Below, in pieces: positions 1 to 64,000 of a stretch of DNA of 64,000 bases. The stretch covers positions 1 to 64,000 of the forward strand of contig LGRX02033559.1 in NCBI GenBank assembly GCA_001247695.2, written 5' to 3'. The stretch comes from Cymbomonas tetramitiformis. Lineage: Eukaryota > Chlorophyta > Pyramimonadophyceae > Pyramimonadales > Pyramimonadaceae. How positions within the stretch are numbered: position 1 is the first letter of the stretch; every line of letters starts with the position of its first letter. Below the pieces are notes generated by a model. It searched no databases and was not told the DNA's origin. It worked only from the letters and a program-made list of their open reading frames with translations. Position numbers and translations under genes: made by a program.

Positions 1-3000
1 CGGAAGCCATTGTGAGCTACACTATAACATTCGATATCTCGGGATGCACCGTGATGCATCATGCATATGATGGCTTCCTGAGCTCATAACACATATATCT
101 ATCATTTAGGATGCTCCGCATCAGCTCATCTCGACCGGAACCGAAAATATGTAGGGTATTTCCCCGATTACGCGAAACTGCGGAAGGCATTGTGGGTTTC
201 ACCATAAAATCGATATTTATTGATGCACTGCGATGCATCATGCATAGGATGGCTTCCTAAGCTCATAATACATATGTCTATCATTTAGAATGCTCCGCAT
301 CAGCCCATCTCGACCGGAACCGAAAATGTGTAGGGAATTTCATATCACGCGGAAGCCATTGTGAGCTACACTATAAAATCGACATCTCGGGATGCACCGT
401 GATACATCGTGCATATGATGGCTTCCTGAGCTCATAACACATAAGTCTGTCATTTGGAATGCTCAGCATCAGCCCATCTCGACCGGAACCGAAAATATCT
501 AGTATATTTCATATCACGCGAAACCGCGGAAGCCATTTGGTGAGCTACACTATAAAATCGATATCTTGGGATGCACCGCGATGCATCATGCATATGATGC
601 CTTCCTGAGCTCATAACACATATATCTATCATTTAGGATGCTCCGCATCAGCTCATCTTGACCGGAACCGAAAATATGTAGGGTATTTCCCCGATTACGC
701 GGAACTGCGGAAGGCATTGTGGGTTTCACCATAAAATCGATATTTATTTATGCACTGCGATGCATCAAGCAAATGATGGCTTCCTAAGCTCATAATACAT
801 ATGTCTGTCATTTAGAATGCTCCGCATCAGCGCATCTCGACCGGAACCGAAAATGTGAAGGGTATTTCATATCACGCGGAAGCCATTGTGAGCTACATTA
901 TAAAATCGATATCTCGGGATGCACCGCGATGCATCGTGCATAGGATGGCTTCCTGAGCTCATAACACATAAGTCTGTCATTTGGAATGCTCAGCATCAGC
1001 CCATCTCGACCGGAACCGAAAATATGTAGGGTATTTAATATCACGCGGAAGCCATTGTGAGCTACACTATCAAATCGATATCTCGGGATGCACCGTGATG
1101 CATCGTGCATATGATGCCTTCCTGAGCTCATAACACATAAGTCTATCATTTGGAATGCTCAGCATCAGCCCATCTCGACCGGAACCGAAAATATTTAGGG
1201 TATTTCATATCACGCGGAAGCCATTGTGAGCTACACTATAAAATCGACATCTCGGGATGCACCGTGATACATCGTGCATATGATGGCTTCCTGAGCTCAT
1301 AACACATAAGTCTGTCATTTGGAATGCTCAGCATCAGCCCATCTCGACCGGAACCGAAAATATCTAGTATATTTCATATCACGCGAAACCGCGGAAGCCA
1401 TTTGGTGAGCTACACTATAAAATCGATATCTCGGGATGCACCGCGATGCATCATGCATATGATGGCTTCCTGATCTCATGACACATATATCTATCATTTA
1501 GGATGCTCCGCATCAGCTCATCTTGACCGGAACCGAAAATATGTAGGGTATTTCCCCGATTACGCGAAACTGCGGAAGGCATTGTGAATTACACCATAAA
1601 ATCGATATTTATTTATGCACTGCGATGCATCAAGCAAATGATGGCTTCCTAAGCTCATAATACATATGTCTGGCATTTAGAATGCTCCGCATCAGCCCAT
1701 GTCGACCGGAACCGAAAATGTGAAGTGTATTTCATATCACGCGGAAGCCATTGTGAGCTACATTATAAAATCGATATCTCGGGATGCACCGCGATGCATC
1801 GTGCATAGGATGGCTTCCTGAGCTCATAACACATAAGGCTGTCATTTGGAATGCTCAGCATCAGCGCATCTCGACCGGAACCGAAAATATGTAGGGTATT
1901 TAATATCACGCGGAAGCCATTGTGAGCTACACTATAAAATCTATATCACGGGATGCACCGTGATGCATCGTGCATATGATGCCTTCCTGAGCTCATAACA
2001 CATAAGTCTATCATTTGGAATGCTCAGCATCAGCCCATCTCGACCGGAACCGAAAATATCTAGTATATTTCATATCACGCGAAACTGCGGAAGCCATTGT
2101 GAGCTACACCATAAAATCGATATCTCGGGATGCACCGCGATGCATCATGCATATGATGGCTTCCTGAGCTCATAACACATATATCAATCATTTAGGATGC
2201 TCCGCATCAGCTCTCGACCGGAACCGAAAATATGTAGGGTATTTCCCCGATTACGCGAAACTGCGGAAGGCATTGTGGGTTTCACCATAAAATCGATATT
2301 TATTTATGCACTGCGATGCATCATGCATAGGATGGCTTCCTAAGCTCATAATACATATGTCTATCATTTAGAATGCTCCGCATCAGCCCATCTCGACCAA
2401 AACCGAAAATCCGTAGGGAATTTCATATCACGCGGAAGCCATTGTGAGCTACACTATAAAATCGACATCTCGGGATGCACCGTGATACATCGTGCATATG
2501 ATGGCTTCCTGAGCTCATAACACATAAGTCTGTCATTTGGAATGCTCAGCATCAGCCCATCTCGACCGGAACCGAAAATATCTAGTATATTTCATATCAC
2601 GCGAAACCGCGGAAGCCATTTGGTGAGCTACACTATAAAATTCGATATCTTGGGATGCACCGCGATGCATCATGCATATGATGCCTTCCTGAGCTCATAA
2701 CACATATATCTATCATTTAGGATGCTCCGCATCAGCTTATCTTGACCGGAACCGAAAATATGTAGGGTATTTCCCCGATTACGCGAAACTGCGGAAGGCA
2801 TTGTGGGTTTCACCATAAAATCGATATTTATTTATGCACTGCGATGCATCATGCAAATGATGGCTTTCTAAGCTCATAATACATATGTCTGGCATTTAGA
2901 ATGCTCCGCATCAGCGCATCTCGACCGGAACCGAAAATGTGAAGGGTATTTCATATCACGCGGAAGCCATTGTGAGCTACATTATAAAATCGATATCTCG

Positions 3001-3582
3001 GGATGCACCGCGATGCATCGTGCATAGGATGGCTTCCTGAGCTCATAACACATAAGTCTGTCATTTGGAATGCTCAGCATCAGCCCATCTCGACCGGAAC
3101 CGAAAATATGTAGGGTATTTAATATCACGCGGAAGCCATTGTGAGCTACACTATCAAATCGATATCTCGGGATGCACCGTGATGCATCGTGCATATGATG
3201 CCTTCCTGAGCTCATAACACATAAGTCTATCATTTAGAATGCTCAGCATCAGCCCATCTCGACCGGAACCGAAAAAATGTAGGGTATTTCATATCACGCG
3301 AAACTGCGGAAGCCATTGTGAGCTACACCATAAAATCGATATCTCGGGATGCACCGCGATGCATCATGCACATGATGGCTTCCTGAGCTCATAACACATA
3401 TATCTATCATTTAGGATGCTCCGCATCAGGTCATCTCGACCGGAATCGAAAATATGTAGGGTATTTCCCCGATTACGCGAAACTGCGGAAGGCATTGTGG
3501 GTTTCACCATAAAATCGATATTTATTGATGCACTGCGATGCATCATGCAAATGATGGCTTCCTGAGCTCATAATACATATTT
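1..3582. repeat. Satellite array with ~170-181 bp monomers in a higher-order pattern
   Basis: Monomers begin near 1, 181, 350, 527, 708, 877 and 1046 and continue to 3582. Each starts with CGGAAGCC or CGGAAGGC and ends in a short A-rich block before ATCACG or ATTACG. Monomer types differ by fixed variants. A five-type block of about 866 bp starting at 350 recurs at 1216 and 2433, with a two-type block inserted before some copies. A two-monomer stretch at 898-1149 recurs unchanged in translation at 2982-3233. A near-palindromic ATGCATCATGCAT core sits in most monomers. Short ORFs here are by-products of the repeat. A centromeric or heterochromatic role is only a guess from monomer length and higher-order structure. 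Confidence 0.92.
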
Positions 3583-3899
3583 GACTCCCGTTTGACACAG
3601 CACACCACGATTGGAGCTGGCACGACGTGTGCATCAGCGCTGAAACGCCGAGATTTTAAGAGGGGTTGAAATCTGGTTGGCAATACCCAGTCAGCTCAGA
3701 TTCAAAACCTGACAGCCCCATACGCCCGAGCACTTGTTCTCACGACCTGATAGGCAGGTGATAACATATGCTCGGGCCGCACCCTAACCATTTACGTGAT
3801 ATGGTCGGCCGACCCAACTTCCCCTCGGTGTATGCTGAGTCAAAACAAATGATATCTGTTTTCATGCACATGATAATACCGCAATAGTGTTATCATAGA
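3583..3899. other. Unique spacer interrupting the satellite
   Basis: The satellite stops abruptly after CATAATACATAT and about 315 bp of more GC-rich, non-satellite DNA follows. No ORF, clear terminal inverted repeat or target duplication is visible. It may be an inserted element (a SINE-like sequence is possible) or a remnant of the array's former flank, because the next ~370 bp is the most diverged satellite in the block. Confidence 0.5.
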
Positions 3900-5330
3900 T
3901 ATTACGTCAAATATATCTATAATTCTGAACCCTCAGCATCAGCATATCTGGAACTGATGCGTAGTGTTTTTTATATTACGAGAAAACTGCGGAAGGCATT
4001 TTGGGTTTCACTGTAAAATCAATAGCTATGGATGCACGACGATCCATCATGCATATGATGGCTCCCTGAGCTCACAACACATATATTCATCGTTCCGAAC
4101 CCTCAGCATCACCAGATATGGACGGCAACCGACATTCCCATAGCTTTTCACAACATGCGCAACAAAACTGCGAAAGGCATTTCGGGTTCCACTATAAAAT
4201 CGATATCTATGGTTGCACGACCATCCAGCAGCCATATGATGGCTTCCTGAGCTCACAACACATAAATCTATCATTTGGAATGCTCAGCATCAGCCCATCT
4301 CGACCGGAACCGAAAATATGTAGGGTATTTCATATCCGCGAAACTGCGGAAGCCATTGTGAGCTACACCATAAAATCGATATCGGAACTGCGGAAGGCAT
4401 TGTGGGTTTCACCATAAAATCGATATTTATTTATGCACTGCGATGCATCAAGCAAATGATGGCTTCCTAAGCTCATAATACATATGTCTGTCATTTAGAA
4501 TGCTCCGCATCAGCGCATCTCGACCGGAACCGAAAATGTGAAGGGTATTTCATATCACGCGGAAGCCATTGTGAGCTACACGATATCTCGGGAAATGCAT
4601 CGTGCATAGGATGGCTTCCTGAGCTCATAACACATAAGTCTGTCATTTGGAATGCTCAGCATCAGCCCATCTCGACCGGAACCGAAAATATGTAGGGTAT
4701 TTAATATCACGCGGAAGCCATTGTGAGCTACACTATAAAATCGATATCTCGGGATGCACCGTGATGCATCGTGCATATGATGCCTTCCTGAGCTCATAAC
4801 ACATAAGTCTGTCATTTGGAATGCTCAGCATCAGCCCATCTCGACCGGAACCGAAAATATCTAGTATATTTCATATCACGCGAAACCGCGGAAGCCATTT
4901 GGTGAGCTACACTATAAAATCGATATCTCGGGATGCACCGCGATGCATCATGCATATGATGGCTTCCTGATCTCATAACACATATATCTATCATTTAGGA
5001 TGCTCCGCATCAGCTCATCTCGACCGGAACCGAAAATATGTAGGGTATTTCCCCGATTACGCGAAACTGCGGAAGGCATTGTGGGTTTCACCATAAAATC
5101 GATATTTATTGATGCACTGCGATGCATCATGCAAATGATGGCTTCCTGAGCTCATAATACATATATCTATCATTTAGAATGCTCCGCATCAGCTCTTCTC
5201 GACCGGGACCGAAAATCCGTAGGGTCTTTCGTATCATGCGAAACTGCGGAAGTCGTTGTGGGTTTCACCATAAAATCGATATCACGGGATGCACCGCGAT
5301 ACATCATGCATACGATGCTTTTCTGAGTTG
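3900..5330. repeat. Satellite continuation, diverged then canonical
   Basis: From 3900 to about 4270 two monomers are strongly diverged from the consensus. From 4271 to 5330 canonical monomers return, some truncated (joins near 4383 and 4582). Diverged monomers next to a foreign insertion are typical of an array edge, so 3583-4270 probably marks an old boundary later flanked by new homogenised copies. Confidence 0.85.
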
Positions 5331-5333
5331 ATA

Positions 5334-5363
5334 ACACACACACACACACATATATATATATAT
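5334..5363. repeat. (AC)n(AT)n microsatellite
   Basis: A run of alternating AC followed directly by alternating AT lies at the right edge of the satellite block. Confidence 0.95.
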
Positions 5364-5880
5364 CATTCTCAGCAAACGGAACAACCCCCTTATGCCGAAA
5401 TGGAATTTTTTCAAGCGGGCATTTGATATCACGCTAAATACAATGGGCAGCCTATCGCTGAGGCTCAGGCATTGAGGCTATTCAATGTTCCAGAAATATA
5501 GTGTAGAATGAGCATTCTCAGCGTGCTCAATGGAAATCGATATGGAAAATACTTTCTCAAGGTCTCAAATATATTGTTGATCGTCGTATACTATACCTCC
5601 CAATATTAGGGTATCCTTTCTGAAACTTTGACAACTGATACATTATTGATATCGGGAGAACCCGCCGTGTTAGCAAAACAGAACAGTGGAAGTCAAATAA
5701 CTTGGTAAAATTAATCTTGTAACAAGAAGATCGGATGTGCCCCAACACATAAATCTTGCAGCAGCAATACAAATTCGCGGAGGCTCGAGCACATGAAGCA
5801 AACACGTATAATCTAAAATGTTTGCTATACATATATACATATACAATTACTCTGTTACATATTCTATTACTGATACATTT
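5364..5880. other. AT-rich spacer, nothing recognised
   Basis: About 500 bp of AT-rich DNA. A 91-codon minus-strand ORF at 5557-5832 has unremarkable composition and no motif, so I do not call it a gene. Confidence 0.5.
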
Positions 5881-6363
5881 CTAAAAAACTAACCGTCGAT
5901 GCCCTTTCTTGGCTGGCGGTGGTGGGGCTGGTGACAGCAACGCCGCACGAATGAGGCGGCATCCTCGCTCCAGTTGTCTTCTGGCCGCTATCTTATCCCC
6001 TGTCACTTTGTTGGCAACAGTCAGCGATGGGGGGGGAGCACGATATTTGGAAGTAACCTCAAATGGGTATCTGCATGTTACTGCCCGCTTTTGAAGAAGC
6101 TGGTTTGCCAGAGAGCCATATTTGGTCGGTCCCCGCTGAATCTGCGGGGGGCGCGAGACCGGAATCTCGGCAGCGGGCAAGCCAGGGCAGCAGCTCTCTC
6201 CCTCGCCCTCGGAACATTCAGGAATACAATCAGGCACTGTTTCAACAGGCACAGGCACTGCTTCGTCAGGCAAGGCGACATGAGTGTCGTTCAGACGCTC
6301 GTATCTTCTATACTGCCTCTTTCGTTGCCTCCGAGCATTCGAATTTTCCCCCCGCTTTCCCAT
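5881..6363 (-). CDS. Hypothetical basic/proline-rich protein, possibly one exon
   Basis: A 160-codon ORF read from an ATG at 6363 to a TAG at 5881-5883. The N-terminal ~25 residues are very basic (GKRGENSNARRQRKRQYRR). An acidic/valine-proline stretch follows, and the C-terminal part contains a PPPPAKKG tail. I recognise no domain. The open frame extends a few codons upstream without an ATG, so this could be a terminal exon. The neighbouring minisatellite begins about 100 bp upstream on this strand. Expression is unproven, and overlapping plus-strand ORFs of similar size exist. Confidence 0.35.
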   Translation of the reverse strand: MGKRGENSNARRQRKRQYRRYERLNDTHVALPDEAVPVPVETVPDCIPECSEGEGESCCPGLPAAEIPVSRPPQIQRGPTKYGSLANQLLQKRAVTCRYPFEVTSKYRAPPPSLTVANKVTGDKIAARRQLERGCRLIRAALLSPAPPPPAKKGHRRLVF

Positions 6364-6469
6364 TCCTGCGTACGCCCACAACGCAACACGAGGGACACAG
6401 GCTCACACCACTGGGCACACCAGGTTTATGCACCACGCATGCAAGCAGGTTTCTCGTAAGACGTTGACT

Positions 6470-7172
6470 GTGCTAAGACGCCCGCGAGCGGAGGCCACGG
6501 GCCAACCAGCATCGAAAGAGCGTGAAAACGAACCCCGAGACCCAATAGACACATGCGCTCGTGGTAGCACTCCCTCGAGCGGAGGCCACGGGCCAACCAG
6601 CATCGAGAGATAGAGTGTAAGAACGGACGTGTTGGGAAACTGTGATAGGACTCCCTCGAGCGGAGGCCACAGGCCAACCAGCATCGAGAGACCGTGAGGA
6701 CAGACGTGTTGGGAAACTATGATAAGACTCCCTTGAGCGGAGGCCACAGGCCAACCAGCATCGAGAGACCGTGAGGACAGAAGGTTGGGAAAGTGTGATA
6801 GGACTGCCTCGAGCGGAGGCCACAAGCCAACCAGCATCGAGAGACCGTGAGAACAGAAGTGTTGGGAAACTGTGATAGGACTCCCTCGAGCGGAGGCCAC
6901 AGGCCAACCAGCATCGAGAGAGTGTGAACATCCCAAGACCAAGACGCATGCGCTTGTGATTAATATGTAGGAATCCCTCGAGCGGAAGCCACAGGCCAAC
7001 CAGCATCGAGAGAGTCGGTGTGAGAACAGACGTGTTGAGAAAATGCGGTAGGACTCCCTCGAGCGGAGGCCACAGGCCAACCAGCATCGAGAGAACAGCC
7101 GTGTTTGAAAACTGCGATAGGACTCTCTCAAGCGGAGGCCACAGGCCAACCAGCATCGAGAGAGTGTGCGTG
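6470..7172. repeat. Minisatellite, ~69-92 bp units, about nine copies
   Basis: The core GCGGAGGCCACAGGCCAACC followed by AGCATCGAGAGA recurs near 6488, 6579, 6660, 6737, 6813, 6890, 6982, 7063 and 7132. Spacings are about 92, 81, 77, 76, 77, 92, 81 and 69 bp, so the linker between conserved cores varies in length. Long minus-strand ORFs rich in SRCWLACGLRSRESY are a consequence of the repeat. Confidence 0.93.
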
Positions 7173-7445
7173 AGAAGTCTAGCCCACCTTGTAATATGCA
7201 GGGTGCTGCGCTCACGCACGAGTGATGCCACGGAAATTTTAAAAACTTCTGTCGTGTGCAACACGAAGTTCAAATTCATCGGGCGCCAGGAACGACGGAA
7301 GGAAGGTTCACGCTACGATTTCCACCTAATTGATCTCAGGGTTCGCGATTTATCATTTTTATCTTATTTGTAATCGTCCTTTTTTCTACATCTCTCCTGA
7401 ACAATTCCACCTCGTCGAAAAGCTATCACACTAGGAAGGATTTGT

Positions 7446-7750
7446 GTTAAAAACTGTTAATGATGTGTTAAAAAATGTTAATCGAGTGTTAAATCGTGTT
7501 AATGTGGAAACTGGGTGTTAATCAAGTGTTAATACGCGAAAATTTTCATAATGGGCTATATTATAGGCGGAAAAGTGTTAATGAGGTGTGAAGAAAGTGT
7601 TAACCGTTGGCGAGAGAGTGTTAATGGGACAGTTCAGGAGTGTTAACGGAAGGCTGCATCTGTTAATCGCGGTATAATCACGCTGCTGGGAATTATATTG
7701 GAGCCAGAACACACGCCTGTTTCGCCGATACATTTGAAAAGTGTTAATAC
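7446..7750. repeat. Cluster of about 14 dispersed GTGTTAA(T) motifs
   Basis: The heptamer TGTTAA, usually as GTGTTAAT, GTGTTAAC or GTGTTAAA, occurs about 14 times in 300 bp on the plus strand at irregular spacing, with unrelated sequence between copies. It is not a simple tandem repeat, because the motif is conserved and the linkers are not. It resembles a cluster of protein-binding sites or a degenerate short repeat. It lies about 400 bp upstream of a candidate first exon at 8149. Confidence 0.75.
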
Positions 7751-8148
7751 CCAGCGCAGCCACCGTGATGTGGGTGTCCTGGCGAGATAATCATTTCAAA
7801 ATGCAGTCGCCACTGACAACGCCCATGCCCATCGACGATCGACAGGATCATCTACGGTAGATATAGGTGCATCCGCGAACACCAAACGCATGAAGACCTT
7901 ATTAAGACCTATCTAGCTACGTACGTAGGATGGAACTATCGTTGGACGTAGGTAGCTAGCGAAATCATTTCTGAGCTGACGTTCTGACCGAGCAGACCAG
8001 CATATATAATATATTTGTTACAAGAGAAACCCGAGTCTGTAAAATTTGTAAGGTGCTAAATCGTTGTACGGTCGCTGTTATATTTTTATCCACACGTTTA
8101 TAGACTGCAAACCAAAGGGTGGGGTTGCGTGGTGTTCGTTCATAACAG
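7751..8148. other. Spacer upstream of candidate kinase exon 1
   Basis: No convincing gene. A short near-palindromic stretch of TAGCTACGTACGTAGG-type sequence lies near 7910-7960. If the exon at 8149 is real, this is its promoter and 5' leader. Confidence 0.35.
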
Positions 8149-8214
8149 ATGGATGACCAGGGGAGCGCAAACTTGGCGACTGCTGGAAAGCAACCGCGAA
8201 CTGCTAATAACGCG
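8149..8214 (+). CDS. Candidate first coding exon of the kinase gene
   Basis: An ATG opens 22 codons (MDDQGSANLATAGKQPRTAN and two more) ending exactly before a consensus donor GTAAGT at 8215. The exon ends in phase 0. The kinase exon downstream has no in-frame ATG at its start and appears to begin in phase 0 after an acceptor at 10482-10483, so the two would join in frame. The implied 2.27 kb intron would contain the 220 bp tandem repeat. The link is inference from phase and splice signals only. Confidence 0.35.
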
Positions 8215-8398
8215 GTAAGTGCAGATTGTGGAACAGAATCTTCGTTTATTTTAAGTGTGAGTAAACTGATGCGGGCGATGTTTAGGCTCCCGGTGGCGCA
8301 CATCGGGGCGCGGGGTTACTTGGGCCCGCTAAGGTAAACGCCGGCACCGGAGCATTTGTGCATTTTTAGCTTGTTGCGAGCGTTTTATATAAGCCGGA

Positions 8399-9545
8399 GG
8401 TCACGCTGGGGACATACCGTCGCCAGCGTGGCCTGCTTCTGGTTGGTTGAAGTGTTTCATTTTCGTGTTCACCGGGTTACATCTTTTTACTGTGTTGAAG
8501 CCTCTGCGGACCGTGTAGCGCGTGCGCTGATCGCCAACGGGCCGGTCGCGCAACGATGCGGCGGTTATGCAAGCCTCTTGTCCCTGTTTTTTTAAGGGTG
8601 TTCTTCGTATAAGCCGGAGGTCACGCTGGGGACATACCGTCGCCAGCGTGGCCTGCTTCTGGTTGGTTGAAGTGTTTCATTTTCGTGTTCACCGGGTTTC
8701 ATTTTTTTAATGTGTTGAAGCCTCTGCGGACCGTGTGGCGCGTGCGCTGATCGCCAACGGGCCGGTCGCGCAACGATGCGGCGGTTATGCAAGCCTCTTG
8801 TCCCTGTTTTTTTAAGGGTGTTCTTCATATAAGCCGGAGGTCACGCTGGGGACATACCGTCGCCAGCGTGGCCTGCTTCTGGTTGGTTGAAGTGTTTCAT
8901 TTTCGTGTTCACCGGGTTTCATTTTTTTACTGTGTTGAAGCCTCTGCGGACCGTGTAGCGCGTGCGCTGATCGCCAACGGGCCGGTCGCGCAACGATGCG
9001 GCGGTTATGCAAGCCTCTTGTCCCTGTTTTTTTAAGGGTGTTCTTCATATAAGCCGGAGGTCACGCTGGGGACATACCGTCGCCAGCGTGGCCTGCTTCT
9101 GGTTGGTTGAAGTGTTTCATTTTCGTGTTCACCGGGTTTCATTTTTTAATGTGTTGAAGCCTCTGCGGACCGTGTAGCGCGTGCGCTGATCGCCAACGGG
9201 CCGGTCGCGCAACGATGCGGCGGTTATGCAAGCCTCTTGTCCCTGTTTTTTTAAAGGGTGTTCTTCATATAAGCCGGAGGTCACGCTGGGGACATACCGT
9301 CGCCAGCGTGGTATGCTTCTCGTCGTTTGAAGTGTTTCATTTTCGTGTTCACCGGGTTTCATTTTTTTACATGTGTTGAAGCCTCTGCGGACCGTGTAGC
9401 ACGTGCGCTGATCGCCAACGGGCCGGTCGCGCAACGATGCGGCGGGTTATGCAAGCCTCTTGTCCCCGTTTTTTAAAGCGCGATCTTCATATAAGCCGGA
9501 GGGCTGCTGGGGACATACCGTCGCCAGCGGTCTTCTTCTGGATGA
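8399..9545. repeat. 220 bp tandem repeat, block 1
   Basis: Units starting ATAAGCCGGAGGTCACGC lie at 8399, 8609, 8829, 9049, 9269 and 9491 (the last truncated). Most are 220 bp and almost identical, so homogenisation is recent. Each contains GGCCGGTCGCGCAACGATGC and a T-rich tract. A second block of the same family lies beyond the kinase at 11734-12253. Confidence 0.94.
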
Positions 9546-10483
9546 TGAAGTGCTTCCGGTTGTTTGTTGCGTCCTACTTAGGAAGCTCCATCAGCGACCG
9601 CAGCCGAAGCTGGAGGGGGTGCCTCCGCCCCCCCCGCTGCTGAAGACGCGGCGGCTGCGGCTGGCAGCAAGGTACGCATTGCACCCGCCATTCCCGCTTC
9701 CTGCTGCGTTTTCCCCGCCCCCCCCCCTGAATATACACACTTCATTCCCAACGAACGAGTATGCGGTCATCCATCTTGCAGGCCGACCCCCGGTTCTTAT
9801 TTTGGCTTCCACTACAGCCTGCCTGTGACGCGTACCGTGTTGCTCGTGCGCTGCACGCCAACGGGCCGTGCGCGCCTCGTAGCCGCGGGGTTTTAGTGTT
9901 TCACCTCACGCCCGTGACGTGTACCGTGTTGCTCGTGCGCTGCACGCCCACGGGCCGTGCGCGCAACGGTCCCGCGGAATTTAAGCGTTTCACCTCACGG
10001 CAAGCTGAGATATTCCCTCGCGCGAGCGTGCCTCGTCCATATCGTCCCCCGGAGTCCTTCTGTCCGGTTCGGGGTGTGTCCATAGATGTCCGGTTGCGAG
10101 ACCCGCCGCTCTAAGTTGAACCGTGGCTGTGCCGTACTCGTACCTCGTCGGTGGCCCGCCAACGGGCCGGGCGCGGAAGGTGGCCGCGGTGTGCGTCCGT
10201 TTTGCCTACCTTCCAGCATACCTCTCCGATGTTGCTGATACCATGGTGTCTGCAACCGACACCTAACCTGTGACACAGCGGACAAGTCCTAGGCAGGCAT
10301 GCTATCTTAGGGGGCATATCGCTCCCATCAGTCCGGTTCTTTGCGTTGTCCAACATGTTTCGGTGTGCGCCACCTTTTGCCGCCGTGTGTGCATTGGGTG
10401 GCCGCAATATCCCACACCGTATATACACACGGTACACTGATCCAGGTTAACCAACAACCCTGGGTTTGCGGTTTGTTTGCTAG
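9546..10483. other. GC-rich region with diverged repeat fragments
   Basis: Two copies of an ~88 bp segment (near 9828-9912 and 9915-10000) resemble the GTGTAGCGCGTGCGCTGATC part of the 220 bp unit, as does 10130-10190. They look like old relatives of that satellite. Overlapping ORFs on both strands have no recognisable domain. The right end (TTTGCGGTTTGTTTGCTAG) makes a plausible T-rich splice acceptor ending at 10483. Confidence 0.45.
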
Positions 10484-11593
10484 CGGGGGAAAAAATTCAA
10501 ACGGCGCACAAATCGTTTCCTGAAGCGCCAGCAGCAACGAATCACTACTGCAGACAACAGGCATTATGACGAGGGGCTCCAGGAGTATCTGGAAAACCAA
10601 ATTCGCACCGTGTCCGACGGCATCCCGTTTCTAAGTCACGTCGCCATGCGCGCGGGGTGTTCCCATGTGGAACCGACGAATATCCTCGAGCCGAAAGATG
10701 CCGAACGGGTGAGTGGCGCGTACGGCGCCGTCACACGAGGTTGCACACTGGACCGCACGGACCTGGTCGTGGTCAAAAGGTTTTGCAAAACCTCGGGGCT
10801 AAAGCCGCACCCCAAGACCAAGCAGCTGCCCAAGGAGTTCAAGCGGTGTGCGCAGGAGCTAGTCATGACAAAACTGGCGTCGGAAGCAGCACCCACTTAC
10901 GTCGTGCCCTGTTCACGGTATGGTGTGGAGACCAGAACTCGGCAAGCGCTGCAGGTCGGGCCAGTTCCGTTCCTCCTCATGCCCGATCGCGGCCGGACGC
11001 TGTGGGAATTCATGCGGGTTGCGCCTGAGGGTGGATTAACCTTGGAGGTCAAGCTGCTACTTGCCAAGGAGTTGCTGAAGGCGTTTTCGCAGTTGCACTC
11101 CAAGGGTATCGTGCACGGCGACGTCAAGGGTAACAATGTGGTCGTTGCCGAAGCGCTACCGTGCGCGTCCGCGGGCGGCATCACGCTGCGAGTCATCGAC
11201 TTCGGAGTTGGCTGCGTCGATCGAGAAAACCTGAAGTCTGCGCATGACGAGCGTCCTCTCGGTCGAGAGCACCGCCGTTATCTTGCTCCTGAGCACCGGG
11301 ATCACGGCCCAAGCAGGCCAGGAGACATGTGGTCTGTGGGTGGACTCCTGGTCCAGCTCTTCCAGCACCCGCAGACTGGTGGCGAACGTCACCAATGGGA
11401 CTATATCCTATGTCAAGCGAAACCGCAGAATGGATTCATGAAGCATGCACTCATGCAGCGCCTGAAGGAATGCTTCCGCGTAGACATGGACAAGCGTCCG
11501 ACAGCCGGGAATCTGCTGCGCACGTTTGAGCACACTAGGATACAGACCGTCGATGAGAAGGATTTACCGCCTCGTATTGAGCCGGCTGAGTGA
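10484..11593 (+). CDS. Protein serine/threonine kinase, main exon
   Basis: An open frame of 369 codons encodes a full kinase domain. Counting from the GTG at 10610, visible elements are: glycine loop SGAYGAV near residues 35-41; the VVVK lysine at 56; catalytic loop HGDVKGNN at 169-176 with D171, K173 and N176; DFG at 197-199; APE at 226-228; DMWSVGG from 239; and the late arginine in DKRPTAG. All residues needed for activity are present. HGD instead of HRD makes it a non-RD kinase. The frame is open from 10484 but has no ATG before 10646, and a basic stretch (KKFKRRTNRFLKRQQQR) precedes the domain, so translation probably starts in an upstream exon. A TGTAAA sequence lies about 40 bp past the TGA. 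Flanked on both sides by one satellite family. Confidence 0.85.
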   Translation, partial: RGKKFKRRTNRFLKRQQQRITTADNRHYDEGLQEYLENQIRTVSDGIPFLSHVAMRAGCSHVEPTNILEPKDAERVSGAYGAVTRGCTLDRTDLVVVKRFCKTSGLKPHPKTKQLPKEFKRCAQELVMTKLASEAAPTYVVPCSRYGVETRTRQALQVGPVPFLLMPDRGRTLWEFMRVAPEGGLTLEVKLLLAKELLKAFSQLHSKGIVHGDVKGNNVVVAEALPCASAGGITLRVIDFGVGCVDRENLKSAHDERPLGREHRRYLAPEHRDHGPSRPGDMWSVGGLLVQLFQHPQTGGERHQWDYILCQAKPQNGFMKHALMQRLKECFRVDMDKRPTAGNLLRTFEHTRIQTVDEKDLPPRIEPAE

Positions 11594-11712
11594 TTTCCAA
11601 TAGGGCCGACGTGTGAACATGACAAATATATACATGTAAATATAGCGCCGACATTGCCGTAAACAAATTGGTCCATGTATGTATTCCTATCGTATCACGC
11701 ATAACGCGCTAG

Positions 11713-11738
11713 ACACATACATGCATTTGCCTACCGGA
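11713..11738. repeat. Left copy of 26 bp direct repeat flanking satellite block 2
   Basis: It begins ACACATACATGCATTTGCC and matches 12254-12279 perfectly as far as I can read. It could be a target-site duplication or a recombination scar. Confidence 0.8.
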
Positions 11739-12253
11739 GGTCACGCTGGGGGACATACCGTCGCCAGCGTGGCCTGCTTCCGGTTGGTTGAAGTGTGTCA
11801 TTTTCGTGTTCACCGGGTTTCATTTTTTTAATGTGTTGAAGCCTCTGCGGACCGTGTAGCGCGTGCGCTGATCGCCAACGGGCCGGTCGCGCAACGATGC
11901 GGCGGTTATGCAAGCCTCTTGTCCCTGTTTTTTTAAGGGTGATCTTCATATAAGCCGGAGGTCACGCTGGGGACATACCGTCGCCAGCGTGGTATGCTTC
12001 TCGTCGTTTGAAGTGTTTCATTTTCGTGTTCACCGGGTTGCATTTTTAATGTGTTGAAGCCTCTGCGGACCGTGTAGCGCGTGCGCTGATCGCCAACGGG
12101 CCGGTCGCGCAACGATGCGGCGGTTACGCAAGCCTCTTGTCCCTGTTTTTTAAAGGGTGATCTTCATATAAGCCGGAGGTCACGCTGGGGACATACCGTC
12201 GCCAGCGTGGTATGCTTCTCGTCGTTTGAAGTATTTTCGTTTCGTGTTCACCT
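11734..12253. repeat. 220 bp tandem repeat, block 2
   Basis: About 2.4 units of the same family as 8399-9545, with unit starts near 11734, 11950 and 12168. Two units carry the variant GGTATGCTTCTCGTCGTTTG also seen in the last full unit of block 1. A 26 bp direct repeat flanks the block exactly (11713-11738 and 12254-12279), which suggests this block was inserted or copied into place. Confidence 0.92.
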
Positions 12254-12279
12254 ACACATACATGCATTTGCCTACCGGA
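12254..12279. repeat. Right copy of 26 bp direct repeat flanking satellite block 2
   Basis: Matches 11713-11738. After it the sequence departs (TGGTGACC here, GGTCACGC on the left). Confidence 0.8.
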
Positions 12280-12796
12280 TGGTGACCTTTTGCAAGGCTA
12301 GTGTCCAGCTTATTATATGCAAGCGTCTGCCTCCTATGAATGGTCTACCTCATCATTATTGTCTCTAGGGGTCTTATGGCTACTGCCCGACAGTCCTTGT
12401 GAAAGGACTGGAATCTCGTTCAGTCCTATCACAAGGACCGGACGCGCGGGAATTTTTGTAACCATCCTCTTGATGCTCCTAGTGCCTATCCTCCGGATTG
12501 TAGTCTCATTGGGACCTAAACTGAGTACCCCTTTGCCCGCTTGCCTAAACAATGTCACAATTTCATGCTACGTTATCAACATTAAGCATGGGTAGCGTTA
12601 AAAATCACTAAATTCCAACCACACCACAGTGATATTTTCGGATTTTGTATACCCAGGCAACTTCAACCGATATTTTGAGTGCGAAGATGACCTCCGATCA
12701 TTTTTTTGACAAGACACTGCAGAAAGAGCAGCTCGCAAACTTGACAACATGGGTCTCCGAATTTTCACAGGACCTTCGTGGAGGTAGCTAGCGCGA
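12280..12796. other. Spacer without supported gene
   Basis: A 92-codon plus-strand ORF (12317-12595) has a hydrophobic centre (IFVTILLMLLVPILRIVV) but no other support. I leave it uncalled. Nothing else is recognised. Confidence 0.4.
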
Positions 12797-13260
12797 GATT
12801 CGCAACCGCAGATGAAGCAGCATAAGGCACAGCGCCGGGGAGAGCGCCGCACGCGCCACGCGCCTGATTCGGCGCGGAGCGGAGCAGCCTCCCCGCACCC
12901 TTTGTCCCTGGGTCCTATGGTCCTTGCGTGCGGACTATGCACCTATCTACCGTACGCGCACCCTCGCGCATCCCTCCCCACCCACGACCTGCAGCGCCGC
13001 TGCTCACCCTTTGGCCGCTGATTCGCAACCGCAGATGAAGCAGCATAAGGCACAGCGCCGGGGAGAGCGCCGCACGCGCCACGCGCCTGATTCGGCGCGG
13101 AGCGGAGCAGCCTCCCCGCACCCTTTGTCCCTGGGTCCTATGGTCCTTGCGTGCACCCTATGCACCTTTCTACAAAGAAATAAACAAATATATATGCGGG
13201 GAAAAAAAAACAATCCCACCCATGACTCGCTGTTCACCCCTTGGCCGCTGATTCGCAACC
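12797..13260. repeat. ~223 bp direct duplication plus partial third copy
   Basis: GATTCGCAACCGCAGATGAA starts near 12797, 13020 and 13250. The first 130 bp of the two full copies are nearly identical (CGCCGGGGAGAGCGCCGCAC region). The distal parts differ: the second has an A-rich insert with AAATAAACAAATATATATG. Overlapping ORFs on both strands reflect the repeat. Confidence 0.9.
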
Positions 13261-13581
13261 GCAGATGAACAGTCGCCCGACAGGTTGCTGACCAGGCACC
13301 CGCGGAGTGGCGGCTGCGTTCACTAGATGAAGGGCGGGCGGGTGGGATCCCGTACGGTGAGGGAGGGGAAGGAAAAGTTCACGGTCTTACCGGGTTTTCC
13401 TCGACCACTCCTCCAGCGACCGGGGGGAGGCCGCCTCTCTGCACGGTTGCAGCTTCGGAGGCCTGCGCACCAGTTCACGAAAGCATGTTTCAATCCACTG
13501 CGGAAACCATGGGATATTCCCACAGCAGTGGCATCCCACAGCGTGCATGCCGGAAAACAGGGGAGTCCGCATACCTGAATA
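13261..13581. other. GC-rich spacer, no supported gene
   Basis: ORFs on both strands of 80-90 codons overlap each other and lack motifs. Nothing can be called. Confidence 0.4.
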
Positions 13582-14075
13582 ATACGCACAGCCGGTGACT
13601 TTTCCTAAGCACGTGATTCCGCACCAGGGCGCAGTCACCGGCTGTGTGTATCCACATATTCCCTGACCACCTATTTACGCAGAAACTTTCAGGAGCCGAC
13701 CGCTCTTTCAGTCGAACAGCGGTTAACTAATTAAGCCACGAACCTATCCAACATGCACATCCATAAGAGACAAGCATGGGGCACGTAACCTTTGGAGCGA
13801 GTGCGGCCTGGCCTGCATACCATGTGGATACGCACAGCCGGTGACTTTTCCTAAGCACGTGATTCCGCACCAGGGCGCAGTCACCGGCTGTGTGTATCCA
13901 CATATTCGCTGACCACCTATTTACGCAGAAACTTTCAGGAGCCGTCCGCTCTTTCAGTCGAACAGCGGTTAACTAATTAAGCCACGAACCTATCCAACAT
14001 GCACATCCACAAGCGACAAGCATGGGGCACGTAACCTTTGGAGCGAGTGCGGCCTGGCCTGCCTCGCTGCCAACC
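13582..14075. repeat. 246 bp tandem duplication, each copy headed by a hairpin
   Basis: Two nearly identical 246 bp copies (13582-13827 and 13828-14075). Each begins with an inverted repeat, ATACGCACAGCCGGTGAC facing GTCACCGGCTGTGTGTAT, with one mismatch in 18 bp and a 34 bp loop (13582-13651 and 13828-13897). Further in, CCGCT and AGCGG flank a 13-15 base loop. The sequence TTAACTAATTAAGCCACGAA is conserved in both copies. No ORF. Confidence 0.88.
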
Positions 14076-14610
14076 GTGGCCGTCCTTGCCCGTTTAGGTG
14101 CACCTTGTTCAGCAGCGCCCGTTGATCCTGTCCGGGTACTCTCCATTCTTAAGTATCAGTACTCGCTTTTAAAAGTAAACTAACTGGTCTGCATACATTG
14201 CAACAGAACAACTTTCTGTAACCCGCGTGATTCAAGAAAAAAGTATAACTACTTACCAGCCATTTTCTTTCTCTTGCTTGGGGTACTTAAATCAAAAAAA
14301 CAAAAACAAAACTGTTACAGTTTAACGGTTTTTTGAAAACTTCAACTTCAAGAACCTAACTTGGTTTCTTGGCTACGTTACCTCCATCTCTTACCAGCTA
14401 TGGTGCGCGTGGCCACTAAAATCGGCTACCTTTCGGCTCCCTACTGGTTTAGCCGAGACAGGTATGATACGATCTGTATGTGACGCATCCCACCTATCTA
14501 CTGAACGATAATGTATACCCCTGCCTGCGTTCATACCTGGCCGCCATTCGCCAGTCGCTCCACTCCTGTCAATTCTACCTTGGCCACCGACAAGAGAATT
14601 GCACATCTAC
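14076..14610. other. Spacer, nothing recognised
   Basis: AT-rich, with poly-A patches near 14240-14320. No supported ORF or repeat. Confidence 0.4.
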
Positions 14611-14943
14611 CATTCAGGATCCTCGTTTACCACGGTTTACCAGCTCCGTCTCTATATTTATACTACATTGCGAAGTTTTATATCCATTTACCATTAGGCC
14701 ATGACCATTTACCATTCCAGATCATCGTTTACCACGCTCCGTTCTGAAATTACCAGGCTTTTACCATACTTCAACCTATGTTACCGCAAATTACCAATGA
14801 TTTACCGTCAGTTATTTTTTTTTTGTAAATATTTTAACGTTTACCACCTGATTACCACCCCACATAGGGGCTTACCGCCGTTTACCACCGGTTTACCACA
14901 TTTTAACACCAGTTTACCACATCCTACCACGATTCCTTCTCAG
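14611..14943. repeat. Cluster of ~17 TTACC motifs (GTTTACCAC type)
   Basis: GTTTACCAC, ATTTACCATT and related TTACC motifs recur about 17 times in 330 bp with irregular unrelated linkers. The reverse complement of TTTACCAC is GTGGTAAA, close to the GTGTTAAT motif clustered at 7446-7750, so the two clusters may be the same kind of element in opposite orientation. The cluster ends directly at a probable splice acceptor (TTCCTTCTCAG, 14943). Confidence 0.75.
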
Positions 14944-15903
14944 TGTGCGCCCCCTCCTCCAACAGCGCCAGCCCCGGCGTCACGGAGTACAGCCCTAGTT
15001 CATGTCACGAACGACGCGCCCCCACCTACTGCTGTGCGAGCCCTAGCGCCACCGAGCACTGCCCCGTCTGAAGCCGTGCAGGCCGCGGCCCCACGTCCAA
15101 CAGGGCCAGCAAGGCCGGCGGTGTTTATCGGAAATGTCACACAGGAACTTCGTGCACACTGTCCATGGTTCATGGTGGACACGGTTTCCCGGACGGTACA
15201 TGTGTCACCAGCCCCCCGGTACCAGGCCAATGTCAATCCCGAGTACCCGTGGATGCAGCACGTCGCAGACCTGTTGACGCTGCTGTGGCCAGCGGAAACC
15301 GGGACGTTGGCCCAGGCGCCGGCGAGTACGCTATTGCCGCCCCCTCCAGCCAGGGCGCCCCCACAGATTGCCACCGTTGATCTGGCATTCCCACCCCAAG
15401 AACCTCCCTCGATTCCCAGCTTGGTGCAGGCCGCGTCCACCGTGCAATCCTGTCAACCGACCGCCAAGGAAGGGGTCCAGCAACAGCCGCAGCGCGCCGT
15501 TGAAGCAGAAAAGCAGGGTGTCCTTGCACGGGACTGCCTGCAATCTGCCCCTCCCGCGGAACCCGCGGTGTCCCCGCTGAGCCACGGTCCGGCGGTTTTC
15601 TAAGAGAAGCCTTCCGCGAGTGGCCCACAGGCCCCCGCTAACAACCCATCACCTGTACAGACCCCAGAGTTTGAGCGCAGCAGGAGAGTCACGATGCAGA
15701 GGAACCAAGACAGGATGAAACCTATGCTCCAAGTGGCAAGACAGTTGCAAATAAACGCCCTGAGCGCGGCCGACTCCACGCCGGCAGCAGGGCTGAAATT
15801 GCTGAGCGAAGTATCCGACGAGCGTCTTCTGGAGCACATGCAACGTCTGGCCGCGGATGGCAAGCTCCAAGCAATTACTTACAAGAACGTACTGGAAACA
15901 TAA
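14944..15903 (+). CDS. Pro/Ala-rich protein, exon pair with a probable 66 bp intron
   Basis: GC-rich coding-like sequence begins after an acceptor-like TTCCTTCTCAG. The first ~75 residues are Pro/Ala/Ser-rich. A less biased core follows (FIGNVTQELRAHCPWFMVDT and onward, about residues 60-125), then another low-complexity part. An in-frame TAA lies at 15601-15603, yet the same frame stays open and coding-like to a TAA at 15901-15903, ending in a helical segment (LSEVSDERLLEHMQRLAADG). A 66 bp GT-AG intron (15595-15660, phase 0 at both ends) would remove the stop. The alternative is a nonsense-disrupted gene. I recognise no family. Confidence 0.5.
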
Positions 15904-16318
15904 ACCACTCTTAATAATTCTGTGTCCACGCAGGCTCTAGCTAGCCTCTTCTGAATCTGTAATCAGTGGATATCCAATGTCTGTGAATACAAATCTCGTC
16001 ATGTTGGAGGACCCAGGCAACGCGCCTGGGTCCCCACTCTCAAGTGAGTACCTACTTCTCTGCATTAGCGCTGCGCGCTTGCCCTGCAAATACCGTAATA
16101 CAGTGTGCTATATCTTCCTATTATCTCGAGGAAAGAAAACCGTCTACCGTTCCGAGAGGGAAATTGAAAAAGCGCTACTGCCTCAACTGTCCCTACGCTC
16201 TACTTTATCTAGCGATAGCCTCTGCGCACCGCGCCCTATCCATATCGATCGAGTCCACCTGTAGCGACTGCCTCGTAGTATGTCATATCTCTCTGGCCAG
16301 CTGTCTCATACCACCTCT
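15904..16318. other. Spacer, no supported gene
   Basis: Two overlapping 95-codon ORFs without motif. Nothing called. Confidence 0.4.
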
Positions 16319-16474
16319 GTGTCACCAGTAGTCGTCAATCACGTCCATATCACCCCAGATATGTGTCATATATGGGTCGCCAGCTGCCCTCAGTGTCACC
16401 AGTAGTCCTTAATCGCGTCCATATCGCCCCAGATATGGGTCATATCTGGGTCGCCAGCTGTCCTCAGTGTCACC
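16319..16474. repeat. 74 bp tandem repeat, two copies plus start of a third
   Basis: GTGTCACCAGTAGTC starts at 16319 and 16393, and GTGTCACCAC at 16467. Each unit holds CCCCAGATATG(G/T)GTCATAT, itself a short imperfect palindrome. Confidence 0.9.
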
Positions 16475-16769
16475 ACCTCCACGGTCATCAGCTTGGCCAC
16501 CATCTCGACTGTCACGATCGCGGCCACCAGCACGACTGGCACGTGTTCGTCACCAGGACCACTGACTCAGGTGTCACAACCCGGCGATGGTGCGCGACAA
16601 GCCGCGGTTTGTAACAACATTCAGGAATACGTAGACAACATGAAGATGAAGAACTAAGCGGTTCCGGTTTTGTTAATTCAATTACGTCCGTTGCGGTTTG
16701 GTTGCAAACCATGGTAAATGCCACAAGTAAATATAGCACCAGTAGCGCAAAGGGGCACATATAGGGACA

Positions 16770-16802
16770 TGTCCTTAAAAGGGTCGGACCCTTTTAAGGA
16801 CA
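16770..16802. repeat. 33 bp near-perfect palindrome
   Basis: TGTCCTTAAAAGGGTC and its inverse GACCCTTTTAAGGACA meet around a one-base centre. CTTTTAAGGACAC is then repeated directly downstream (16809-16822). The same TTTTAAGGACAC occurs near 61133, upstream of the other copy of the dispersed repeat described next. Confidence 0.85.
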
Positions 16803-16852
16803 CTTGACACTTTTAAGGACACCTTGACACGTTTAAGGTCACTTTGGCACTT

Positions 16853-17207
16853 TGTAACAAACGCCGGCTTCCCATGGTACCGTGCCGGGTTTGTCCAGCT
16901 AGTGACAGGCGTGACAGATATGACGAGTATGACAGATCTCGCGCGGGATGACTGCTCGAGAGAAACAGACTTGGTGAAGAAGATATGGTCATCGCCAGGT
17001 GACCGCGAAGTGATAAGAGGATATGGCAGTTACAAGTTTGCCACTGACGTGTCGGTCAGAAGACGGTAAACGGTAACATTATTAAAGCTGGCATAGAATA
17101 GTGACTTTCTATGGCAGATTAAGATTTCAGGGCGGAAGCCTGTTACAGTTTTTGCAGATGTGACAATGACTTGAGATATAAGTAAGCTCTGACCGCAGGT
17201 CAGGACT
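16853..17207. repeat. Dispersed ~356 bp repeat, copy A
   Basis: Runs from TGTAACAAACGCCGG to GACCGCAGGTCAGGACT and matches 61251-61607 over its full length with scattered substitutions (roughly 90% or better by eye). Similarity ends sharply on both sides, as expected of a mobile or MITE/SINE-like unit. No clear target duplication. The short ORF inside is not conserved at its end. Confidence 0.85.
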
Positions 17208-17490
17208 AGAGGACTCATTATTGTTTTGCCTTCGCAAGTGCTAGGTGGCTGTTCGCGTGCCAGTGCTAGACCGCTAAGACAGTTCTGCTCACAGTTTTGT
17301 ACAATAATTCGTACTTTTGGTTATTCTGTTGATCTTTTGATGAATATATTTTACTGCTGTTTTTATCTTTTTACAAAACAATAATGTCCTGCGCGGAGCG
17401 GCTTTTTATTTCGATACGAATTCAGAAGTAAGAGGCTCTTTGGCGACAAGTACACAGCAGTTGAGGACAGCAGATTCGGGAGACAGGCGA

Positions 17491-18540
17491 CTCCAGGGAC
17501 ACCCTCGGTGTACTAGCGGACCCTCTTTCTTTTTTATACTTGGCAGTGCTTGCACGGAAAAAAGGCTCCTAGTGGCGGCGACGGCGGATCAGCAGTGAAT
17601 TACTACTTAATGAGTGGGTTATTATATTGCAATATATTTAGCCTGACCACCTTGTTTAACAGTGAATCCAGGGACACCCTCGGTGTACTGGCGGACCCTC
17701 TTTCTTTTTTATACTTGGCAGTGCTTGCACGAAAAAAGGCTCCTAGTGGCGGCGACGGCGGATCAGCAGTGAATTACTACTTAATGAGTGGGTTATTATA
17801 TTGCAATATATTTAGCCTGACCACCTTGTTTAACAGTGAATCCAGGGACACCCACGGTGTACTGGCTTAACTTTAAGCAAGTGTGCTACTGGAAGTTAAT
17901 CAGCAGTGGCATCAGCTTGGACAGCGGCGGCGGCAGCGAATCAGCAGTAAATCACCACCTTGATGAGTGAGATATTATCTTGTGCTTCCCCCAGCCTGAC
18001 CACCTTGTCTGACAGTGAATCCAGGGACACCCATGGTGTACTGGCCTAACTTTAAGCAAGTGTGTGTCACTAAGAGCTAATTAACAGCGGCATCAGCTTG
18101 GACAGCGACAGCAACAGAGCAAATCGGCAGTGAATGACCACCTTAATGAGTAGTTTCTTATCCTGCGGTTCCTCTAGTTTGACCACCTTGTCTGACGGTG
18201 AATCCAGGGACACCCATGGTGCACTTGCCTAACTTTAAGCAGGTGTGTGTCACCAGAAGCTAATTAGCAGCGGCATCCGCTTGGGCTGACTAATTAGAAG
18301 CGAATCAGCAATGAATTACTACCTTAATGAGTGGTCTCTTATCCTGCGGTTCCTCTGGCGTGACCACCTTGTCTGGCGGCGAATCCAGGTACACCCGTGG
18401 TGTACTGGCCTAAGCTCTAAGCAAGTGTGTCACCAGAAGGTAATTAGCAACGGCAGCAGCCCGGAAGGCAACGAGTGGGTCAACTTTACATATTACATAC
18501 TGCTCTGGCAACGATGTTTGGTGAATCCAGGCGTGTCGAA
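17491..18540. repeat. ~177 bp tandem repeat, six units
   Basis: TCCAGGGACACCC starts near 17491, 17668, 17841, 18020, 18203 and 18384, with a final partial near 18525. The first two units share an extra block (CGGACCCTCTTTCTTTTTTATAC) and are almost identical. The remaining units carry TAACTTTAAGCAAGTGTGTG instead, so two sub-families lie side by side. Confidence 0.9.
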
Positions 18541-19179
18541 CCCTCATCATGAGGTCTCTGGCAGTGTGGTGAGACGGCACAACAAGACGATTGCCTGCGC
18601 CCAGAATGGCTGGCATCTTCCTCTGGGGGGGCAGACCAGGTCCTCCAACTTGCTGGAGGCCGTTAAGTTGGCCTACGACGATTTGATACAGTTCGACGGT
18701 GAAGGTCAACAAGCGCATGACTGTGTGATGACACTGTGCGCATACCTGGCGCATCGAACCGCGCACGTGCTTCGCTGCAGGAGGGTACGACCGCCAAGCC
18801 TGTGTGCTACATCTTCGAGGATCACGAGCGGGTGCTATCTGAGCGCGCTCAGTTCAAGGAGTCGTATCTCGCGAACGAGAATCGCAAGTTCACACTGCTG
18901 AGATATGTGCCGAGTACAATGGCCGCTCCGTGGGTGCAGCCAGCGCTGGAGCTTCTGGAAAAGCGCATTCGCCCACCTTCTGCGGTAGGGTCGCACGCGC
19001 TTCGCGCTCAGGTGGCGAAGAGGCCAGAACATATGGACGAGGACGACGATTACCCAACGCATTCTCGTCGGCAAGCGGCTGGCAGTATGTATGTGCAGGG
19101 ATTGAGGACAAGCGCTGGCGTTCATGTGTCCGCTCCTTCCGCTGGTCGTAACGGGGCATCTTCCCGCGTCGAGCCCTAG
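18541..19179 (+). pseudogene. Frameshifted ORF upstream of Ty3 pol, possibly gag
   Basis: Coding-like sequence in one frame (NLLEAVKLAYDDLIQFDGEG, ending near 18750) continues in another frame (KPVCYIFEDHERVLSERAQF and onward) to a TAG at 19177-19179. The switch lies around 18740-18780. It could be a one-base indel or an unrecognised intron. No zinc knuckle or other Gag signature is visible. The assignment as gag rests only on its position ahead of a Ty3-type pol on the same strand. Confidence 0.4.
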
Positions 19180-19410
19180 CGTGGAGCACCCTGGCCGCGT
19201 GCTAACCTCACCTCACAGTGCCCCAGTTCTCCTGCCGATTCCACATGGAGTGCTGCGACAGTGCGGGTGGAGGCGGATGAGGCGTTCGAGAACCATACGC
19301 AAGAAGCCCGTGCGCGTTTTCAGAGGGGTCTCCCGGATACAGCGGGAGGGCGACCCTTCTGAACAAACGTCGCTGTATGTGGCCGTGGGCTGCCAGCACA
19401 GGCAGTCCGC

Positions 19411-20304
19411 ATGCGGCCGGGTGTCCTGCGGGCATTCTTGACGCTCGCAGGCAGTGCAGTGATTTGGCGGTGCTTGGGGCGTGTTCCTATGCCCGTTGTT
19501 ACCGTTTGGGCAATGCTAGAGACATTGAGCTGGCATCTGAGTCGATGCCCTTTCAAGACTTGGTGGTGGCGCTGTGTTACTTCGTGCTGGGGCGCTCTTC
19601 AGACGTGGTGGTCAATTGCTCGACGTTATCCTCGCCGTGAGTGCTATGGCATTTGGGTGTTTTGGGCCCTCGCCGTCGTTTGGTACGCCAGGCTCCTCTT
19701 CGTGCACGCCACTGGTGTCTACGCCGGCCTACGAGTGATTGGATGGTGGTGCCCCTCACTCAGAGGGCTGATTGTTTCCCTGGCGTGTTGGTCACGCAGT
19801 GTTGAGGCCATGCTCCTCATGATCCTCGCCTGGCTTTGGATCAGCGCTGGTCTCCATTCTGACGACGTTGCGCGCCATGTTTATCATGCTACCGACTTCC
19901 CTGTGAACGTGCGTGACAGTCGATCTGCGCAGGGGTGGACTGTCCCGTCCTTGCGCTGTTCCCAAGTTCTCTTACTGGGGCGCGTGTTCCTGCCCGCTTT
20001 GCCCGTCAGGCTTGACAAGCCTCGTTTTGCGGCGCGCTGGGCGCAGCTTCGGCGCAATCTTATGCTGCACCGCGTCGCGCAGACCGCCTACTTGACGCTT
20101 GCCTTCGTGCTCGTGGTCTTTGCTGCCGCTGGCGGGAGTTCTCGCTTAACGCACGGGGGGTGGAGAATGATGGCGCGCTTGTTCGCTTCGAACTCGCCGG
20201 TAGCCGCGGTGCGGTTCAACAGAATTTTGCGATTTTTTTCTGCTCTTGTGCGGGATTTTGTGGGTCGTCGCCGGCAAGCTGGCAGAGGATATGCCCGTAC
20301 ATGA
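19411..20304 (+). CDS. Uncertain hydrophobic ORF overlapping the Ty3 pol 5' end
   Basis: An 893-base open frame with several hydrophobic stretches (for example LIVSLACWSRSVEAMLLMIL and AYLTLAFVLVVFAAAG) and many Trp/Cys/Arg residues. It overlaps the start of the pol frame by ~60 bp. An envelope-like or other membrane protein would fit the position, but the composition could also be a chance reading of GC-rich DNA. No recognised domain. Confidence 0.25.
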   Translation: MRPGVLRAFLTLAGSAVIWRCLGRVPMPVVTVWAMLETLSWHLSRCPFKTWWWRCVTSCWGALQTWWSIARRYPRRECYGIWVFWALAVVWYARLLFVHATGVYAGLRVIGWWCPSLRGLIVSLACWSRSVEAMLLMILAWLWISAGLHSDDVARHVYHATDFPVNVRDSRSAQGWTVPSLRCSQVLLLGRVFLPALPVRLDKPRFAARWAQLRRNLMLHRVAQTAYLTLAFVLVVFAAAGGSSRLTHGGWRMMARLFASNSPVAAVRFNRILRFFSALVRDFVGRRRQAGRGYART

Positions 20305-22672
20305 TGCTATGCCATCCACACGGTTTGCTTGGGGTGCAGCGCCTTGCACTTCCTGGGAGTCTCAGCGGTCGTCGAGGCAGTGGGAGCCGGGCTGGGAGGC
20401 CAACGTCGCAGAGCAGGATGAAGTCTTGCCGTACACCGTGTTGGACGAACTTCAGCCTTTGGGCAAGACAACTGTGACCAAGGACGAGGCTGCTTGGCTC
20501 GACACTGAGCTCAATGCCACGTTTGGAGGCCATCCTGACTTCAAGGAGGAACATTGGGAGAAGATGATGGCTGTTCTTCGCAGATGCAAGGGCACCTTCG
20601 CCAACACCCCTCACGACTTGACAGGCTACAAGGGCAAGGCGGTGCACAACACGTTCTCGATCCCGTTCAAGGACGAGTCCAAGGCTGTTTACCAAAAGCC
20701 GAGGAAGTACAGCCCGGACGAGCAGGAGATCATTGACATCCACTGCAAGGAGTTGCTGGAGTATGGCTTCATCGAGCCTGCAGCCAATCATTGCAAGCAT
20801 GCAAGCAACGTCGTGGTGGCTGGCAAGAAGGATCACGAGACTGGCTTGTGGACCCAGACACGCTTCTGCATAGATCTCAGGGGTATCAACCGACACTCTC
20901 TCAAGGATAATACCTTGCCACATCGACCAGAGGAGCTTTATTATCAGAAGGTGGCGAAGGCAAGATTCAAGACGACGCTGGATGCCACCAGAGCCTTCCA
21001 CCAGATCCCTATGGCCACGGAAGAGGACAGGAGTAAGACGGCGTTTTGGTGGAAGAACCAGTTGTACCAGTACACCTCGATGCCTTTCGGGGCCGCTGGA
21101 GCAACGTCTGCCTTTGTAAGGATCATGGACTACGAGCTGCGTCACCTGCAACATTGCACGGTGGCGTATGTCGACGATGTGGTGGTCTACACTGATTCCA
21201 CGCCTGAGCAGCATCTGATAGACGTTGAGGAGGTACGGCGCACGTTAGGAGACGCTGGTATAAGGCTACACGCAGGCAAGAGCACCTTTGGGGCAGCCAC
21301 TGTGGACTTTCTGGGCTATCGCATTGGGCACAATTCTATTGGTGCGCAGGAGGCAAAGTGCAAGGTCATGCAGGACCTCCCGAGGCCCCAGGACAAGACT
21401 GGGCTCCGCTCTATTCTGGGCATGATGAACTACTATAAGAGCCTGGTGGGTGAGCCAGGGGGACCAAACTATTCTGAGATGGCACGCCCCCTCAACGACT
21501 TGCTCAAGAAAGAGATCGCAGATATCAAGGGAGCTTGGGGGAAGGAGTAGGACCAGGCGCTCCAGGACCTTAAGGACTCGCTCTGTGCTGGGAGATGTCT
21601 GAGGCCAATCGATTATGACAGGCCCCTCATATTGTACACCGACTGGAGTGTGGAGTACCTATGGCATCGGTGCAGTGCTGGGCCAGTGGACGACGATGGA
21701 AAGGAGTATATCTGCATGGCGAGCAGTCGTTCTTTGAGCAAAACGGAGAGACAGTACGCCAGCTTCAAAGGTGAGATGCTTGCAGTGGTGGGGGCAGTGC
21801 GCACGCTGAGGCAGTACCTGCATGGCGTCCACTTCACGCTGGTGACCGATCACTCGCCACTCACCACTTTGATGGAGAAGTCTGACCTCCAGGGCCAGCA
21901 TCTACGATGGGCGGTCAGCCTACAGGAGTTCGACTTCACGGTGCAGTATCGCCCGGGAGCTAAGAACAGCAATGCTGACGTGCCATCTCGTTACCCGTTA
22001 CCGTCCACGACGGACGAGACTGGGGCGAGGCACGAGCGAGATAAGGCATCTGCGCTTCACGCAGGCGTGGGGGAAGTTTACACGAAGGATTTCTGCGACA
22101 GCCTGTGCTTCATGCTGGCTGGTGACACTCCCGCAGGGGAAGAGGTGACGCCAGAGGTGCAGGTCGCTAGCTACTGCAAGATTGCCGCCAGAGAGCAGCT
22201 GGGCACGAGTCCGGTGCATCGCTTATTCGATTTGCACCATCAAGATGAGTTGGAGTGCAATCATGCGGCCCTGTTCGACACAGACCAACCCGAGCTGGCG
22301 GTCGACTCTGGGAGGCTAGCGAGAGCAGCTTGGAAGGCGCTAAGCTTGGTGCGACCCACACGAGGCACGCATGGCGAAGGCAGTCCTGCTGTATACAGCA
22401 ACGAATACTTTGAAGGTGAACGCATCTTGAAGCCTGAGAAGGTGGACACCAGGGTGCTGGACAAGCGGTTCTTCTCAGAAGCTCGTGAAGAAGGTGTGGT
22501 ATGTTATGAGCCGTGTGGAGGCCTCTGTGCTGGCCTGGAGATGTTGCTCCGCAATGGAGTAAAGGTGAATCGATACTTATATCAAGACATATCATCAAGG
22601 CAGCTCCTTCGCCGGCTTTTCAATTGCAGGAGCGATGGGTCCGACTGGGACCGGCAGCCTTGAGGAAGGCGA
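20290..22672 (+). pseudogene. Ty3/gypsy-type pol remnant: RT, RNase H, truncated methyltransferase
   Basis: Reverse transcriptase signatures appear in order: RFCIDLRGINRHSL, LDATRAFHQIPM, FWWKNQLYQYTSMPFGAAGA, AYVDDVVVYT (catalytic YVDD), FLGYRIG and LRSILGMMNYYKSL. An in-frame TAG at 21548-21550 interrupts the link to RNase H. Past it the same frame continues with LILYTDWS, SLSKTERQYASFKGEMLAVV, LVTDHSPLTTL and VQYRPGAKNSNADVPSRYP. Inside RNase H the stretch 21655-21692 is read in a wrong frame; the expected YGIGAVLGQ lies in a neighbouring frame, which implies two compensating indels. No integrase is visible. The frame ends in a C5-methyltransferase-like segment and shifts near 22598. The element is dead. 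Confidence 0.88.
22381..22672 (+). other. C5-cytosine methyltransferase-like domain fused to Ty3 pol (truncated)
   Basis: After RNase H and a ~130-residue linker, the frame reads YSNEYFEGERILKPEKVDTR, then VVCYEPCGGLCAGLEMLLRN and GVKVNRYLYQDIS. The glycine-rich GGLCAGLE followed by a strand ending in an acidic residue matches motifs I and II of DNMT/Dcm-type enzymes. A shift near 22598 moves the continuation (LQERWVRLGPAALRKA) to another frame. It stops near 22672, before the catalytic Pro-Cys motif, so no activity is possible. C5-methyltransferases captured by algal and dinoflagellate retrotransposons are known; this is a decayed example. Confidence 0.75.
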
Positions 22673-22673
22673 T

Positions 22674-23114
22674 GCTAGTGGCGAAATATTTTGGATTGAA
22701 TATCCACTGCCATTTCTACAGTATTTCTATGCCACATTCCCTCTTTCTACTGAAGAGCAAGCACCACGTGCGGAATCCGCTTTGGTACCCCTCACGCCGA
22801 AGGATGAGAAACGTCCCCCTCGCCATCCCGACTTTCCGAACCTGCTGGTATTTCCGTTTGCTGAAGTGTACACGTATTATTCAGTTACTTCTGACGATCT
22901 GGTTGAGATGGGACCTAAGTCTGGACAATTTGCGACTCAGTTTGTGTGCACGATTAAGAACAGTGCTGGCACCGCCTGCGGCACGATACGCAACCTATTT
23001 CACGAGCTTGGGAAGTCAGTAAGCACGAGCAATCTGATCCCGCACATTAGGCGCTATGCACATGCTATACACATGCCTCCAAACAATGAGCTAAAATTTG
23101 CCCCACTCAGATGA
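22674..23114 (+). pseudogene. BED-type zinc-finger fragment, possibly hAT transposase N-terminus
   Basis: An open frame ends in FVCTIKNSAGTACGTIRN, then STSNLIPHIRRYAHAIH and a TGA at 23112. Cys-x9-Cys, a TSNLIxHIR core and a closing histidine fit the BED finger at the N-terminus of many hAT-family transposases. No catalytic domain follows. The sequence replaces the Ty3 element abruptly near 22673, so this is probably a separate truncated insertion. Confidence 0.45.
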
Positions 23115-23167
23115 GCAAAGAATGACTCAATGAATCAACAGCCGAAAATATCCGAAAATCATGATTA

Positions 23168-23345
23168 AACCAATCAAGTCTTGATTAGACCCGACGGGGT
23201 ACTAATCAAGTCTTGATTAGACCCGACGGGGTACTAATCAAGTCTTGATTAGACCCGCGACAGGGCACTAATCAAGTCTTGACTAGCCACGGGAGTGTGC
23301 TATCCAAGTCTTGATTAATCATAGGACCCCACTAATCAAGTGTAA
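23168..23345. repeat. 32-34 bp tandem repeat with palindromic core
   Basis: CTAATCAAGTCTTGATTAG, itself an inverted repeat, recurs at about 23172, 23204, 23236, 23270, 23302 and 23333, separated by ACCCGACGGGGTA. Six units, decaying to the right. Confidence 0.9.
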
Positions 23346-23837
23346 TCATAGTATTCATGATGAGCCCTGGCGTGTTCTGCTCGAGTTCGCCCGTCGGATG
23401 ATCCCGATTGGTGACCCCTTCCAGGGGCAAGCGGACATGTTCGCCGTCCGCATCCCTGCGGGCATGGACCCTCATGGACCGATCGAAGACTTCAACACCG
23501 CGCTCAAGGCTGCGACGGAGAGCAAGGGCAACGCTCATGGACGAGGACGTGAAGTCCCTTTTCATCAAGGCCCTCGTACGACACCACCTTCTACCAGCCG
23601 GTGGTGTCCCGCTTGCTTCTTCACGACCAACGAACCGCCCACGACCTCCTCACTATTCAGCATTGGGTACGTGAGTGCTACGGCGAGCACGTGCGGGCGG
23701 GCACCGCCACCGCATCCGCACACCGGTACTCCCACGGCACGCACTTCATGGAGAAGGACATCGGTGATTCGGGCACGACGAGTGAGATCGCGGACTTACG
23801 GACGATGGTCCTCGACTTGAAGCGGCAATTGGCCGAC
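23343..23837 (+). pseudogene. Gag-like protein, 5' half, interrupted by a DNA transposon
   Basis: Coding-like sequence runs in three consecutive frames: VLLEFARRMIPIGDPFQGQA in the first; LMDEDVKSLFIKAL in the second, after a shift near 23535; and YQPVVSRLLLHDQRTAHDLL to DLKRQLAD in the third, after a shift near 23575. Size and spacing resemble a retroelement capsid-type Gag, though I match no family by name. The frame is broken at 23837 by the transposon and resumes at 34079: removing the insert and one CGAC copy gives RQLAD-FLVAAESE in frame. The two small indels show decay either before or after the insertion. Confidence 0.6.
23834..23837. other. Target-site duplication CGAC, left copy
   Basis: CGAC directly precedes the left terminal repeat and recurs directly after the right one at 34079-34082. 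Both copies sit in the same codon register of the interrupted Gag-like frame. Confidence 0.85.
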
Positions 23838-23872
23838 AACACACTATTCGATGAAAATGATATTCTCATGTG
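23838..23872 (+). repeat. Left terminal inverted repeat
   Basis: The first 23 bases match the reverse complement of the right end perfectly. About 31 of 35 match overall. The adjoining AAAATGATAT is repeated inside the repeat and again at 28949-28958 in the transposase gene. Confidence 0.88.
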
Positions 23873-24103
23873 AAAATGATATTGCCTTACTTACCTCATG
23901 ATAGGATTAAAAAGCCGCATTTTAACAGTCAAGAACATGCAAGTGCAGATTGTGCATTAGATTTAATGGTTTTTATGGTACAAAATTGAGGTCAAATGCA
24001 CTTTTTCGAAATCTAGGAGGAGTGAAAACACAAAGAACTTTTGACTCAGAATCTATATACACGTTATACACATATTATTTACATGTTTTTTTTCCGTCTT
24101 GCT

Positions 24104-24865
24104 TTACGCGTCCACATCAGGTGCTACCGCTACCGCTACGCAATTATCAAAAGCTTCGTCTTCATCGGAATCATCCAATTCATTCAAGTCACCTAGGTCC
24201 TTGCGCGTGCGTTTGGATTGTTGTGCAAGCAAAGCGACGACTATCTGCGCGTATTGCTCGTTCGGTATACTCCGTTCGGGGTCTTTCGCATTCACATTCC
24301 ATGCCAGCACTATTTCATTCTTATCGAAAGTCTCGGTAGACGGTCGGTGCCCCGGTGGCGCTGCGAAAGCTCCTACGTGACTCGCAAGTTGCTTGCCGAG
24401 GTGCTTCTTCTTGGTGTCGGTGTGCTTTTTGGGTTGGAAATAGCGATATTGCAGCTGTTGAGTTGACGGATAGCGCGCCTCCACCTTCACCAAGTACAAC
24501 GGATCCGACCATTCGCTTCGCTTCAGTTGTACGCGGAAAGCGAACTTGTCGTTTTCAGATTCCACCGCGAGAGCCACCGCAAAGCTGCCGACTGTCATCT
24601 GGCCGTAGGTGACCTCCCACTGGGCGTTGTCCACGTACTGCTCTGCTCGCTTTTGGGCTCGACCTTGGTGTTTCCGTTTACCGTTGTACACTTCTATCGG
24701 CGCTCGATCAATTCGGCGTTGGATGCGCACGGGTATAGCGGGGACGGCGGCAGCCCCGGCAGCTTCTATCGCCAACGCGGGCGCCTCTATCAGTCGAACC
24801 AAGGTGGCATTGCGCTCGATGGCGATTTTCTCGGGATGCTGGAAGGGTATCGCGGGCGCTTGACA
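24104..24865 (-). CDS. Transposase, C-terminal part beyond the foldback insertion
   Basis: This 253-codon stretch (TAA at 24104-24106) is the continuation of the transposase: removing the foldback element and one 10 bp duplication joins AGGE to CQAPAIPF in frame. The first third is Ala/Arg-rich, the middle contains VEVTYGQM-like beta-rich sequence (QWEVTYGQMTVGSFAVAL), and the tail is acidic (LNELDDSDEDEAFDN). I assign no domain. It lacks its own good start codon, so as it stands it is a stranded exon part. Typical DUF7869-family proteins also have a variable C-terminal tail. Confidence 0.7.
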   Translation of the reverse strand, partial: CQAPAIPFQHPEKIAIERNATLVRLIEAPALAIEAAGAAAVPAIPVRIQRRIDRAPIEVYNGKRKHQGRAQKRAEQYVDNAQWEVTYGQMTVGSFAVALAVESENDKFAFRVQLKRSEWSDPLYLVKVEARYPSTQQLQYRYFQPKKHTDTKKKHLGKQLASHVGAFAAPPGHRPSTETFDKNEIVLAWNVNAKDPERSIPNEQYAQIVVALLAQQSKRTRKDLGDLNELDDSDEDEAFDNCVAVAVAPDVDA

Positions 24866-24875
24866 TTCTCCACCA

Positions 24876-25602
24876 TACTCGTGAAGGTATCGACTGATTA
24901 GACTGATTGATTAATTCAGTCAGTGACATGAGCGACAAAAACCAAATCAGTTCATGTCACCGACTGAATACGATGTCACCAACCGAATACCAATTAATTC
25001 AGAAAACTCTCTCACCTCGCCCATCACATATATAAGTAATAATTTATTGCGGTGGGGGGCGACGTATATTAATATTACCGCCAGAAGTTAAGGATATATA
25101 ATTATATATATGATTTATGGTATATATAATTTATATAACATATTTGCTTGAAATTTCTTGGCGCTTCGCGATAAAGAGGGGGGGGGAGGTGGGGGGAGTT
25201 CTTGGGGTAGTGGGGGTAGCGGGGAAGCGTTTCGTGGGGGGTTCACGAGGTGGAAGCGTTGGGGAGGGGGAGGGGCCCCCCCCACCTCCCCACCCCCCCT
25301 CTTTATCGCGAAGCGCCAAGAAATTTCAAGCAAATATGTTATATAAATTATATATACCATAAATCATATATATAATTATATATCCTTAACTTCTGGCGGT
25401 AATATTAATATACGTCGCCCCCCACCGCAATAAATTATTATTTATATTTGTGATGGGCGAGGTGAGAGAGTTTTCTGAATTAATTGGTATTCGGTTGGTG
25501 ACATCGTATTCAGTCGGTGACATGAACTGATTTGGTTTTTGTCGCTCATGTCACTGACTGAATTAATCAATCAGTCTAATCAGTCGATACCTTCACGAGT
25601 AT
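24876..25602. mobile_element. Foldback (Mutator-like) element inside the transposase gene
   Basis: Two arms of about 325-330 bp are near-perfect inverse copies (TACTCGTGAAGG...CCTTCACGAGTA), leaving a G-rich loop of about 80 bp centred near 25237. Flanking 10 bp direct repeats TTCTCCACCA lie at 24866-24875 and 25603-25612. Very long inverted arms plus 9-11 bp target duplications are hallmarks of Mutator-type non-autonomous elements. It encodes nothing. It breaks the transposase reading frame, adding ILVKVSTD and a stop to the upstream part. The almost identical arms and perfect duplication imply a recent insertion. Confidence 0.85.
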
Positions 25603-26621
25603 TTCTCCACCAGCAGTTAGGTGGCGCTGTTTCTCGATGACATCCTCGCGCCAAAACTTTTCGTGCACCTCCGTGAGCTTTGTGCCCAAAATGTCCTTCA
25701 ACGCCTGTAAGGTATGCTCAAGCTTTTCGATGCCTTCTTCGGTAAAAGGAATCGGCTTGATGTATCCAGGCCCCGCGACAGGGGGTATAGAAACAAGCTT
25801 TGGCAATGGAGTCTCGGGTAACCATTTTGGTGAAATGGAATACTGTTTGTACTGCATGCCCACTTCGCCGTGCTCGTTCATCTTGAACTTGAAAGCCTGC
25901 TGTGCCAAAATATTGTGGCAATCGAAGACGTGACCATCAAACCAAGAGCTGAAGTCGAAGATCTTCTCGGTGTGCTCGCATATTACATCATCCGTAAAGC
26001 ATTCTTGTGCGACCTCTATCATCTCGTCGAGCGTCCAAGCTTGCTTGCGTCGTAGACGCACGGAGAAGCGTGAAAATATCTGGTCAATGTTCTCGTGCGT
26101 ATGTCCCACCAACAGAAAGTTGAGTTTCACCTTGCGAAAGACGCCCGTGTGCACCAGCCAAGCTGCGTATGCCAACATCAACTTGCTCTTGTTGGTGCTC
26201 ACATTGTCAAGCTGTACATACAATACTTTCGGCATCGGGTATGAATTTTCCCCGTCCCCGTTGCGTCGATGCTCTTGACTGCGGAGGATATCCCGGTGCA
26301 AAACGTTGACAAGGAAGTTCGCATCGTCCTTGAAGTTGGCGTAGTTGAAATCCATGAAGCGGCCCACGTTCTCGATCATGCTCCCCATGTTGTGCACGTC
26401 AAGGAAGTCCTTAGAGTCCAGATGTTTAGGGATACGTCGAAAGTGTGTCAGTCGGGTGGTCCACTGCGTCATGCCATCGATGATCACCGAGGCATACTTA
26501 TGCCAAGTTTTGTTCATGGCAATGCTCTTGGTCATATTCGCTTTACGACCATGTTTGTAGAACTTCTGGCGCTCCGCTCGTGCGATTGCATGATGTTTGT
26601 TGAGAGGCCCGTTGTATTGCG
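25603..26621 (-). CDS. Transposase exon 3, catalytic DUF7869-like domain
   Basis: After an acceptor at 26622-26623 the exon begins AQYNGPLNKHHAIARAER. It contains three conserved blocks of the DUF7869 family: SVIIDGMTQ, YVQLDNVSTN and FLLVGHTHENIDQIFSRFSV. The spaced Asp residues in the first two and the Glu/Asp of HENID are the likely metal ligands of an RNase H-like (DDE/D) fold. This family is widespread in algae, oomycetes and animals and is thought to be transposon-derived; its biochemistry is not well described. The exon is open up to the foldback insertion at 25603. Confidence 0.8.
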
Positions 26622-26704
26622 CTGTGCATGATACACAAATTTGGGTCAGTGAACAAATTACATAAGCATATAAACACATCACAAAGCTAATCATGAATAT
26701 TCAC

Positions 26705-27143
26705 CTTTTTGAGATTTGGTTAAGCCTTCCTTCAATAACTTGAAGGACGCGCAAACATCGCAGTGAGAAAATCGGTTCACCGATGGAATCTTTAGCCACT
26801 TGCTGCAATCCTCTTCAAATATTTTGTACCAGTAACTGAGAGAGAGTTTTTTGCTCTCCTCATTCTCACCCAAGCTCTGAAGGTACTCGTCCCACAGCTC
26901 TTCGATGGTCAATCCATCCGAAAGGTGCTTCTCGGGTTTGTGAGGTTGGGGTTGTCCGTATTCGTCCGCGTATTTCTCGAGCCATGCGACGACCGACTCG
27001 CGTTTCAGGGAAATCTTGCGGTTGTCCTCCTCGTACGTCAATCCATGAACAAACGTGTGTCGGCCCTCGAGCACGCGTGTTCGACAGTCTTGAAGATACC
27101 CGTAGCTGATGCCGTAAGACATATAGTAGAACTTAAAGCACAC
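26705..27143 (-). CDS. Transposase exon 2
   Basis: Begins VCFKFYYMSYGISYGYLQDC directly after acceptor GTAACAG and ends ...LTKSQK with donor AAAAAG-GTGAAT at 26704. The 83 bp intron to exon 3 is phase 1 on both sides and rebuilds a GCG codon. The region between VCxKF and HCDVCASFK is the segment that precedes the catalytic part in DUF7869 proteins. HCDVC may bind zinc together with upstream cysteines. The exon reads on from exon 1 in phase 0. Confidence 0.78.
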
Positions 27144-27335
27144 CTGTTACAAAACAAAAGACACCGTCACTCAAAAATATTTAACAAATTATCCAAGGAA
27201 ACGCATAAGGGTTTTTATAGGTTGGCTGGATCTAAGACGCTTGGGAGACACCCCCAGCACTGCACGTCTGCAGGCGGGACGGCCGTCGCGTGCTCGTCAG
27301 CACTCTCCGTCACGCCTTAAATCTGCGCAACCTAC

Positions 27336-27407
27336 ACCCTTAGTGGGAATCGAACCCACGAGTGCGAGGTTCATAGCCTAGCGCCGTATCAACTCGACCA
27401 ACGTCAT
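27336..27407 (-). pseudogene. tRNA-like sequence in transposase intron 1
   Basis: Read on the minus strand there is a perfect B box (GGTTCGATTCC) in a 5 bp T stem (GTGGG/CCCAC), a 4 bp D arm around AGTTGATA, and an anticodon-like arm CTAGG-CTATGAA-CCTCG with one mismatch (anticodon position ATG). The acceptor ends do not pair, so it is unlikely to be a working tRNA. A tRNA pseudogene or tRNA-derived SINE head is the best reading. Confidence 0.45.
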
Positions 27408-27511
27408 GAATGTGTACTTTATGAAATTCAGATAGAAATTTATGATACAATATTCCACATTCCTGTGATGAACAAGATCACACAATCTATCACAAGGTCC
27501 AAGAAAAATTT

Positions 27512-28238
27512 CGCTTTGACCAGAGGCCGTTCATTAGCTAATGAACGGTTCCCGCAGCCAAAGTGTCTATGTGTGGGTCGCGCTTTGGCCAGAGGCCGTT
27601 CATTAACTAATGAACGGTTCCCGCAGCCAAAGTGTCTATGTGTGAGTCGCGCTTTGGCCAGAGACCGTTCATTAGCTAATGAACGGTTCCCGTAGCCAAA
27701 GTGTCTCTGTGTGAGTCGCGCTTTGGCCAGAGGCCGTTCATTAGCTAATGAACGGTTCCCGCAGCCAAAGTGTCTAATTGTGAGTCGCGCTTTGGCCAGA
27801 GGCCGTTCATTAGCCAATGAACGGTTCCCGCAGCCAAAGTGTCTAATTGTGAGTCGCGCTTTGGCCAGAGGCCGTTCATTAGCTAATGAACGGTTCCCGC
27901 AGCCAAAGTGTCTAATTGTGAGTGGCGCTTTGGCCAGAGACCGTTCATTAGCTAATGAACGGTTCCCGCAGCCAAAGTGTCTAATTGTGAGTGGTGCTTT
28001 GGCCAGAGACCGTTCATTAGCTAATGAACGGTTCCCGCAGCCAAAGTGTCTAATTGTGAGTCGCGCTTTGGCCAGAGGCCGTTCATTAGCTAATGAACGG
28101 TTCCCGTAGCCAAAGTGTCTAATTGTGAGTCGCGCTTTGGCCAGAGGCCGTTCATTAGCTAATGAACGGTTCCCGCAGCCAAAGTGTCTAATTGTGAGTC
28201 GCGCTTTGGCCAGAGGCCGTTCATTAGCTAATGAACGA
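27512..28238. repeat. Palindrome array 1: eleven 69 bp units in transposase intron 1
   Basis: Each unit contains the perfect 18 bp palindrome GTTCATTAGCTAATGAAC extended by CC/GG, flanked by GCTTTGGCCAGAG on the left and CCCGCAGCCAAAG on the right, which extend the dyad imperfectly. Units start at about 27512, 27581, 27650 and so on with 69 bp spacing and few substitutions. The last unit stops 18 bp short of the exon 1 donor. Long ORFs through the array arise because 69 is divisible by three. Confidence 0.93.
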
Positions 28239-28256
28239 GTTCAAAAATAAACATAC

Positions 28257-28919
28257 CTGCTTCTTGGCCAAAAAGTATTTGAAGTCGAACTTGTCCTCAG
28301 ATTGTAAGCTGTTTTTTAGCAAGTCTTTGATGAAGTATTCCTTCCTATCTTTTTGCGACATGCTGAAAGTATTTTCGCGAAAAGACTTGATATCTGCCGA
28401 TGAGAAAGATAGACAGCAGTACGACTTGCAATTGCACTTAATGGTTTCTGCCATTGATATACTCTCAGCCTGCAAACGTCGCTGCTTGATACTAATTACG
28501 CCTGTATATTGTTTCATGCGAATGTCGGATTCGTACGGTTTGCGCGTTACAATCTGCTTGTTTACTTCACCGTTAATGCACCGAAGAGGGTCTTCTTCAA
28601 GCAAGTCTAAACTTGTCTCTGAAAATTCTAAATCAAGTCTGCTTTTTATCTCTTGTAAGTCAATTTCGCGCAAAGCGCGTGTGCCGGAAACGCGTGAAGA
28701 ATTAGAGCTAACGTCCGATCTAGACGTCAAAGGCACGTTCCAAAGAACCAATTGCGTATTTGCGCTCGGGGCTGTGCTTGGAATTGGCTCATGATTAAAA
28801 AAGTCAGCCCCTAATTCCATGGAGTCTTCAATAACTATTCCCGGACACGGTTTGCAGATAATCTCGCAACCCTCATCAAAAGGAATAGAAAACATATTTT
28901 CGTCAAAATTAGCCGTCAT
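28257..28919 (-). CDS. Transposase exon 1, N-terminal cysteine-containing region
   Basis: The first ATG in frame is at 28919 (MTANFDENMF); an in-frame TAA lies just upstream of a TTG at 28973. A low-complexity Ser/Leu/Glu part is followed by IKCNCKSYCCLSFSSADIKS, then FRENTFSMSQKDRKEYFIKD and YFLAKKQ before donor GCAG-GTATGT at 28256. The CxCxxxCC cluster followed by a helical linker is characteristic of the family's N-terminus. The four coding pieces sum to 2883 bp, exactly 961 codons, if the foldback is removed. Confidence 0.78.
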
Positions 28920-29243
28920 TAGCTTATGAAGCCGTTTTTTTCGTTCTGAAAATGATATGAACTTGCGAGTCAACGGAGAATTTCTATCTTACTGAATCGA
29001 TCGATTCTCGATTTCAGCGCAAATGACACCAGAATATCTTCAAATCATATCCTTGATCTGAACAGACCGAATCAGGAAGCGACAGCAAATGTCATTTTTG
29101 AAAGAAATTGTCATCGATATTTGACATGTCATTTTCAGCCGCCAGAAATGACTTACACAATTTTGCTAAAGTTACATCACTTTTTCAAAGTTTCTTCACA
29201 CACACCCCTTTCACAGTTGACAGCCAATTTCTCTCATTTCAGT
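28920..29243. promoter_or_regulatory. Bidirectional promoter region between transposase and cargo gene
   Basis: 324 bp separate the two diverging start codons. It contains the perfect palindrome GAATCGATCGATTC (28993-29006), AAAATGATAT (28949-28958) and two TGTCATTTT motifs (29090-29098, 29127-29135), with related AATGACA/AATGACT copies near 29022 and 29146. The same motifs lie in the terminal inverted repeats, so the transposase could bind both the ends and its own promoter. That is inference. Confidence 0.5.
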
Positions 29244-29801
29244 ATGGCGACAGCAGAAACATTTGAAGTACTGAGGGAACATCATATTTTCAAATTGTAT
29301 GTTGACAACAAGTGGAGCATTATTAGAACGCTAGAAACCGACAATCCTGCAGACACCTTGCGAATAATTATCCACTCAGATGACCCAAACGAGCCGGATG
29401 ACATAATGTTTTTCAGTTTTCTCCAATACAATTCTACGACTGTAGAAGAAGGTACCCTTGTTCCGGATAGACGCGTTGCGTGGACAGCAATTGTAGGCCA
29501 GACTCCAATTTTGTATTTCGTCGCTATTAAGAACAACAAGCAAACTGTAATCGAACTGGACAGCGCAAACTTTGAGGAAGACTTGAGCTGTCCTAGGCAC
29601 ACGAATCGGCTTTCGGCTTATGAAAATTTGAAAAGTAGAGCAGAAGAAAAACAAAAAAGCAGGGAATTCTATATAGCGAGCTATGTAAACACGGCGTGGA
29701 AAGCGTCGATTACAGCTCCTTTCTGGCAAAGCAAGAGGCCACCGCGTGGAGTGATTGATGACCTCAGCAGTGGTGGCGAGATACCTGTTGTACAGGCTAC
29801 G
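29244..29801 (+). CDS. Transposon cargo gene, 5' exon, unknown domain
   Basis: Starts at ATG 29244 (MATAETFEVLREHHIFKLYV); an in-frame extension upstream exists but reads through AT-rich leader. It ends near a GTACGT donor at 29802, or an earlier GT, since the phase with the next exon is unresolved. A predicted alternating beta/alpha pattern, with TEFYIASYV-like sequence near the end, matches nothing I know. It diverges from the transposase gene and shares its promoter. Whether it is spliced to the downstream exons or is a separate small gene is not certain; same-strand order and the lack of a stop before the array favour splicing. Confidence 0.55.
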
Positions 29802-29834
29802 GTACGTCCCTTTCGCGCCTTGAGCCTGGACCGG

Positions 29835-30262
29835 GGCGGAAGGCGTTCATTAGCTAATGGACGCTTTCGGCCTCGAAAAGCGCGCCCTGAGCCTGGACCG
29901 GGGCGGAAGGCGTTCATTAGCTAATGAACGCTTTCGGCCTCGAAACGCGCGCCCTGAGCCTGGACCGGGGCGGAAGGCGTTCATTAGCTAATGAACGCTT
30001 TTCGCCTCGAAACGCGCGCCCTGAGCCCTGACCGGGGCGGAAGGCGTTCATTAGCTAATGAACGCTTTCCGCCTCGAAACGCGCGCCTTGAGCCTGTCCT
30101 TTGGCGGAAAGCGTTCATTAGCTAATGAACGCTTTCCGCCTCGAAACGCGCGCCCTGAGCCTGGACCGGGGCGGAAGGCGTTCATTAGCTAATGAACGCT
30201 TTCCGCCTCGAAACGCGCGCCCTGAGCCCTTATCGGGCTGGAAGGCGTTCATTAGCTAATGA
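29835..30262. repeat. Palindrome array 2: seven ~67 bp units on the cargo-gene side
   Basis: Carries the same 18 bp palindrome GTTCATTAGCTAATGAAC as array 1 but with GC/GC flanks, extended to a perfect 38 bp dyad in some units (GGCGGAAA...TTTCCGCC). ATTAGC occurs near 29849, 29916, 29983, 30050, 30117, 30184 and 30251. Linkers (CTCGAAACGCGCGCCCTGAG) are unrelated to those of array 1. The last unit ends about 20 bp before a splice acceptor (TTGTCCCAG, 30282). Confidence 0.92.
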
Positions 30263-30282
30263 GCAGTTTCGTCTTGTCCCAG

Positions 30283-31106
30283 GCTGCCAGGAGAACGGCA
30301 GTGGAGCTTGCTGCCCAACGCGCCCTTCAAGGACCTGGTGGCTCCAGAGCGTATTACTGGAGCGGGCGCTAATGTGGATATGTCTCAAGTGGCCACCCCA
30401 TCTGAGGCAAGGAAGGCGGCCGAGGTGGCTGCATGTGGGTGGCACGCTAAGCTGAAAGTGGAGCATGCATCAAAGATGGAATATGAGGAGAAAGCAGAGC
30501 TGTGCAAGCAAATCGAGATGGAGCACCGGTGGCCAAATCCGATGGATTTCGACGAGGCGGCGGAGCAAGGGAGTGTGTTTCGTCTCCCCATCAAATGCCT
30601 GTACCACGCGACGGGGTACGAGGCATGCCGGGATCAAGAGAGGGGCTGGGTGAACGAGATCAAGTCCAGCAGGAAGGAGAACCCGTGGGCCCCTTTTAAT
30701 GCGGGTCTTGTTGCGATCGACGATGTCAAAACCCGTGCCGAATTCTCCCTGAAAAAAGCTCTGAGGGGAGGATACAGCGGCAAGGTTTTTGGGCACCAGC
30801 ACTGTTATCAAGCCACCGACGAGTGTCACGAGGAAATCCCGGCGGAGATAGCCTTCGCGTACTTCGAGAGCAAGATCTACATCGGTCTCACGCCTGACAT
30901 GATTCGGTTCTTAGGCGAGATGCAGAACATGATCGACCAGAAGCAGAAAGGCAAAGACAACACTCAGTTCATGCAAGGGCTCCGTTCGACCCTTTTCGAA
31001 AAGCATGGGGTCGTGTACAAGGTTTACCGAGAAGCGTTGATCTCCGAGTTCGTCGCCAGCGTCCCCGAGGACACCGAACGGGGTACCCCTTATCAACCTG
31101 GGTACA
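30283..31106 (+). CDS. Transposon cargo gene, middle exon
   Basis: After acceptor CTTGTCCCAG the good frame reads LPGERQWSLLPNAPFKDLVA and continues through RWPNPMDFDEAAEQGSVFRL, YSGKVFGHQHCYQATDECH and YIGLTPDMIRFLGEMQNMI. The composition is that of a soluble globular protein. I recognise no domain. The frame runs into the MITE-like element at 31107 and hits a TAA within it. A GT lies at the boundary (GG-GTACAG), so the MITE may lie in an intron or may have disrupted the exon. Confidence 0.6.
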
Positions 31107-31673
31107 GTAATCACTCACCAATAAGAAAGTCCTAAATTTGGGGTCAGCCAGCGAATTTCGTCAAGTTGTGACCCCCCCCCTTCCCGCCAGCGCCAGCGAC
31201 CTATGAAATTGCTAAGAATAAGAAATCCCGATTTCGTAGCTCAGCCAGCCAATTTCTTTTTCTTATTACTTAAGGAGGAGGCAGCCAGCTATCATGAAAT
31301 TGGCACTCAGCGACGGCCACAGTAGTAAAATTTTAGTACTGGAGTTTTAGTTTGGGTAACTCACTTTTCGCCGACAAGCCAGCGTTTGCACCTCCGTTCG
31401 AAAAAATTCAATGGTCTGTATGATATTTTTACTGAGATAAATTGTGTATAACCATCAAAATCCTTGTTAAATCGAGTAAACCCACCAAATAATCCAGCCA
31501 AAATTTCTTAACTAGCTTTCACTATGATTCAAGCCAGCCAGCCCCTTGATTTCTTATTTTGGCCAATTTCTTAAGAAATTAAAGCTAGCCAGCAAATTTC
31601 GTCAAGTTGTGACCCCCCCCCCAAACGCTGGCTGGTTTCTTATTGCTACTATTTCTTATTGGTGAGTGATTAC
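31107..31673. mobile_element. MITE-like element with 22 bp terminal inverted repeats
   Basis: GTAATCACTCACCAATAAG... at 31107-31128 is perfectly inverted at 31652-31673. Inside, AATTTCGTCAAGTTGTGACC followed by a C run occurs as a direct repeat near 31154 and 31594, and AGCCAGC/GCTGGCT recurs about ten times. It encodes no protein and has no clear target duplication. A non-autonomous DNA transposon nested in the cargo gene. Confidence 0.75.
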
Positions 31674-31697
31674 CTGTGACATGAGGGCGGAGGGCTG

Positions 31698-32198
31698 GTG
31701 AAAAAAATGGCGGAATTCGAATCAGAGCATGGATTTTCAGTCCCGGATCCCGAGAAATATCCCAAGGGATTCCAGTACATGGAGAAGCGGGGGACGTTTG
31801 AGAACGAGGAAAACCCTGAGGGAGACCCTGGGGTAGAGCTGACGGTGACGGTGCTGAACGATGACATCGACGCTCACCTCGATCGGGTCACAGATTGGTA
31901 CCCCGTAATGTCTCACTTGAACCAGTCGATGGAGACGCATGTGAAGGAAGTAGCGATGTCCAAGCATCAAGTGCTCGGCGGCGTGCAAATCAACCACTAC
32001 TTCATGCACTGGACAATTGCCAATTTCCGGCCGCAGACGTGGGCCCTCTGCGTTAGCATCATGGAGGCTTACAGAAGGTTTGACCTGAAGGGCATGAAAA
32101 ACCCTTTGGCTTCGAAGACCAAAAAGCGCAAGGCCTCATCTTCGCCCGCTAAGGGACCCGCCAAGAAATCTGGCAAGAAGGGCACCTCCAACCGACAG
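31698..32198 (+). CDS. Transposon cargo gene, exon before the methyltransferase exon
   Basis: Frame KKMAEFESEHGFSVPDPEKY continues through VMSHLNQSMETHVKEVAMSK and NHYFMHWTIANFRPQTWALC to a basic tail (KTKKRKASSSPAKGPAKKSG), which could be a nuclear-localisation or DNA-contact segment. It ends CAG with donor GTAAAT at 32199, phase 0. The start is uncertain: ATG at 31707, or an acceptor upstream (for example TTTTCAG, 31740). No domain recognised. Confidence 0.6.
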
Positions 32199-32296
32199 GT
32201 AAATTACTTTTTACTTCTGCTTCAAACAGTGTTCTCCCTCCCAAAGCATCCTTTTCTATATTTTAAGACATGCTAAAAATGTTTTTTTACTTACAG

Positions 32297-33805
32297 ATAG
32301 AAGACGAGGTGCAACGAGGAGGCGGGGACCACGGAGCGGGCTCGTCTAGAGGGGCAGGCATTTTGGTGGAAGAAGCTCAGTTTCTCCACAATGCCAAATC
32401 CATGGGTATGACGTTCTGGATTAACTTGGGCGGCTTGGCGCGGGAGGCGGAGTTCGACAAGGTGGACACTTATCTGCGCCAGATTATTAACAAGGACTTG
32501 TCAGTAAAAGAGGGGGGCCGGATGATAAGCCAGTTCAAGAAGGAACGCATGGTGCAGAAGCACTTGGTGTCCGCGGCGGGATTGGAAACCTGGGACGAAT
32601 TCAAGGACGAGTTCACCCTCTACTGGAGCTCCCAAGAGAAAATCGAGTCGTTGATCGGCTGCTTACCTTCAACTCAGGGGGGAGCGCGCCGGGGGGGGGC
32701 TGGGGAAGTTCCGCACGCGATCTTGAATTACGTCGAGAACGCGCGGGCGAATCTCAAAGAAGCGCAGGCACCAAGCGCGGCTCACATCCAAGGCTTGCAA
32801 CAGATCGAGGTGAAAGTCGACATCAAACTCTATCGGGAGGCGCGGACCGACGGGCCGGAGGCTAAGGCTCCAGGAGAGGCAGGTCTGGAGGACGACGAGC
32901 CCACACATCAGGAGAACGTGCCGATGCTACCTCGTTGGAAGATCGTCAAGGGCAGCATGAACGATATGAAGGACGTCCCGAGACTGCCCTTCACGGGGAC
33001 GATCATCGACTGCAATTACGAACTTGACAAGGAGAAGACTCCCGACGCGATGACCAAGAAGGAGGTGCAACCGTTCCTGGAGTCTTTCAACGCCAAGACC
33101 ACCTCCCCGGCATGGACAGTCGCTATTTTTTGCGGTTTCGCCCAACAAAACGATTTCCTGGAGGTGATTGACAATTACTGCTCCGGCCGCGCGGAGCGGT
33201 TCTTCTGGCACAAGGCGAACGTGCACATGAACCCCAACAAGTCCGCACGCTACAATGACGTTGAATGTGGCGTCCTGGGGTACCATGTAAAAAGCGATGC
33301 CCAGGGGGAGTCTTCTAAAAAGCCGGAGTGGATGTTCAACTTTGATCTGGGGGATGGTGAACGTTACAGCCGCGCGTCACTTTTGCGCGGCTTCCCGGTT
33401 GTGCACCAGATGTTCAAACGCGAGGGCAAAGTCGTGAATAACCATCAGAAACCCCTAGCACTGTTGATGGAGCTGATCCAGTGCCACATGCTCGGTGACA
33501 ATCCGGGCAAGACGGATGAGAACGGCCATCCACTCAACTGGATTCTCGACGCTTGCTGCGGCGTCGGCTCGACGTCCATGGCCGCCATGAGGTGTGGTAT
33601 GAACGCGATCGGCTTCGACCACGACCAGTACATGGTCAGCTCTGCGCAGCAACGGCTGACCAATTTCGACGCCGAGCCCGATCAAAAGGCCGAGACGGAG
33701 CCCAAGACGAAGAGCGAACCGACGGCGAAGGGAAAGGAAGCAGCCACTGCCGAATCTGAGGAAGAAGACTTAGATGGCAATGACGCAGATGATAATGATG
33801 AATAA
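32297..33805 (+). CDS. N4/N6-type DNA methyltransferase-like protein, terminal exon of the cargo gene
   Basis: Joined by a 98 bp GT-AG intron (32199-32296, phase 0). About the first 240 residues are helical and charged. Then come TGTIIDCNYELDK in the motif IV position, FFWHKANVHM, KPLALLMELIQCHM, and the SAM-binding block WILDACCGVGSTSMAAMRCG with IGFDHDQYMVSSAQQRL (33537-33660). This order (catalytic motif first, motif I last) is the beta-class arrangement of N4-cytosine/N6-adenine enzymes. The catalytic D/N/S-PP-Y/F/W appears as DCNY, so activity is doubtful or divergent. Acidic C-terminal tail, TAA at 33803. AATAAA follows near 33895. The role in the transposon is unknown; modification or protection of element DNA is a guess. 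Confidence 0.72.
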   Translation: MEDEVQRGGGDHGAGSSRGAGILVEEAQFLHNAKSMGMTFWINLGGLAREAEFDKVDTYLRQIINKDLSVKEGGRMISQFKKERMVQKHLVSAAGLETWDEFKDEFTLYWSSQEKIESLIGCLPSTQGGARRGGAGEVPHAILNYVENARANLKEAQAPSAAHIQGLQQIEVKVDIKLYREARTDGPEAKAPGEAGLEDDEPTHQENVPMLPRWKIVKGSMNDMKDVPRLPFTGTIIDCNYELDKEKTPDAMTKKEVQPFLESFNAKTTSPAWTVAIFCGFAQQNDFLEVIDNYCSGRAERFFWHKANVHMNPNKSARYNDVECGVLGYHVKSDAQGESSKKPEWMFNFDLGDGERYSRASLLRGFPVVHQMFKREGKVVNNHQKPLALLMELIQCHMLGDNPGKTDENGHPLNWILDACCGVGSTSMAAMRCGMNAIGFDHDQYMVSSAQQRLTNFDAEPDQKAETEPKTKSEPTAKGKEAATAESEEEDLDGNDADDNDE

Positions 33806-34043
33806 AATAGTAGGATTTGTCGACCGCCCTGACTGATAGTATCAGTCATGCCTCGACGGTATAGGGTGAAAAGTACTCTACTCGTAAACATTTGAATAAA
33901 GAATGATACATGTATGCATATTTCGGTGTTTTCATTGTACGCATACTGCACTTTTCTACCGTGTTGCCTTTATGTATCCCTATTTCGCGCATAAATATCA
34001 CTAAACCCTGATTTTTATGAAATATATATAAATCCAAAAATGA

Positions 34044-34078
34044 CATATGATAATGTCATTTTCATCGAATAGTGTGTT
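34044..34078 (-). repeat. Right terminal inverted repeat
   Basis: Inverse of 23838-23872. It contains TGTCATTTT (34054-34062), and just inside is AAAAATGACA (34036-34045), motifs also found in the central promoter region. Confidence 0.88.
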
Positions 34079-34082
34079 CGAC
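34079..34082. other. Target-site duplication CGAC, right copy
   Basis: Matches 23834-23837. It reads TTC GAC TTC in the Gag-like frame that continues rightward. Confidence 0.85.
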
Positions 34083-35459
34083 TTCCTCGTCGCCGCCGAG
34101 TCTGAGCCGTCCCCACGGGGATTTACCCCTCGCGCGGACAAGCCGGACCGCCGCGTCAAGACCCGCTTCGCGGCCTCGCCCCTCCCCAAAGGGGGGAATT
34201 GGTCTCAATCCGTCTCCAAGAAGGTGGCCTTCCATCGCGACACCGGCGCGACCATCCCGTACTGCCAAAATCAGGTGTGCGCTAAGGGGAAGGCGCGGCA
34301 TTGGCATCGGGGCTGCCCGAACGGGGGCAGGACCGGACTCTCGGCCTACGCCTTCGCTGAGGAGGCCGAGAACTCCGTGCTAGCCGGCGCGAAGTTTCAA
34401 CACGCCATCGACCACGACGACCCCGTGGAGTTCGACGCCCTTTGCATGCTTGCGGGCGGGAAGCCGGAGGTCTTCACCGATCTTTCCGCGTGCTCGTTCT
34501 GCGAGGAGGACGGTGAGGTCCTCGTGTCCGCCGTCACCGAGATCTCTGAGATGGCACGCACGGCTGGGGCTTCGACATTCAACATCAACACCTTCACTGC
34601 CGACTTGCCGGTGGTGTCGGAGCCGACCGCACACTCCCCACCCGCGTCGGTTGAATCCGAGGAGGAATGGACCGGTCCGCCGAACCCCTTCTGCCCTCCC
34701 GTCATCCGCACGTTTGCCGACTTCATTGAGAGCACGGGGATTGCATTGGGGGCGCCCGACGAGCCGGCCGCGAGCATGAATTTGCTCTCCGCGGTTGAGG
34801 CACCGGAGCGCGTGATGGACTACAAGCCCGCGACCTACGCCGCGAGCGACGATGACGACGAGGATGCCTCGGTGGCACCGCCGCGGCCACGGTACGGCTG
34901 TGGGAACGGCATTCCGGGCTTCGGGAGGTCTCTTCTCACTTCGTCCTTGGTGTGTGCACTGTTTGTGATTTGTGCCACCGCCGCACCGCACACCGTTGCC
35001 GATGTCGGTGGTGCCGATGCGCGCACATGCACGGCTCCACCGGTCGGTGGTGCTACGTGGACTGCCTCGGCAGTCCCGGCTACGGGAACTTCACCAACTG
35101 TAATGATTCGTAACGATCTTGGCGACGCAGTGGATGGTGCGAGCACGGCTGCTATTCCGCCGCATCGACAGACGCGGTATCGGGAGCTGCGGCAGGGATT
35201 CCACACTCTCCGCAATGTCCCGCGGCCGCCATGGCTATATGACCCCGACCCTGATTATTTTCCGCCGTCACCACCTTACCCGCCACCGCCGTACTCGTCC
35301 GATGACGAGGAGCCGAGCTCTGGTGACCATGCGGCTGTGATCGAGGATTCAGCAATTCCTTCTACGAATGATTTACCACCGGCCCCGGAGGCCGGCAACT
35401 GCTTCACCCTCACGCTGCTCCGGGCCGGACCGCCAGTCCCACAGACCTCTAGTGGCTGA
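34079..35459 (+). CDS. Gag-like protein, 3' part, with zinc-knuckle-like motif and a hydrophobic segment
   Basis: Continues the frame of 23343-23837 after the transposon. It begins DFLVAAESEPSPRGFTPRAD. A Cys/His cluster, CQNQVCAKGKARHWHRGC, is knuckle-like but not canonical CCHC spacing. RTFADFIESTGIALGAPDEP is conserved in the second copy at 59170. SLLTSSLVCALFVICATAA is hydrophobic enough for a membrane segment. The C-terminus is Pro/Tyr-rich with PPSPPYPPPPYS. It ends TGA at 35457 with no pol following, so it is perhaps a Gag-only non-autonomous element. Confidence 0.6.
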
Positions 35460-36340
35460 GATTGGTCACACCGTGCCTGCCTAGAGATTAGCTACGGCTT
35501 AGCCTCCTAGTTGTGCAGAGGAGCTCTCCAAAATTTGAGCTGTGTTTAGGGTTTTAGCAACTTAACATCAGTATCTGTCAACCTTGCTGTGACCTGGGAC
35601 CGCCCTGACCAAGAGTACAGGCCCCCAGGTGTGCTACAATTTCCTCCTTAAGTTAAGTAGGGAGTTTGTTTGCTTCGTTTCACTACTAGCTCCGGTCACC
35701 ACCCTAGGTGGTGTGCTGGATGTGACACACCGACAGTTTAATCTGTCACTTGTCACCTCCTAAAGTAGGCTGGGTGACCGTCACTAGTAGTCGGGAAACT
35801 CTCGTTAGTATTTATGTGTATCTCTCTTTCATCAATCTGACTTTTACCGTTCTGATCCCGAAACCCTCACGGTTTATTTCCAGTGATCCGATATATTCAC
35901 TCCGAACTATATATCTGACACGAATATCCAACAGGGTTGCCGCATGGCGTGTTATGGAAAACGTTAGTGCTAAGAACAGGATTTCCGGGGTCTTCGCCCC
36001 AAAGACCGCAGTGCTAGACGCAAAAAAGACCATGGTTCCTCCCAAAAAAAATGTAGTGCAGCTGTCCGGGGTCCATGACCCCGGTACGTACCCCCCTGTC
36101 CCCTGGTTTCCCTCCACCTGTACGTGTTACCCCTACAGTATTGCCTATAAAAATAGCAGAGAGAGAGTTGAGAGAGATTTTTTTTTTTACTTGTGGAAAA
36201 TTCAAATTAATTAATTTCCCCGATTACGAATCCGATCCCTTTCCTTTGACCTTTCCACGAAGCTCCACCTTGACCTTCGCTGCGCTGGAAAACCCTTCAG
36301 CCTTTGAAGTCATACGATAGAGATAAACCTGTGTTTGTGC
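35460..36340. repeat. Conserved non-coding tail of the Gag-like element
   Basis: Shares ordered blocks with 59780-60400: ACCGTGCCTGCCTAGA, TGTGCAGAGGAG, TTAGGGTTTT, GGGACCGCCCTG followed by ACAGGCC, GTGTG...GTGACAC, and TAG-GCTGGGTGACCGTCAC. Similarity outside coding sequence shows both copies belong to one element family with a long 3' untranslated part. No long terminal repeat pair was found. Confidence 0.65.
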
Positions 36341-37291
36341 TCGTTTCCTGGAGCACGGAAACAGACCTGACTCTGAAAACCACTTGGTTAGATCTCAAGG
36401 TAGAAGCTGAACGAAGGATTATGCTTTGATGAAACAGCTACATCCCCTCTAGGGTAATCTGTTTCGTGGAGAGTCGCTCCTCGCTGACGAAGAGAAGTGA
36501 CCGATTTGGCCTTGTAAGACGACTACCCAAATGCCATACTCATCCCAGTAGGCTGACAGTCACTTTTGTCACTGCAGTTTGGGCTACTTAAAATTTTCGT
36601 CAGGAACTGCTCTGAAATTTCACTGAGGAAAACTGATCTGAGGACTGGACATGGATGAGAAATAGCCCGAACCCTTCCCAGCACAAAATGTTCACAAAAC
36701 CTAGAGTCCATGATCACTGGAAACTAGAAGGCTAGTTCGCCTCTCATACCGAGGGCTTTTGAGCCATAAATTTCAAAATAAGAGACGTAGGATATTCGTG
36801 CTTTTGTCGCGATTCCCCTGTCGACTAGTAAAGGTGTGTTGTCGCCTCGATGTAATATTGCGTTGTACACACGAAGACAGCTGGACGAAAGATGATGCGG
36901 AAGCTTGCTGGAAATCTCAAAGATCATGAGGTCAAGCCGATTCGCCCCGGACAACAGGGCCCAAGGTATTCAGGACTGTGCCCGATAACTCTATTCAAGG
37001 CCCATTCTTTCAATCTTCGCTACTCCACTCCGTGCCACGGCTCCTCACATCTATAATTCTGTGTTCGGCTTTCACCACTCGAAAAGCTGCGGGATAGCTA
37101 CACGCATACGTCCCGCATCTGCTGAGCCACTCATAACTTGCTGTAGTTCTGCTACATTTCCGAATATCCCGCGCTCTGATCTCCTAGGTCTACGTAAGTG
37201 TTACGCCCTCTGGAAGCCGAGCCAAACGCATATATCTTCGGTAGTCCTGACGCTTGAAACTTAGTTAGCGCTCGCCATTGGCATAGTGTCC
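36341..37291. other. Intergenic region with one exon-like minus-strand ORF
   Basis: A 76-codon minus ORF at 36724-36954 (NRLDLMIFEISSKLPHHLSS and onward) has protein-like composition but no motif or start context. It may be an exon of a gene that also includes 37292-37621. Otherwise nothing is recognised. Confidence 0.35.
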
Positions 37292-37621
37292 TCATCTCTG
37301 GGATGTGTGGTGAACCCTAACCTCGGGCCGCATTTTGGCCACGTGTTTCGCAGGACGCACCCAAAGCCTTCTTTTGACCAGAATTGGCGCGGCAGTACCG
37401 TCGACGCTCCGGAGTACATTCCTGGCGTCAGTGGGAGAGATTCCTGGTAATAGTATATCCATTAGCGCGTTTTTCTTTGGATATGCCTGCATACCCACGT
37501 TGCATATCCTCTTGTGCATACCTTCCTCGGCATCGGCAGCTTTCACCCCGCCAAAGGCCGATGTTAGGAGGAGAACTGTTCCAAGCCTCACCAATGCATG
37601 CTCAAAATCTTGCCTGCGCAA
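37292..37621 (-). CDS. Hypothetical exon-like ORF
   Basis: 109 codons on the minus strand (FEHALVRLGTVLLLTSAFGG, then NALMDILLPGISPTDARNVL). The composition resembles a real protein, but there is no recognised domain. The open frame begins at the edge of the 45 bp repeat array. An acceptor-like GCGCAG precedes GCAAGATTTTGAGC. Low certainty. Confidence 0.3.
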   Translation of the reverse strand: MRRQDFEHALVRLGTVLLLTSAFGGVKAADAEEGMHKRICNVGMQAYPKKNALMDILLPGISPTDARNVLRSVDGTAAPILVKRRLWVRPAKHVAKMRPEVRVHHTSQR

Positions 37622-37639
37622 TTTTCAAAGCTCATTGGC

Positions 37640-38760
37640 GCCAGTTCCAAAGCTGACCGGCGCATGTTCCCGAGCTGACCGGCTCATGTTCCCGAGCCGA
37701 CCGGCTCATGTTCCGAAGCTGACAAGCGCATGTCCCCGAGCCGACCGGCGCATATTCCGAAGCTGACAAGCGCATGTCCCCGAGCCGACCGGCGCATGTT
37801 CGCGGCAGCGCATATTCGACCGACCGGCGCATATTCCGAAAGCTGACCGGCGCGCGTCCCCGAGCCGACCGGGCGTATGTTCGAAAGCGACAGCGCATGT
37901 CCCTGACCGACCGGCGCAGCATGTTCCGGCTGACAAGCGCATGTCCCCGAGCCGACCGGCGTATTCCAGAAAGCGACAGCGCCATGTCCCCAGCCGACCG
38001 GCATATGTTCCAGCTGACAAGCGCATGTCCCCGACCGACCGGCGCATATTCCCGAAAGCTGACAAGCGCATGCTGAGCCGACCGGCGCATGTTCCGGCTG
38101 ACAAGCGCATGTCCCCGGTCGACAGCGCATGTTCCAAGCTGACAAGCGCATCCCCAACCGACGGCACCTGTTCCCGAAGCTGAAAAGTATGTCCCCGAGC
38201 CGACCGGCGCATGTTCCAGCTGACAGCGCTATGTCCCCGAGCCGACCGGCGCATATTCCGAAAGCTGACGGCCTTATGTCCCCGAGCCGACCGGCGCATA
38301 TTCTGTAAAGCAGCGCTTATGTCCCCGAGCCGACCGGCGCATATTCGAAGCTGACAGCGCACGTCCCCGAGCCGACCGGCGCATATTCAGCGACAGCGCA
38401 TGTCCCCGAGCCGACCGGCGCATGTTCCCGAAGCGACAAGCGCATGTCCCGAGCCGACCGGCGCATATTCCGAAAGCTGACAAGGCATATGTCCCCGAAG
38501 CCGACCGGCGCATATTCCGAAAGCTGACAAGCGCATGTCCCCAGCCGACCGGCATATAATCCAGCTGACAACGTCCCCGAGTCGACCGGCGCATATTCTG
38601 AAGCTGACAGCGCATGTCCCCGAGCCATTTCAGCGCATATTCCGAAAGCTGACAGCGCATGTCCCCGAGCCGACCGGCGCATGTTCCGAAGCTGACAAGC
38701 GCATGTCCCCGAGCCGACCGGCGCATATTCCGAAGCTGACAAGCGCATGTTACAATACCT
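37640..38760. repeat. Degenerate 43-45 bp tandem repeat, about 25 units
   Basis: Consensus CCGACCGGCGCATATTCCGA followed by AAGCTGACAAGCGCATGTCCCCGAG. Units vary by small deletions, so frames on both strands open and close. The long minus-strand ORFs (MRRSARGHALVSF repeats) come from the array. Confidence 0.93.
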
Positions 38761-38764
38761 CCGG

Positions 38765-39289
38765 CTAGGCGGGCTGCAAATTTGCCTTGCTGACTTTTCC
38801 TGCCCAAGTTGGAAGCTGCTGAGCACGCGTTAACATCTATGCTGTGGGTGAGGGTCAGCCTTGACGGTGTTGACGGCGGCGACCCGTTGAGCGACTCTGC
38901 GGACCCCCCGAGCCCTTCGCGTGGTCAATTGGCAACGTACGTACCCAACTTTTTCTTCCCAACTCAGAAAGTCGCGTCACCATCGCGCCATAGGACTGGT
39001 GTGAAGCGGTGACGGTGCGCCACGAAGGGCCGCCTTTGAATCGTTGGAGGCAGTCACACCTTCCGCATGCCTTGGTGAATCTTCCGCCGAAAGCGCTGTG
39101 TTACTCTGGAGAATGTGAACGTGAACCCGCAGCTCAGGGCAGCAGGCTGCAGGGACGGGTGGCTTTTACCCTCGCGCGAATTACCTAGTCGACAGGGCGG
39201 TTTGATGGGATGACGGATGGCATATTTAGGCGGTTACCTCGGCTATGCTTGCCTTCAGAGATGCCCCTGGAAAAAGAGGTAGCTGACCG
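38765..39289. other. Spacer upstream of the channel gene
   Basis: No recognised feature. It probably contains the promoter or an undetected 5' exon of the potassium-channel gene. Confidence 0.4.
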
Positions 39290-39520
39290 ATGGGCTCTGC
39301 GCTTCGTGGATTGTGCGGTGTGTGCCACAGCAAGGGAAAACTGCTGACATCAAAGTCAATTGCTGTCAGTCATGATCCTGAGTATTTTGGTGAGGAGTCG
39401 CATACTGTGACGAGGATTAAGTCTATTTACGCCATCGATCCAAAGAAGAAAGTGTTTCACAACTGGGACTTTCTCATGTTAAACATGCTCTTGTACACCG
39501 CGACCATCACCCCCTATGAG
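39290..39520 (+). CDS. Potassium channel exon A: N-terminus and S1
   Basis: Reads ...IYAIDPKKKVFHNWDFLMLN and MLLYTATITPYE, the pre-S1/S1 signature of the EAG/KCNH and plant-Shaker-like families. It ends GAG with donor GTGCGA at 39521, phase 0. An ATG at 39290 could start translation, but relatives have longer N-termini, so the start is unproven. The next exon restores the family motif TPYE-VAFLEP. Protein context: plasma-membrane voltage-gated channel. Confidence 0.75.
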
Positions 39521-39793
39521 GTGCGAAGAGGCGAGGCAAAGCATACATGGAAACCATAACGCTTTCCTCTGGTGTTGAGTGTCGATGTCCTAGGTCGGAT
39601 GCTGACGCCACGTCACATGCAGAGATCAGACCGAAAAAAGCTCGATAGATATTCGAGCTCGGATGTGCAGGTATACATATTATAGGGTAGAGAGTGTTGC
39701 GAGCACACATGTGCCCTGGGTGCATATCCCACCCGAGTTAGCGCTTGGATACGTATTACAGCTGCTGAGTGCTACGAGCCTTGAACTGCTCCG

Positions 39794-40215
39794 AGCCCGG
39801 CTATGCAGAGCACTTGTAGGCGTGCGATGCTCAGCTGGCCTGCGGCAGATGTGCACGGATAGAGCCCGGCTATGCACAGCACTTGTAGGCGTGCGATGCT
39901 CAGCTGGCCTGCGGCAGATGTGCACTGACAGAGCCCGGCTATGCAGAGCACTTGTAGGCGCGATGCTCAGCTGGCCTGCGGCAGATGTGCACGGATAGAG
40001 CCCGGCTATGCAGAGCACTTGTAGGCGTGCGATGCTCAGCTGGCCTGCGGCAGATGTGCACTGACAGAGCCCGGCTATGCAGAGCACTTGTAGGCGTGCG
40101 ATGCTCAGCTGGCCTGCGGCAGATGTGCACTGATGTAGCCCGGCTATGCAGAGCACTTGTAGGCGTGCGATGCTCAGCTGGCCTGCGGCAGATGTGCACT
40201 GATAGAGCCCGGCTA
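39794..40215. repeat. 69 bp tandem repeat, six units, in a channel intron
   Basis: AGCCCGGCTATGCAGAGCAC starts at 39794, 39863, 39932, 39998, 40067, 40136 and a remnant at 40205. One unit lacks 3 bp. Overlapping ORFs on both strands are by-products. Confidence 0.95.
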
Positions 40216-40626
40216 TTCAGTTTCTATTTAAAGGGATATCAAGATGTGGTGGAGAGGAACACTTAGGTGTCCAAAAGAGCGATTAAAATCGGTTTGGTGG
40301 ACGAGGGCAGTATGGTGCGATATAGGGGGATGCCAAAGATGGATGGATAGGGATATCAAGATATGGTGGAGGGGGAAACGACGGTGGGATACAAAGGGTA
40401 CTGAGATGAACAAGAAAGGGATAACCAAGTGCGGCGGAAAGGGATACTGAGTTGTCATGCCGAGGAATATGAACGTGAGATAGAACGAGGTATTTAGGTG
40501 ATATGGTGAGCTGAAGGGGGACACGAAGGTACCTTGGAGGGGTACACGAAGCCCTGGTGGGGAGCGATGATGTGGTGGATAGGGATACTGACGTGCGGTG
40601 GAGAGGGGACCTGGGGGAGGTGCCAG

Positions 40627-40803
40627 GTGGCATTCTTAGAGCCTGCCTGGGACGCGATGTTCGTGTGCAATCGGATAGTGGACGTATGCTTCCTGACAGA
40701 TATTATACTCAACTTATTCATCGCTTATTTCGATGGGGTCTCGGGCACTTGGGTGTATGATCTGAGGCTGATTCGGAAGCGCTATATCAAAGGCTGGTTC
40801 GCG
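40627..40803 (+). CDS. Potassium channel exon B: S2 and S2-S3 loop
   Basis: Starts after acceptor GGTGCCAG with VAFLEPAWDAMFVCNRIVDV, followed by CFLTDIILNLFIAYFD and TWVYDLRLIRKRYIKGWFA. It contains the S2 acidic residues and the family's D-x-K/R-LIxxxY. 59 codons, phase 0 at both ends, donor GTGGGT at 40804. Confidence 0.88.
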
Positions 40804-41371
40804 GTGGGTACACCCCCTTCCCGCGCTCTTTGCCAGCCCAGAAGGATATCACTCCGACGGGCACGCAGAGACGTGGGCAGTCGGTGTGGTGCATCACGGC
40901 CATTACTGAGCTCCTTGTCTTGTTTATGGGATTTGGCTCTTCCTCTCCATCCTCCCCGTTTATCCCTCACCTTGTAAAGCTCCGGAGCCCTTGCTCATCA
41001 TTTGACGCACCTCCCATTCCTGTTTGGGCCTCGGGGTAATATGCGGGTAGTAAGAGGGGGTGGCTCCAGAACCAACTTGGCAGCTGGTGCTTGAGCTTTG
41101 GCGGGAAGAGAGTCCCATACCCCGTGCAGGCAACATCTGGTCCACTGCCTGCTGAGAAGGGGGCAACTGCTCCGGCCGTCTTCTGGCTTCCACATGCTGT
41201 CCTCGTTCTTGCTAAGGGTTGAGAGGGGGGCAGCGTACCTCTGACCTCGATGCTTCGCCTTTGTCGGCGCCACGAGCCCTCCGCACTCCAAGTGGGGTAC
41301 TGTGCTCTGCTGCCACCTTCACGTGCTGGTGGCAGACAGGGAGAGGGTGGCCGTTGCTTGGACTGCAACAG

Positions 41372-41530
41372 ATGGACGTCGTCAGTGTTCTGCCTTTCGA
41401 CTTGCTGCACGAGGGGAAGGTGACCGGGAGCTATCTTCAGACGCTGCGGATTTTGAAGATGGTGCGGCTGCTGCGGCTCGTCAAGCTGCTCCGGATCCTG
41501 CGCATCGGCCGCATCTTCCGCCGAATCGAG
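41372..41530 (+). CDS. Potassium channel exon C: S3 and S4 voltage sensor
   Basis: Acceptor CTGCAACAG, then MDVVSVLPFDLL (S3) and RILKMVRLLRLVKLLRILRI (S4) with a positive charge at every third or fourth position, as in a working voltage sensor. 53 codons in phase 0. Donor GTCGGC at 41531. Plus/minus frames before it (from 41219) are intron sequence that happens to be open. Confidence 0.9.
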
Positions 41531-41875
41531 GTCGGCCCTCTTAGGCCGCATGCCCCCCTCTCTCCTCGGACCGCGAGGTCCCGAACCTTGCTTCCTTCTT
41601 CTGCCCCGCAGCAAAGGGGTAGTGCACACCTCCTGCAGCCACAGCGCCTCTCTGAGTCTCTGCATAAGTCGCATTACCGGACACTGGGCCACGTGGCGAT
41701 GCCGCAGGCGACTTTGCCACGTGGTAATGACCCAGGCAACTTTCGCTATGTGGCAATCACCGAGGCGCAGCGCCTCGTGGAAACGCAGGGTTTCAGAGCT
41801 GTGGCGGGGCTTGGAGCGCAGGAGGTGTGTGGTCAGCTCATTTGGGGACGGAGGGCGGGGGGAGGGCGGGGGCAG

Positions 41876-42026
41876 AGCTCTCTGAGCTTGGATTACAGCC
41901 TCATCGAGCTATTGAAATTCTGCTCAACCACGCTGCTTCTCAGCCACTGGATCGCGTGTGCCTTTGGGATGATCGAAGCCTTGGAGGCAGAGAGCGAGAC
42001 CTGGCTGAGCATCTACTTTTGTCGAA
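41876..42026 (+). CDS. Potassium channel exon D: S5
   Basis: After acceptor GGGGGCAG the frame reads SSLSLDYSLIELLKFCSTTL and LLSHWIACAFGMIEALEAES, matching S5 of EAG-type channels including the conserved SHWxAC. The end is approximate: the following exon begins in phase 0, but I see no canonical donor in phase, so a GC or shifted donor near 41985-42026 is possible. Confidence 0.78.
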
Positions 42027-42385
42027 ATTTCGAGAGACCGCCACCAGACATAGTGCTCGCGAGTGATGGCGAATCTACGATTGTGCGCTGCCCTCCCTCT
42101 TGTGTTCCCACCCTGCTCACTTTATGTGAAGGCGCTGATTTTCCCCACCATGCTCGGGGCATTCCCCCCCACCATGCTCGGGGCATTTTGGGGGTGTGGA
42201 AGCTGCAGCGTGGAGTAGTGGTTCACTGGGGCACCTCCGGTAGCAGGAACCTGGCTAAACGGTTCTGGAAATCCCTTTCGTACACACGGTCCACAGAGGG
42301 GCTACGCAGGGGTGTGATGCACCCTGTGGTTATGTGCCGCATTGCCTTGGCCTCGCTCTCAGATCTATTGCCATCCTGTGAGGCA

Positions 42386-42455
42386 GTCAACTCTCAGGTC
42401 TATTGCCATCCTGTGAGGCAGTCAACTCTCAGGTCTATTGCCATCCTGTGAGGCA
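42386..42455. repeat. 33 bp direct repeat, about two and a half copies
   Basis: CTCAGGTCTATTGCCATCCT followed by GTGAGGCAGTCAA is repeated near 42389 and 42422, with a related copy near 42356. Lies in the intron between S5 and the pore exon. Confidence 0.85.
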
Positions 42456-42670
42456 GGCAGCTTGTAGGTCCGGGGAACTGTCCATGTCACTCGATGCTGA
42501 TCATTTGTCACCTCTCACGTTGTCGGTGCCGTCTGTGCCTTTGCCACCCGGCTAATGTGACGCCGTGGACATCCAATGGATATCTCCCCAACCGCCCTGA
42601 GCATGTGTGATGCATCTTTCCTGCTGGGCAAGACGCGGGGCGGGCAAGTCGGGTTTGGGCCTCTGCTCAG

Positions 42671-42860
42671 GACTTCCACGACTCCGATTGCGACAAGGAA
42701 AATATCCACGTCTCCGAGCGTTACGTCGCTGCGCTGTACTGGGCGGTGACCTCCCTCACCACTATCGGGTATGGAGACATCGTTGCACAGAATAGTACGG
42801 AACACGTCTTCATGCTGTTTGTCATGCTGCTCGGGGCCTTCCAGTACGGCTACATTATTG
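42671..42860 (+). CDS. Potassium channel exon E: pore and S6
   Basis: DFHDSDCDKENIHVSERYVA, then ALYWAVTSLTTIGYGDIVAQ and FMLFVMLLGAFQYGYIIG. TIGYGD is the K+ selectivity filter, so this is a potassium-selective channel, not a mixed-cation CNG type. Acceptor CTGCTCAG, donor G-GTAATG at 42861, phase 1. Confidence 0.93.
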
Positions 42861-43454
42861 GTAATGTACCCCCTAGCATCCCTCTCTCCCAGCAGCGCCA
42901 CGACTGCGCAACACGTTTCATAGGGTGTAGCATATCGAGGGTTAAACGAAACACCTGACTGGCCAATTGAAGCATCTCGGTAAGTTTCTGTTTTTTTGTG
43001 ATGGGATTGGCCAATTTGGCAAATGCCATTGGCAAACTTTTGGCTGTGCTCACCCAAAGTCAGATAGATCCGCCATTGGGCAGGAGCTCTCCGTGGCTTG
43101 TATTCGGCCAATGCGGAGCTGTTGGGTGCTTGCCTGGGGCCTGCCCGACCCCGTGTACGCGGAGCTGTCTGCGGCATGGCTGGGGCCTGATTGTTCCACG
43201 GACGTGCCAGCGCTTCTATGGAACTCGGCTCGAGATCGGTTTGAGCGCTCACAAAGCTTGGATCGAGATTGCGAAGGCTGCTCCCTCTGCTGTCTCAGCC
43301 CGCACAGTCTCGGGCTGTGCGGCTGCCACAGTCCGACGTCTGAGATGGATTTTGGCCTGGAGGATGCGGTCAGGCCTGCAAGGGGCCGCCCTCCCACTGG
43401 CACTTCTCACCCGCCGGGCTCGCAAAGCGGCGCTGAGAGGCGGCGAGGCGCTCT

Positions 43455-43760
43455 GCGGGAGCTCCTGATGGGGGGGCGAGGCGCTCTGCGGGAGCTGCTG
43501 ATGGGGGCGGCGCCTGCGGAGCTGGGCTGATGGGGGCGCGCTGTGGGAGCTGATGGGGGTGAGGGAGCTGCTGATGGGGGCGGCGCTCTGCGGGAGCCGC
43601 TGATGGGGGGGCGAGGCGCTCTGTGGGAGCTCCTGATGGGGGCGGCGCTCTGCGGGAGCTGCTGATGGGGGGGCGAGGCGCTCTGCGGGAGCTCCTGATG
43701 GGGGGGCGAGGCGCTCTGCGGGAGCTCCTGATGGGGGGGCGAGGCGCTCTGCGGGAGCAG
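43455..43760. repeat. ~33 bp G-rich minisatellite ending at a splice acceptor
   Basis: Unit GGCGAGGCGCTCTGCGGGAG followed by CTCCTGATGGGGGG, about nine degenerate copies. The last unit reads CTCTGCGGGAGCAG and supplies the acceptor AG of exon F at 43759-43760. Confidence 0.9.
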
Positions 43761-43825
43761 GGGCTCTCGGCGGAGTGCTGGCGATGCGCGACGTGAGGAA
43801 GAATCGATACATTGAGTTGATGACG
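43761..43825 (+). CDS. Potassium channel exon F: S6 end and C-linker start
   Basis: 65 bp that join in phase 1 to exon E to give YIIG-ALGGVLAMRDVRKNR and YIELMT. Donor GTGCCT at 43826, phase 0. This was too short to stand out alone. Phase, splice sites and the fit to the C-linker (RKNRYxELMxELNCFM) support it. Confidence 0.82.
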
Positions 43826-44104
43826 GTGCCTTCCTTCTGCCCGCCTTTGTTCTGCCGTCGTCGTTCTTCTTGCCGCAAGGGGGTTGCTCGCGCGGTGCCT
43901 GACGGCTCCCCCGGAGGGTGTCCACCCGGGAGCTGTGCTCGGGGGGGAATTGCTGCGAATCGAAGCGGGCGGGGGGACCAATCATATGCAACCGATTTGT
44001 AGCACAGGACGTATGTTCGGGGAGGGGGGTCGGCGAGTAGGATGGTGACATGAGGTACATGCCTGCGGGGAGTGAGGGGGGGGTTGGGTTGCGCGGTCTC
44101 ACAG

Positions 44105-44176
44105 GAGCTCAACTGCTTTATGGATGAGTGCAAGTTTCCTATTGGGTTTCGGCTGAGGCTTCGGGAGTATTTCCGG
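44105..44176 (+). CDS. Potassium channel exon G: C-linker
   Basis: 24 codons, ELNCFMDECKFPIGFRLRLR and EYFR, between acceptor TCTCACAG and donor GTGAGC. Phase 0. Matches the helical C-linker between S6 and the cyclic-nucleotide-binding domain. Confidence 0.88.
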
Positions 44177-44404
44177 GTGAGCTTTTGCCACAAGTGCCTG
44201 GCCGTTTCTGTGTGGTGTCCGCAGGTGGGTCGAAGACCCTGTACATTGACCTCGCGTAGATGGGGCCCCCACCTCCGCATGCCTTGGATCCTGCCTCGTG
44301 TCGGGCCTGTACGGTGTGGGCCGGGCAAGGAGCGGCAGGGAGGTGCTGATGCAGCGTGAGGGAGCTCAGAGGCCGCGGTGGTGGGAGTGGGTGGAGGGGA
44401 GCAG

Positions 44405-44681
44405 TACCGGTTCACCAGCACCGACGTGAAACATTACCACAAGGTGCTTCAGGCCTTGTCGCCGAAGCTGCGTGGGGAGGTGTCGATGTTAGCGGACAAC
44501 CAGTGGATCAAGCAGGTGGAGCTGTTCAGGAATTGTCCGCAGAAGTTTCTGGTGGAGGTGGCGATGCGGATCTCGCAGCAGACATACCCGCCTCTCGAGA
44601 GCATCTTCAACGAGGGGGACGAGGCGGACACCATGTTCGTGGTGAAGAAGGGCTTGCTGCTGTTTGAGGGAAAGATCTACC
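44405..44681 (+). CDS. Potassium channel exon H: C-linker end and first half of the cNMP-binding domain
   Basis: YRFTSTDVKHYHKVLQALSP, then LRGEVSMLADNQWIKQVELF, FLVEVAMRISQQTYPPLESI and NEGDEADTMFVVKKGLLLFE. The pattern LxxxLRxEV ... VxLF ... YPPxExIxxEGDxAxxMFxxxxG is the start of a cNBD beta-roll. Donor C-GTAGGT at 44682, phase 1. A longer reading through 44770 is open but leaves the family. Confidence 0.88.
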
Positions 44682-44802
44682 GTAGGTGGGATTCACTGAA
44701 AGACGAATCTCTCTACCAGGTGTCAATACATGAGGTGCGTCCTCCCTGCCTCATCCCCCACTGTCTCTGAGACACCCATTGCTGATTGAGAAGAATTGCT
44801 CC

Positions 44803-45039
44803 TTATGCACCTCCCCACCAGTGGATGGCCACAAATAAGAATAACCATACAACATCTACAAATTGCCAATACCAAGCGACTGCTTCAAAACCAAAATGGT
44901 GTTTTTTAGTAAAATGAAAGCTTAATTGACGTCCTAAACAAACAGTTGAAAAAATAGTTCCAAAAAAAACGTGGAAACCATGAAAACCTGTAGCTAGAAA
45001 GAAACAAGAACCATAAACACTATCAGCAATAGCAGATGT
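44803..45039 (-). pseudogene. cox3: Nuclear mitochondrial insertion: 3' end of cox3
   Basis: The minus strand encodes [60 protein letters not shown] and [13 protein letters not shown], then TAA at 44803-44805. This is the C-terminal third of cytochrome c oxidase subunit 3, with the conserved GFHGFHV and HHFGFEA...WYWxFVDVVW helices. It is AT-rich inside a GC-rich intron, on the opposite strand to the channel gene, truncated at about 45039 and without a promoter. The frame is fully intact, so the transfer is recent. Standard code suffices (W is TGG). Confidence 0.88.
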
Positions 45040-45129
45040 GCCCTCCCTCCCCTAGCCCCCCTGCACTATGCGTGAGGCGCCCCTGCACCAGGTGTGCGCT
45101 TTCCTTTGCTACTCACTATTTTATTTCAG

Positions 45130-45332
45130 AGATGAGCAACATCTCTCCCCCTCCCTGCCGAGGAACAGTCGCGTGGCAGGGAGAGATAGTGCGACTTGGG
45201 AAGGATGATACAGCTCGAGGGAGGGGTTGCCTGGCGGCGCAGGATCGGTGTGTCACCATCACATTTGCCGACGTGTGGATGATTCAAAAAGATTCCCTGG
45301 ATGAGGTGGTGGCCAAATTCCCGCCAATTTTG
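45130..45332 (+). CDS. Potassium channel exon I: second half of the cNMP-binding domain
   Basis: Strong acceptor TTTTATTTCAG. Two bases complete the split codon from exon H (C+AG), then MSNISPPPCRGTVAWQGEIV, RLGKDDTARG and RCVTITFADVWMIQKDSLDE with VVAKFP. The last block is the C-helix region of cNBDs. The residues that usually grip the cyclic nucleotide phosphate (FGE...RxA) are not clearly conserved, so ligand binding is doubtful, as in many EAG-type channels. Donor GTGGGG at 45333, phase 0. Confidence 0.82.
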
Positions 45333-45700
45333 GTGGGGTTCCTCTCTCCCCCCCCTCTCCTTCTTCGCTTTGAGCCTTCTCTGCACCACTCAAAGGTCAT
45401 CATCATGCCCCTGCCCCCCTCTCTGTCCTTGTTTTATCATCTTGGCATGGTCTTTGTTCTCACTCTCAATCACTTTTTCACTTCAGATCTTGCCCTACCA
45501 TCTTTGCGCCATCATTTTGGTGCCATCGACTTGGAATATCGCACCCATGGCATCAGGCTTTGCTGTCCGTCTTCATCTATTTGCTGTTGCACTGCCATCT
45601 TTGATTGCATCGCTGCTCATTTTGTCCAACTCTTTCTGCAACTGCGTGCTGTCATATTCCTTACCAACGGCGGCCTGTGGTGGCGGCGCGACTCCCTCAG

Positions 45701-45745
45701 AAGCAATTGCGCTGGAACTCTTTGAAAAAGCTCTTCCGGCGAGAG
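45701..45745 (+). CDS. Potassium channel exon J: short basic helix
   Basis: KQLRWNSLKKLFRRE between acceptor CTCCCTCAG and donor GTGCCC, phase 0 at both ends. It follows KFPPIL as expected for the post-cNBD basic segment. Only 45 bp, supported by phase and position. Confidence 0.6.
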
Positions 45746-46009
45746 GTGCCCCACAGTCCCGCCTCCCCTTCCACCCCCCCTGCTGCTATCCCTCCTTCAC
45801 TCCAGCATTCCGCATTCAAAGCATTTACATCACATTTTGATTTTTTTCCATCTTCGGAACCGCTTCCATCTTCCCAACTTGTGGGCTATTTCTTCACGCG
45901 AGTGTTTTTGGATTCATTGGGTGTAGGATGAGCTGTTACACTATTTTCAGGCGCGCAGCCCCAGCTCTCAGATGACATGAATTCTCAATCTCAATCCGGG
46001 CTACAGAGG
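45746..46009. other. Channel intron, pyrimidine-rich
   Basis: Intronic. Several short ORFs, none supported. Confidence 0.4.
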
Positions 46010-46838
46010 AAGCCTGGGTGTGTGTATGCTTATCCTTGCGACTCCTTTGGCACCCCGTAGCCACAGGAGACTGCACTATGTACCCACGCCGGGGATCAAA
46101 GGATTCAGCACACACTTCGGGACACTCATCCGGATTCTCCGGAGCTCACTAGTGAAGAATGGGACCCCCTAAGCCTCGCTGAGCCACCCGAGCCCCTCTG
46201 CATCTGCACCGCCAGCGCACTGCCGCCTTGTGCCTGAAGCCGGTTCATCCCTGCCCCCCGATCTGCGCGAGCCATATCTCCACCACCAAGCCCACGCGCA
46301 AGACCACCCCTCTGCTCCCTGAGCCTCACTGGGCCACCTGAGCCCCTCTGCGGCTGTCCTGCCGGCGCACTGCTGCTGTGTCTCTGGAGCCGGCTCACCT
46401 CCGCCAATCGAGCCACCCCTCCACCACCAAGCCCACACCCCACATCACCCCGCTGCCCCCTACAGCCTGGTCTCAAGAGAGCTTGCCCACCCACGCCACG
46501 GCCAGAATGCCCAAGCGCTGTCCCAAGGGGCTGAGAATGATAAACTGGGTTGCCCTCATCCAAACTTGCGCATCCGCCACCGACTTGCGCCTGTAGCCCT
46601 CTACCTCCAGCACTAACTCCACATGTCTGGAGCCCTTGCGCTGATTGCCTGGGTGTGTGTGTGTGTGTATGCCGTTCGGTGTGTATGCTTATCCTTGGAC
46701 CGACTCCTTTGGCACCCCGTAGCCACAAAAGACCTGCTGCACTATGTGCCCACGCCGGGGATCAAAGGATTCAGCACACACTTCGAGACACTTATCTGGA
46801 TTCTCCGGAGCTTACTAGTGAAGAATCGGAACCCCTAA
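46010..46838. repeat. Intronic duplication of a ~140-170 bp block, with Pro-rich low-complexity DNA between copies
   Basis: GTGTATGCTTATCCTTG...GCACCCCGTAGCCAC...GCCGGGGATCAAAGGATTCA...ACTAGTGAAGAAT at 46020-46160 is repeated at 46680-46830 with a few transitions. Within 46170-46490, GAGCCACC(C/T)GAGCCCCTCTGC recurs three times. The copia element sits inside the second copy, and the interrupted sequence resumes at 54792. One frame of the block is protein-like, but I cannot fix an exon. Confidence 0.75.
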
Positions 46839-47249
46839 TTTTGGAATTCAGAGTCGGGTAATTTGCAAAAGCAAGTGCTAACTTTCATTATCAAAAGATA
46901 TACCAGTTCGCAGCTCGAAACGCCACGAACATTTGCGCGCCATCATTACTGATTGGCCAGTCTAAGTGAAAGTTCGCTATTTAGTTAGTTATGACGTGCC
47001 ACTGCCAAGTTCATAACGACTGCAGTGACACGTCTGCGATGGGCCGTGAACTATTACACACTGTGTCTTGCCGATGGTCATCATGTGATCCAACGGCCAC
47101 GATTAGTTCAGCAGATCTAGATCTAGATCTAAGGGTTTCATAGGGTTTCTTCAGGGTTTCTTCAGGGTTTGATCATCCTGACTGCTGTACAGGGCCTAGA
47201 CAGTCATGCTTTACATCAAACTGACCAGCAGACACTGCAGATTCCAACA
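46839..47249 (-). repeat. 3' LTR of the copia element
   Basis: 411 bp. In the element's sense it begins TGTTGGAATC and ends GAATTCCAAAA, so the usual terminal CA is AA. It contains AGATCTAGATCTAGATCT and several AGGGTTTC tracts. Confidence 0.93.
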
Positions 47250-47382
47250 CCCCTTCTAAAGGGTGGCTGTCTAGTTGTCCTACTGCCAGTTCTTGGGAAT
47301 GGTGCCCCTTCAGTCAGCAATGCCCAGTTCTTGGGATGGTGCCCCTCCAGCTCCAGTCTTTAGGATGGTGCCCCTTCAGTCT
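47250..47382 (-). other. Copia 3' untranslated region with polypurine tract
   Basis: In sense, AGAAGGGG lies directly before the 3' LTR (47250-47257) and is the likely polypurine tract. Upstream, three copies of a ~40 bp motif (GGGGCACCATCCCAAGAACTG) fill the space to the stop codon. Confidence 0.75.
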
Positions 47383-50300
47383 TCAGTGGTCTCCACGAGG
47401 CAGGTTCATGATACCCAGTCGCTCTCGGTGTACACGAAATATAGGGAGTGCCAGGGGCTTGGTCATGATGTCAGCGGTGTTGTCATCAGTTCCAGTGTAT
47501 AGCGCCTCTGTGTCCTTGGCCTTGACCAGCTCCCTGATGTACATGTTCCTGACCTCGATGTGCTTGGACCTGGAGTTGTTCACGTAGTTGGTGGCCAGGT
47601 GAATAGCTCCCTGGTTGTCACAGTACATGGGCACTGGCCTGCATATGTCCACCAGGGAGTCCAGCACGTTGAGAACATACTTGACTTCACGAGCTCCCTC
47701 AGACATAGCGATGATCTCGGCCTCGGTAGTGGATAGGGACACGCTCTTCTGGATCATGGACGAGAAGATAACCAGACTCCCACATAGGAATACTGCAATA
47801 CCAGAGGTGCTCCTTCTGGTTACCTTGCACCCAGCATAGTCGGAGTCAGTGTAGATAGATAGGGGCAAGGGCCTGCTTGGTCCAGTACCACCCCCCCCAG
47901 GCACTGAAGCAGTGCGCAGCACCAGCTCGTAGTCCTTGGTGCCCTTCAGGTACCTCACCACCTGCTTCAGGGCCATGAAGTGCTCTGGACCATACGTGGT
48001 GCAGAACCTCGAGAGAACTGATACTGCCGCCATTATGTCAGGCCGGCTGCAGCGAGCCACCCACTGCAGCTGCCCCAGGAGAGCCCTGTAGGGCATAGCC
48101 CCCTTGCCATCAGCAGGATCCAGTGCAGTGCCAGGTGACATCGGCAGGCTCGCTGGCTTGGCATCATCCAGGCCATAGGTACTGATGATCTGGGTGATAT
48201 AACCAGACTGGCATAGGTATGCTGTGTCACTCCCCCAGCGCACCCCGATGCCCATGACCAAGTCCAACACTCCAAGGTCTTTGCATGCATACTGCGCATG
48301 GAAGGATGACACAAAAGTATCATACCAGGACTTGTCGTTGGTGGCCACCAGATAGTCATCGACATAGGCCAAGATGATCACCTGGAGAGTGGAGTCCCGG
48401 ATGAAGTACAGGCATGGCTCCACGTCACTTCTCTGCATTCTGGGGTCATACACCATGATGAATGCATCTGAGGTGTCGAACCACTCCTTACCCGCCTGCT
48501 TGAGTCCATACACAGCTTTCAGTAGCTTGGCACATCTGTGCCCCCCATAATCCAGTCCTCGGGGAAGGCGCACATACAGGTCCTCCTCGAGCACGGAGTT
48601 CAGGAAAGCAGTGTCCACGTCCATGTGGTACACTGTGAGGCCCAGGTTGAGGGCGAGGGTAATGACAACTCTCACAGAGGACAGCTGGGTGCACGGGGCG
48701 AAGGTATCGTAGTAGTCCACGCCATACTCTTGCTTGTTCCCTCGCACACACACTCTGCTTTTCCTCTTCAGCAGCTCCCGGTTCTTGTCCAACTTCACCT
48801 TGAGGACCAGAGACATCTCCAGCAGCTTCACTCCAGTTGGCACGTCCCCCTCGTCCAGCATCTGCAGAGCCCCCTTGATCTGCACGAGCGCCTCCAACTC
48901 ATCTTGAATGGAGCTGAGCCACTCAGCACAGTCAGGCGCAGTCAACACCTGGGCATGAGATCTCGGCTCAGTGACCCCTACAGGCAGCAGGGCTTCCTGC
49001 GCGGCTGGTGTCCCAGTTGCCTGCACACCAAGGCAAGTGTGTGTGGGTGGAAATCGAACTTCTCCATCAGGTAGGTCCAAAATGGTGAAGTTGGTGAGGA
49101 GCACCAAGCAGTAGGGCTGGGCATGTGGCCCAAGCGCACGTCCACACACCATGGCTTCCTCATAGTCCCCCTTCCCAGTCACAGCACGCACCTCGGTGAA
49201 CAGCGGATAGTGAGCGTTGATACTGCCATATGATGGGCAATCCTTCAATAGTGACAGCCGAGCATTGCCTGGCTTAAGATACGAGCTCAGACTCACCCAG
49301 CACACATCATCAGGGGTTTCCACCTTCACCACAGCCACAATCTCATCACTATCTTCAGGGATATACACACCCTGCTCCAGTACAACAGTCTCCAATAGTG
49401 TAGGCGGAGGATCTCTGTAGGGCGCATCCAGAGTGGTGGCCATGAAGTTGGTCTTGAGAGGGGTCACTGCAGAAGGGTCCCATGAAGTGATCACCTTACC
49501 CAGCGTGTCCAGCTTCTCCGAGAAGGTAACCATACCAGAGTTGACCACCTTTCCAGCGTCACAATCATACAGTAGATAGGCAGATGATACTTCTGAGTGT
49601 CCAACATATCTGATCTCACGTGCCCGGTTGCTGAGCTTGTGTTCACGGACCGTGGGGTCAATGAAGGGATAGGCCCTGCATCCAAATATCCGTAACTGGG
49701 ACAGGTCAGCGTGCTTCTTCCTGGTAAGGTAGTAGGATGAAGTCCACCCCAGAGACTTTCGGAACGTACGGTTGAGGATGTACACTGCATGGCGGGTGGC
49801 CAGAGGCCACATACTTGCACCAAACCCAGAGGTCAGCAGGAGCGCCCTGGCCATAGCTTGCACATCTCGGTGTGACCTCTCCACCCTCGCCTGGTTCTCA
49901 TGCAGGTACGGTGAGCCATGCCTCTGCTCAATCCCATGTTCCTCACAGAAGGCTGCAGTTTGTCCAGCTATCATAGTGCTGTCGCCATCGGTGTGGAGCA
50001 CCATGTGGTACTCACTGAACAGGCCCATGGTGCTCCTCAGGCGCTTCACCTCCTTCCGATATTGCTGGAAGGCCTTGAGGTAGTCCGACTTGACCTTCAG
50101 GTAGAAGATGGATATCCATGTAGTGCAGTCATCAACAAATAGTGCAAACCACCTGAACCCCCCAGCACTGACCCTGAAAGGTCCACAGGTATCTGACCAC
50201 ACAAGATTGCCCAGCTCCTTGGACAGCTCTCTCCCTGTGGGTTTCACAGTAGGCCGTATGGCTTTGGTCAGCCTGCAGGCAATGCACCTCTCGGGGCAAT

Positions 50301-53300
50301 GCTGCACGGGGCTGCCAGAGTACTGTGACTCAGTGATACTCATAGGGACACTTTGAGCGAACATGTGGTCAATAGGCTTGTCACCAATGTGGCCCAGCCT
50401 TACGTGTTGTAGCATCTTGATGTCAAGTCGCTCCGTAGTGTGCGAGTCCTTGAACAGCACCACCACTGGCCACTTGATGTCCTCGATCCACACACGATCC
50501 TCTCCACAGGGATCCAGGTTGGCTACATTATAGCATGACTCCCTTGGTGCAGAAAAGATCCTAGCACCAACAGGGTATTCATGAATGATGTCAAACTGAG
50601 AGACCAGACTCCACCAGCTCGCCGTAACCCATTTAGGTAATATGAACATGAACTTGGTGTTGGAGGGGTCTCTGGCGAAGTCAGCGAGGGCCTTCTGGAG
50701 ACACCGTAGAATAATGTCGTGGTCAAATGGCGGGTTCCCATAGCACTGCTTGCCAGCCCAGTCCTTATCAAAGCATGAGTCAGTGATGGTACAGTGATGC
50801 TCCAGGATGTGGTTGTCATCAGAGGAAAATAGCTCCAGGAGAAAAGGACCATGAGTAGTGAAGTGAGGCTTGGTGTCCTCAAATTTCCAGTCAGAACGGT
50901 CTCGTTGATCGTCAGTATGTGTCACAGCACAGGCTAGATGTGTATCCAGAGTGCTATATGTGTCTTCATGCATAATATACTGGTTGCCAACTCTGGCAAA
51001 GGAGAACACAACCCCCCCTTTGGATAAAGTTCTAGCCCCAAAGTCCACACGGAAACCTGCATCCTCCAGGGCCACCACAGATAAGAGGTTGAAGGGCTGC
51101 CCAGGTATGCAGTGCGTGTCCATGAACTGCAGCCCAACCACACGTCCAGACTCCACATCCCTCTTGGCAAAGGTCACTGAGCCACTGCCAGAGGAGTCCA
51201 CAGACTGACTCTGCACCACACTGAAAGTCTCACAGGCTGTAGTATCATAGTCCGCATTAAACATCCGGACAGAGTTGAAAATGTGCTTGGTGGCACCACT
51301 GTCAATAACAGCACTCTTGCCCCCAGCAGACCGAGTGCGACCGTCACCAGTACGCACACCACATGCCACCTGAGCATGGTGGAAATCCACCTCCTCGACG
51401 AGGCCATCACAGGCACCATCACAGCAGTCCTCACAGTTGTCCTCATAATAGTCACTGGGGAGCAGACCCACAGTGCAGAGGGGAACCCTGCAAGGCTGAG
51501 AAAGTAGTCCAGAGGCCCAATCATCAGAGGGGTCGTAACCCACTCCTTCAACGGGCTGCCCAAGGTCCACATAGTCCTCCTCCTCGTCTAAGTGCCCATG
51601 GTACACACCCTCCTCCTCCTCGTCAGAGTCAGAGGCATCCTCCAGATCCGGCAGAGAATCACCACAATCTGAGGCAGAGTCCGAACCTGAAGTGAGGTCA
51701 GGAACCTCGACAGCAGAGTCACTGCCAGGTAGCTCAGAGACAGAGAGAGGATCAGGCATACAGTTGTCCCCCATCGGGTGGTAAGACCAGGAATCCCGGT
51801 CTGCAAGAAGCTGATCATAATTAGGTGAACCCACCATGTCAGCAGAGCCAGAATCACCTGTCACTGGCCCCTCCTCCTCCTCGTCAGAGTCAGAGGCATC
51901 TTCCAAGTCTGGCAGGGGATCATCACCATCCGAGTCATAGTCCGAGCACTCATCGATACCCCACCCCTCATCGAGGGACAGCATGCCTGCATAGTGCTGC
52001 ACCACCCGTATCAAGGCTCTAGTGGCCTTCCCGAGCTCAGAGGCCCAGCTGTGCAGGTCTGCAAGCGAGGTGCGCACCATCACGGACTCCAGCTTCAGCA
52101 ATATATCCATGTCATCTGTAAGCTGCCTGATGAGATTGCGCTGGTAGAGGATCACCCCGAGACTGACAGTACATTCAACACCACGAGGAAGGGTAGTGCC
52201 CCTGTCAAGTATGTCACAAGCACGAAGGAATATCTCCACAGTCCCAGCCATCATGATAGAGTGCCACTGCTGCAATTCAGGCTTGAACCACAATTGCCTG
52301 GGGGATATCTGAAAAATGCCACCCAGGTGTTGATCACGTCCACAATCCCACTGGGCCTGTGTCCTCTTCAGACGAGCCTTGTCAGGGAAGAAGGCAGTAA
52401 GCACATCAATGTAGACCCACGAGTCATACACAGGCACAACCTCGGCGCCGTGAGAATGCTTGTTGGGGACGTAGCAGTGGTGCTTCCTCCTGGTCCTGCG
52501 AGGAGGGCACCCCACTGAAGGCAATTCCACACAAGGTGCACCCACAGTGCCCCCACTGCCCTCGGTGTCTCCACCAGTGGTGTGGGACACAATGAGCTCA
52601 GGGTCGCTCACGTCCGCCAGCACAGAGTAGTAATTGAACACTGGGACCCCACGTGGCTGGGGCTCCACAGGCACAGAGCCTCGACCACATATCCAATGCT
52701 CGCACAGGGTCGAACTGGAAGGCAGTGACCCAGAGATGCTGAGATTATCAGAGTGCTTCTCCGCCTCGCCAGTAGTGCAGGATATAACATTCTCACCTGA
52801 GTCTGAGCCGAGGGCAGAGTGTTCACCTTCCAGAAATTCACACAACGAGAACTCCTGGTACGTTGACAGCTGGCCCAAGGTCGGACAAGAGGTCAGCGAG
52901 CCAGAGATGCTATCACAACCAGATTCCAATAGCCCAGAACCGTAGTGACTGGCATATATATCTTCACCAGTCTCGTCCAGACCAGGGTGCAAGTCAGATG
53001 TACTCGCCTCCCGAATAGCGAAAGCGACCTCACCAGCTTCTTCCAGTCCAGGATAAAGCTCAGATTTCCCAGCTGCAGCGCCAAGATGTTCACCAGGCTT
53101 CGGTAAGCTACCATTCTTCTCGTAGTCAGCCACTCTCTTGAGAACCGCCTCCTTGGCGGTCGCCGTAGCCTTCTTGAGGAAAGCCTCCCTCTTCTCGACG
53201 TTCTTGATGAAACAGTCCTTAGCAGAGTGCCCGCGTCTGTGACACACAGGGCACGGTACCTTGACAGCCAGCTGCTTTCGCTTCCCCTCCTCCTGCTTAC

Positions 53301-54297
53301 GCCTGTCGTCAGCGATGGCACCAGCAGTCTCATATTGAGTATGCAGCGCGTGGGCAGTTTGCGCTACACCAGCGCGCGGAGCGAGTATGGTGTCGTAGTG
53401 AGATGCTACTTGGGCCGACAGCACACTCACGGTCGGCATGGCCTCAGACATAAATTTGGACTTGACGAGCATATAGTCCGGGTGCAGTCGTACAATAGCC
53501 ATGGCAGCAAAGATGGTCTCAACCGTCTCCATACACAGAGGCTTGCCAGAAGGAGTAACGCGCGTATTCGCGGAGTATTCGCGTATACGACGAATTGTCT
53601 CCCTCGACTCCAAAAACGTGGAGAGATGAGGGGCAAGTCTCGAGAGTTGATTCGGTAGCGACAGCAGCCTGTCCACCTGAGTGATGAAGTAGACAGCGCT
53701 GGTGTTGTGTCGCAATTGGGCCAGTTCCCGCCAAGCTCCGTGACCGTCAGAATGCTCTTCGTAACTGCGAACAAGAGCGTTCGCAGTACCCGTGGTAACG
53801 CGGCAGAGGAAGTCATAAAACAGTTCATTCGCTTCCTCAAGATAATGTTTATCCTCCCTCACCTCTTGGAGCGGAGTAGACGCCATAAGCAACAGTGCTA
53901 GAGAAGGGTGGCGTAAAGACGGCTTAATTCTCGAACAAAACTCGTCCCAATTTCCTTCCTGGTCAGATTTACCAGAAAAGTGCGAGTCCGCGGAAAGCCC
54001 CTTAGTCATATAAGAAAGACTAGGCAAAGGACGTCGCCCACCAACGGGCGACAAAGGTAGATGCTTGTCCTCAGGGACAGGAGCGGCGTTGAGGCCTGGT
54101 TGATGAAGATTGCTCAGGTTGAGGAGCTGAGCACTCAAACCTTTCACCATATCCTTAAGCGCCGAGATATCCTCCTGCTGGTTACTCAGCATAACATCTA
54201 GCGAAGACGACTCGCCAGAATAGGACACTTCATATTCTGGCGCGCTACCAGAAGGTGGCGGTGTCGCAGCTTGGCTGTAGCTCTTCCCTTTGACCAT
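47383..54297 (-). CDS. Copia Gag-Pol polyprotein with extra methyltransferase-like domain
   Basis: 2304 residues from ATG 54297. In order: Gag with helical core (~100-345); zinc knuckle CPVCHRRGHSAKDC (349-362); a very long acidic linker (~400-975) with PDLEDASDSDEEEEG twice; protease AVIDSGATKHIF (996-1007); an inserted domain with CYGNPPF (1150-1290); integrase zinc-binding HVRLGHIG...CIACR; integrase core with WSDTCGPF, HTDGDS and HENQARVERSHRD (D, D, E); reverse transcriptase FAPCTQLSSVR, YHMDVDTAFLN and LAYVDDYLV (YVDD 1978-1981); RNase H YTDSDYAGCKVTRRSTSG, STTEAEIIA and YCDNQGAIHLATN. All catalytic residues are present. Gag, Pol and everything between are one frame with no shift. It is longer than most copia polyproteins (~1300-1500), because of the acidic linker and the inserted domain. 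Confidence 0.97.
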   Translation of the reverse strand: MVKGKSYSQAATPPPSGSAPEYEVSYSGESSSLDVMLSNQQEDISALKDMVKGLSAQLLNLSNLHQPGLNAAPVPEDKHLPLSPVGGRRPLPSLSYMTKGLSADSHFSGKSDQEGNWDEFCSRIKPSLRHPSLALLLMASTPLQEVREDKHYLEEANELFYDFLCRVTTGTANALVRSYEEHSDGHGAWRELAQLRHNTSAVYFITQVDRLLSLPNQLSRLAPHLSTFLESRETIRRIREYSANTRVTPSGKPLCMETVETIFAAMAIVRLHPDYMLVKSKFMSEAMPTVSVLSAQVASHYDTILAPRAGVAQTAHALHTQYETAGAIADDRRKQEEGKRKQLAVKVPCPVCHRRGHSAKDCFIKNVEKREAFLKKATATAKEAVLKRVADYEKNGSLPKPGEHLGAAAGKSELYPGLEEAGEVAFAIREASTSDLHPGLDETGEDIYASHYGSGLLESGCDSISGSLTSCPTLGQLSTYQEFSLCEFLEGEHSALGSDSGENVISCTTGEAEKHSDNLSISGSLPSSSTLCEHWICGRGSVPVEPQPRGVPVFNYYSVLADVSDPELIVSHTTGGDTEGSGGTVGAPCVELPSVGCPPRRTRRKHHCYVPNKHSHGAEVVPVYDSWVYIDVLTAFFPDKARLKRTQAQWDCGRDQHLGGIFQISPRQLWFKPELQQWHSIMMAGTVEIFLRACDILDRGTTLPRGVECTVSLGVILYQRNLIRQLTDDMDILLKLESVMVRTSLADLHSWASELGKATRALIRVVQHYAGMLSLDEGWGIDECSDYDSDGDDPLPDLEDASDSDEEEEGPVTGDSGSADMVGSPNYDQLLADRDSWSYHPMGDNCMPDPLSVSELPGSDSAVEVPDLTSGSDSASDCGDSLPDLEDASDSDEEEEGVYHGHLDEEEDYVDLGQPVEGVGYDPSDDWASGLLSQPCRVPLCTVGLLPSDYYEDNCEDCCDGACDGLVEEVDFHHAQVACGVRTGDGRTRSAGGKSAVIDSGATKHIFNSVRMFNADYDTTACETFSVVQSQSVDSSGSGSVTFAKRDVESGRVVGLQFMDTHCIPGQPFNLLSVVALEDAGFRVDFGARTLSKGGVVFSFARVGNQYIMHEDTYSTLDTHLACAVTHTDDQRDRSDWKFEDTKPHFTTHGPFLLELFSSDDNHILEHHCTITDSCFDKDWAGKQCYGNPPFDHDIILRCLQKALADFARDPSNTKFMFILPKWVTASWWSLVSQFDIIHEYPVGARIFSAPRESCYNVANLDPCGEDRVWIEDIKWPVVVLFKDSHTTERLDIKMLQHVRLGHIGDKPIDHMFAQSVPMSITESQYSGSPVQHCPERCIACRLTKAIRPTVKPTGRELSKELGNLVWSDTCGPFRVSAGGFRWFALFVDDCTTWISIFYLKVKSDYLKAFQQYRKEVKRLRSTMGLFSEYHMVLHTDGDSTMIAGQTAAFCEEHGIEQRHGSPYLHENQARVERSHRDVQAMARALLLTSGFGASMWPLATRHAVYILNRTFRKSLGWTSSYYLTRKKHADLSQLRIFGCRAYPFIDPTVREHKLSNRAREIRYVGHSEVSSAYLLYDCDAGKVVNSGMVTFSEKLDTLGKVITSWDPSAVTPLKTNFMATTLDAPYRDPPPTLLETVVLEQGVYIPEDSDEIVAVVKVETPDDVCWVSLSSYLKPGNARLSLLKDCPSYGSINAHYPLFTEVRAVTGKGDYEEAMVCGRALGPHAQPYCLVLLTNFTILDLPDGEVRFPPTHTCLGVQATGTPAAQEALLPVGVTEPRSHAQVLTAPDCAEWLSSIQDELEALVQIKGALQMLDEGDVPTGVKLLEMSLVLKVKLDKNRELLKRKSRVCVRGNKQEYGVDYYDTFAPCTQLSSVRVVITLALNLGLTVYHMDVDTAFLNSVLEEDLYVRLPRGLDYGGHRCAKLLKAVYGLKQAGKEWFDTSDAFIMVYDPRMQRSDVEPCLYFIRDSTLQVIILAYVDDYLVATNDKSWYDTFVSSFHAQYACKDLGVLDLVMGIGVRWGSDTAYLCQSGYITQIISTYGLDDAKPASLPMSPGTALDPADGKGAMPYRALLGQLQWVARCSRPDIMAAVSVLSRFCTTYGPEHFMALKQVVRYLKGTKDYELVLRTASVPGGGGTGPSRPLPLSIYTDSDYAGCKVTRRSTSGIAVFLCGSLVIFSSMIQKSVSLSTTEAEIIAMSEGAREVKYVLNVLDSLVDICRPVPMYCDNQGAIHLATNYVNNSRSKHIEVRNMYIRELVKAKDTEALYTGTDDNTADIMTKPLALPIFRVHRERLGIMNLPRGDH
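50428..50850 (-). other. NPPF-type (Dam-like) methyltransferase-related domain inside the copia polyprotein
   Basis: Residues ~1150-1290 lie between the protease and integrase domains. They read LLELFSSDDNHILEHHCTIT, DKDWAGKQCYGNPPFDHDII and KFMFILPKWVTASWW. NPPF (50725-50736) is the motif IV form of N6-adenine methyltransferases, and FILPKW after it is the next conserved strand. A glycine-rich motif I is not obvious; ELFSSDDN may be its remnant, so catalysis is uncertain. Similar W-x-NPPF inserts exist in other algal copia-type polyproteins as far as I recall; their function is unknown. Confidence 0.65.
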
Positions 54298-54380
54298 AGT
54301 GAATTCTCTTACGCGCAGCGGAAAATTTGCGTGATAAACAAAAATGGATCCTCACTTACAACGTAAGTGGGCCCATAACC
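54298..54380 (-). promoter_or_regulatory. Copia leader and primer-binding site
   Basis: The 83 bp between 5' LTR and ATG start (in sense) with GGTTATGGGCCCA at 54368-54380. It complements the anticodon stem-loop region of initiator tRNA-Met (GGGCCCATAACC), not its 3' end. Priming by an internally cleaved half-tRNA is the mode known for Drosophila copia. Confidence 0.75.
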
Positions 54381-54791
54381 TTTTGGAATTCAGAGTCGGG
54401 TAATTTGCAAAAGCAAGTGCTAACTTTCATTATCAAAAGATATACCAGTTCGCAGCTCGAAACGCCACGAACATTTGCGCGCCATCATTACTGATTGGCC
54501 AGTCTAAGTGAAAGTTCGCTATTTAGTTAGTTATGACGTGCCACTGCCAAGTTCATAACGACTGCAGTGACACGTCTGCGATGGGCCGTGAACTATTACA
54601 CACTGTGTCTTGCCGATGGTCATCATGTGATCCAACGGCCACGATTAGTTCAGCAGATCTAGATCTAGATCTAAGGGTTTCATAGGGTTTCTTCAGGGTT
54701 TCTTCAGGGTTTGATCATCCTGACTGCTGTACAGGGCCTAGACAGTCATGCTTTACATCAAACTGACCAGCAGACACTGCAGATTCCAACA
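54381..54791 (-). repeat. 5' LTR of the copia element
   Basis: 411 bp, identical by eye to 46839-47249. It carries the element's promoter. The CCTAA duplication follows at 54792-54796. Confidence 0.93.
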
Positions 54792-54985
54792 CCTAAGCCT
54801 CACTGAGCCACCCGAGCCCCTCTGCATCCGCACTGCCAGCGCACTGCTGCCTTTGCCTGAAGCCGGCTCATCCCTGCCCCCCGAGCTGTGCGAGCCATAT
54901 CTCCATGGGTGTGTGTGTAAGGGTGTGTGTGTAAGCTGAAGCTTGCAGGCAGAGTGCGGATGTGGCTCTGATTTGTTGCGATCAG

Positions 54986-55270
54986 AGCCTGCGGATGGCA
55001 GCAGAAGTCGGCCAGGCAGGCGATGCATATGGCGGGGGAGTGCACCTGGGGACGGCGCAGGTGATGGCGTACGCAGTGGCAGTACGGGCGTGTGAGGACC
55101 CCGCGCTGAAGGCAGTTCTCTTAAACCAGCACGAGAACCAAAAGCGCGTCATGCTTTCCCCGATGTCACCATTAGGCCGCGGCTCCTTCTTCAAACCCAA
55201 GTATAGCGTCGACCGCTCGCTGCACTATCTGGCCAAAGTGGAGATGCTGCTGAAATTCACGGTCAATGAG
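54986..55270 (+). CDS. Potassium channel exon K: C-terminal region
   Basis: After acceptor TTGCGATCAG the frame reads SLRMAAEVGQAGDAYGGGVH, RACEDPALKAVLLNQHENQK and SLHYLAKVEMLLKFTVNE, ending before donor GTAGGC at 55271 in phase 0. Its final helix joins in frame to the next exon to form a heptad-like stretch (LAKVEMLLKFTVNE-ALHKKVDN). The assignment to the channel gene rests on strand, order and the absence of another start. Confidence 0.6.
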
Positions 55271-56327
55271 GTAGGCGCCCGGCACATATGTGTCAGATGT
55301 TTGCTTAACCATGCAACTGGTTATCCTGCCAATGCGACTGGCCGTGGGCGTGGAAGGGCTTGTGCCAGTCTGTGTTGAATCAGCGAGGTATGGCTGTTAA
55401 AGATTGTTGGCCCACTGGTGTTGGAGCAGAGGCATGCGACCTAAGCCAGGCGATGAGCCCCGTCAGTTTCTGATAGGGCTCAGGGCAGTGATGAGGATAG
55501 GCGACATGATGCATGGGTCGAATGTCTGCTGCACCGAAGCATTTGGGCCTGGGGTATGCGGAGCATGGGGAGCCGGGCAATGTCTTCGGCACACTAGGAG
55601 GCGCGTTTCGACTGCATTGGGTGATTTACTAGATTCGACCAGGTTGCAAGAGTTGAGGGTCTGCTGGTGGAACGGTGTATTGGCAGAGCGCCTATGCAGT
55701 AAGAGAGAGGAGCTGACTGAATTTGGGTTTTTTCTGGGTGGGCGGGGTCATCTGCATGTGGACCGTCTTTAAAAGTAATTTGAATCATTAACGAGGACTA
55801 AGGTGGGGTTTGCTGGGGTGACGGTTGCACCTACAGACTGCTTTTGTAGCGATACAACAGACGCAAATAAGGTATAGGCTTAAATACCAGCGGAGGAAAG
55901 AGGCGGAGAAGCGGCGGAAAGATGAGAATGAGTGCTCCAATGTCGTTCTGCTGGGAGTTCTCAAGGTTTGCCATGAACCACTCTTTCAGTGATCATCACT
56001 TGGCATCTCCTTTGATGTACCATGCCCCATTTTCCAGCGTGGATTGAGCTACATTGCCAATATTGTGCCAGGATATACCGTCCTCTGGTTCTTGAGCATT
56101 TGTTGCCCAAGCTGCTCGGTACTCCTGCATGTGCTCGTGGCTGGCGCCTGGCATCCCCTCACATAGTGGAATCAAGCCTAGACTTGATCCTGCGCAGTGG
56201 CTGCAACAGGGGAGAGTCCGTCAGTCCACTGGTGGGACCATTCGTCACGCCTGCTGCTAGCAAATGATGCCACGACTCTCATCAACATCTTGCTGGGTGT
56301 TGGGTTGTGTGTCGGGCTGGCTTGCAG
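55271..56327. other. Last channel intron
   Basis: 1057 bp. Contains short unsupported ORFs on both strands. No repeat or element recognised. Confidence 0.45.
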
Positions 56328-56456
56328 GCGCTGCACAAGAAGGTGGATAATATAGACCTGCAAATAAGCGAACTTCGCTTCGAGCGTAATAGTACCTTAA
56401 CTAGCAATGAGAGCAATGGTAGGAGACCAAAATTTCAATCCCAGAGGGTGGCATAA
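56328..56456 (+). CDS. Potassium channel exon L: terminal coiled-coil exon
   Basis: Acceptor GGCTTGCAG, then ALHKKVDNIDLQISELRFER and NSTLTSNESNGRRPKFQSQR before VA and TAA at 56454-56456. The first half is a short coiled coil, a common tetramerisation element at the C-terminus of channels. Phase 0 with exon K. No other gene on this strand could use it. Confidence 0.6.
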   Translation, partial: ALHKKVDNIDLQISELRFERNSTLTSNESNGRRPKFQSQRVA

Positions 56457-56880
56457 ATAAGGAACATGCGAAGTTCCGACGTGCAAACCTAATAGCCTAT
56501 TATTATTAGCCTATTAATAATAGGCTAATAACCTATTATTAGCCGAAGGAGGGATTTCTACAAACCTCCCTAGTGGCCGATTCGGCATGCAAACATGAGC
56601 AACCCAATCTAAAGGGTAACCACATCATAAAAAACAACAGATTATTAATATGTTATATGGAACAGGTGGCTGCGGCTCAAACACACCGAGTACTCGGACT
56701 GAGGTCAAGGGTGTGCTGCAAGGGACACAAAAGCCGTACCTTTGTTTGTGCGCATGTGACATTGTTTGTGCGCATGTGACACGTGATTTGTGTGCACGGC
56801 CTGTGCTGTCACCTATGTGCCTATTTTCCCTCTGTGTGGGTGTCCGCGGCCGATCGGCAGCCTCGTTATAGGGTTGTGGC
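56457..56880. other. 3' flank of the channel gene with AT-rich hairpin
   Basis: TAGCCTATTA and TAATAGGCTA alternate at 56490-56548, so the RNA or single strand could fold into a strong AT hairpin. It might act in termination or 3'-end formation. GTGCGCATGTGACA is repeated near 56750 and 56770. No gene. Confidence 0.5.
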
Positions 56881-57530
56881 ATCTCGCTGTTAACGGGGAC
56901 GGCCACTTGGATGCTTTGGATGATGGGATTGTGGCTGTCCCTGTGGTACCCTTCTGACGGGTACTGCCTCTTTGAGGGCGTCGGGGATTCGTCTGCGGCT
57001 GGCTCTAGTTATGTCCAGTGCCTTGGGGCTTTTTCACCTGCAGAGAGACTGGTGATCGACACCCACTTTATGGGGTACTGGCATCTCGTTGTTAACGGGG
57101 ACGGCCACTGGAGTGATTTGGATGATGGGATGTGGCTGTCCCTGTGGTACCCTTCTGACGGGTACTGCCTCTTTGAGGGCGTCGGGGATTCGTCTGCGGC
57201 TGGCTCTATTTATGTCCAGTACCCTAGGCTTTTTCACCTGCCGGGGGACTGGTGATCGACACCCACTTTATGGGGTACTGGCATCTCGTTGTTAACGGGG
57301 ACGGCCACTGGAATGATTTGGATGATGGGATGTGGCTGTCCCTGTGGTACCCTTCTGGCGGGTACTGCCTCTTTGAGAGCGTCAGGGATTCGTCTGTGGC
57401 TCGCTCTTTGGGAGTGTCTTGGATTCGTCTGACGCTTGCTCCCTCTCCGTGTACAGTGCTCATGGTTATTACACATGCCGGGGGACTTGTGTTCATTGCC
57501 CTTGATACGAGTACTGGCGGATCGCTGTGA
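56881..57530. repeat. ~200 bp tandem repeat with protein-like content
   Basis: GTTAACGGGGACGGCCAC starts near 56888, 57091 and 57291. Each unit encodes about 67 residues of the type YWHLVVNGDGHW...LDDGMWLSLWYPSDGYCLFE, with many aromatic and Gly/Asp residues, suggesting a small beta-rich repeat domain. Unit length is 203 or 200 bp, and a TGA ends the frame at 57253-57255, so the present copies do not form one ORF. No family recognised. Confidence 0.6.
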
Positions 57531-57701
57531 ACGGGGACGGCCGCCGGGTGGAAGTGGGTTTTGGGAGGCGGTTATCCCTGTGGTGCCATTCTGCCGGGCA
57601 CTGCCTCTTGGAGAGCTCGGTAGATTCGTCTGTCGTGCTGCGAGGAGAGGCAGAAGGTGATGTACACCTTCTGTGTTTTCCTTGAATTTTGTGGGGAGCA
57701 C
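57531..57701. repeat. Diverged repeat unit, first copy of a larger duplication
   Basis: CGCTGTGAACGGGGACGGCCGCCGGGTGGAAGTG...GGTGCCATTCTG(C/G)CGGGCACTGCC... recurs at 58726-58910. It is related to the 200 bp unit (VNGDGRRVEV...LWCHSGGHCLFE). With the preceding units it forms a ~1.2 kb duplicated block (57290-57700 versus 58490-58910). Confidence 0.75.
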
Positions 57702-58370
57702 TTAGGTGCCCGCATGTTTCCTTTTTTTGACATGGGGTGTCCATGCTGTGTGGTGTGACTGCATTCATGACATAACCATGGACCAACAGGTCCCATCCAT
57801 CGACCGGGAGCCACTGGGGGGCATGCCAGCAGGGTCCGCTTACTCCGTAACCCAGAGACCAACAGTTGTTTGGCGACGATCGGTCACATCGTTTCATCTT
57901 TCCATGCTGCTTTGCATTTGGGTTGGGAATATGTATGCGTTTGTGGTATCTTGTCACGGCCCCGCCCTGCTCTTGATTTGCTTCTCACATCCACTGGGAT
58001 GATGGTGGGCTGGCTTTTGTTGGCCGATCGCATGCCGTTCAGTGTGGGTGGCCGCGTGTACTTAATCTTTTCCCACCACATGTCCTTGTCAGCGGTAGTT
58101 GGCACTTTTTTGGGTGCCCAGGATAGGTAGGGGAAACTTTGGTGACCCTGTGAGGACTTGTGCTTGCGGGGACTTCATCACTGCAGCCGGGTTTCCCCTA
58201 TATCTTTGCCTTGCCTGGGCTTGAGCACCGACACGGAATATTTCCGTGACGGACCTGCAGTGCAAAGCTAGACGAGCTCCCAGCTACAGCACACTTTATT
58301 TTTACTCGGTCGGTGGGCCTCATGCCATGCTATGTGTGCGTGTTTGAGAGCGTCGGGGATTCGTCTGCCT
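57702..58370. other. Spacer between duplicated blocks
   Basis: No repeat partner and no supported ORF. A C/T-rich patch and GATAGGTAGGGGAAAC lie near 58120. Nothing called. Confidence 0.4.
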
Positions 58371-58910
58371 CTTTGAGAGCGCCGGGGATTCGTCTGCGGC
58401 TCGCTCTTTCTCTGTCCAGTGCCTTGGGGCCTTTTCACCTGCCGGGGGAGTGGTGATCAGTACCCACGTTGTGGGGTACTGGCATCTCGTTATTAACGGG
58501 GACGGCCACTGAGGTGCTTTGGATGATGGGATGTGGCTGTCCCTGTGGTACCTTTCTGGCGGGTACTGCCTCTTTGAGAGTTGGGGATTTGTCTGCGGCT
58601 CGCTCTTTGGGAGTGTCTTGGATTCATCTGACGCTTGCTCCCTCTCCATGTCCAGTGCTTCATGGTTATTACACGTGCCAGGGGACTCGTGTTCTTTGAC
58701 CCAGATGTGAGGTACTGGCGCGTCGCTGTGAACGGGGACGGCCGCCGGGTGGAAGTGAATTTTGGGAGGCGGTTGTTCCTGTGGTGCCATTCTGGCGGGC
58801 ACTGCCTCTTTGAGGGCTCGGTGGATTCGTCTGCCTTTGCTGCAAGGAGAGGCCGAGAGGGTGGTGAAGTCCACGTTCTGTGTTTCCCCTTGATTTGTGT
58901 GGGGAGCGAG
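58371..58910. repeat. Second copy of the ~200 bp repeat block
   Basis: Matches 57270-57700 in order with substitutions and one in-frame stop where the first copy reads GHW. Equivalent points are 1200 bp apart (57291 and 58491). One open stretch (FFDPDVRYWRVAVNGDGRRV and onward) continues to about 58930. Confidence 0.8.
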
Positions 58911-58934
58911 TGCTGTGACGGCGACCCACTGGCG

Positions 58935-59779
58935 CACGCGGTCAACGCGAGTACACCCAGTTCCTTCAGCCGCACGACACCGACATGGCGGCTTTCCGCG
59001 TCGGTTGTACAATGCAAGACGGCATCGCCTTCAACACGTTCGGCGCGCGCCCTGATCGCGTTCCCAACACCACCGCCGCCGCCACGGCCGGCATGAGAGC
59101 GAGCCGTCGGAGGACGGGGGAATCGACGGGTATGACCCGCTGCTGCCGCCGCAGGTTGATCGGACGTTTGCGGACTTCATCGGACGAACCGGATTCACGG
59201 TCGAGGCGCAGGACGCCGAGCCGCAGTTATGTTTCGGGCATATGCGCGGTACCGCGGCCGACACGGTGACTCGGTGAGTGTTGCGCGCGCGGATGATGGC
59301 GACAGTGACTTGTCCGACACTGAGGAGGTGGACGACCCAGTGCAGGGATCGGTGGTGCGACGGGACTCAGGTAATGGCGCCGCGCCGGGCTCCTTCCTTC
59401 TTTCGGTTCACCGTGTTTGCCGCTCATTGCGCTCTGCGGGCGCTTATTCGCCGTGGCTGCCATGGCGGCGCCGCTCACGGGCAACGTGATCGGTGGTGTA
59501 CCATTGCACACACCGGCTCAACCGGTCGCGGGTGGTGTTAGCATCCAAACGGCAACCATTCCGCCGCGCTATCACCAGCGGGCACGATGGTTGCACCAGG
59601 GTTTCACGCCGCACTACGTGTGGCCGGGCCTTGCCGGCTATGTGCCGCCGGTGGACGCACCCTTCGTAGGTCCTCTTTCCTCGCCTGATTACACTCCTGA
59701 CCCATCCGGGACGCGGAAGAGGGGGAGCAAGCTCCTTCAATCGACATCTCGACATCTGGCTCTCCGTCATTTTCTTTGA
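58935..59779 (+). pseudogene. Second, decayed copy of the Gag-like protein (C-terminal part)
   Basis: VDRTFADFIGRTGFTVEAQD near 59155-59215 aligns with VIRTFADFIESTGIALGAPD of the 34-35 kb copy. CLPLIALCGRLFAVAAMAAP aligns with its hydrophobic segment. YHQRARWLHQGF and the Pro/Tyr-rich end align as well. The blocks fall in different frames, so several indels have accumulated. No transposon interrupts this copy. Confidence 0.7.
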
Positions 59780-60400
59780 CGAATGATTTCCAACCTCAAC
59801 CCGTCTCCGATCTGAGCAGCCTCACGGTGACACCGGCTCTGCCGGCCGCTGCACTTGTGGCTAGTTTAGTTCCGCATACCGTGCCTGCCTAGATTGCTGT
59901 TTGTCACAGTTTGTGGATGTGCAGAGGAGCCCCAGAATTGGGCTAAGGATTTAATTGTTAGGGTTTTCAGTGTATCAGAATTGCGCGGTCGAAAGCAGGT
60001 TATCATGCCAGCATTGCTTCTTTGGGACCGCCCTGCCAGACTGGACAGGCCTCCGCACTAACACTGACTGTTTGTGCCGAAGCTAAGTAGGCACTGTTTC
60101 ATTTGTTTCGGCCACCTAGATCGGGTCCCCACACTAAGTGGTGTGTTTGAAGTGACACCGTGACACCCAAAGTCTGTCACCTGTTGCCTTTCCTAGAGTA
60201 GTCCGGGTACCGTCACCTGTAGGCCGAAACCTAGAACCCGATCATATAGATCGGCTATCCGTGTTTTATAGCTCACAGTTTGAGTATTGCCGTTCTGTTC
60301 TCACACCCTGTTTTAGGGCCCGGTCAATATAGATATCCAGAGTGGTGTATCTAGCACATTCTATACTTGAAGTGAGTGCACTCCTATCGCAATGCGATGT
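59780..60400. repeat. Non-coding tail of the second Gag-like copy
   Basis: Carries the same ordered blocks as 35460-36340 (ACCGTGCCTGCCTAGATT, GTGCAGAGGAGC, GGGACCGCCCTGCCAG, GTGACACC, GGTACCGTCACCTGTAG). Similarity fades past about 60400, which may be the element end. Confidence 0.65.
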
Positions 60401-61250
60401 AAAATTTTAGGATACCCTCATCGAAACAAGTTCATATCGTACAATGAATATGTTAGTGGTTGTCTTTTGAGCTCCGCAGGGGATTAGGCCGCTTACTTCA
60501 CTTTTTTTTTTGGGGGGGGGTGAAGCTCCCCCCACTGGGTTAGCCGAGTCCCGCGGGAAATTACGCTTACTTCACTTTTGGGGGGTGGGATGGTAGGCTG
60601 GGGAGCCGTAGTCATTTTTTCGGGGTCGGTAGTCATGTTCAAAAGAAATTATAAAGGCCTTTGGATCCTACGTGGGCAAAGGGCTTCCTATAAAAGCAAT
60701 TATATAGAATGACTACATTTCCCTAACTTTTATATGAGGCCCATTTCCAGATTCTGCTCCACTTGTTTTCAATCCGAGACGTCCGAGCGATAGTGTCTCA
60801 AATTTGCTTACAATCGATCGGGGAAAAGTAATTCGATGTATTAATATTTTATTTATCAGGACTGTGGAAATCTGCCCAGGAAGAATGTATTTCTATAATT
60901 ACCAATAACACCTGTGAAAATCTGTGCTACCAGGCAATACTCGTCTGTATTTTGACAGTTCGCTTTGCGTCACACACCAAATTTGGTATTATTAAAATTT
61001 CATCATTCCTACTCGACTGTTTGTCCGTCTACACGTGCTGACGATGACGTCGATCGGCCGATCTGCGTTCACGCGGTATCGAAGAATCGAACTTCGCTTT
61101 TTCTACTCGAACTGTATTTAGGACCGACAGGTTTTAAGGACACTCGGCGAATCTGGCGGTTCTTTTAAGCGAATTCTCGCCAAGAAGTGTCGATCGAAAA
61201 TTTCAATCAACTGTTTGTGTTTCGGACTTCGGACCTTCGGAGCTTGCTTT
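60401..61250. other. Spacer, mostly AT-rich
   Basis: GCTTACTTCACTTTT followed by a G run is repeated at 60490 and 60568. No supported gene. TTTTAAGGACAC near 61133 echoes 16809-16822. Confidence 0.4.
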
Positions 61251-61607
61251 TGTAGCAAACGCCGGCTTCTCATGGTACCGGAGCCGGGTTTGTCCAGCTA
61301 GTGACAAGCGTGACAGTTATGACGAGTGTGACAGACCTCGCGCGGGATGACTGCTCGAGAGTAATAGACTTGGTGAAGAAGATATGGTCACTGTCAGATG
61401 ACCGCGAAGCGATAAGAGGATATGACAGTTACAATGTTGCCACTGACGTGTCAGTCAGAAGATGGGGAACGGTAACATTATTAAAGCTGGCATAGAATAG
61501 TGACTTTCTATTGGCAGATGAAGATTTCAGGGCGGAAGCCTGTTACAGTTTTTGCAGATGTGACAATGACTTGAGATATAAGTAAGCTTTGACCGCAGGT
61601 CAGGACT
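61251..61607. repeat. Dispersed ~356 bp repeat, copy B
   Basis: Matches 16853-17207 end to end in the same orientation. Confidence 0.85.
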
Positions 61608-61639
61608 TGTCAGGGATATGATCGATGACACATGTGTCA

Positions 61640-61692
61640 TACATGGCATACTATGTCATGTCATGTCATGTCATATGTCATAATGACATACA
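61640..61692. repeat. (TGTCA)n microsatellite with mirror TGACAT
   Basis: ATGTCATGTCATGTCATGTCATATGTCA followed by TAATGACATAC, a short pentanucleotide run ending in an inverted copy. Confidence 0.85.
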
Positions 61693-64000
61693 GTCGTCGA
61701 GTATTGTCAGTACGGTCGACTATGACATGTACAGTCATAATGCCTGTCATCCACTTAAGGTGAGTGACATCAGTCATCGAGAGGCCAGGTATTGGCATCG
61801 AGATGGCGAAGCAAGACAAGTCTTGAAGAACCGAAGTGTTCTGAGAAGACGCGTCTTCGCTTCAAGCATGAAATGAACAGCATGCGAGCATCAATGGCTA
61901 TATCGACCAGCCGATGCGGGTAGTTCACCCAATGCCCTCGGGTTCACAACCCGATGGTGGTAACGCGTATGACGCGTGAGGGCATTGAGGTAATATGAGG
62001 AGCATTGGGCTCAAGCAAGCACTTCTGGTCTACCAGTTTGCTGCACTCATACCCCACCATATACTTGCGCGTGCTTGCTACTGTTCAATAGCAGCCGCGT
62101 CTCATATCAAGCCCGTATAGGAACGTGACATTGGTATTCTATCGCTCAGGCGAAGAACGAGGACACGAGTGTGTGCAGCAGACTTGATATATTTCGTATA
62201 TAGATTTTGTATACGGAGCGACAGAGCTCGCACATACATATATTTCGAATATCGTCACGCATACGACAGCATTCGCTGCAATATCGTCAGCGAACGGCGG
62301 AGTGTGCAACAATAACATCAGCGCGATCATATTCGCAGCTAACAGCATATCGCCAGTAAATAAATTGCGACAAGGTGTGCGCACGAGTCTATGATTCGTA
62401 CATGTATGCCGTCAAATATCGCAGGTTGGTACGGTATGCGAGAATCAAGCGCGCGAACGAAAAATGATCGTCAGTACATATGATTTGTATCAAGTGCGAC
62501 AGGGACGCGCACAATTTCGTTATCAGCGCATTCGCAATCATACTATGCGACAAATATCGGCGACAGCGACATACGCATTCATACTGTGCGAAATGATGTG
62601 CTACAGCGATGTTCGCAAATGTATTGCACGAATCGTTCAGTGCGACACACACGTGCGATGATTTTAGCTCGTTCAGTGCGACGCACACGTGTGATAATTT
62701 TAGCTTGTGCAGGGGACGCATCGATTTGTGGTGCATCAGCATGCAGCGCGACACACATATGTATCACGCGCAGATGTAGTATGGTATCTCGATGTTCATA
62801 CAATTTTGCACCAGATGGACATACAATACTTCGCAGATGGACACACAATACTCCGCATGTGGACGCATGATGCTGCGCAGAGGGACGCATGATGCTGCGC
62901 AGAGGGACGCATGATGCTGCATAATCAACAATACATACATGCTGCAGAAATATTGTGTGCAATACCAGCATCATCACACACGCATGCTGTGCATAAGTAT
63001 ATACCATGTTGTCATCATTATAACAACATGTTGTGATTGATAGTGTGATAACTTTTGTCACTATCCCACTTATCACACTTATCCCACTTATCATTATCAC
63101 ATACTGCAACTTGCTACACATACTGTAACTTGTGCATCCAATTACACTGTGATAATAATTAACCTGATCATATAAATCTAGCATACTTGCACATATGCAT
63201 ACCAGCCTGATCACGATAACAGTTGGCATACACATGCATATACCAACAGTGCAACATAGATGTATTTGCAGAGGATTAAAAAGTAAGGGCTTATCTGTAA
63301 ACAATCGTGTAGTTATGTTGATCGATTCGATGGCGATCTGTCCGCGCCTAACCGACCATGGGCTTGTACCCCATGGAACCGGGGGTTTATCCAGCAATAC
63401 ACCTATATCACACTGCAACATGCATATCACATATACATGCTAGAACTTGCAAGTAGGCTATATTGAAATCCAAATGGTATAAGGTGCCAGTCTTGGTCAT
63501 TAAGACAGGAATTAGCTCAGTTATCCCTGACGGAGGATTTGGGATGGGATAATTGTTCTCCTGTTGATCAAGATGGAATACACACCGGAGCCACTTGTGA
63601 AAATATACCATTCAACTCATCATCCATCATGATGAGAAGTGCAGGATTACAACAGTATAATAACTAAATTGATATGCATCATACTTGCTATATGCTGTCC
63701 ATTGGTATACAGACTAACTTGTATGATTAATCACTGAGCAATTTAGTTTCCATGTCTCTTAAACGATCTGGTTTCATCTTGCTACATCGGTCAAGTAAAA
63801 ACAATATTATATTATAAAGATAGTTTGTTTCTTTGTTCGAAACTTGAAATGGATGAATGTGTAGGTAGAGCTATAATCGACCGTGCTCTGCTTGAACCCC
63901 GACATCACATCACACATGTGGGAGCATTCGTCCGGACGAGTTTCCTGAGCCTCTCCTGCATTATACTTTTACACACAGTGGTTTTCTTTTCAGATGGAAC
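61693..64000. other. AT-rich right end with short repeats and no supported gene
   Basis: AATGCCCTC (61931-61939) is inverted at 61978-61986 around a GGGTTCACAACCC hairpin. GTTCAGTGCGACACACACGTG is repeated near 62634 and 62672. GGACGCATGATGCTGC is repeated three times at 62863-62920. ACTTATCC(A)CACTTATC repeats lie near 63065-63095. The longest ORF (62579-63430, minus) runs through these repeats and has no motif, so I reject it as a gene. Confidence 0.5.

What the first reader, a model, noticed from the sequence alone, without database searches (positions are those of the whole stretch)
23838..34078. A 10.2 kb DNA transposon pairing a DUF7869-like transposase with a methyltransferase-like cargo gene
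Seen: matching 35 bp inverted ends, a CGAC duplication in register with the interrupted ORF, and two diverging multi-exon genes that fill the space between. Known: DUF7869 proteins are widespread and thought transposon-linked, but complete elements with defined ends are rarely described. Inference: the plus-strand gene is cargo that marks or protects element DNA, or controls its own silencing. The termini contain CACTA, yet the 4 bp duplication and the transposase do not fit that superfamily cleanly, so this may be a poorly described group.
Basis: partly seen in the sequence, partly recalled or inferred. Interest (0 to 1): 0.9.

Follow-up and report, generated by a model that had tools for sequence, protein, structure and literature searches.

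The report
Algal transposon with methyltransferase partner gene
This is a real DNA transposon, most likely from the marine green alga Cymbomonas, whose transposase gene lies beside a DNA-methyltransferase-like gene; gene lists suggest the same pairing at two other loci, so the element may mark or regulate its own DNA.

Summary
Confirmed: 23838-34078 is one mobile element, with 35-bp inverted ends (23 of 23 identical at the tips), a CGAC duplication, and flanks that rejoin into one open frame. The minus-strand gene is a DUF7869 protein; motifs and a predicted model suggest an RNase-H-fold DDE-type transposase. The plus-strand gene is a divergent beta-class N6/N4 DNA methyltransferase-like protein. 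New here: (i) the inner terminal motif GAAAATGAYAT recurs exactly only in the shared promoter; (ii) both first introns are tandem palindromes with one shared core; (iii) the methyltransferase lacks the PP of DPPY in 25 of 25 relatives holding the site, keeping the Y in 24. This copy is broken: a 9-bp-TSD inverted-repeat element splits the transposase; a frame loss and another insert break the methyltransferase. CACTA is incidental. Methyltransferase accessory genes in algal DNA transposons are in print (Sola1-1_Ec32), so the kind is known; I did not find this transposase family or regulatory layout in the papers searched. Copies across the genome could not be recovered (genome search did not complete), and whether DUF7869 is Sola under another name was not testable.

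The parts
23834..23837 (.). target-site duplication, left copy (CGAC)
34079..34082 (.). target-site duplication, right copy (CGAC)
23838..23872 (+). left terminal inverted repeat
34044..34078 (-). right terminal inverted repeat
28257..28988 (-). transposase exon 1 (open frame; start codon probably 28919); holds a Cys-rich stretch
   Evidence: splice junction to exon 2 agrees with P0011
26705..27143 (-). transposase exon 2
   Evidence: 85% identical to P0011 over 151 aa
24104..26621 (-). transposase exon 3 with DUF7869 (PF25273); interrupted by the nested element
24866..25611 (.). nested inverted-repeat element (arms 24875-25196 / 25281-25602, 98% complementary) with its 9-bp duplication TTCTCCACC; splits the transposase frame
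27512..28242 (.). 69-bp x 10.6 tandem array of palindromes in transposase intron 1
27220..27410 (-). possible tRNA-derived SINE in transposase intron 1 (B-box-like GGTTCGATTCC on minus strand)
   Evidence: by eye only; ARAGORN and Rfam found nothing
28930..29243 (.). divergent promoter region with two exact copies (28948, 29126) and one one-mismatch copy (29089) of the terminal motif
29244..29801 (+). methyltransferase-gene exon 1 (186 aa), weakly like the N-termini of P0049 and P0051
29814..30262 (.). 67-bp x 6.7 tandem array of palindromes in methyltransferase-gene intron 1
30283..32198 (+). methyltransferase-gene exon 2 (conserved GHQH domain); frame lost near 30345-30370 and interrupted by the insert at 31107-31673
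31107..31673 (.). 567-bp nested insert with 22-bp perfect inverted ends; its own duplication not resolved
32297..33805 (+). methyltransferase-gene exon 3 with the N6/N4 methyltransferase domain (DCNY site and DACCGVGST block)
   Evidence: junction agrees with P0027

Best explanation
Shown by sequence: one two-gene DNA transposon about 10.2 kb long, inserted in an open frame with a 4-bp duplication, now inactivated by later insertions and a frame loss. Supported by alignment and a predicted model: the DUF7869 protein has the DDE layout (D, then D, then E/D) on an RNase-H-like fold and is the transposase. Inferred: it cuts the element at its 23-bp identical tips and rejoins it at staggered 4-bp targets, and it (or the partner) also binds the GAAAATGAYAT boxes next to the tips and in the shared promoter, so that transposition and expression of both genes are tied together. 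Inferred with less certainty: the partner protein (an N-terminal domain of unknown kind, a GHQH domain, a beta-class N6/N4 methyltransferase domain) recognises element DNA, candidate sites being the palindrome arrays in both first introns, and modifies it, marking element copies for self-regulation, protection or escape from host silencing. The pair is a conserved unit rather than a chance capture.
Confidence: 0.6

Rival explanations
1. The partner is a dead methyltransferase kept as a DNA-binding accessory or regulator (for example a repressor or an end-bridging factor); it modifies nothing.
For: PP of motif IV is replaced (DCNY 10, DVIY 5, DGNY 4, DCVY 4, DSMY 1, DGNC 1) in 25 of 25 relatives with the site; 2 of 27 lack it. 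The SAM block is also unusual (DACCGVGST or DAGCGVATA).
Against: The D and Y of motif IV are invariant in the three methyltransferase alignments, which reach relatives about 37% identical, as expected if SAM binding and base handling are still selected; the one exception, P0047, is a chimeric gene model outside them.
Confidence: 0.28
2. It is an ordinary member of the Sola superfamily (4-bp duplications) carrying the already reported ParB-methyltransferase accessory gene; DUF7869 is simply Pfam's name for such a transposase.
For: 4-bp duplication; Ectocarpus Sola1-1_Ec32 has an accessory gene on the strand opposite the transposase with an N4/N6 methyltransferase domain (PMC12477816); Sola2 elements have 4-bp duplications (PMC3627910).
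Against: The Sola2 duplications described are AT-rich, here CGAC (n=1); no ParB match in Pfam or PDB profile searches. No Sola protein was at hand to compare.
Confidence: 0.35
3. Two unrelated elements or a chance host-gene capture: the methyltransferase gene was picked up by this copy only.
For: 19 of 21 named Cymbomonas methyltransferase models are listed without a DUF7869 neighbour among our hits.
Against: The same two families have adjacent tags at two further loci, one of them a diverged subfamily; the shared promoter carries terminal motifs; matched intron arrays.
Confidence: 0.05

Closest known systems
Sola1-1_Ec32, Ectocarpus (Dinatale et al. 2025, PMC12477816; passages read)
   Same: DNA transposon with an accessory gene on the strand opposite the transposase encoding an N4/N6-type DNA methyltransferase; [quoted passage not shown]
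   Different: 21.5 kb; assigned to Sola1; ParB-like domain named there, not detectable by profile here; DUF7869, terminal boxes in the promoter and intronic palindrome arrays are not mentioned in the passages read
Mariner elements of marine giant viruses with methyltransferase plus endonuclease genes (Bao and Jurka 2013, PMC3627910; passages read)
   Same: transposase plus methyltransferase in one element
   Different: Mariner transposase, endonuclease as third gene, viral host; methyltransferase domains named there are Methyltransf_26 and cytosine-C5
TET/JBP-carrying fungal DNA transposons (Kojima 2025, PMC12730594; passages read)
   Same: base-modifying accessory gene linked to transposases
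   Different: dioxygenase that oxidises methylcytosine; other superfamilies, none with 4-bp duplications in the passages read
DNMT-carrying retrotransposons of dinoflagellates and charophytes (PMC5890265; passages read)
   Same: mobile element with its own DNA methyltransferase
   Different: retrotransposons; cytosine-5 enzymes

Membership tests
DUF7869 (PF25273) | profile match above the curated cut-off | tested here: met
   162.8 bits, cut-off 26
DDE-type transposases | RNase-H fold with D, D, E/D at strands 1 and 4 and the last helix | tested here: inconclusive
EnSpm/CACTA | termini beginning CAC and 3-bp duplication | tested here: not met
   ends begin AACACACTATT; 4-bp CGAC; definition from PMC12730594 passages
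EnSpm/CACTA (CMC group) | C(2)C and H(3-4)H motifs between second D and last E | tested here: not met
   no CxxC between D153 and E191 of P0001; definition
Zisupton (KDZ) | 8-bp duplication | tested here: not met
   4 bp; definition
Sola | 4-bp duplication | tested here: met
   CGAC, one copy; described as AT-rich in Sola2, which does not fit
Sola | transposase homologous to Sola1, 2 or 3 | not testable with these tools
   no Sola sequences held
beta-class N6/N4 DNA methyltransferase (PF01555) | profile match above cut-off | tested here: not met
   window copy 24.5 bits against 26.7; relative P0040 31.9, met
beta-class N6/N4 DNA methyltransferase | motif IV (D/N/S)PP(Y/F/W), upstream of motif I (recalled) | tested here: not met
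   order fits (176-190 residues upstream in 19 of 23 rows, 95-151 in 4 rows) but PP absent in 25 of 25
ParB-methyltransferase accessory proteins of algal transposons | ParB-like DNA-binding domain | tested here: inconclusive
   conserved GHQH block resembles ParB GxHR by eye (recalled motif); no profile match

The most novel reading that the evidence does not exclude
DUF7869 defines a DDE transposon superfamily not yet described as such, whose members carry as a core second gene a self-recognising, non-canonical amino-methyltransferase. One motif set serves both ends and the shared promoter, and palindrome arrays in both first introns are the methylation or binding targets, giving a mobile element with its own closed epigenetic control circuit.
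Probability: 0.2. Interest if true: 0.75.

Novelty: new variant of a known kind. Interest (0 to 1): 0.53.

Why it matters
It gives defined ends, duplication, gene order and probable regulatory sites for a DUF7869 element; the name DUF7869 was found in none of the 5.39 million papers searched. It adds a case in which a eukaryotic DNA transposon keeps an amino-methyltransferase-like gene, with a concrete, testable candidate for where it acts. With a Copia element about 13 kb away that carries its own Dam-type adenine methyltransferase domain, it suggests that adenine or N4-cytosine methylation may be a recurrent tool of mobile elements in this alga.

Tried and rejected
CACTA/EnSpm membership: rejected (ends, duplication, motifs). 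Intact active copy: rejected (nested insertion in the transposase, frame loss and insert in the partner). Viral relatives: scans of viral contigs with both protein alignments matched 67 and 28 stretches by pattern, none confirmed as a relative; exact scans with 22 bp of the end and with the 20-bp palindrome gave 0; this does not exclude a viral link. Genome contigs gave one locus, L001, 33% identical, in a bacterial MAG, probably a contaminant contig; not studied further. tRNA and Rfam scans: nothing. PDB sequence searches with the transposase profile (E<=1) and the first methyltransferase profile (E<=0.1): nothing; a wider methyltransferase profile best met MboIIA adenine methyltransferase at E 0.23, too weak to use. 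ParB by profile: nothing. CpG ratio shows no depletion in the element (1.08, flanks 0.86 and 1.00), so it says nothing for 5mC. The 567-bp insert's duplication was not resolved. The methyltransferase model was too poor for a fold search. My first motif count missed a relative with DGNC; recounted.

Full report
What is there. The stretch 23838-34078 is bounded by 35-nt inverted repeats (91% complementary) whose outer 23 nt are identical and found nowhere else in the window. CGAC sits at both sides. Joining the flanks with one CGAC gives a single open frame of about 553 codons, so the insertion interrupted an open frame. By eye that frame has a Cys/His run like a zinc knuckle (Pfam found no family above its cut-off in the two halves), and reverse transcriptase and RNase H domains lie just upstream, so the target is probably an older retrotransposon. 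The whole stretch therefore moved as one unit.

Host. Relatives whose source names an organism come only from Cymbomonas tetramitiformis: 5 of 26 DUF7869 hits and 16 of 22 methyltransferase hits, up to 98% identical; the rest are metagenome or unnamed entries. Window GC is 52.3% against 51.4% in the published long-read assembly (PMC10675990, passages read). Host identity is an inference, but a strong one.

Partner gene. Exons on the plus strand are 29244-29801, 30283-32198 and 32297-33805. The last exon is 98% identical to P0027. N6_N4_Mtase is weak in the window (E 3.1e-5, under the cut-off), but 15 of 17 aligned relatives match at E<=0.01, PHROG 67 (DNA methyltransferase) matches 16 of 17, best 1.1e-13, and P0040 passes the Pfam cut-off. 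Motif order is that of beta-class amino-methyltransferases (class recalled): the D..Y site lies 176-190 residues before the SAM block in 19 of 23 rows and 95-151 in the other 4. Yet motif IV reads DCNY (10), DVIY (5), DGNY (4), DCVY (4), DSMY (1) or DGNC (1): PP is absent in 25 of 25 relatives with the site, the Y is kept in 24, and 2 of 27 lack the site (the search pattern required the D). The middle of the protein has a GHQH block invariant in 6 rows that looks ParB-like by eye but finds no ParB profile. Exon 1 resembles the start of P0051 and P0049 weakly (25-26% over 80 aa, E 1e-4 and 3e-5 for single comparisons), so it probably belongs to the gene.

Pairing. Two more loci appear to carry both families side by side: CYMTET_38921 (P0008) with CYMTET_38922 (P0032), and CYMTET_55576 (P0006) with CYMTET_55575 (P0049), each pair listed on contigs of equal length. 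Adjacent tags are read as neighbours; I did not see the contigs or orientations. P0006 is 64% (first part of exon 3) and 48% (second part) identical to the window transposase, and P0049 43% to the window methyltransferase, so the pairing would be old. With 5 and 21 named models among 37,366 genes (count from PMC5741210), two neighbours by chance have probability about 1e-5, computed after the fact. P0045 is a single model that fuses a transposase C-terminus to a methyltransferase. Against this, 3 of the 5 and 19 of the 21 models show no such neighbour in our lists.

Regulatory layout. The inner terminal motif GAAAATGAYAT has five exact copies in 64 kb: three at the ends and two in the 315-bp space between the genes (0.07 expected). 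With one mismatch allowed there are four more, one at the right end, one in the same space, two elsewhere. Testing all 10-mers of the outer 60 bp, the promoter holds 10, shuffles average 0.24 and none of 2000 reaches 10; it is the top of 600 windows. The region was chosen after the motif was seen. Separately, both first introns consist largely of tandem palindromes, 69 bp x 10.6 and 67 bp x 6.7, with the same core TCATTAGCTAATGA: with up to 2 mismatches 18 copies in the arrays, one at the probable transposase start codon and none elsewhere in 64 kb. Four stretches tested (one and two units of each array) fold into strong hairpins (z -3.4 to -10.1). P0030 begins MNSFVLSQ, which fits translation of the last repeat unit and the acceptor site, so that copy may keep the same intron end (inference).

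State of this copy. A 728-bp inverted-repeat element with 9-bp duplications TTCTCCACC lies inside the transposase frame; relatives such as P0001, P0002 and P0008 read straight through that point. The partner gene loses its frame near 30345-30370 and has a 567-bp insert. Relatives with uninterrupted frames exist for both genes. This copy could at best be moved in trans.

How it probably works. Shown: ends, duplication, protein families. Supported: DDE-type transposase, repeated pairing. Inferred: cut-and-paste at staggered 4-bp targets; binding to end and promoter boxes coupling movement and expression. Less sure: the partner modifies element DNA, the arrays being the first place to look. The altered motif IV leaves a non-catalytic role open (0.28).

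Relation to print. Ectocarpus Sola1-1_Ec32 carries, on the strand opposite its transposase, a gene with ParB-like and N4/N6 methyltransferase domains, and the authors cite similar green and red algal cases and propose self-modification (PMC12477816, passages; the two works they cite were not seen). Mariner-methyltransferase elements (PMC3627910, passages), TET/JBP-bearing fungal transposons (PMC12730594, passages) and DNMT retrotransposons (PMC5890265, passages) are further analogues. So the kind is known. DUF7869 itself occurs in no paper of the library searched, and none of the passages I read describe the promoter-end motif sharing or the twin intron arrays. Whether DUF7869 is Sola under another name could not be tested.

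Verdict. Real, well bounded and more interesting as a probable conserved two-gene unit than as a cargo capture, but a variant of a known kind, with mechanism still to be shown.

Noticed in passing
window 46839-54793 (ORF 47383-54351, minus strand): LTR retrotransposon of Copia type with 413-bp LTRs 100% identical and one uninterrupted 2322-aa frame; it carries a Dam-type N6-adenine methyltransferase domain (PF05869, 33.6 bits, cut-off 28.1; NCBIfam phage_N6A_met 30.8 bits, below its cut-off of 97) between Pol_BBD and integrase, with an NPPF motif. Looks like a very young element with its own adenine methyltransferase.
   Followed up: partly
window 24866-25611: Inverted-repeat (foldback-like) element with 322-nt arms, 84-nt spacer and 9-bp duplication, a length usual for Mutator-like elements (recalled).
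   Followed up: partly
window 31107-31673: 567-bp element with 22-bp perfect inverted ends inside the partner gene; duplication unresolved.
   Followed up: partly
window 27220-27410: tRNA-like stretch on the minus strand by eye, possibly a SINE; not found by ARAGORN or Rfam.
   Followed up: no
window 1-5338: Long satellite array with units of about 169-179 bp and multiples.
   Followed up: no
window 20204-22663 and 34083-35459: Reverse transcriptase and RNase H frames upstream of, and an interrupted Cys/His-bearing frame around, the element.
   Followed up: partly
window 8387-9529 and 11734-12252: Two separate arrays of a 218-220-bp unit with consensus units alike by eye.
   Followed up: no
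window 10484-11593, plus strand: Frame with a protein kinase domain (PF00069, E 4.7e-16).
   Followed up: no
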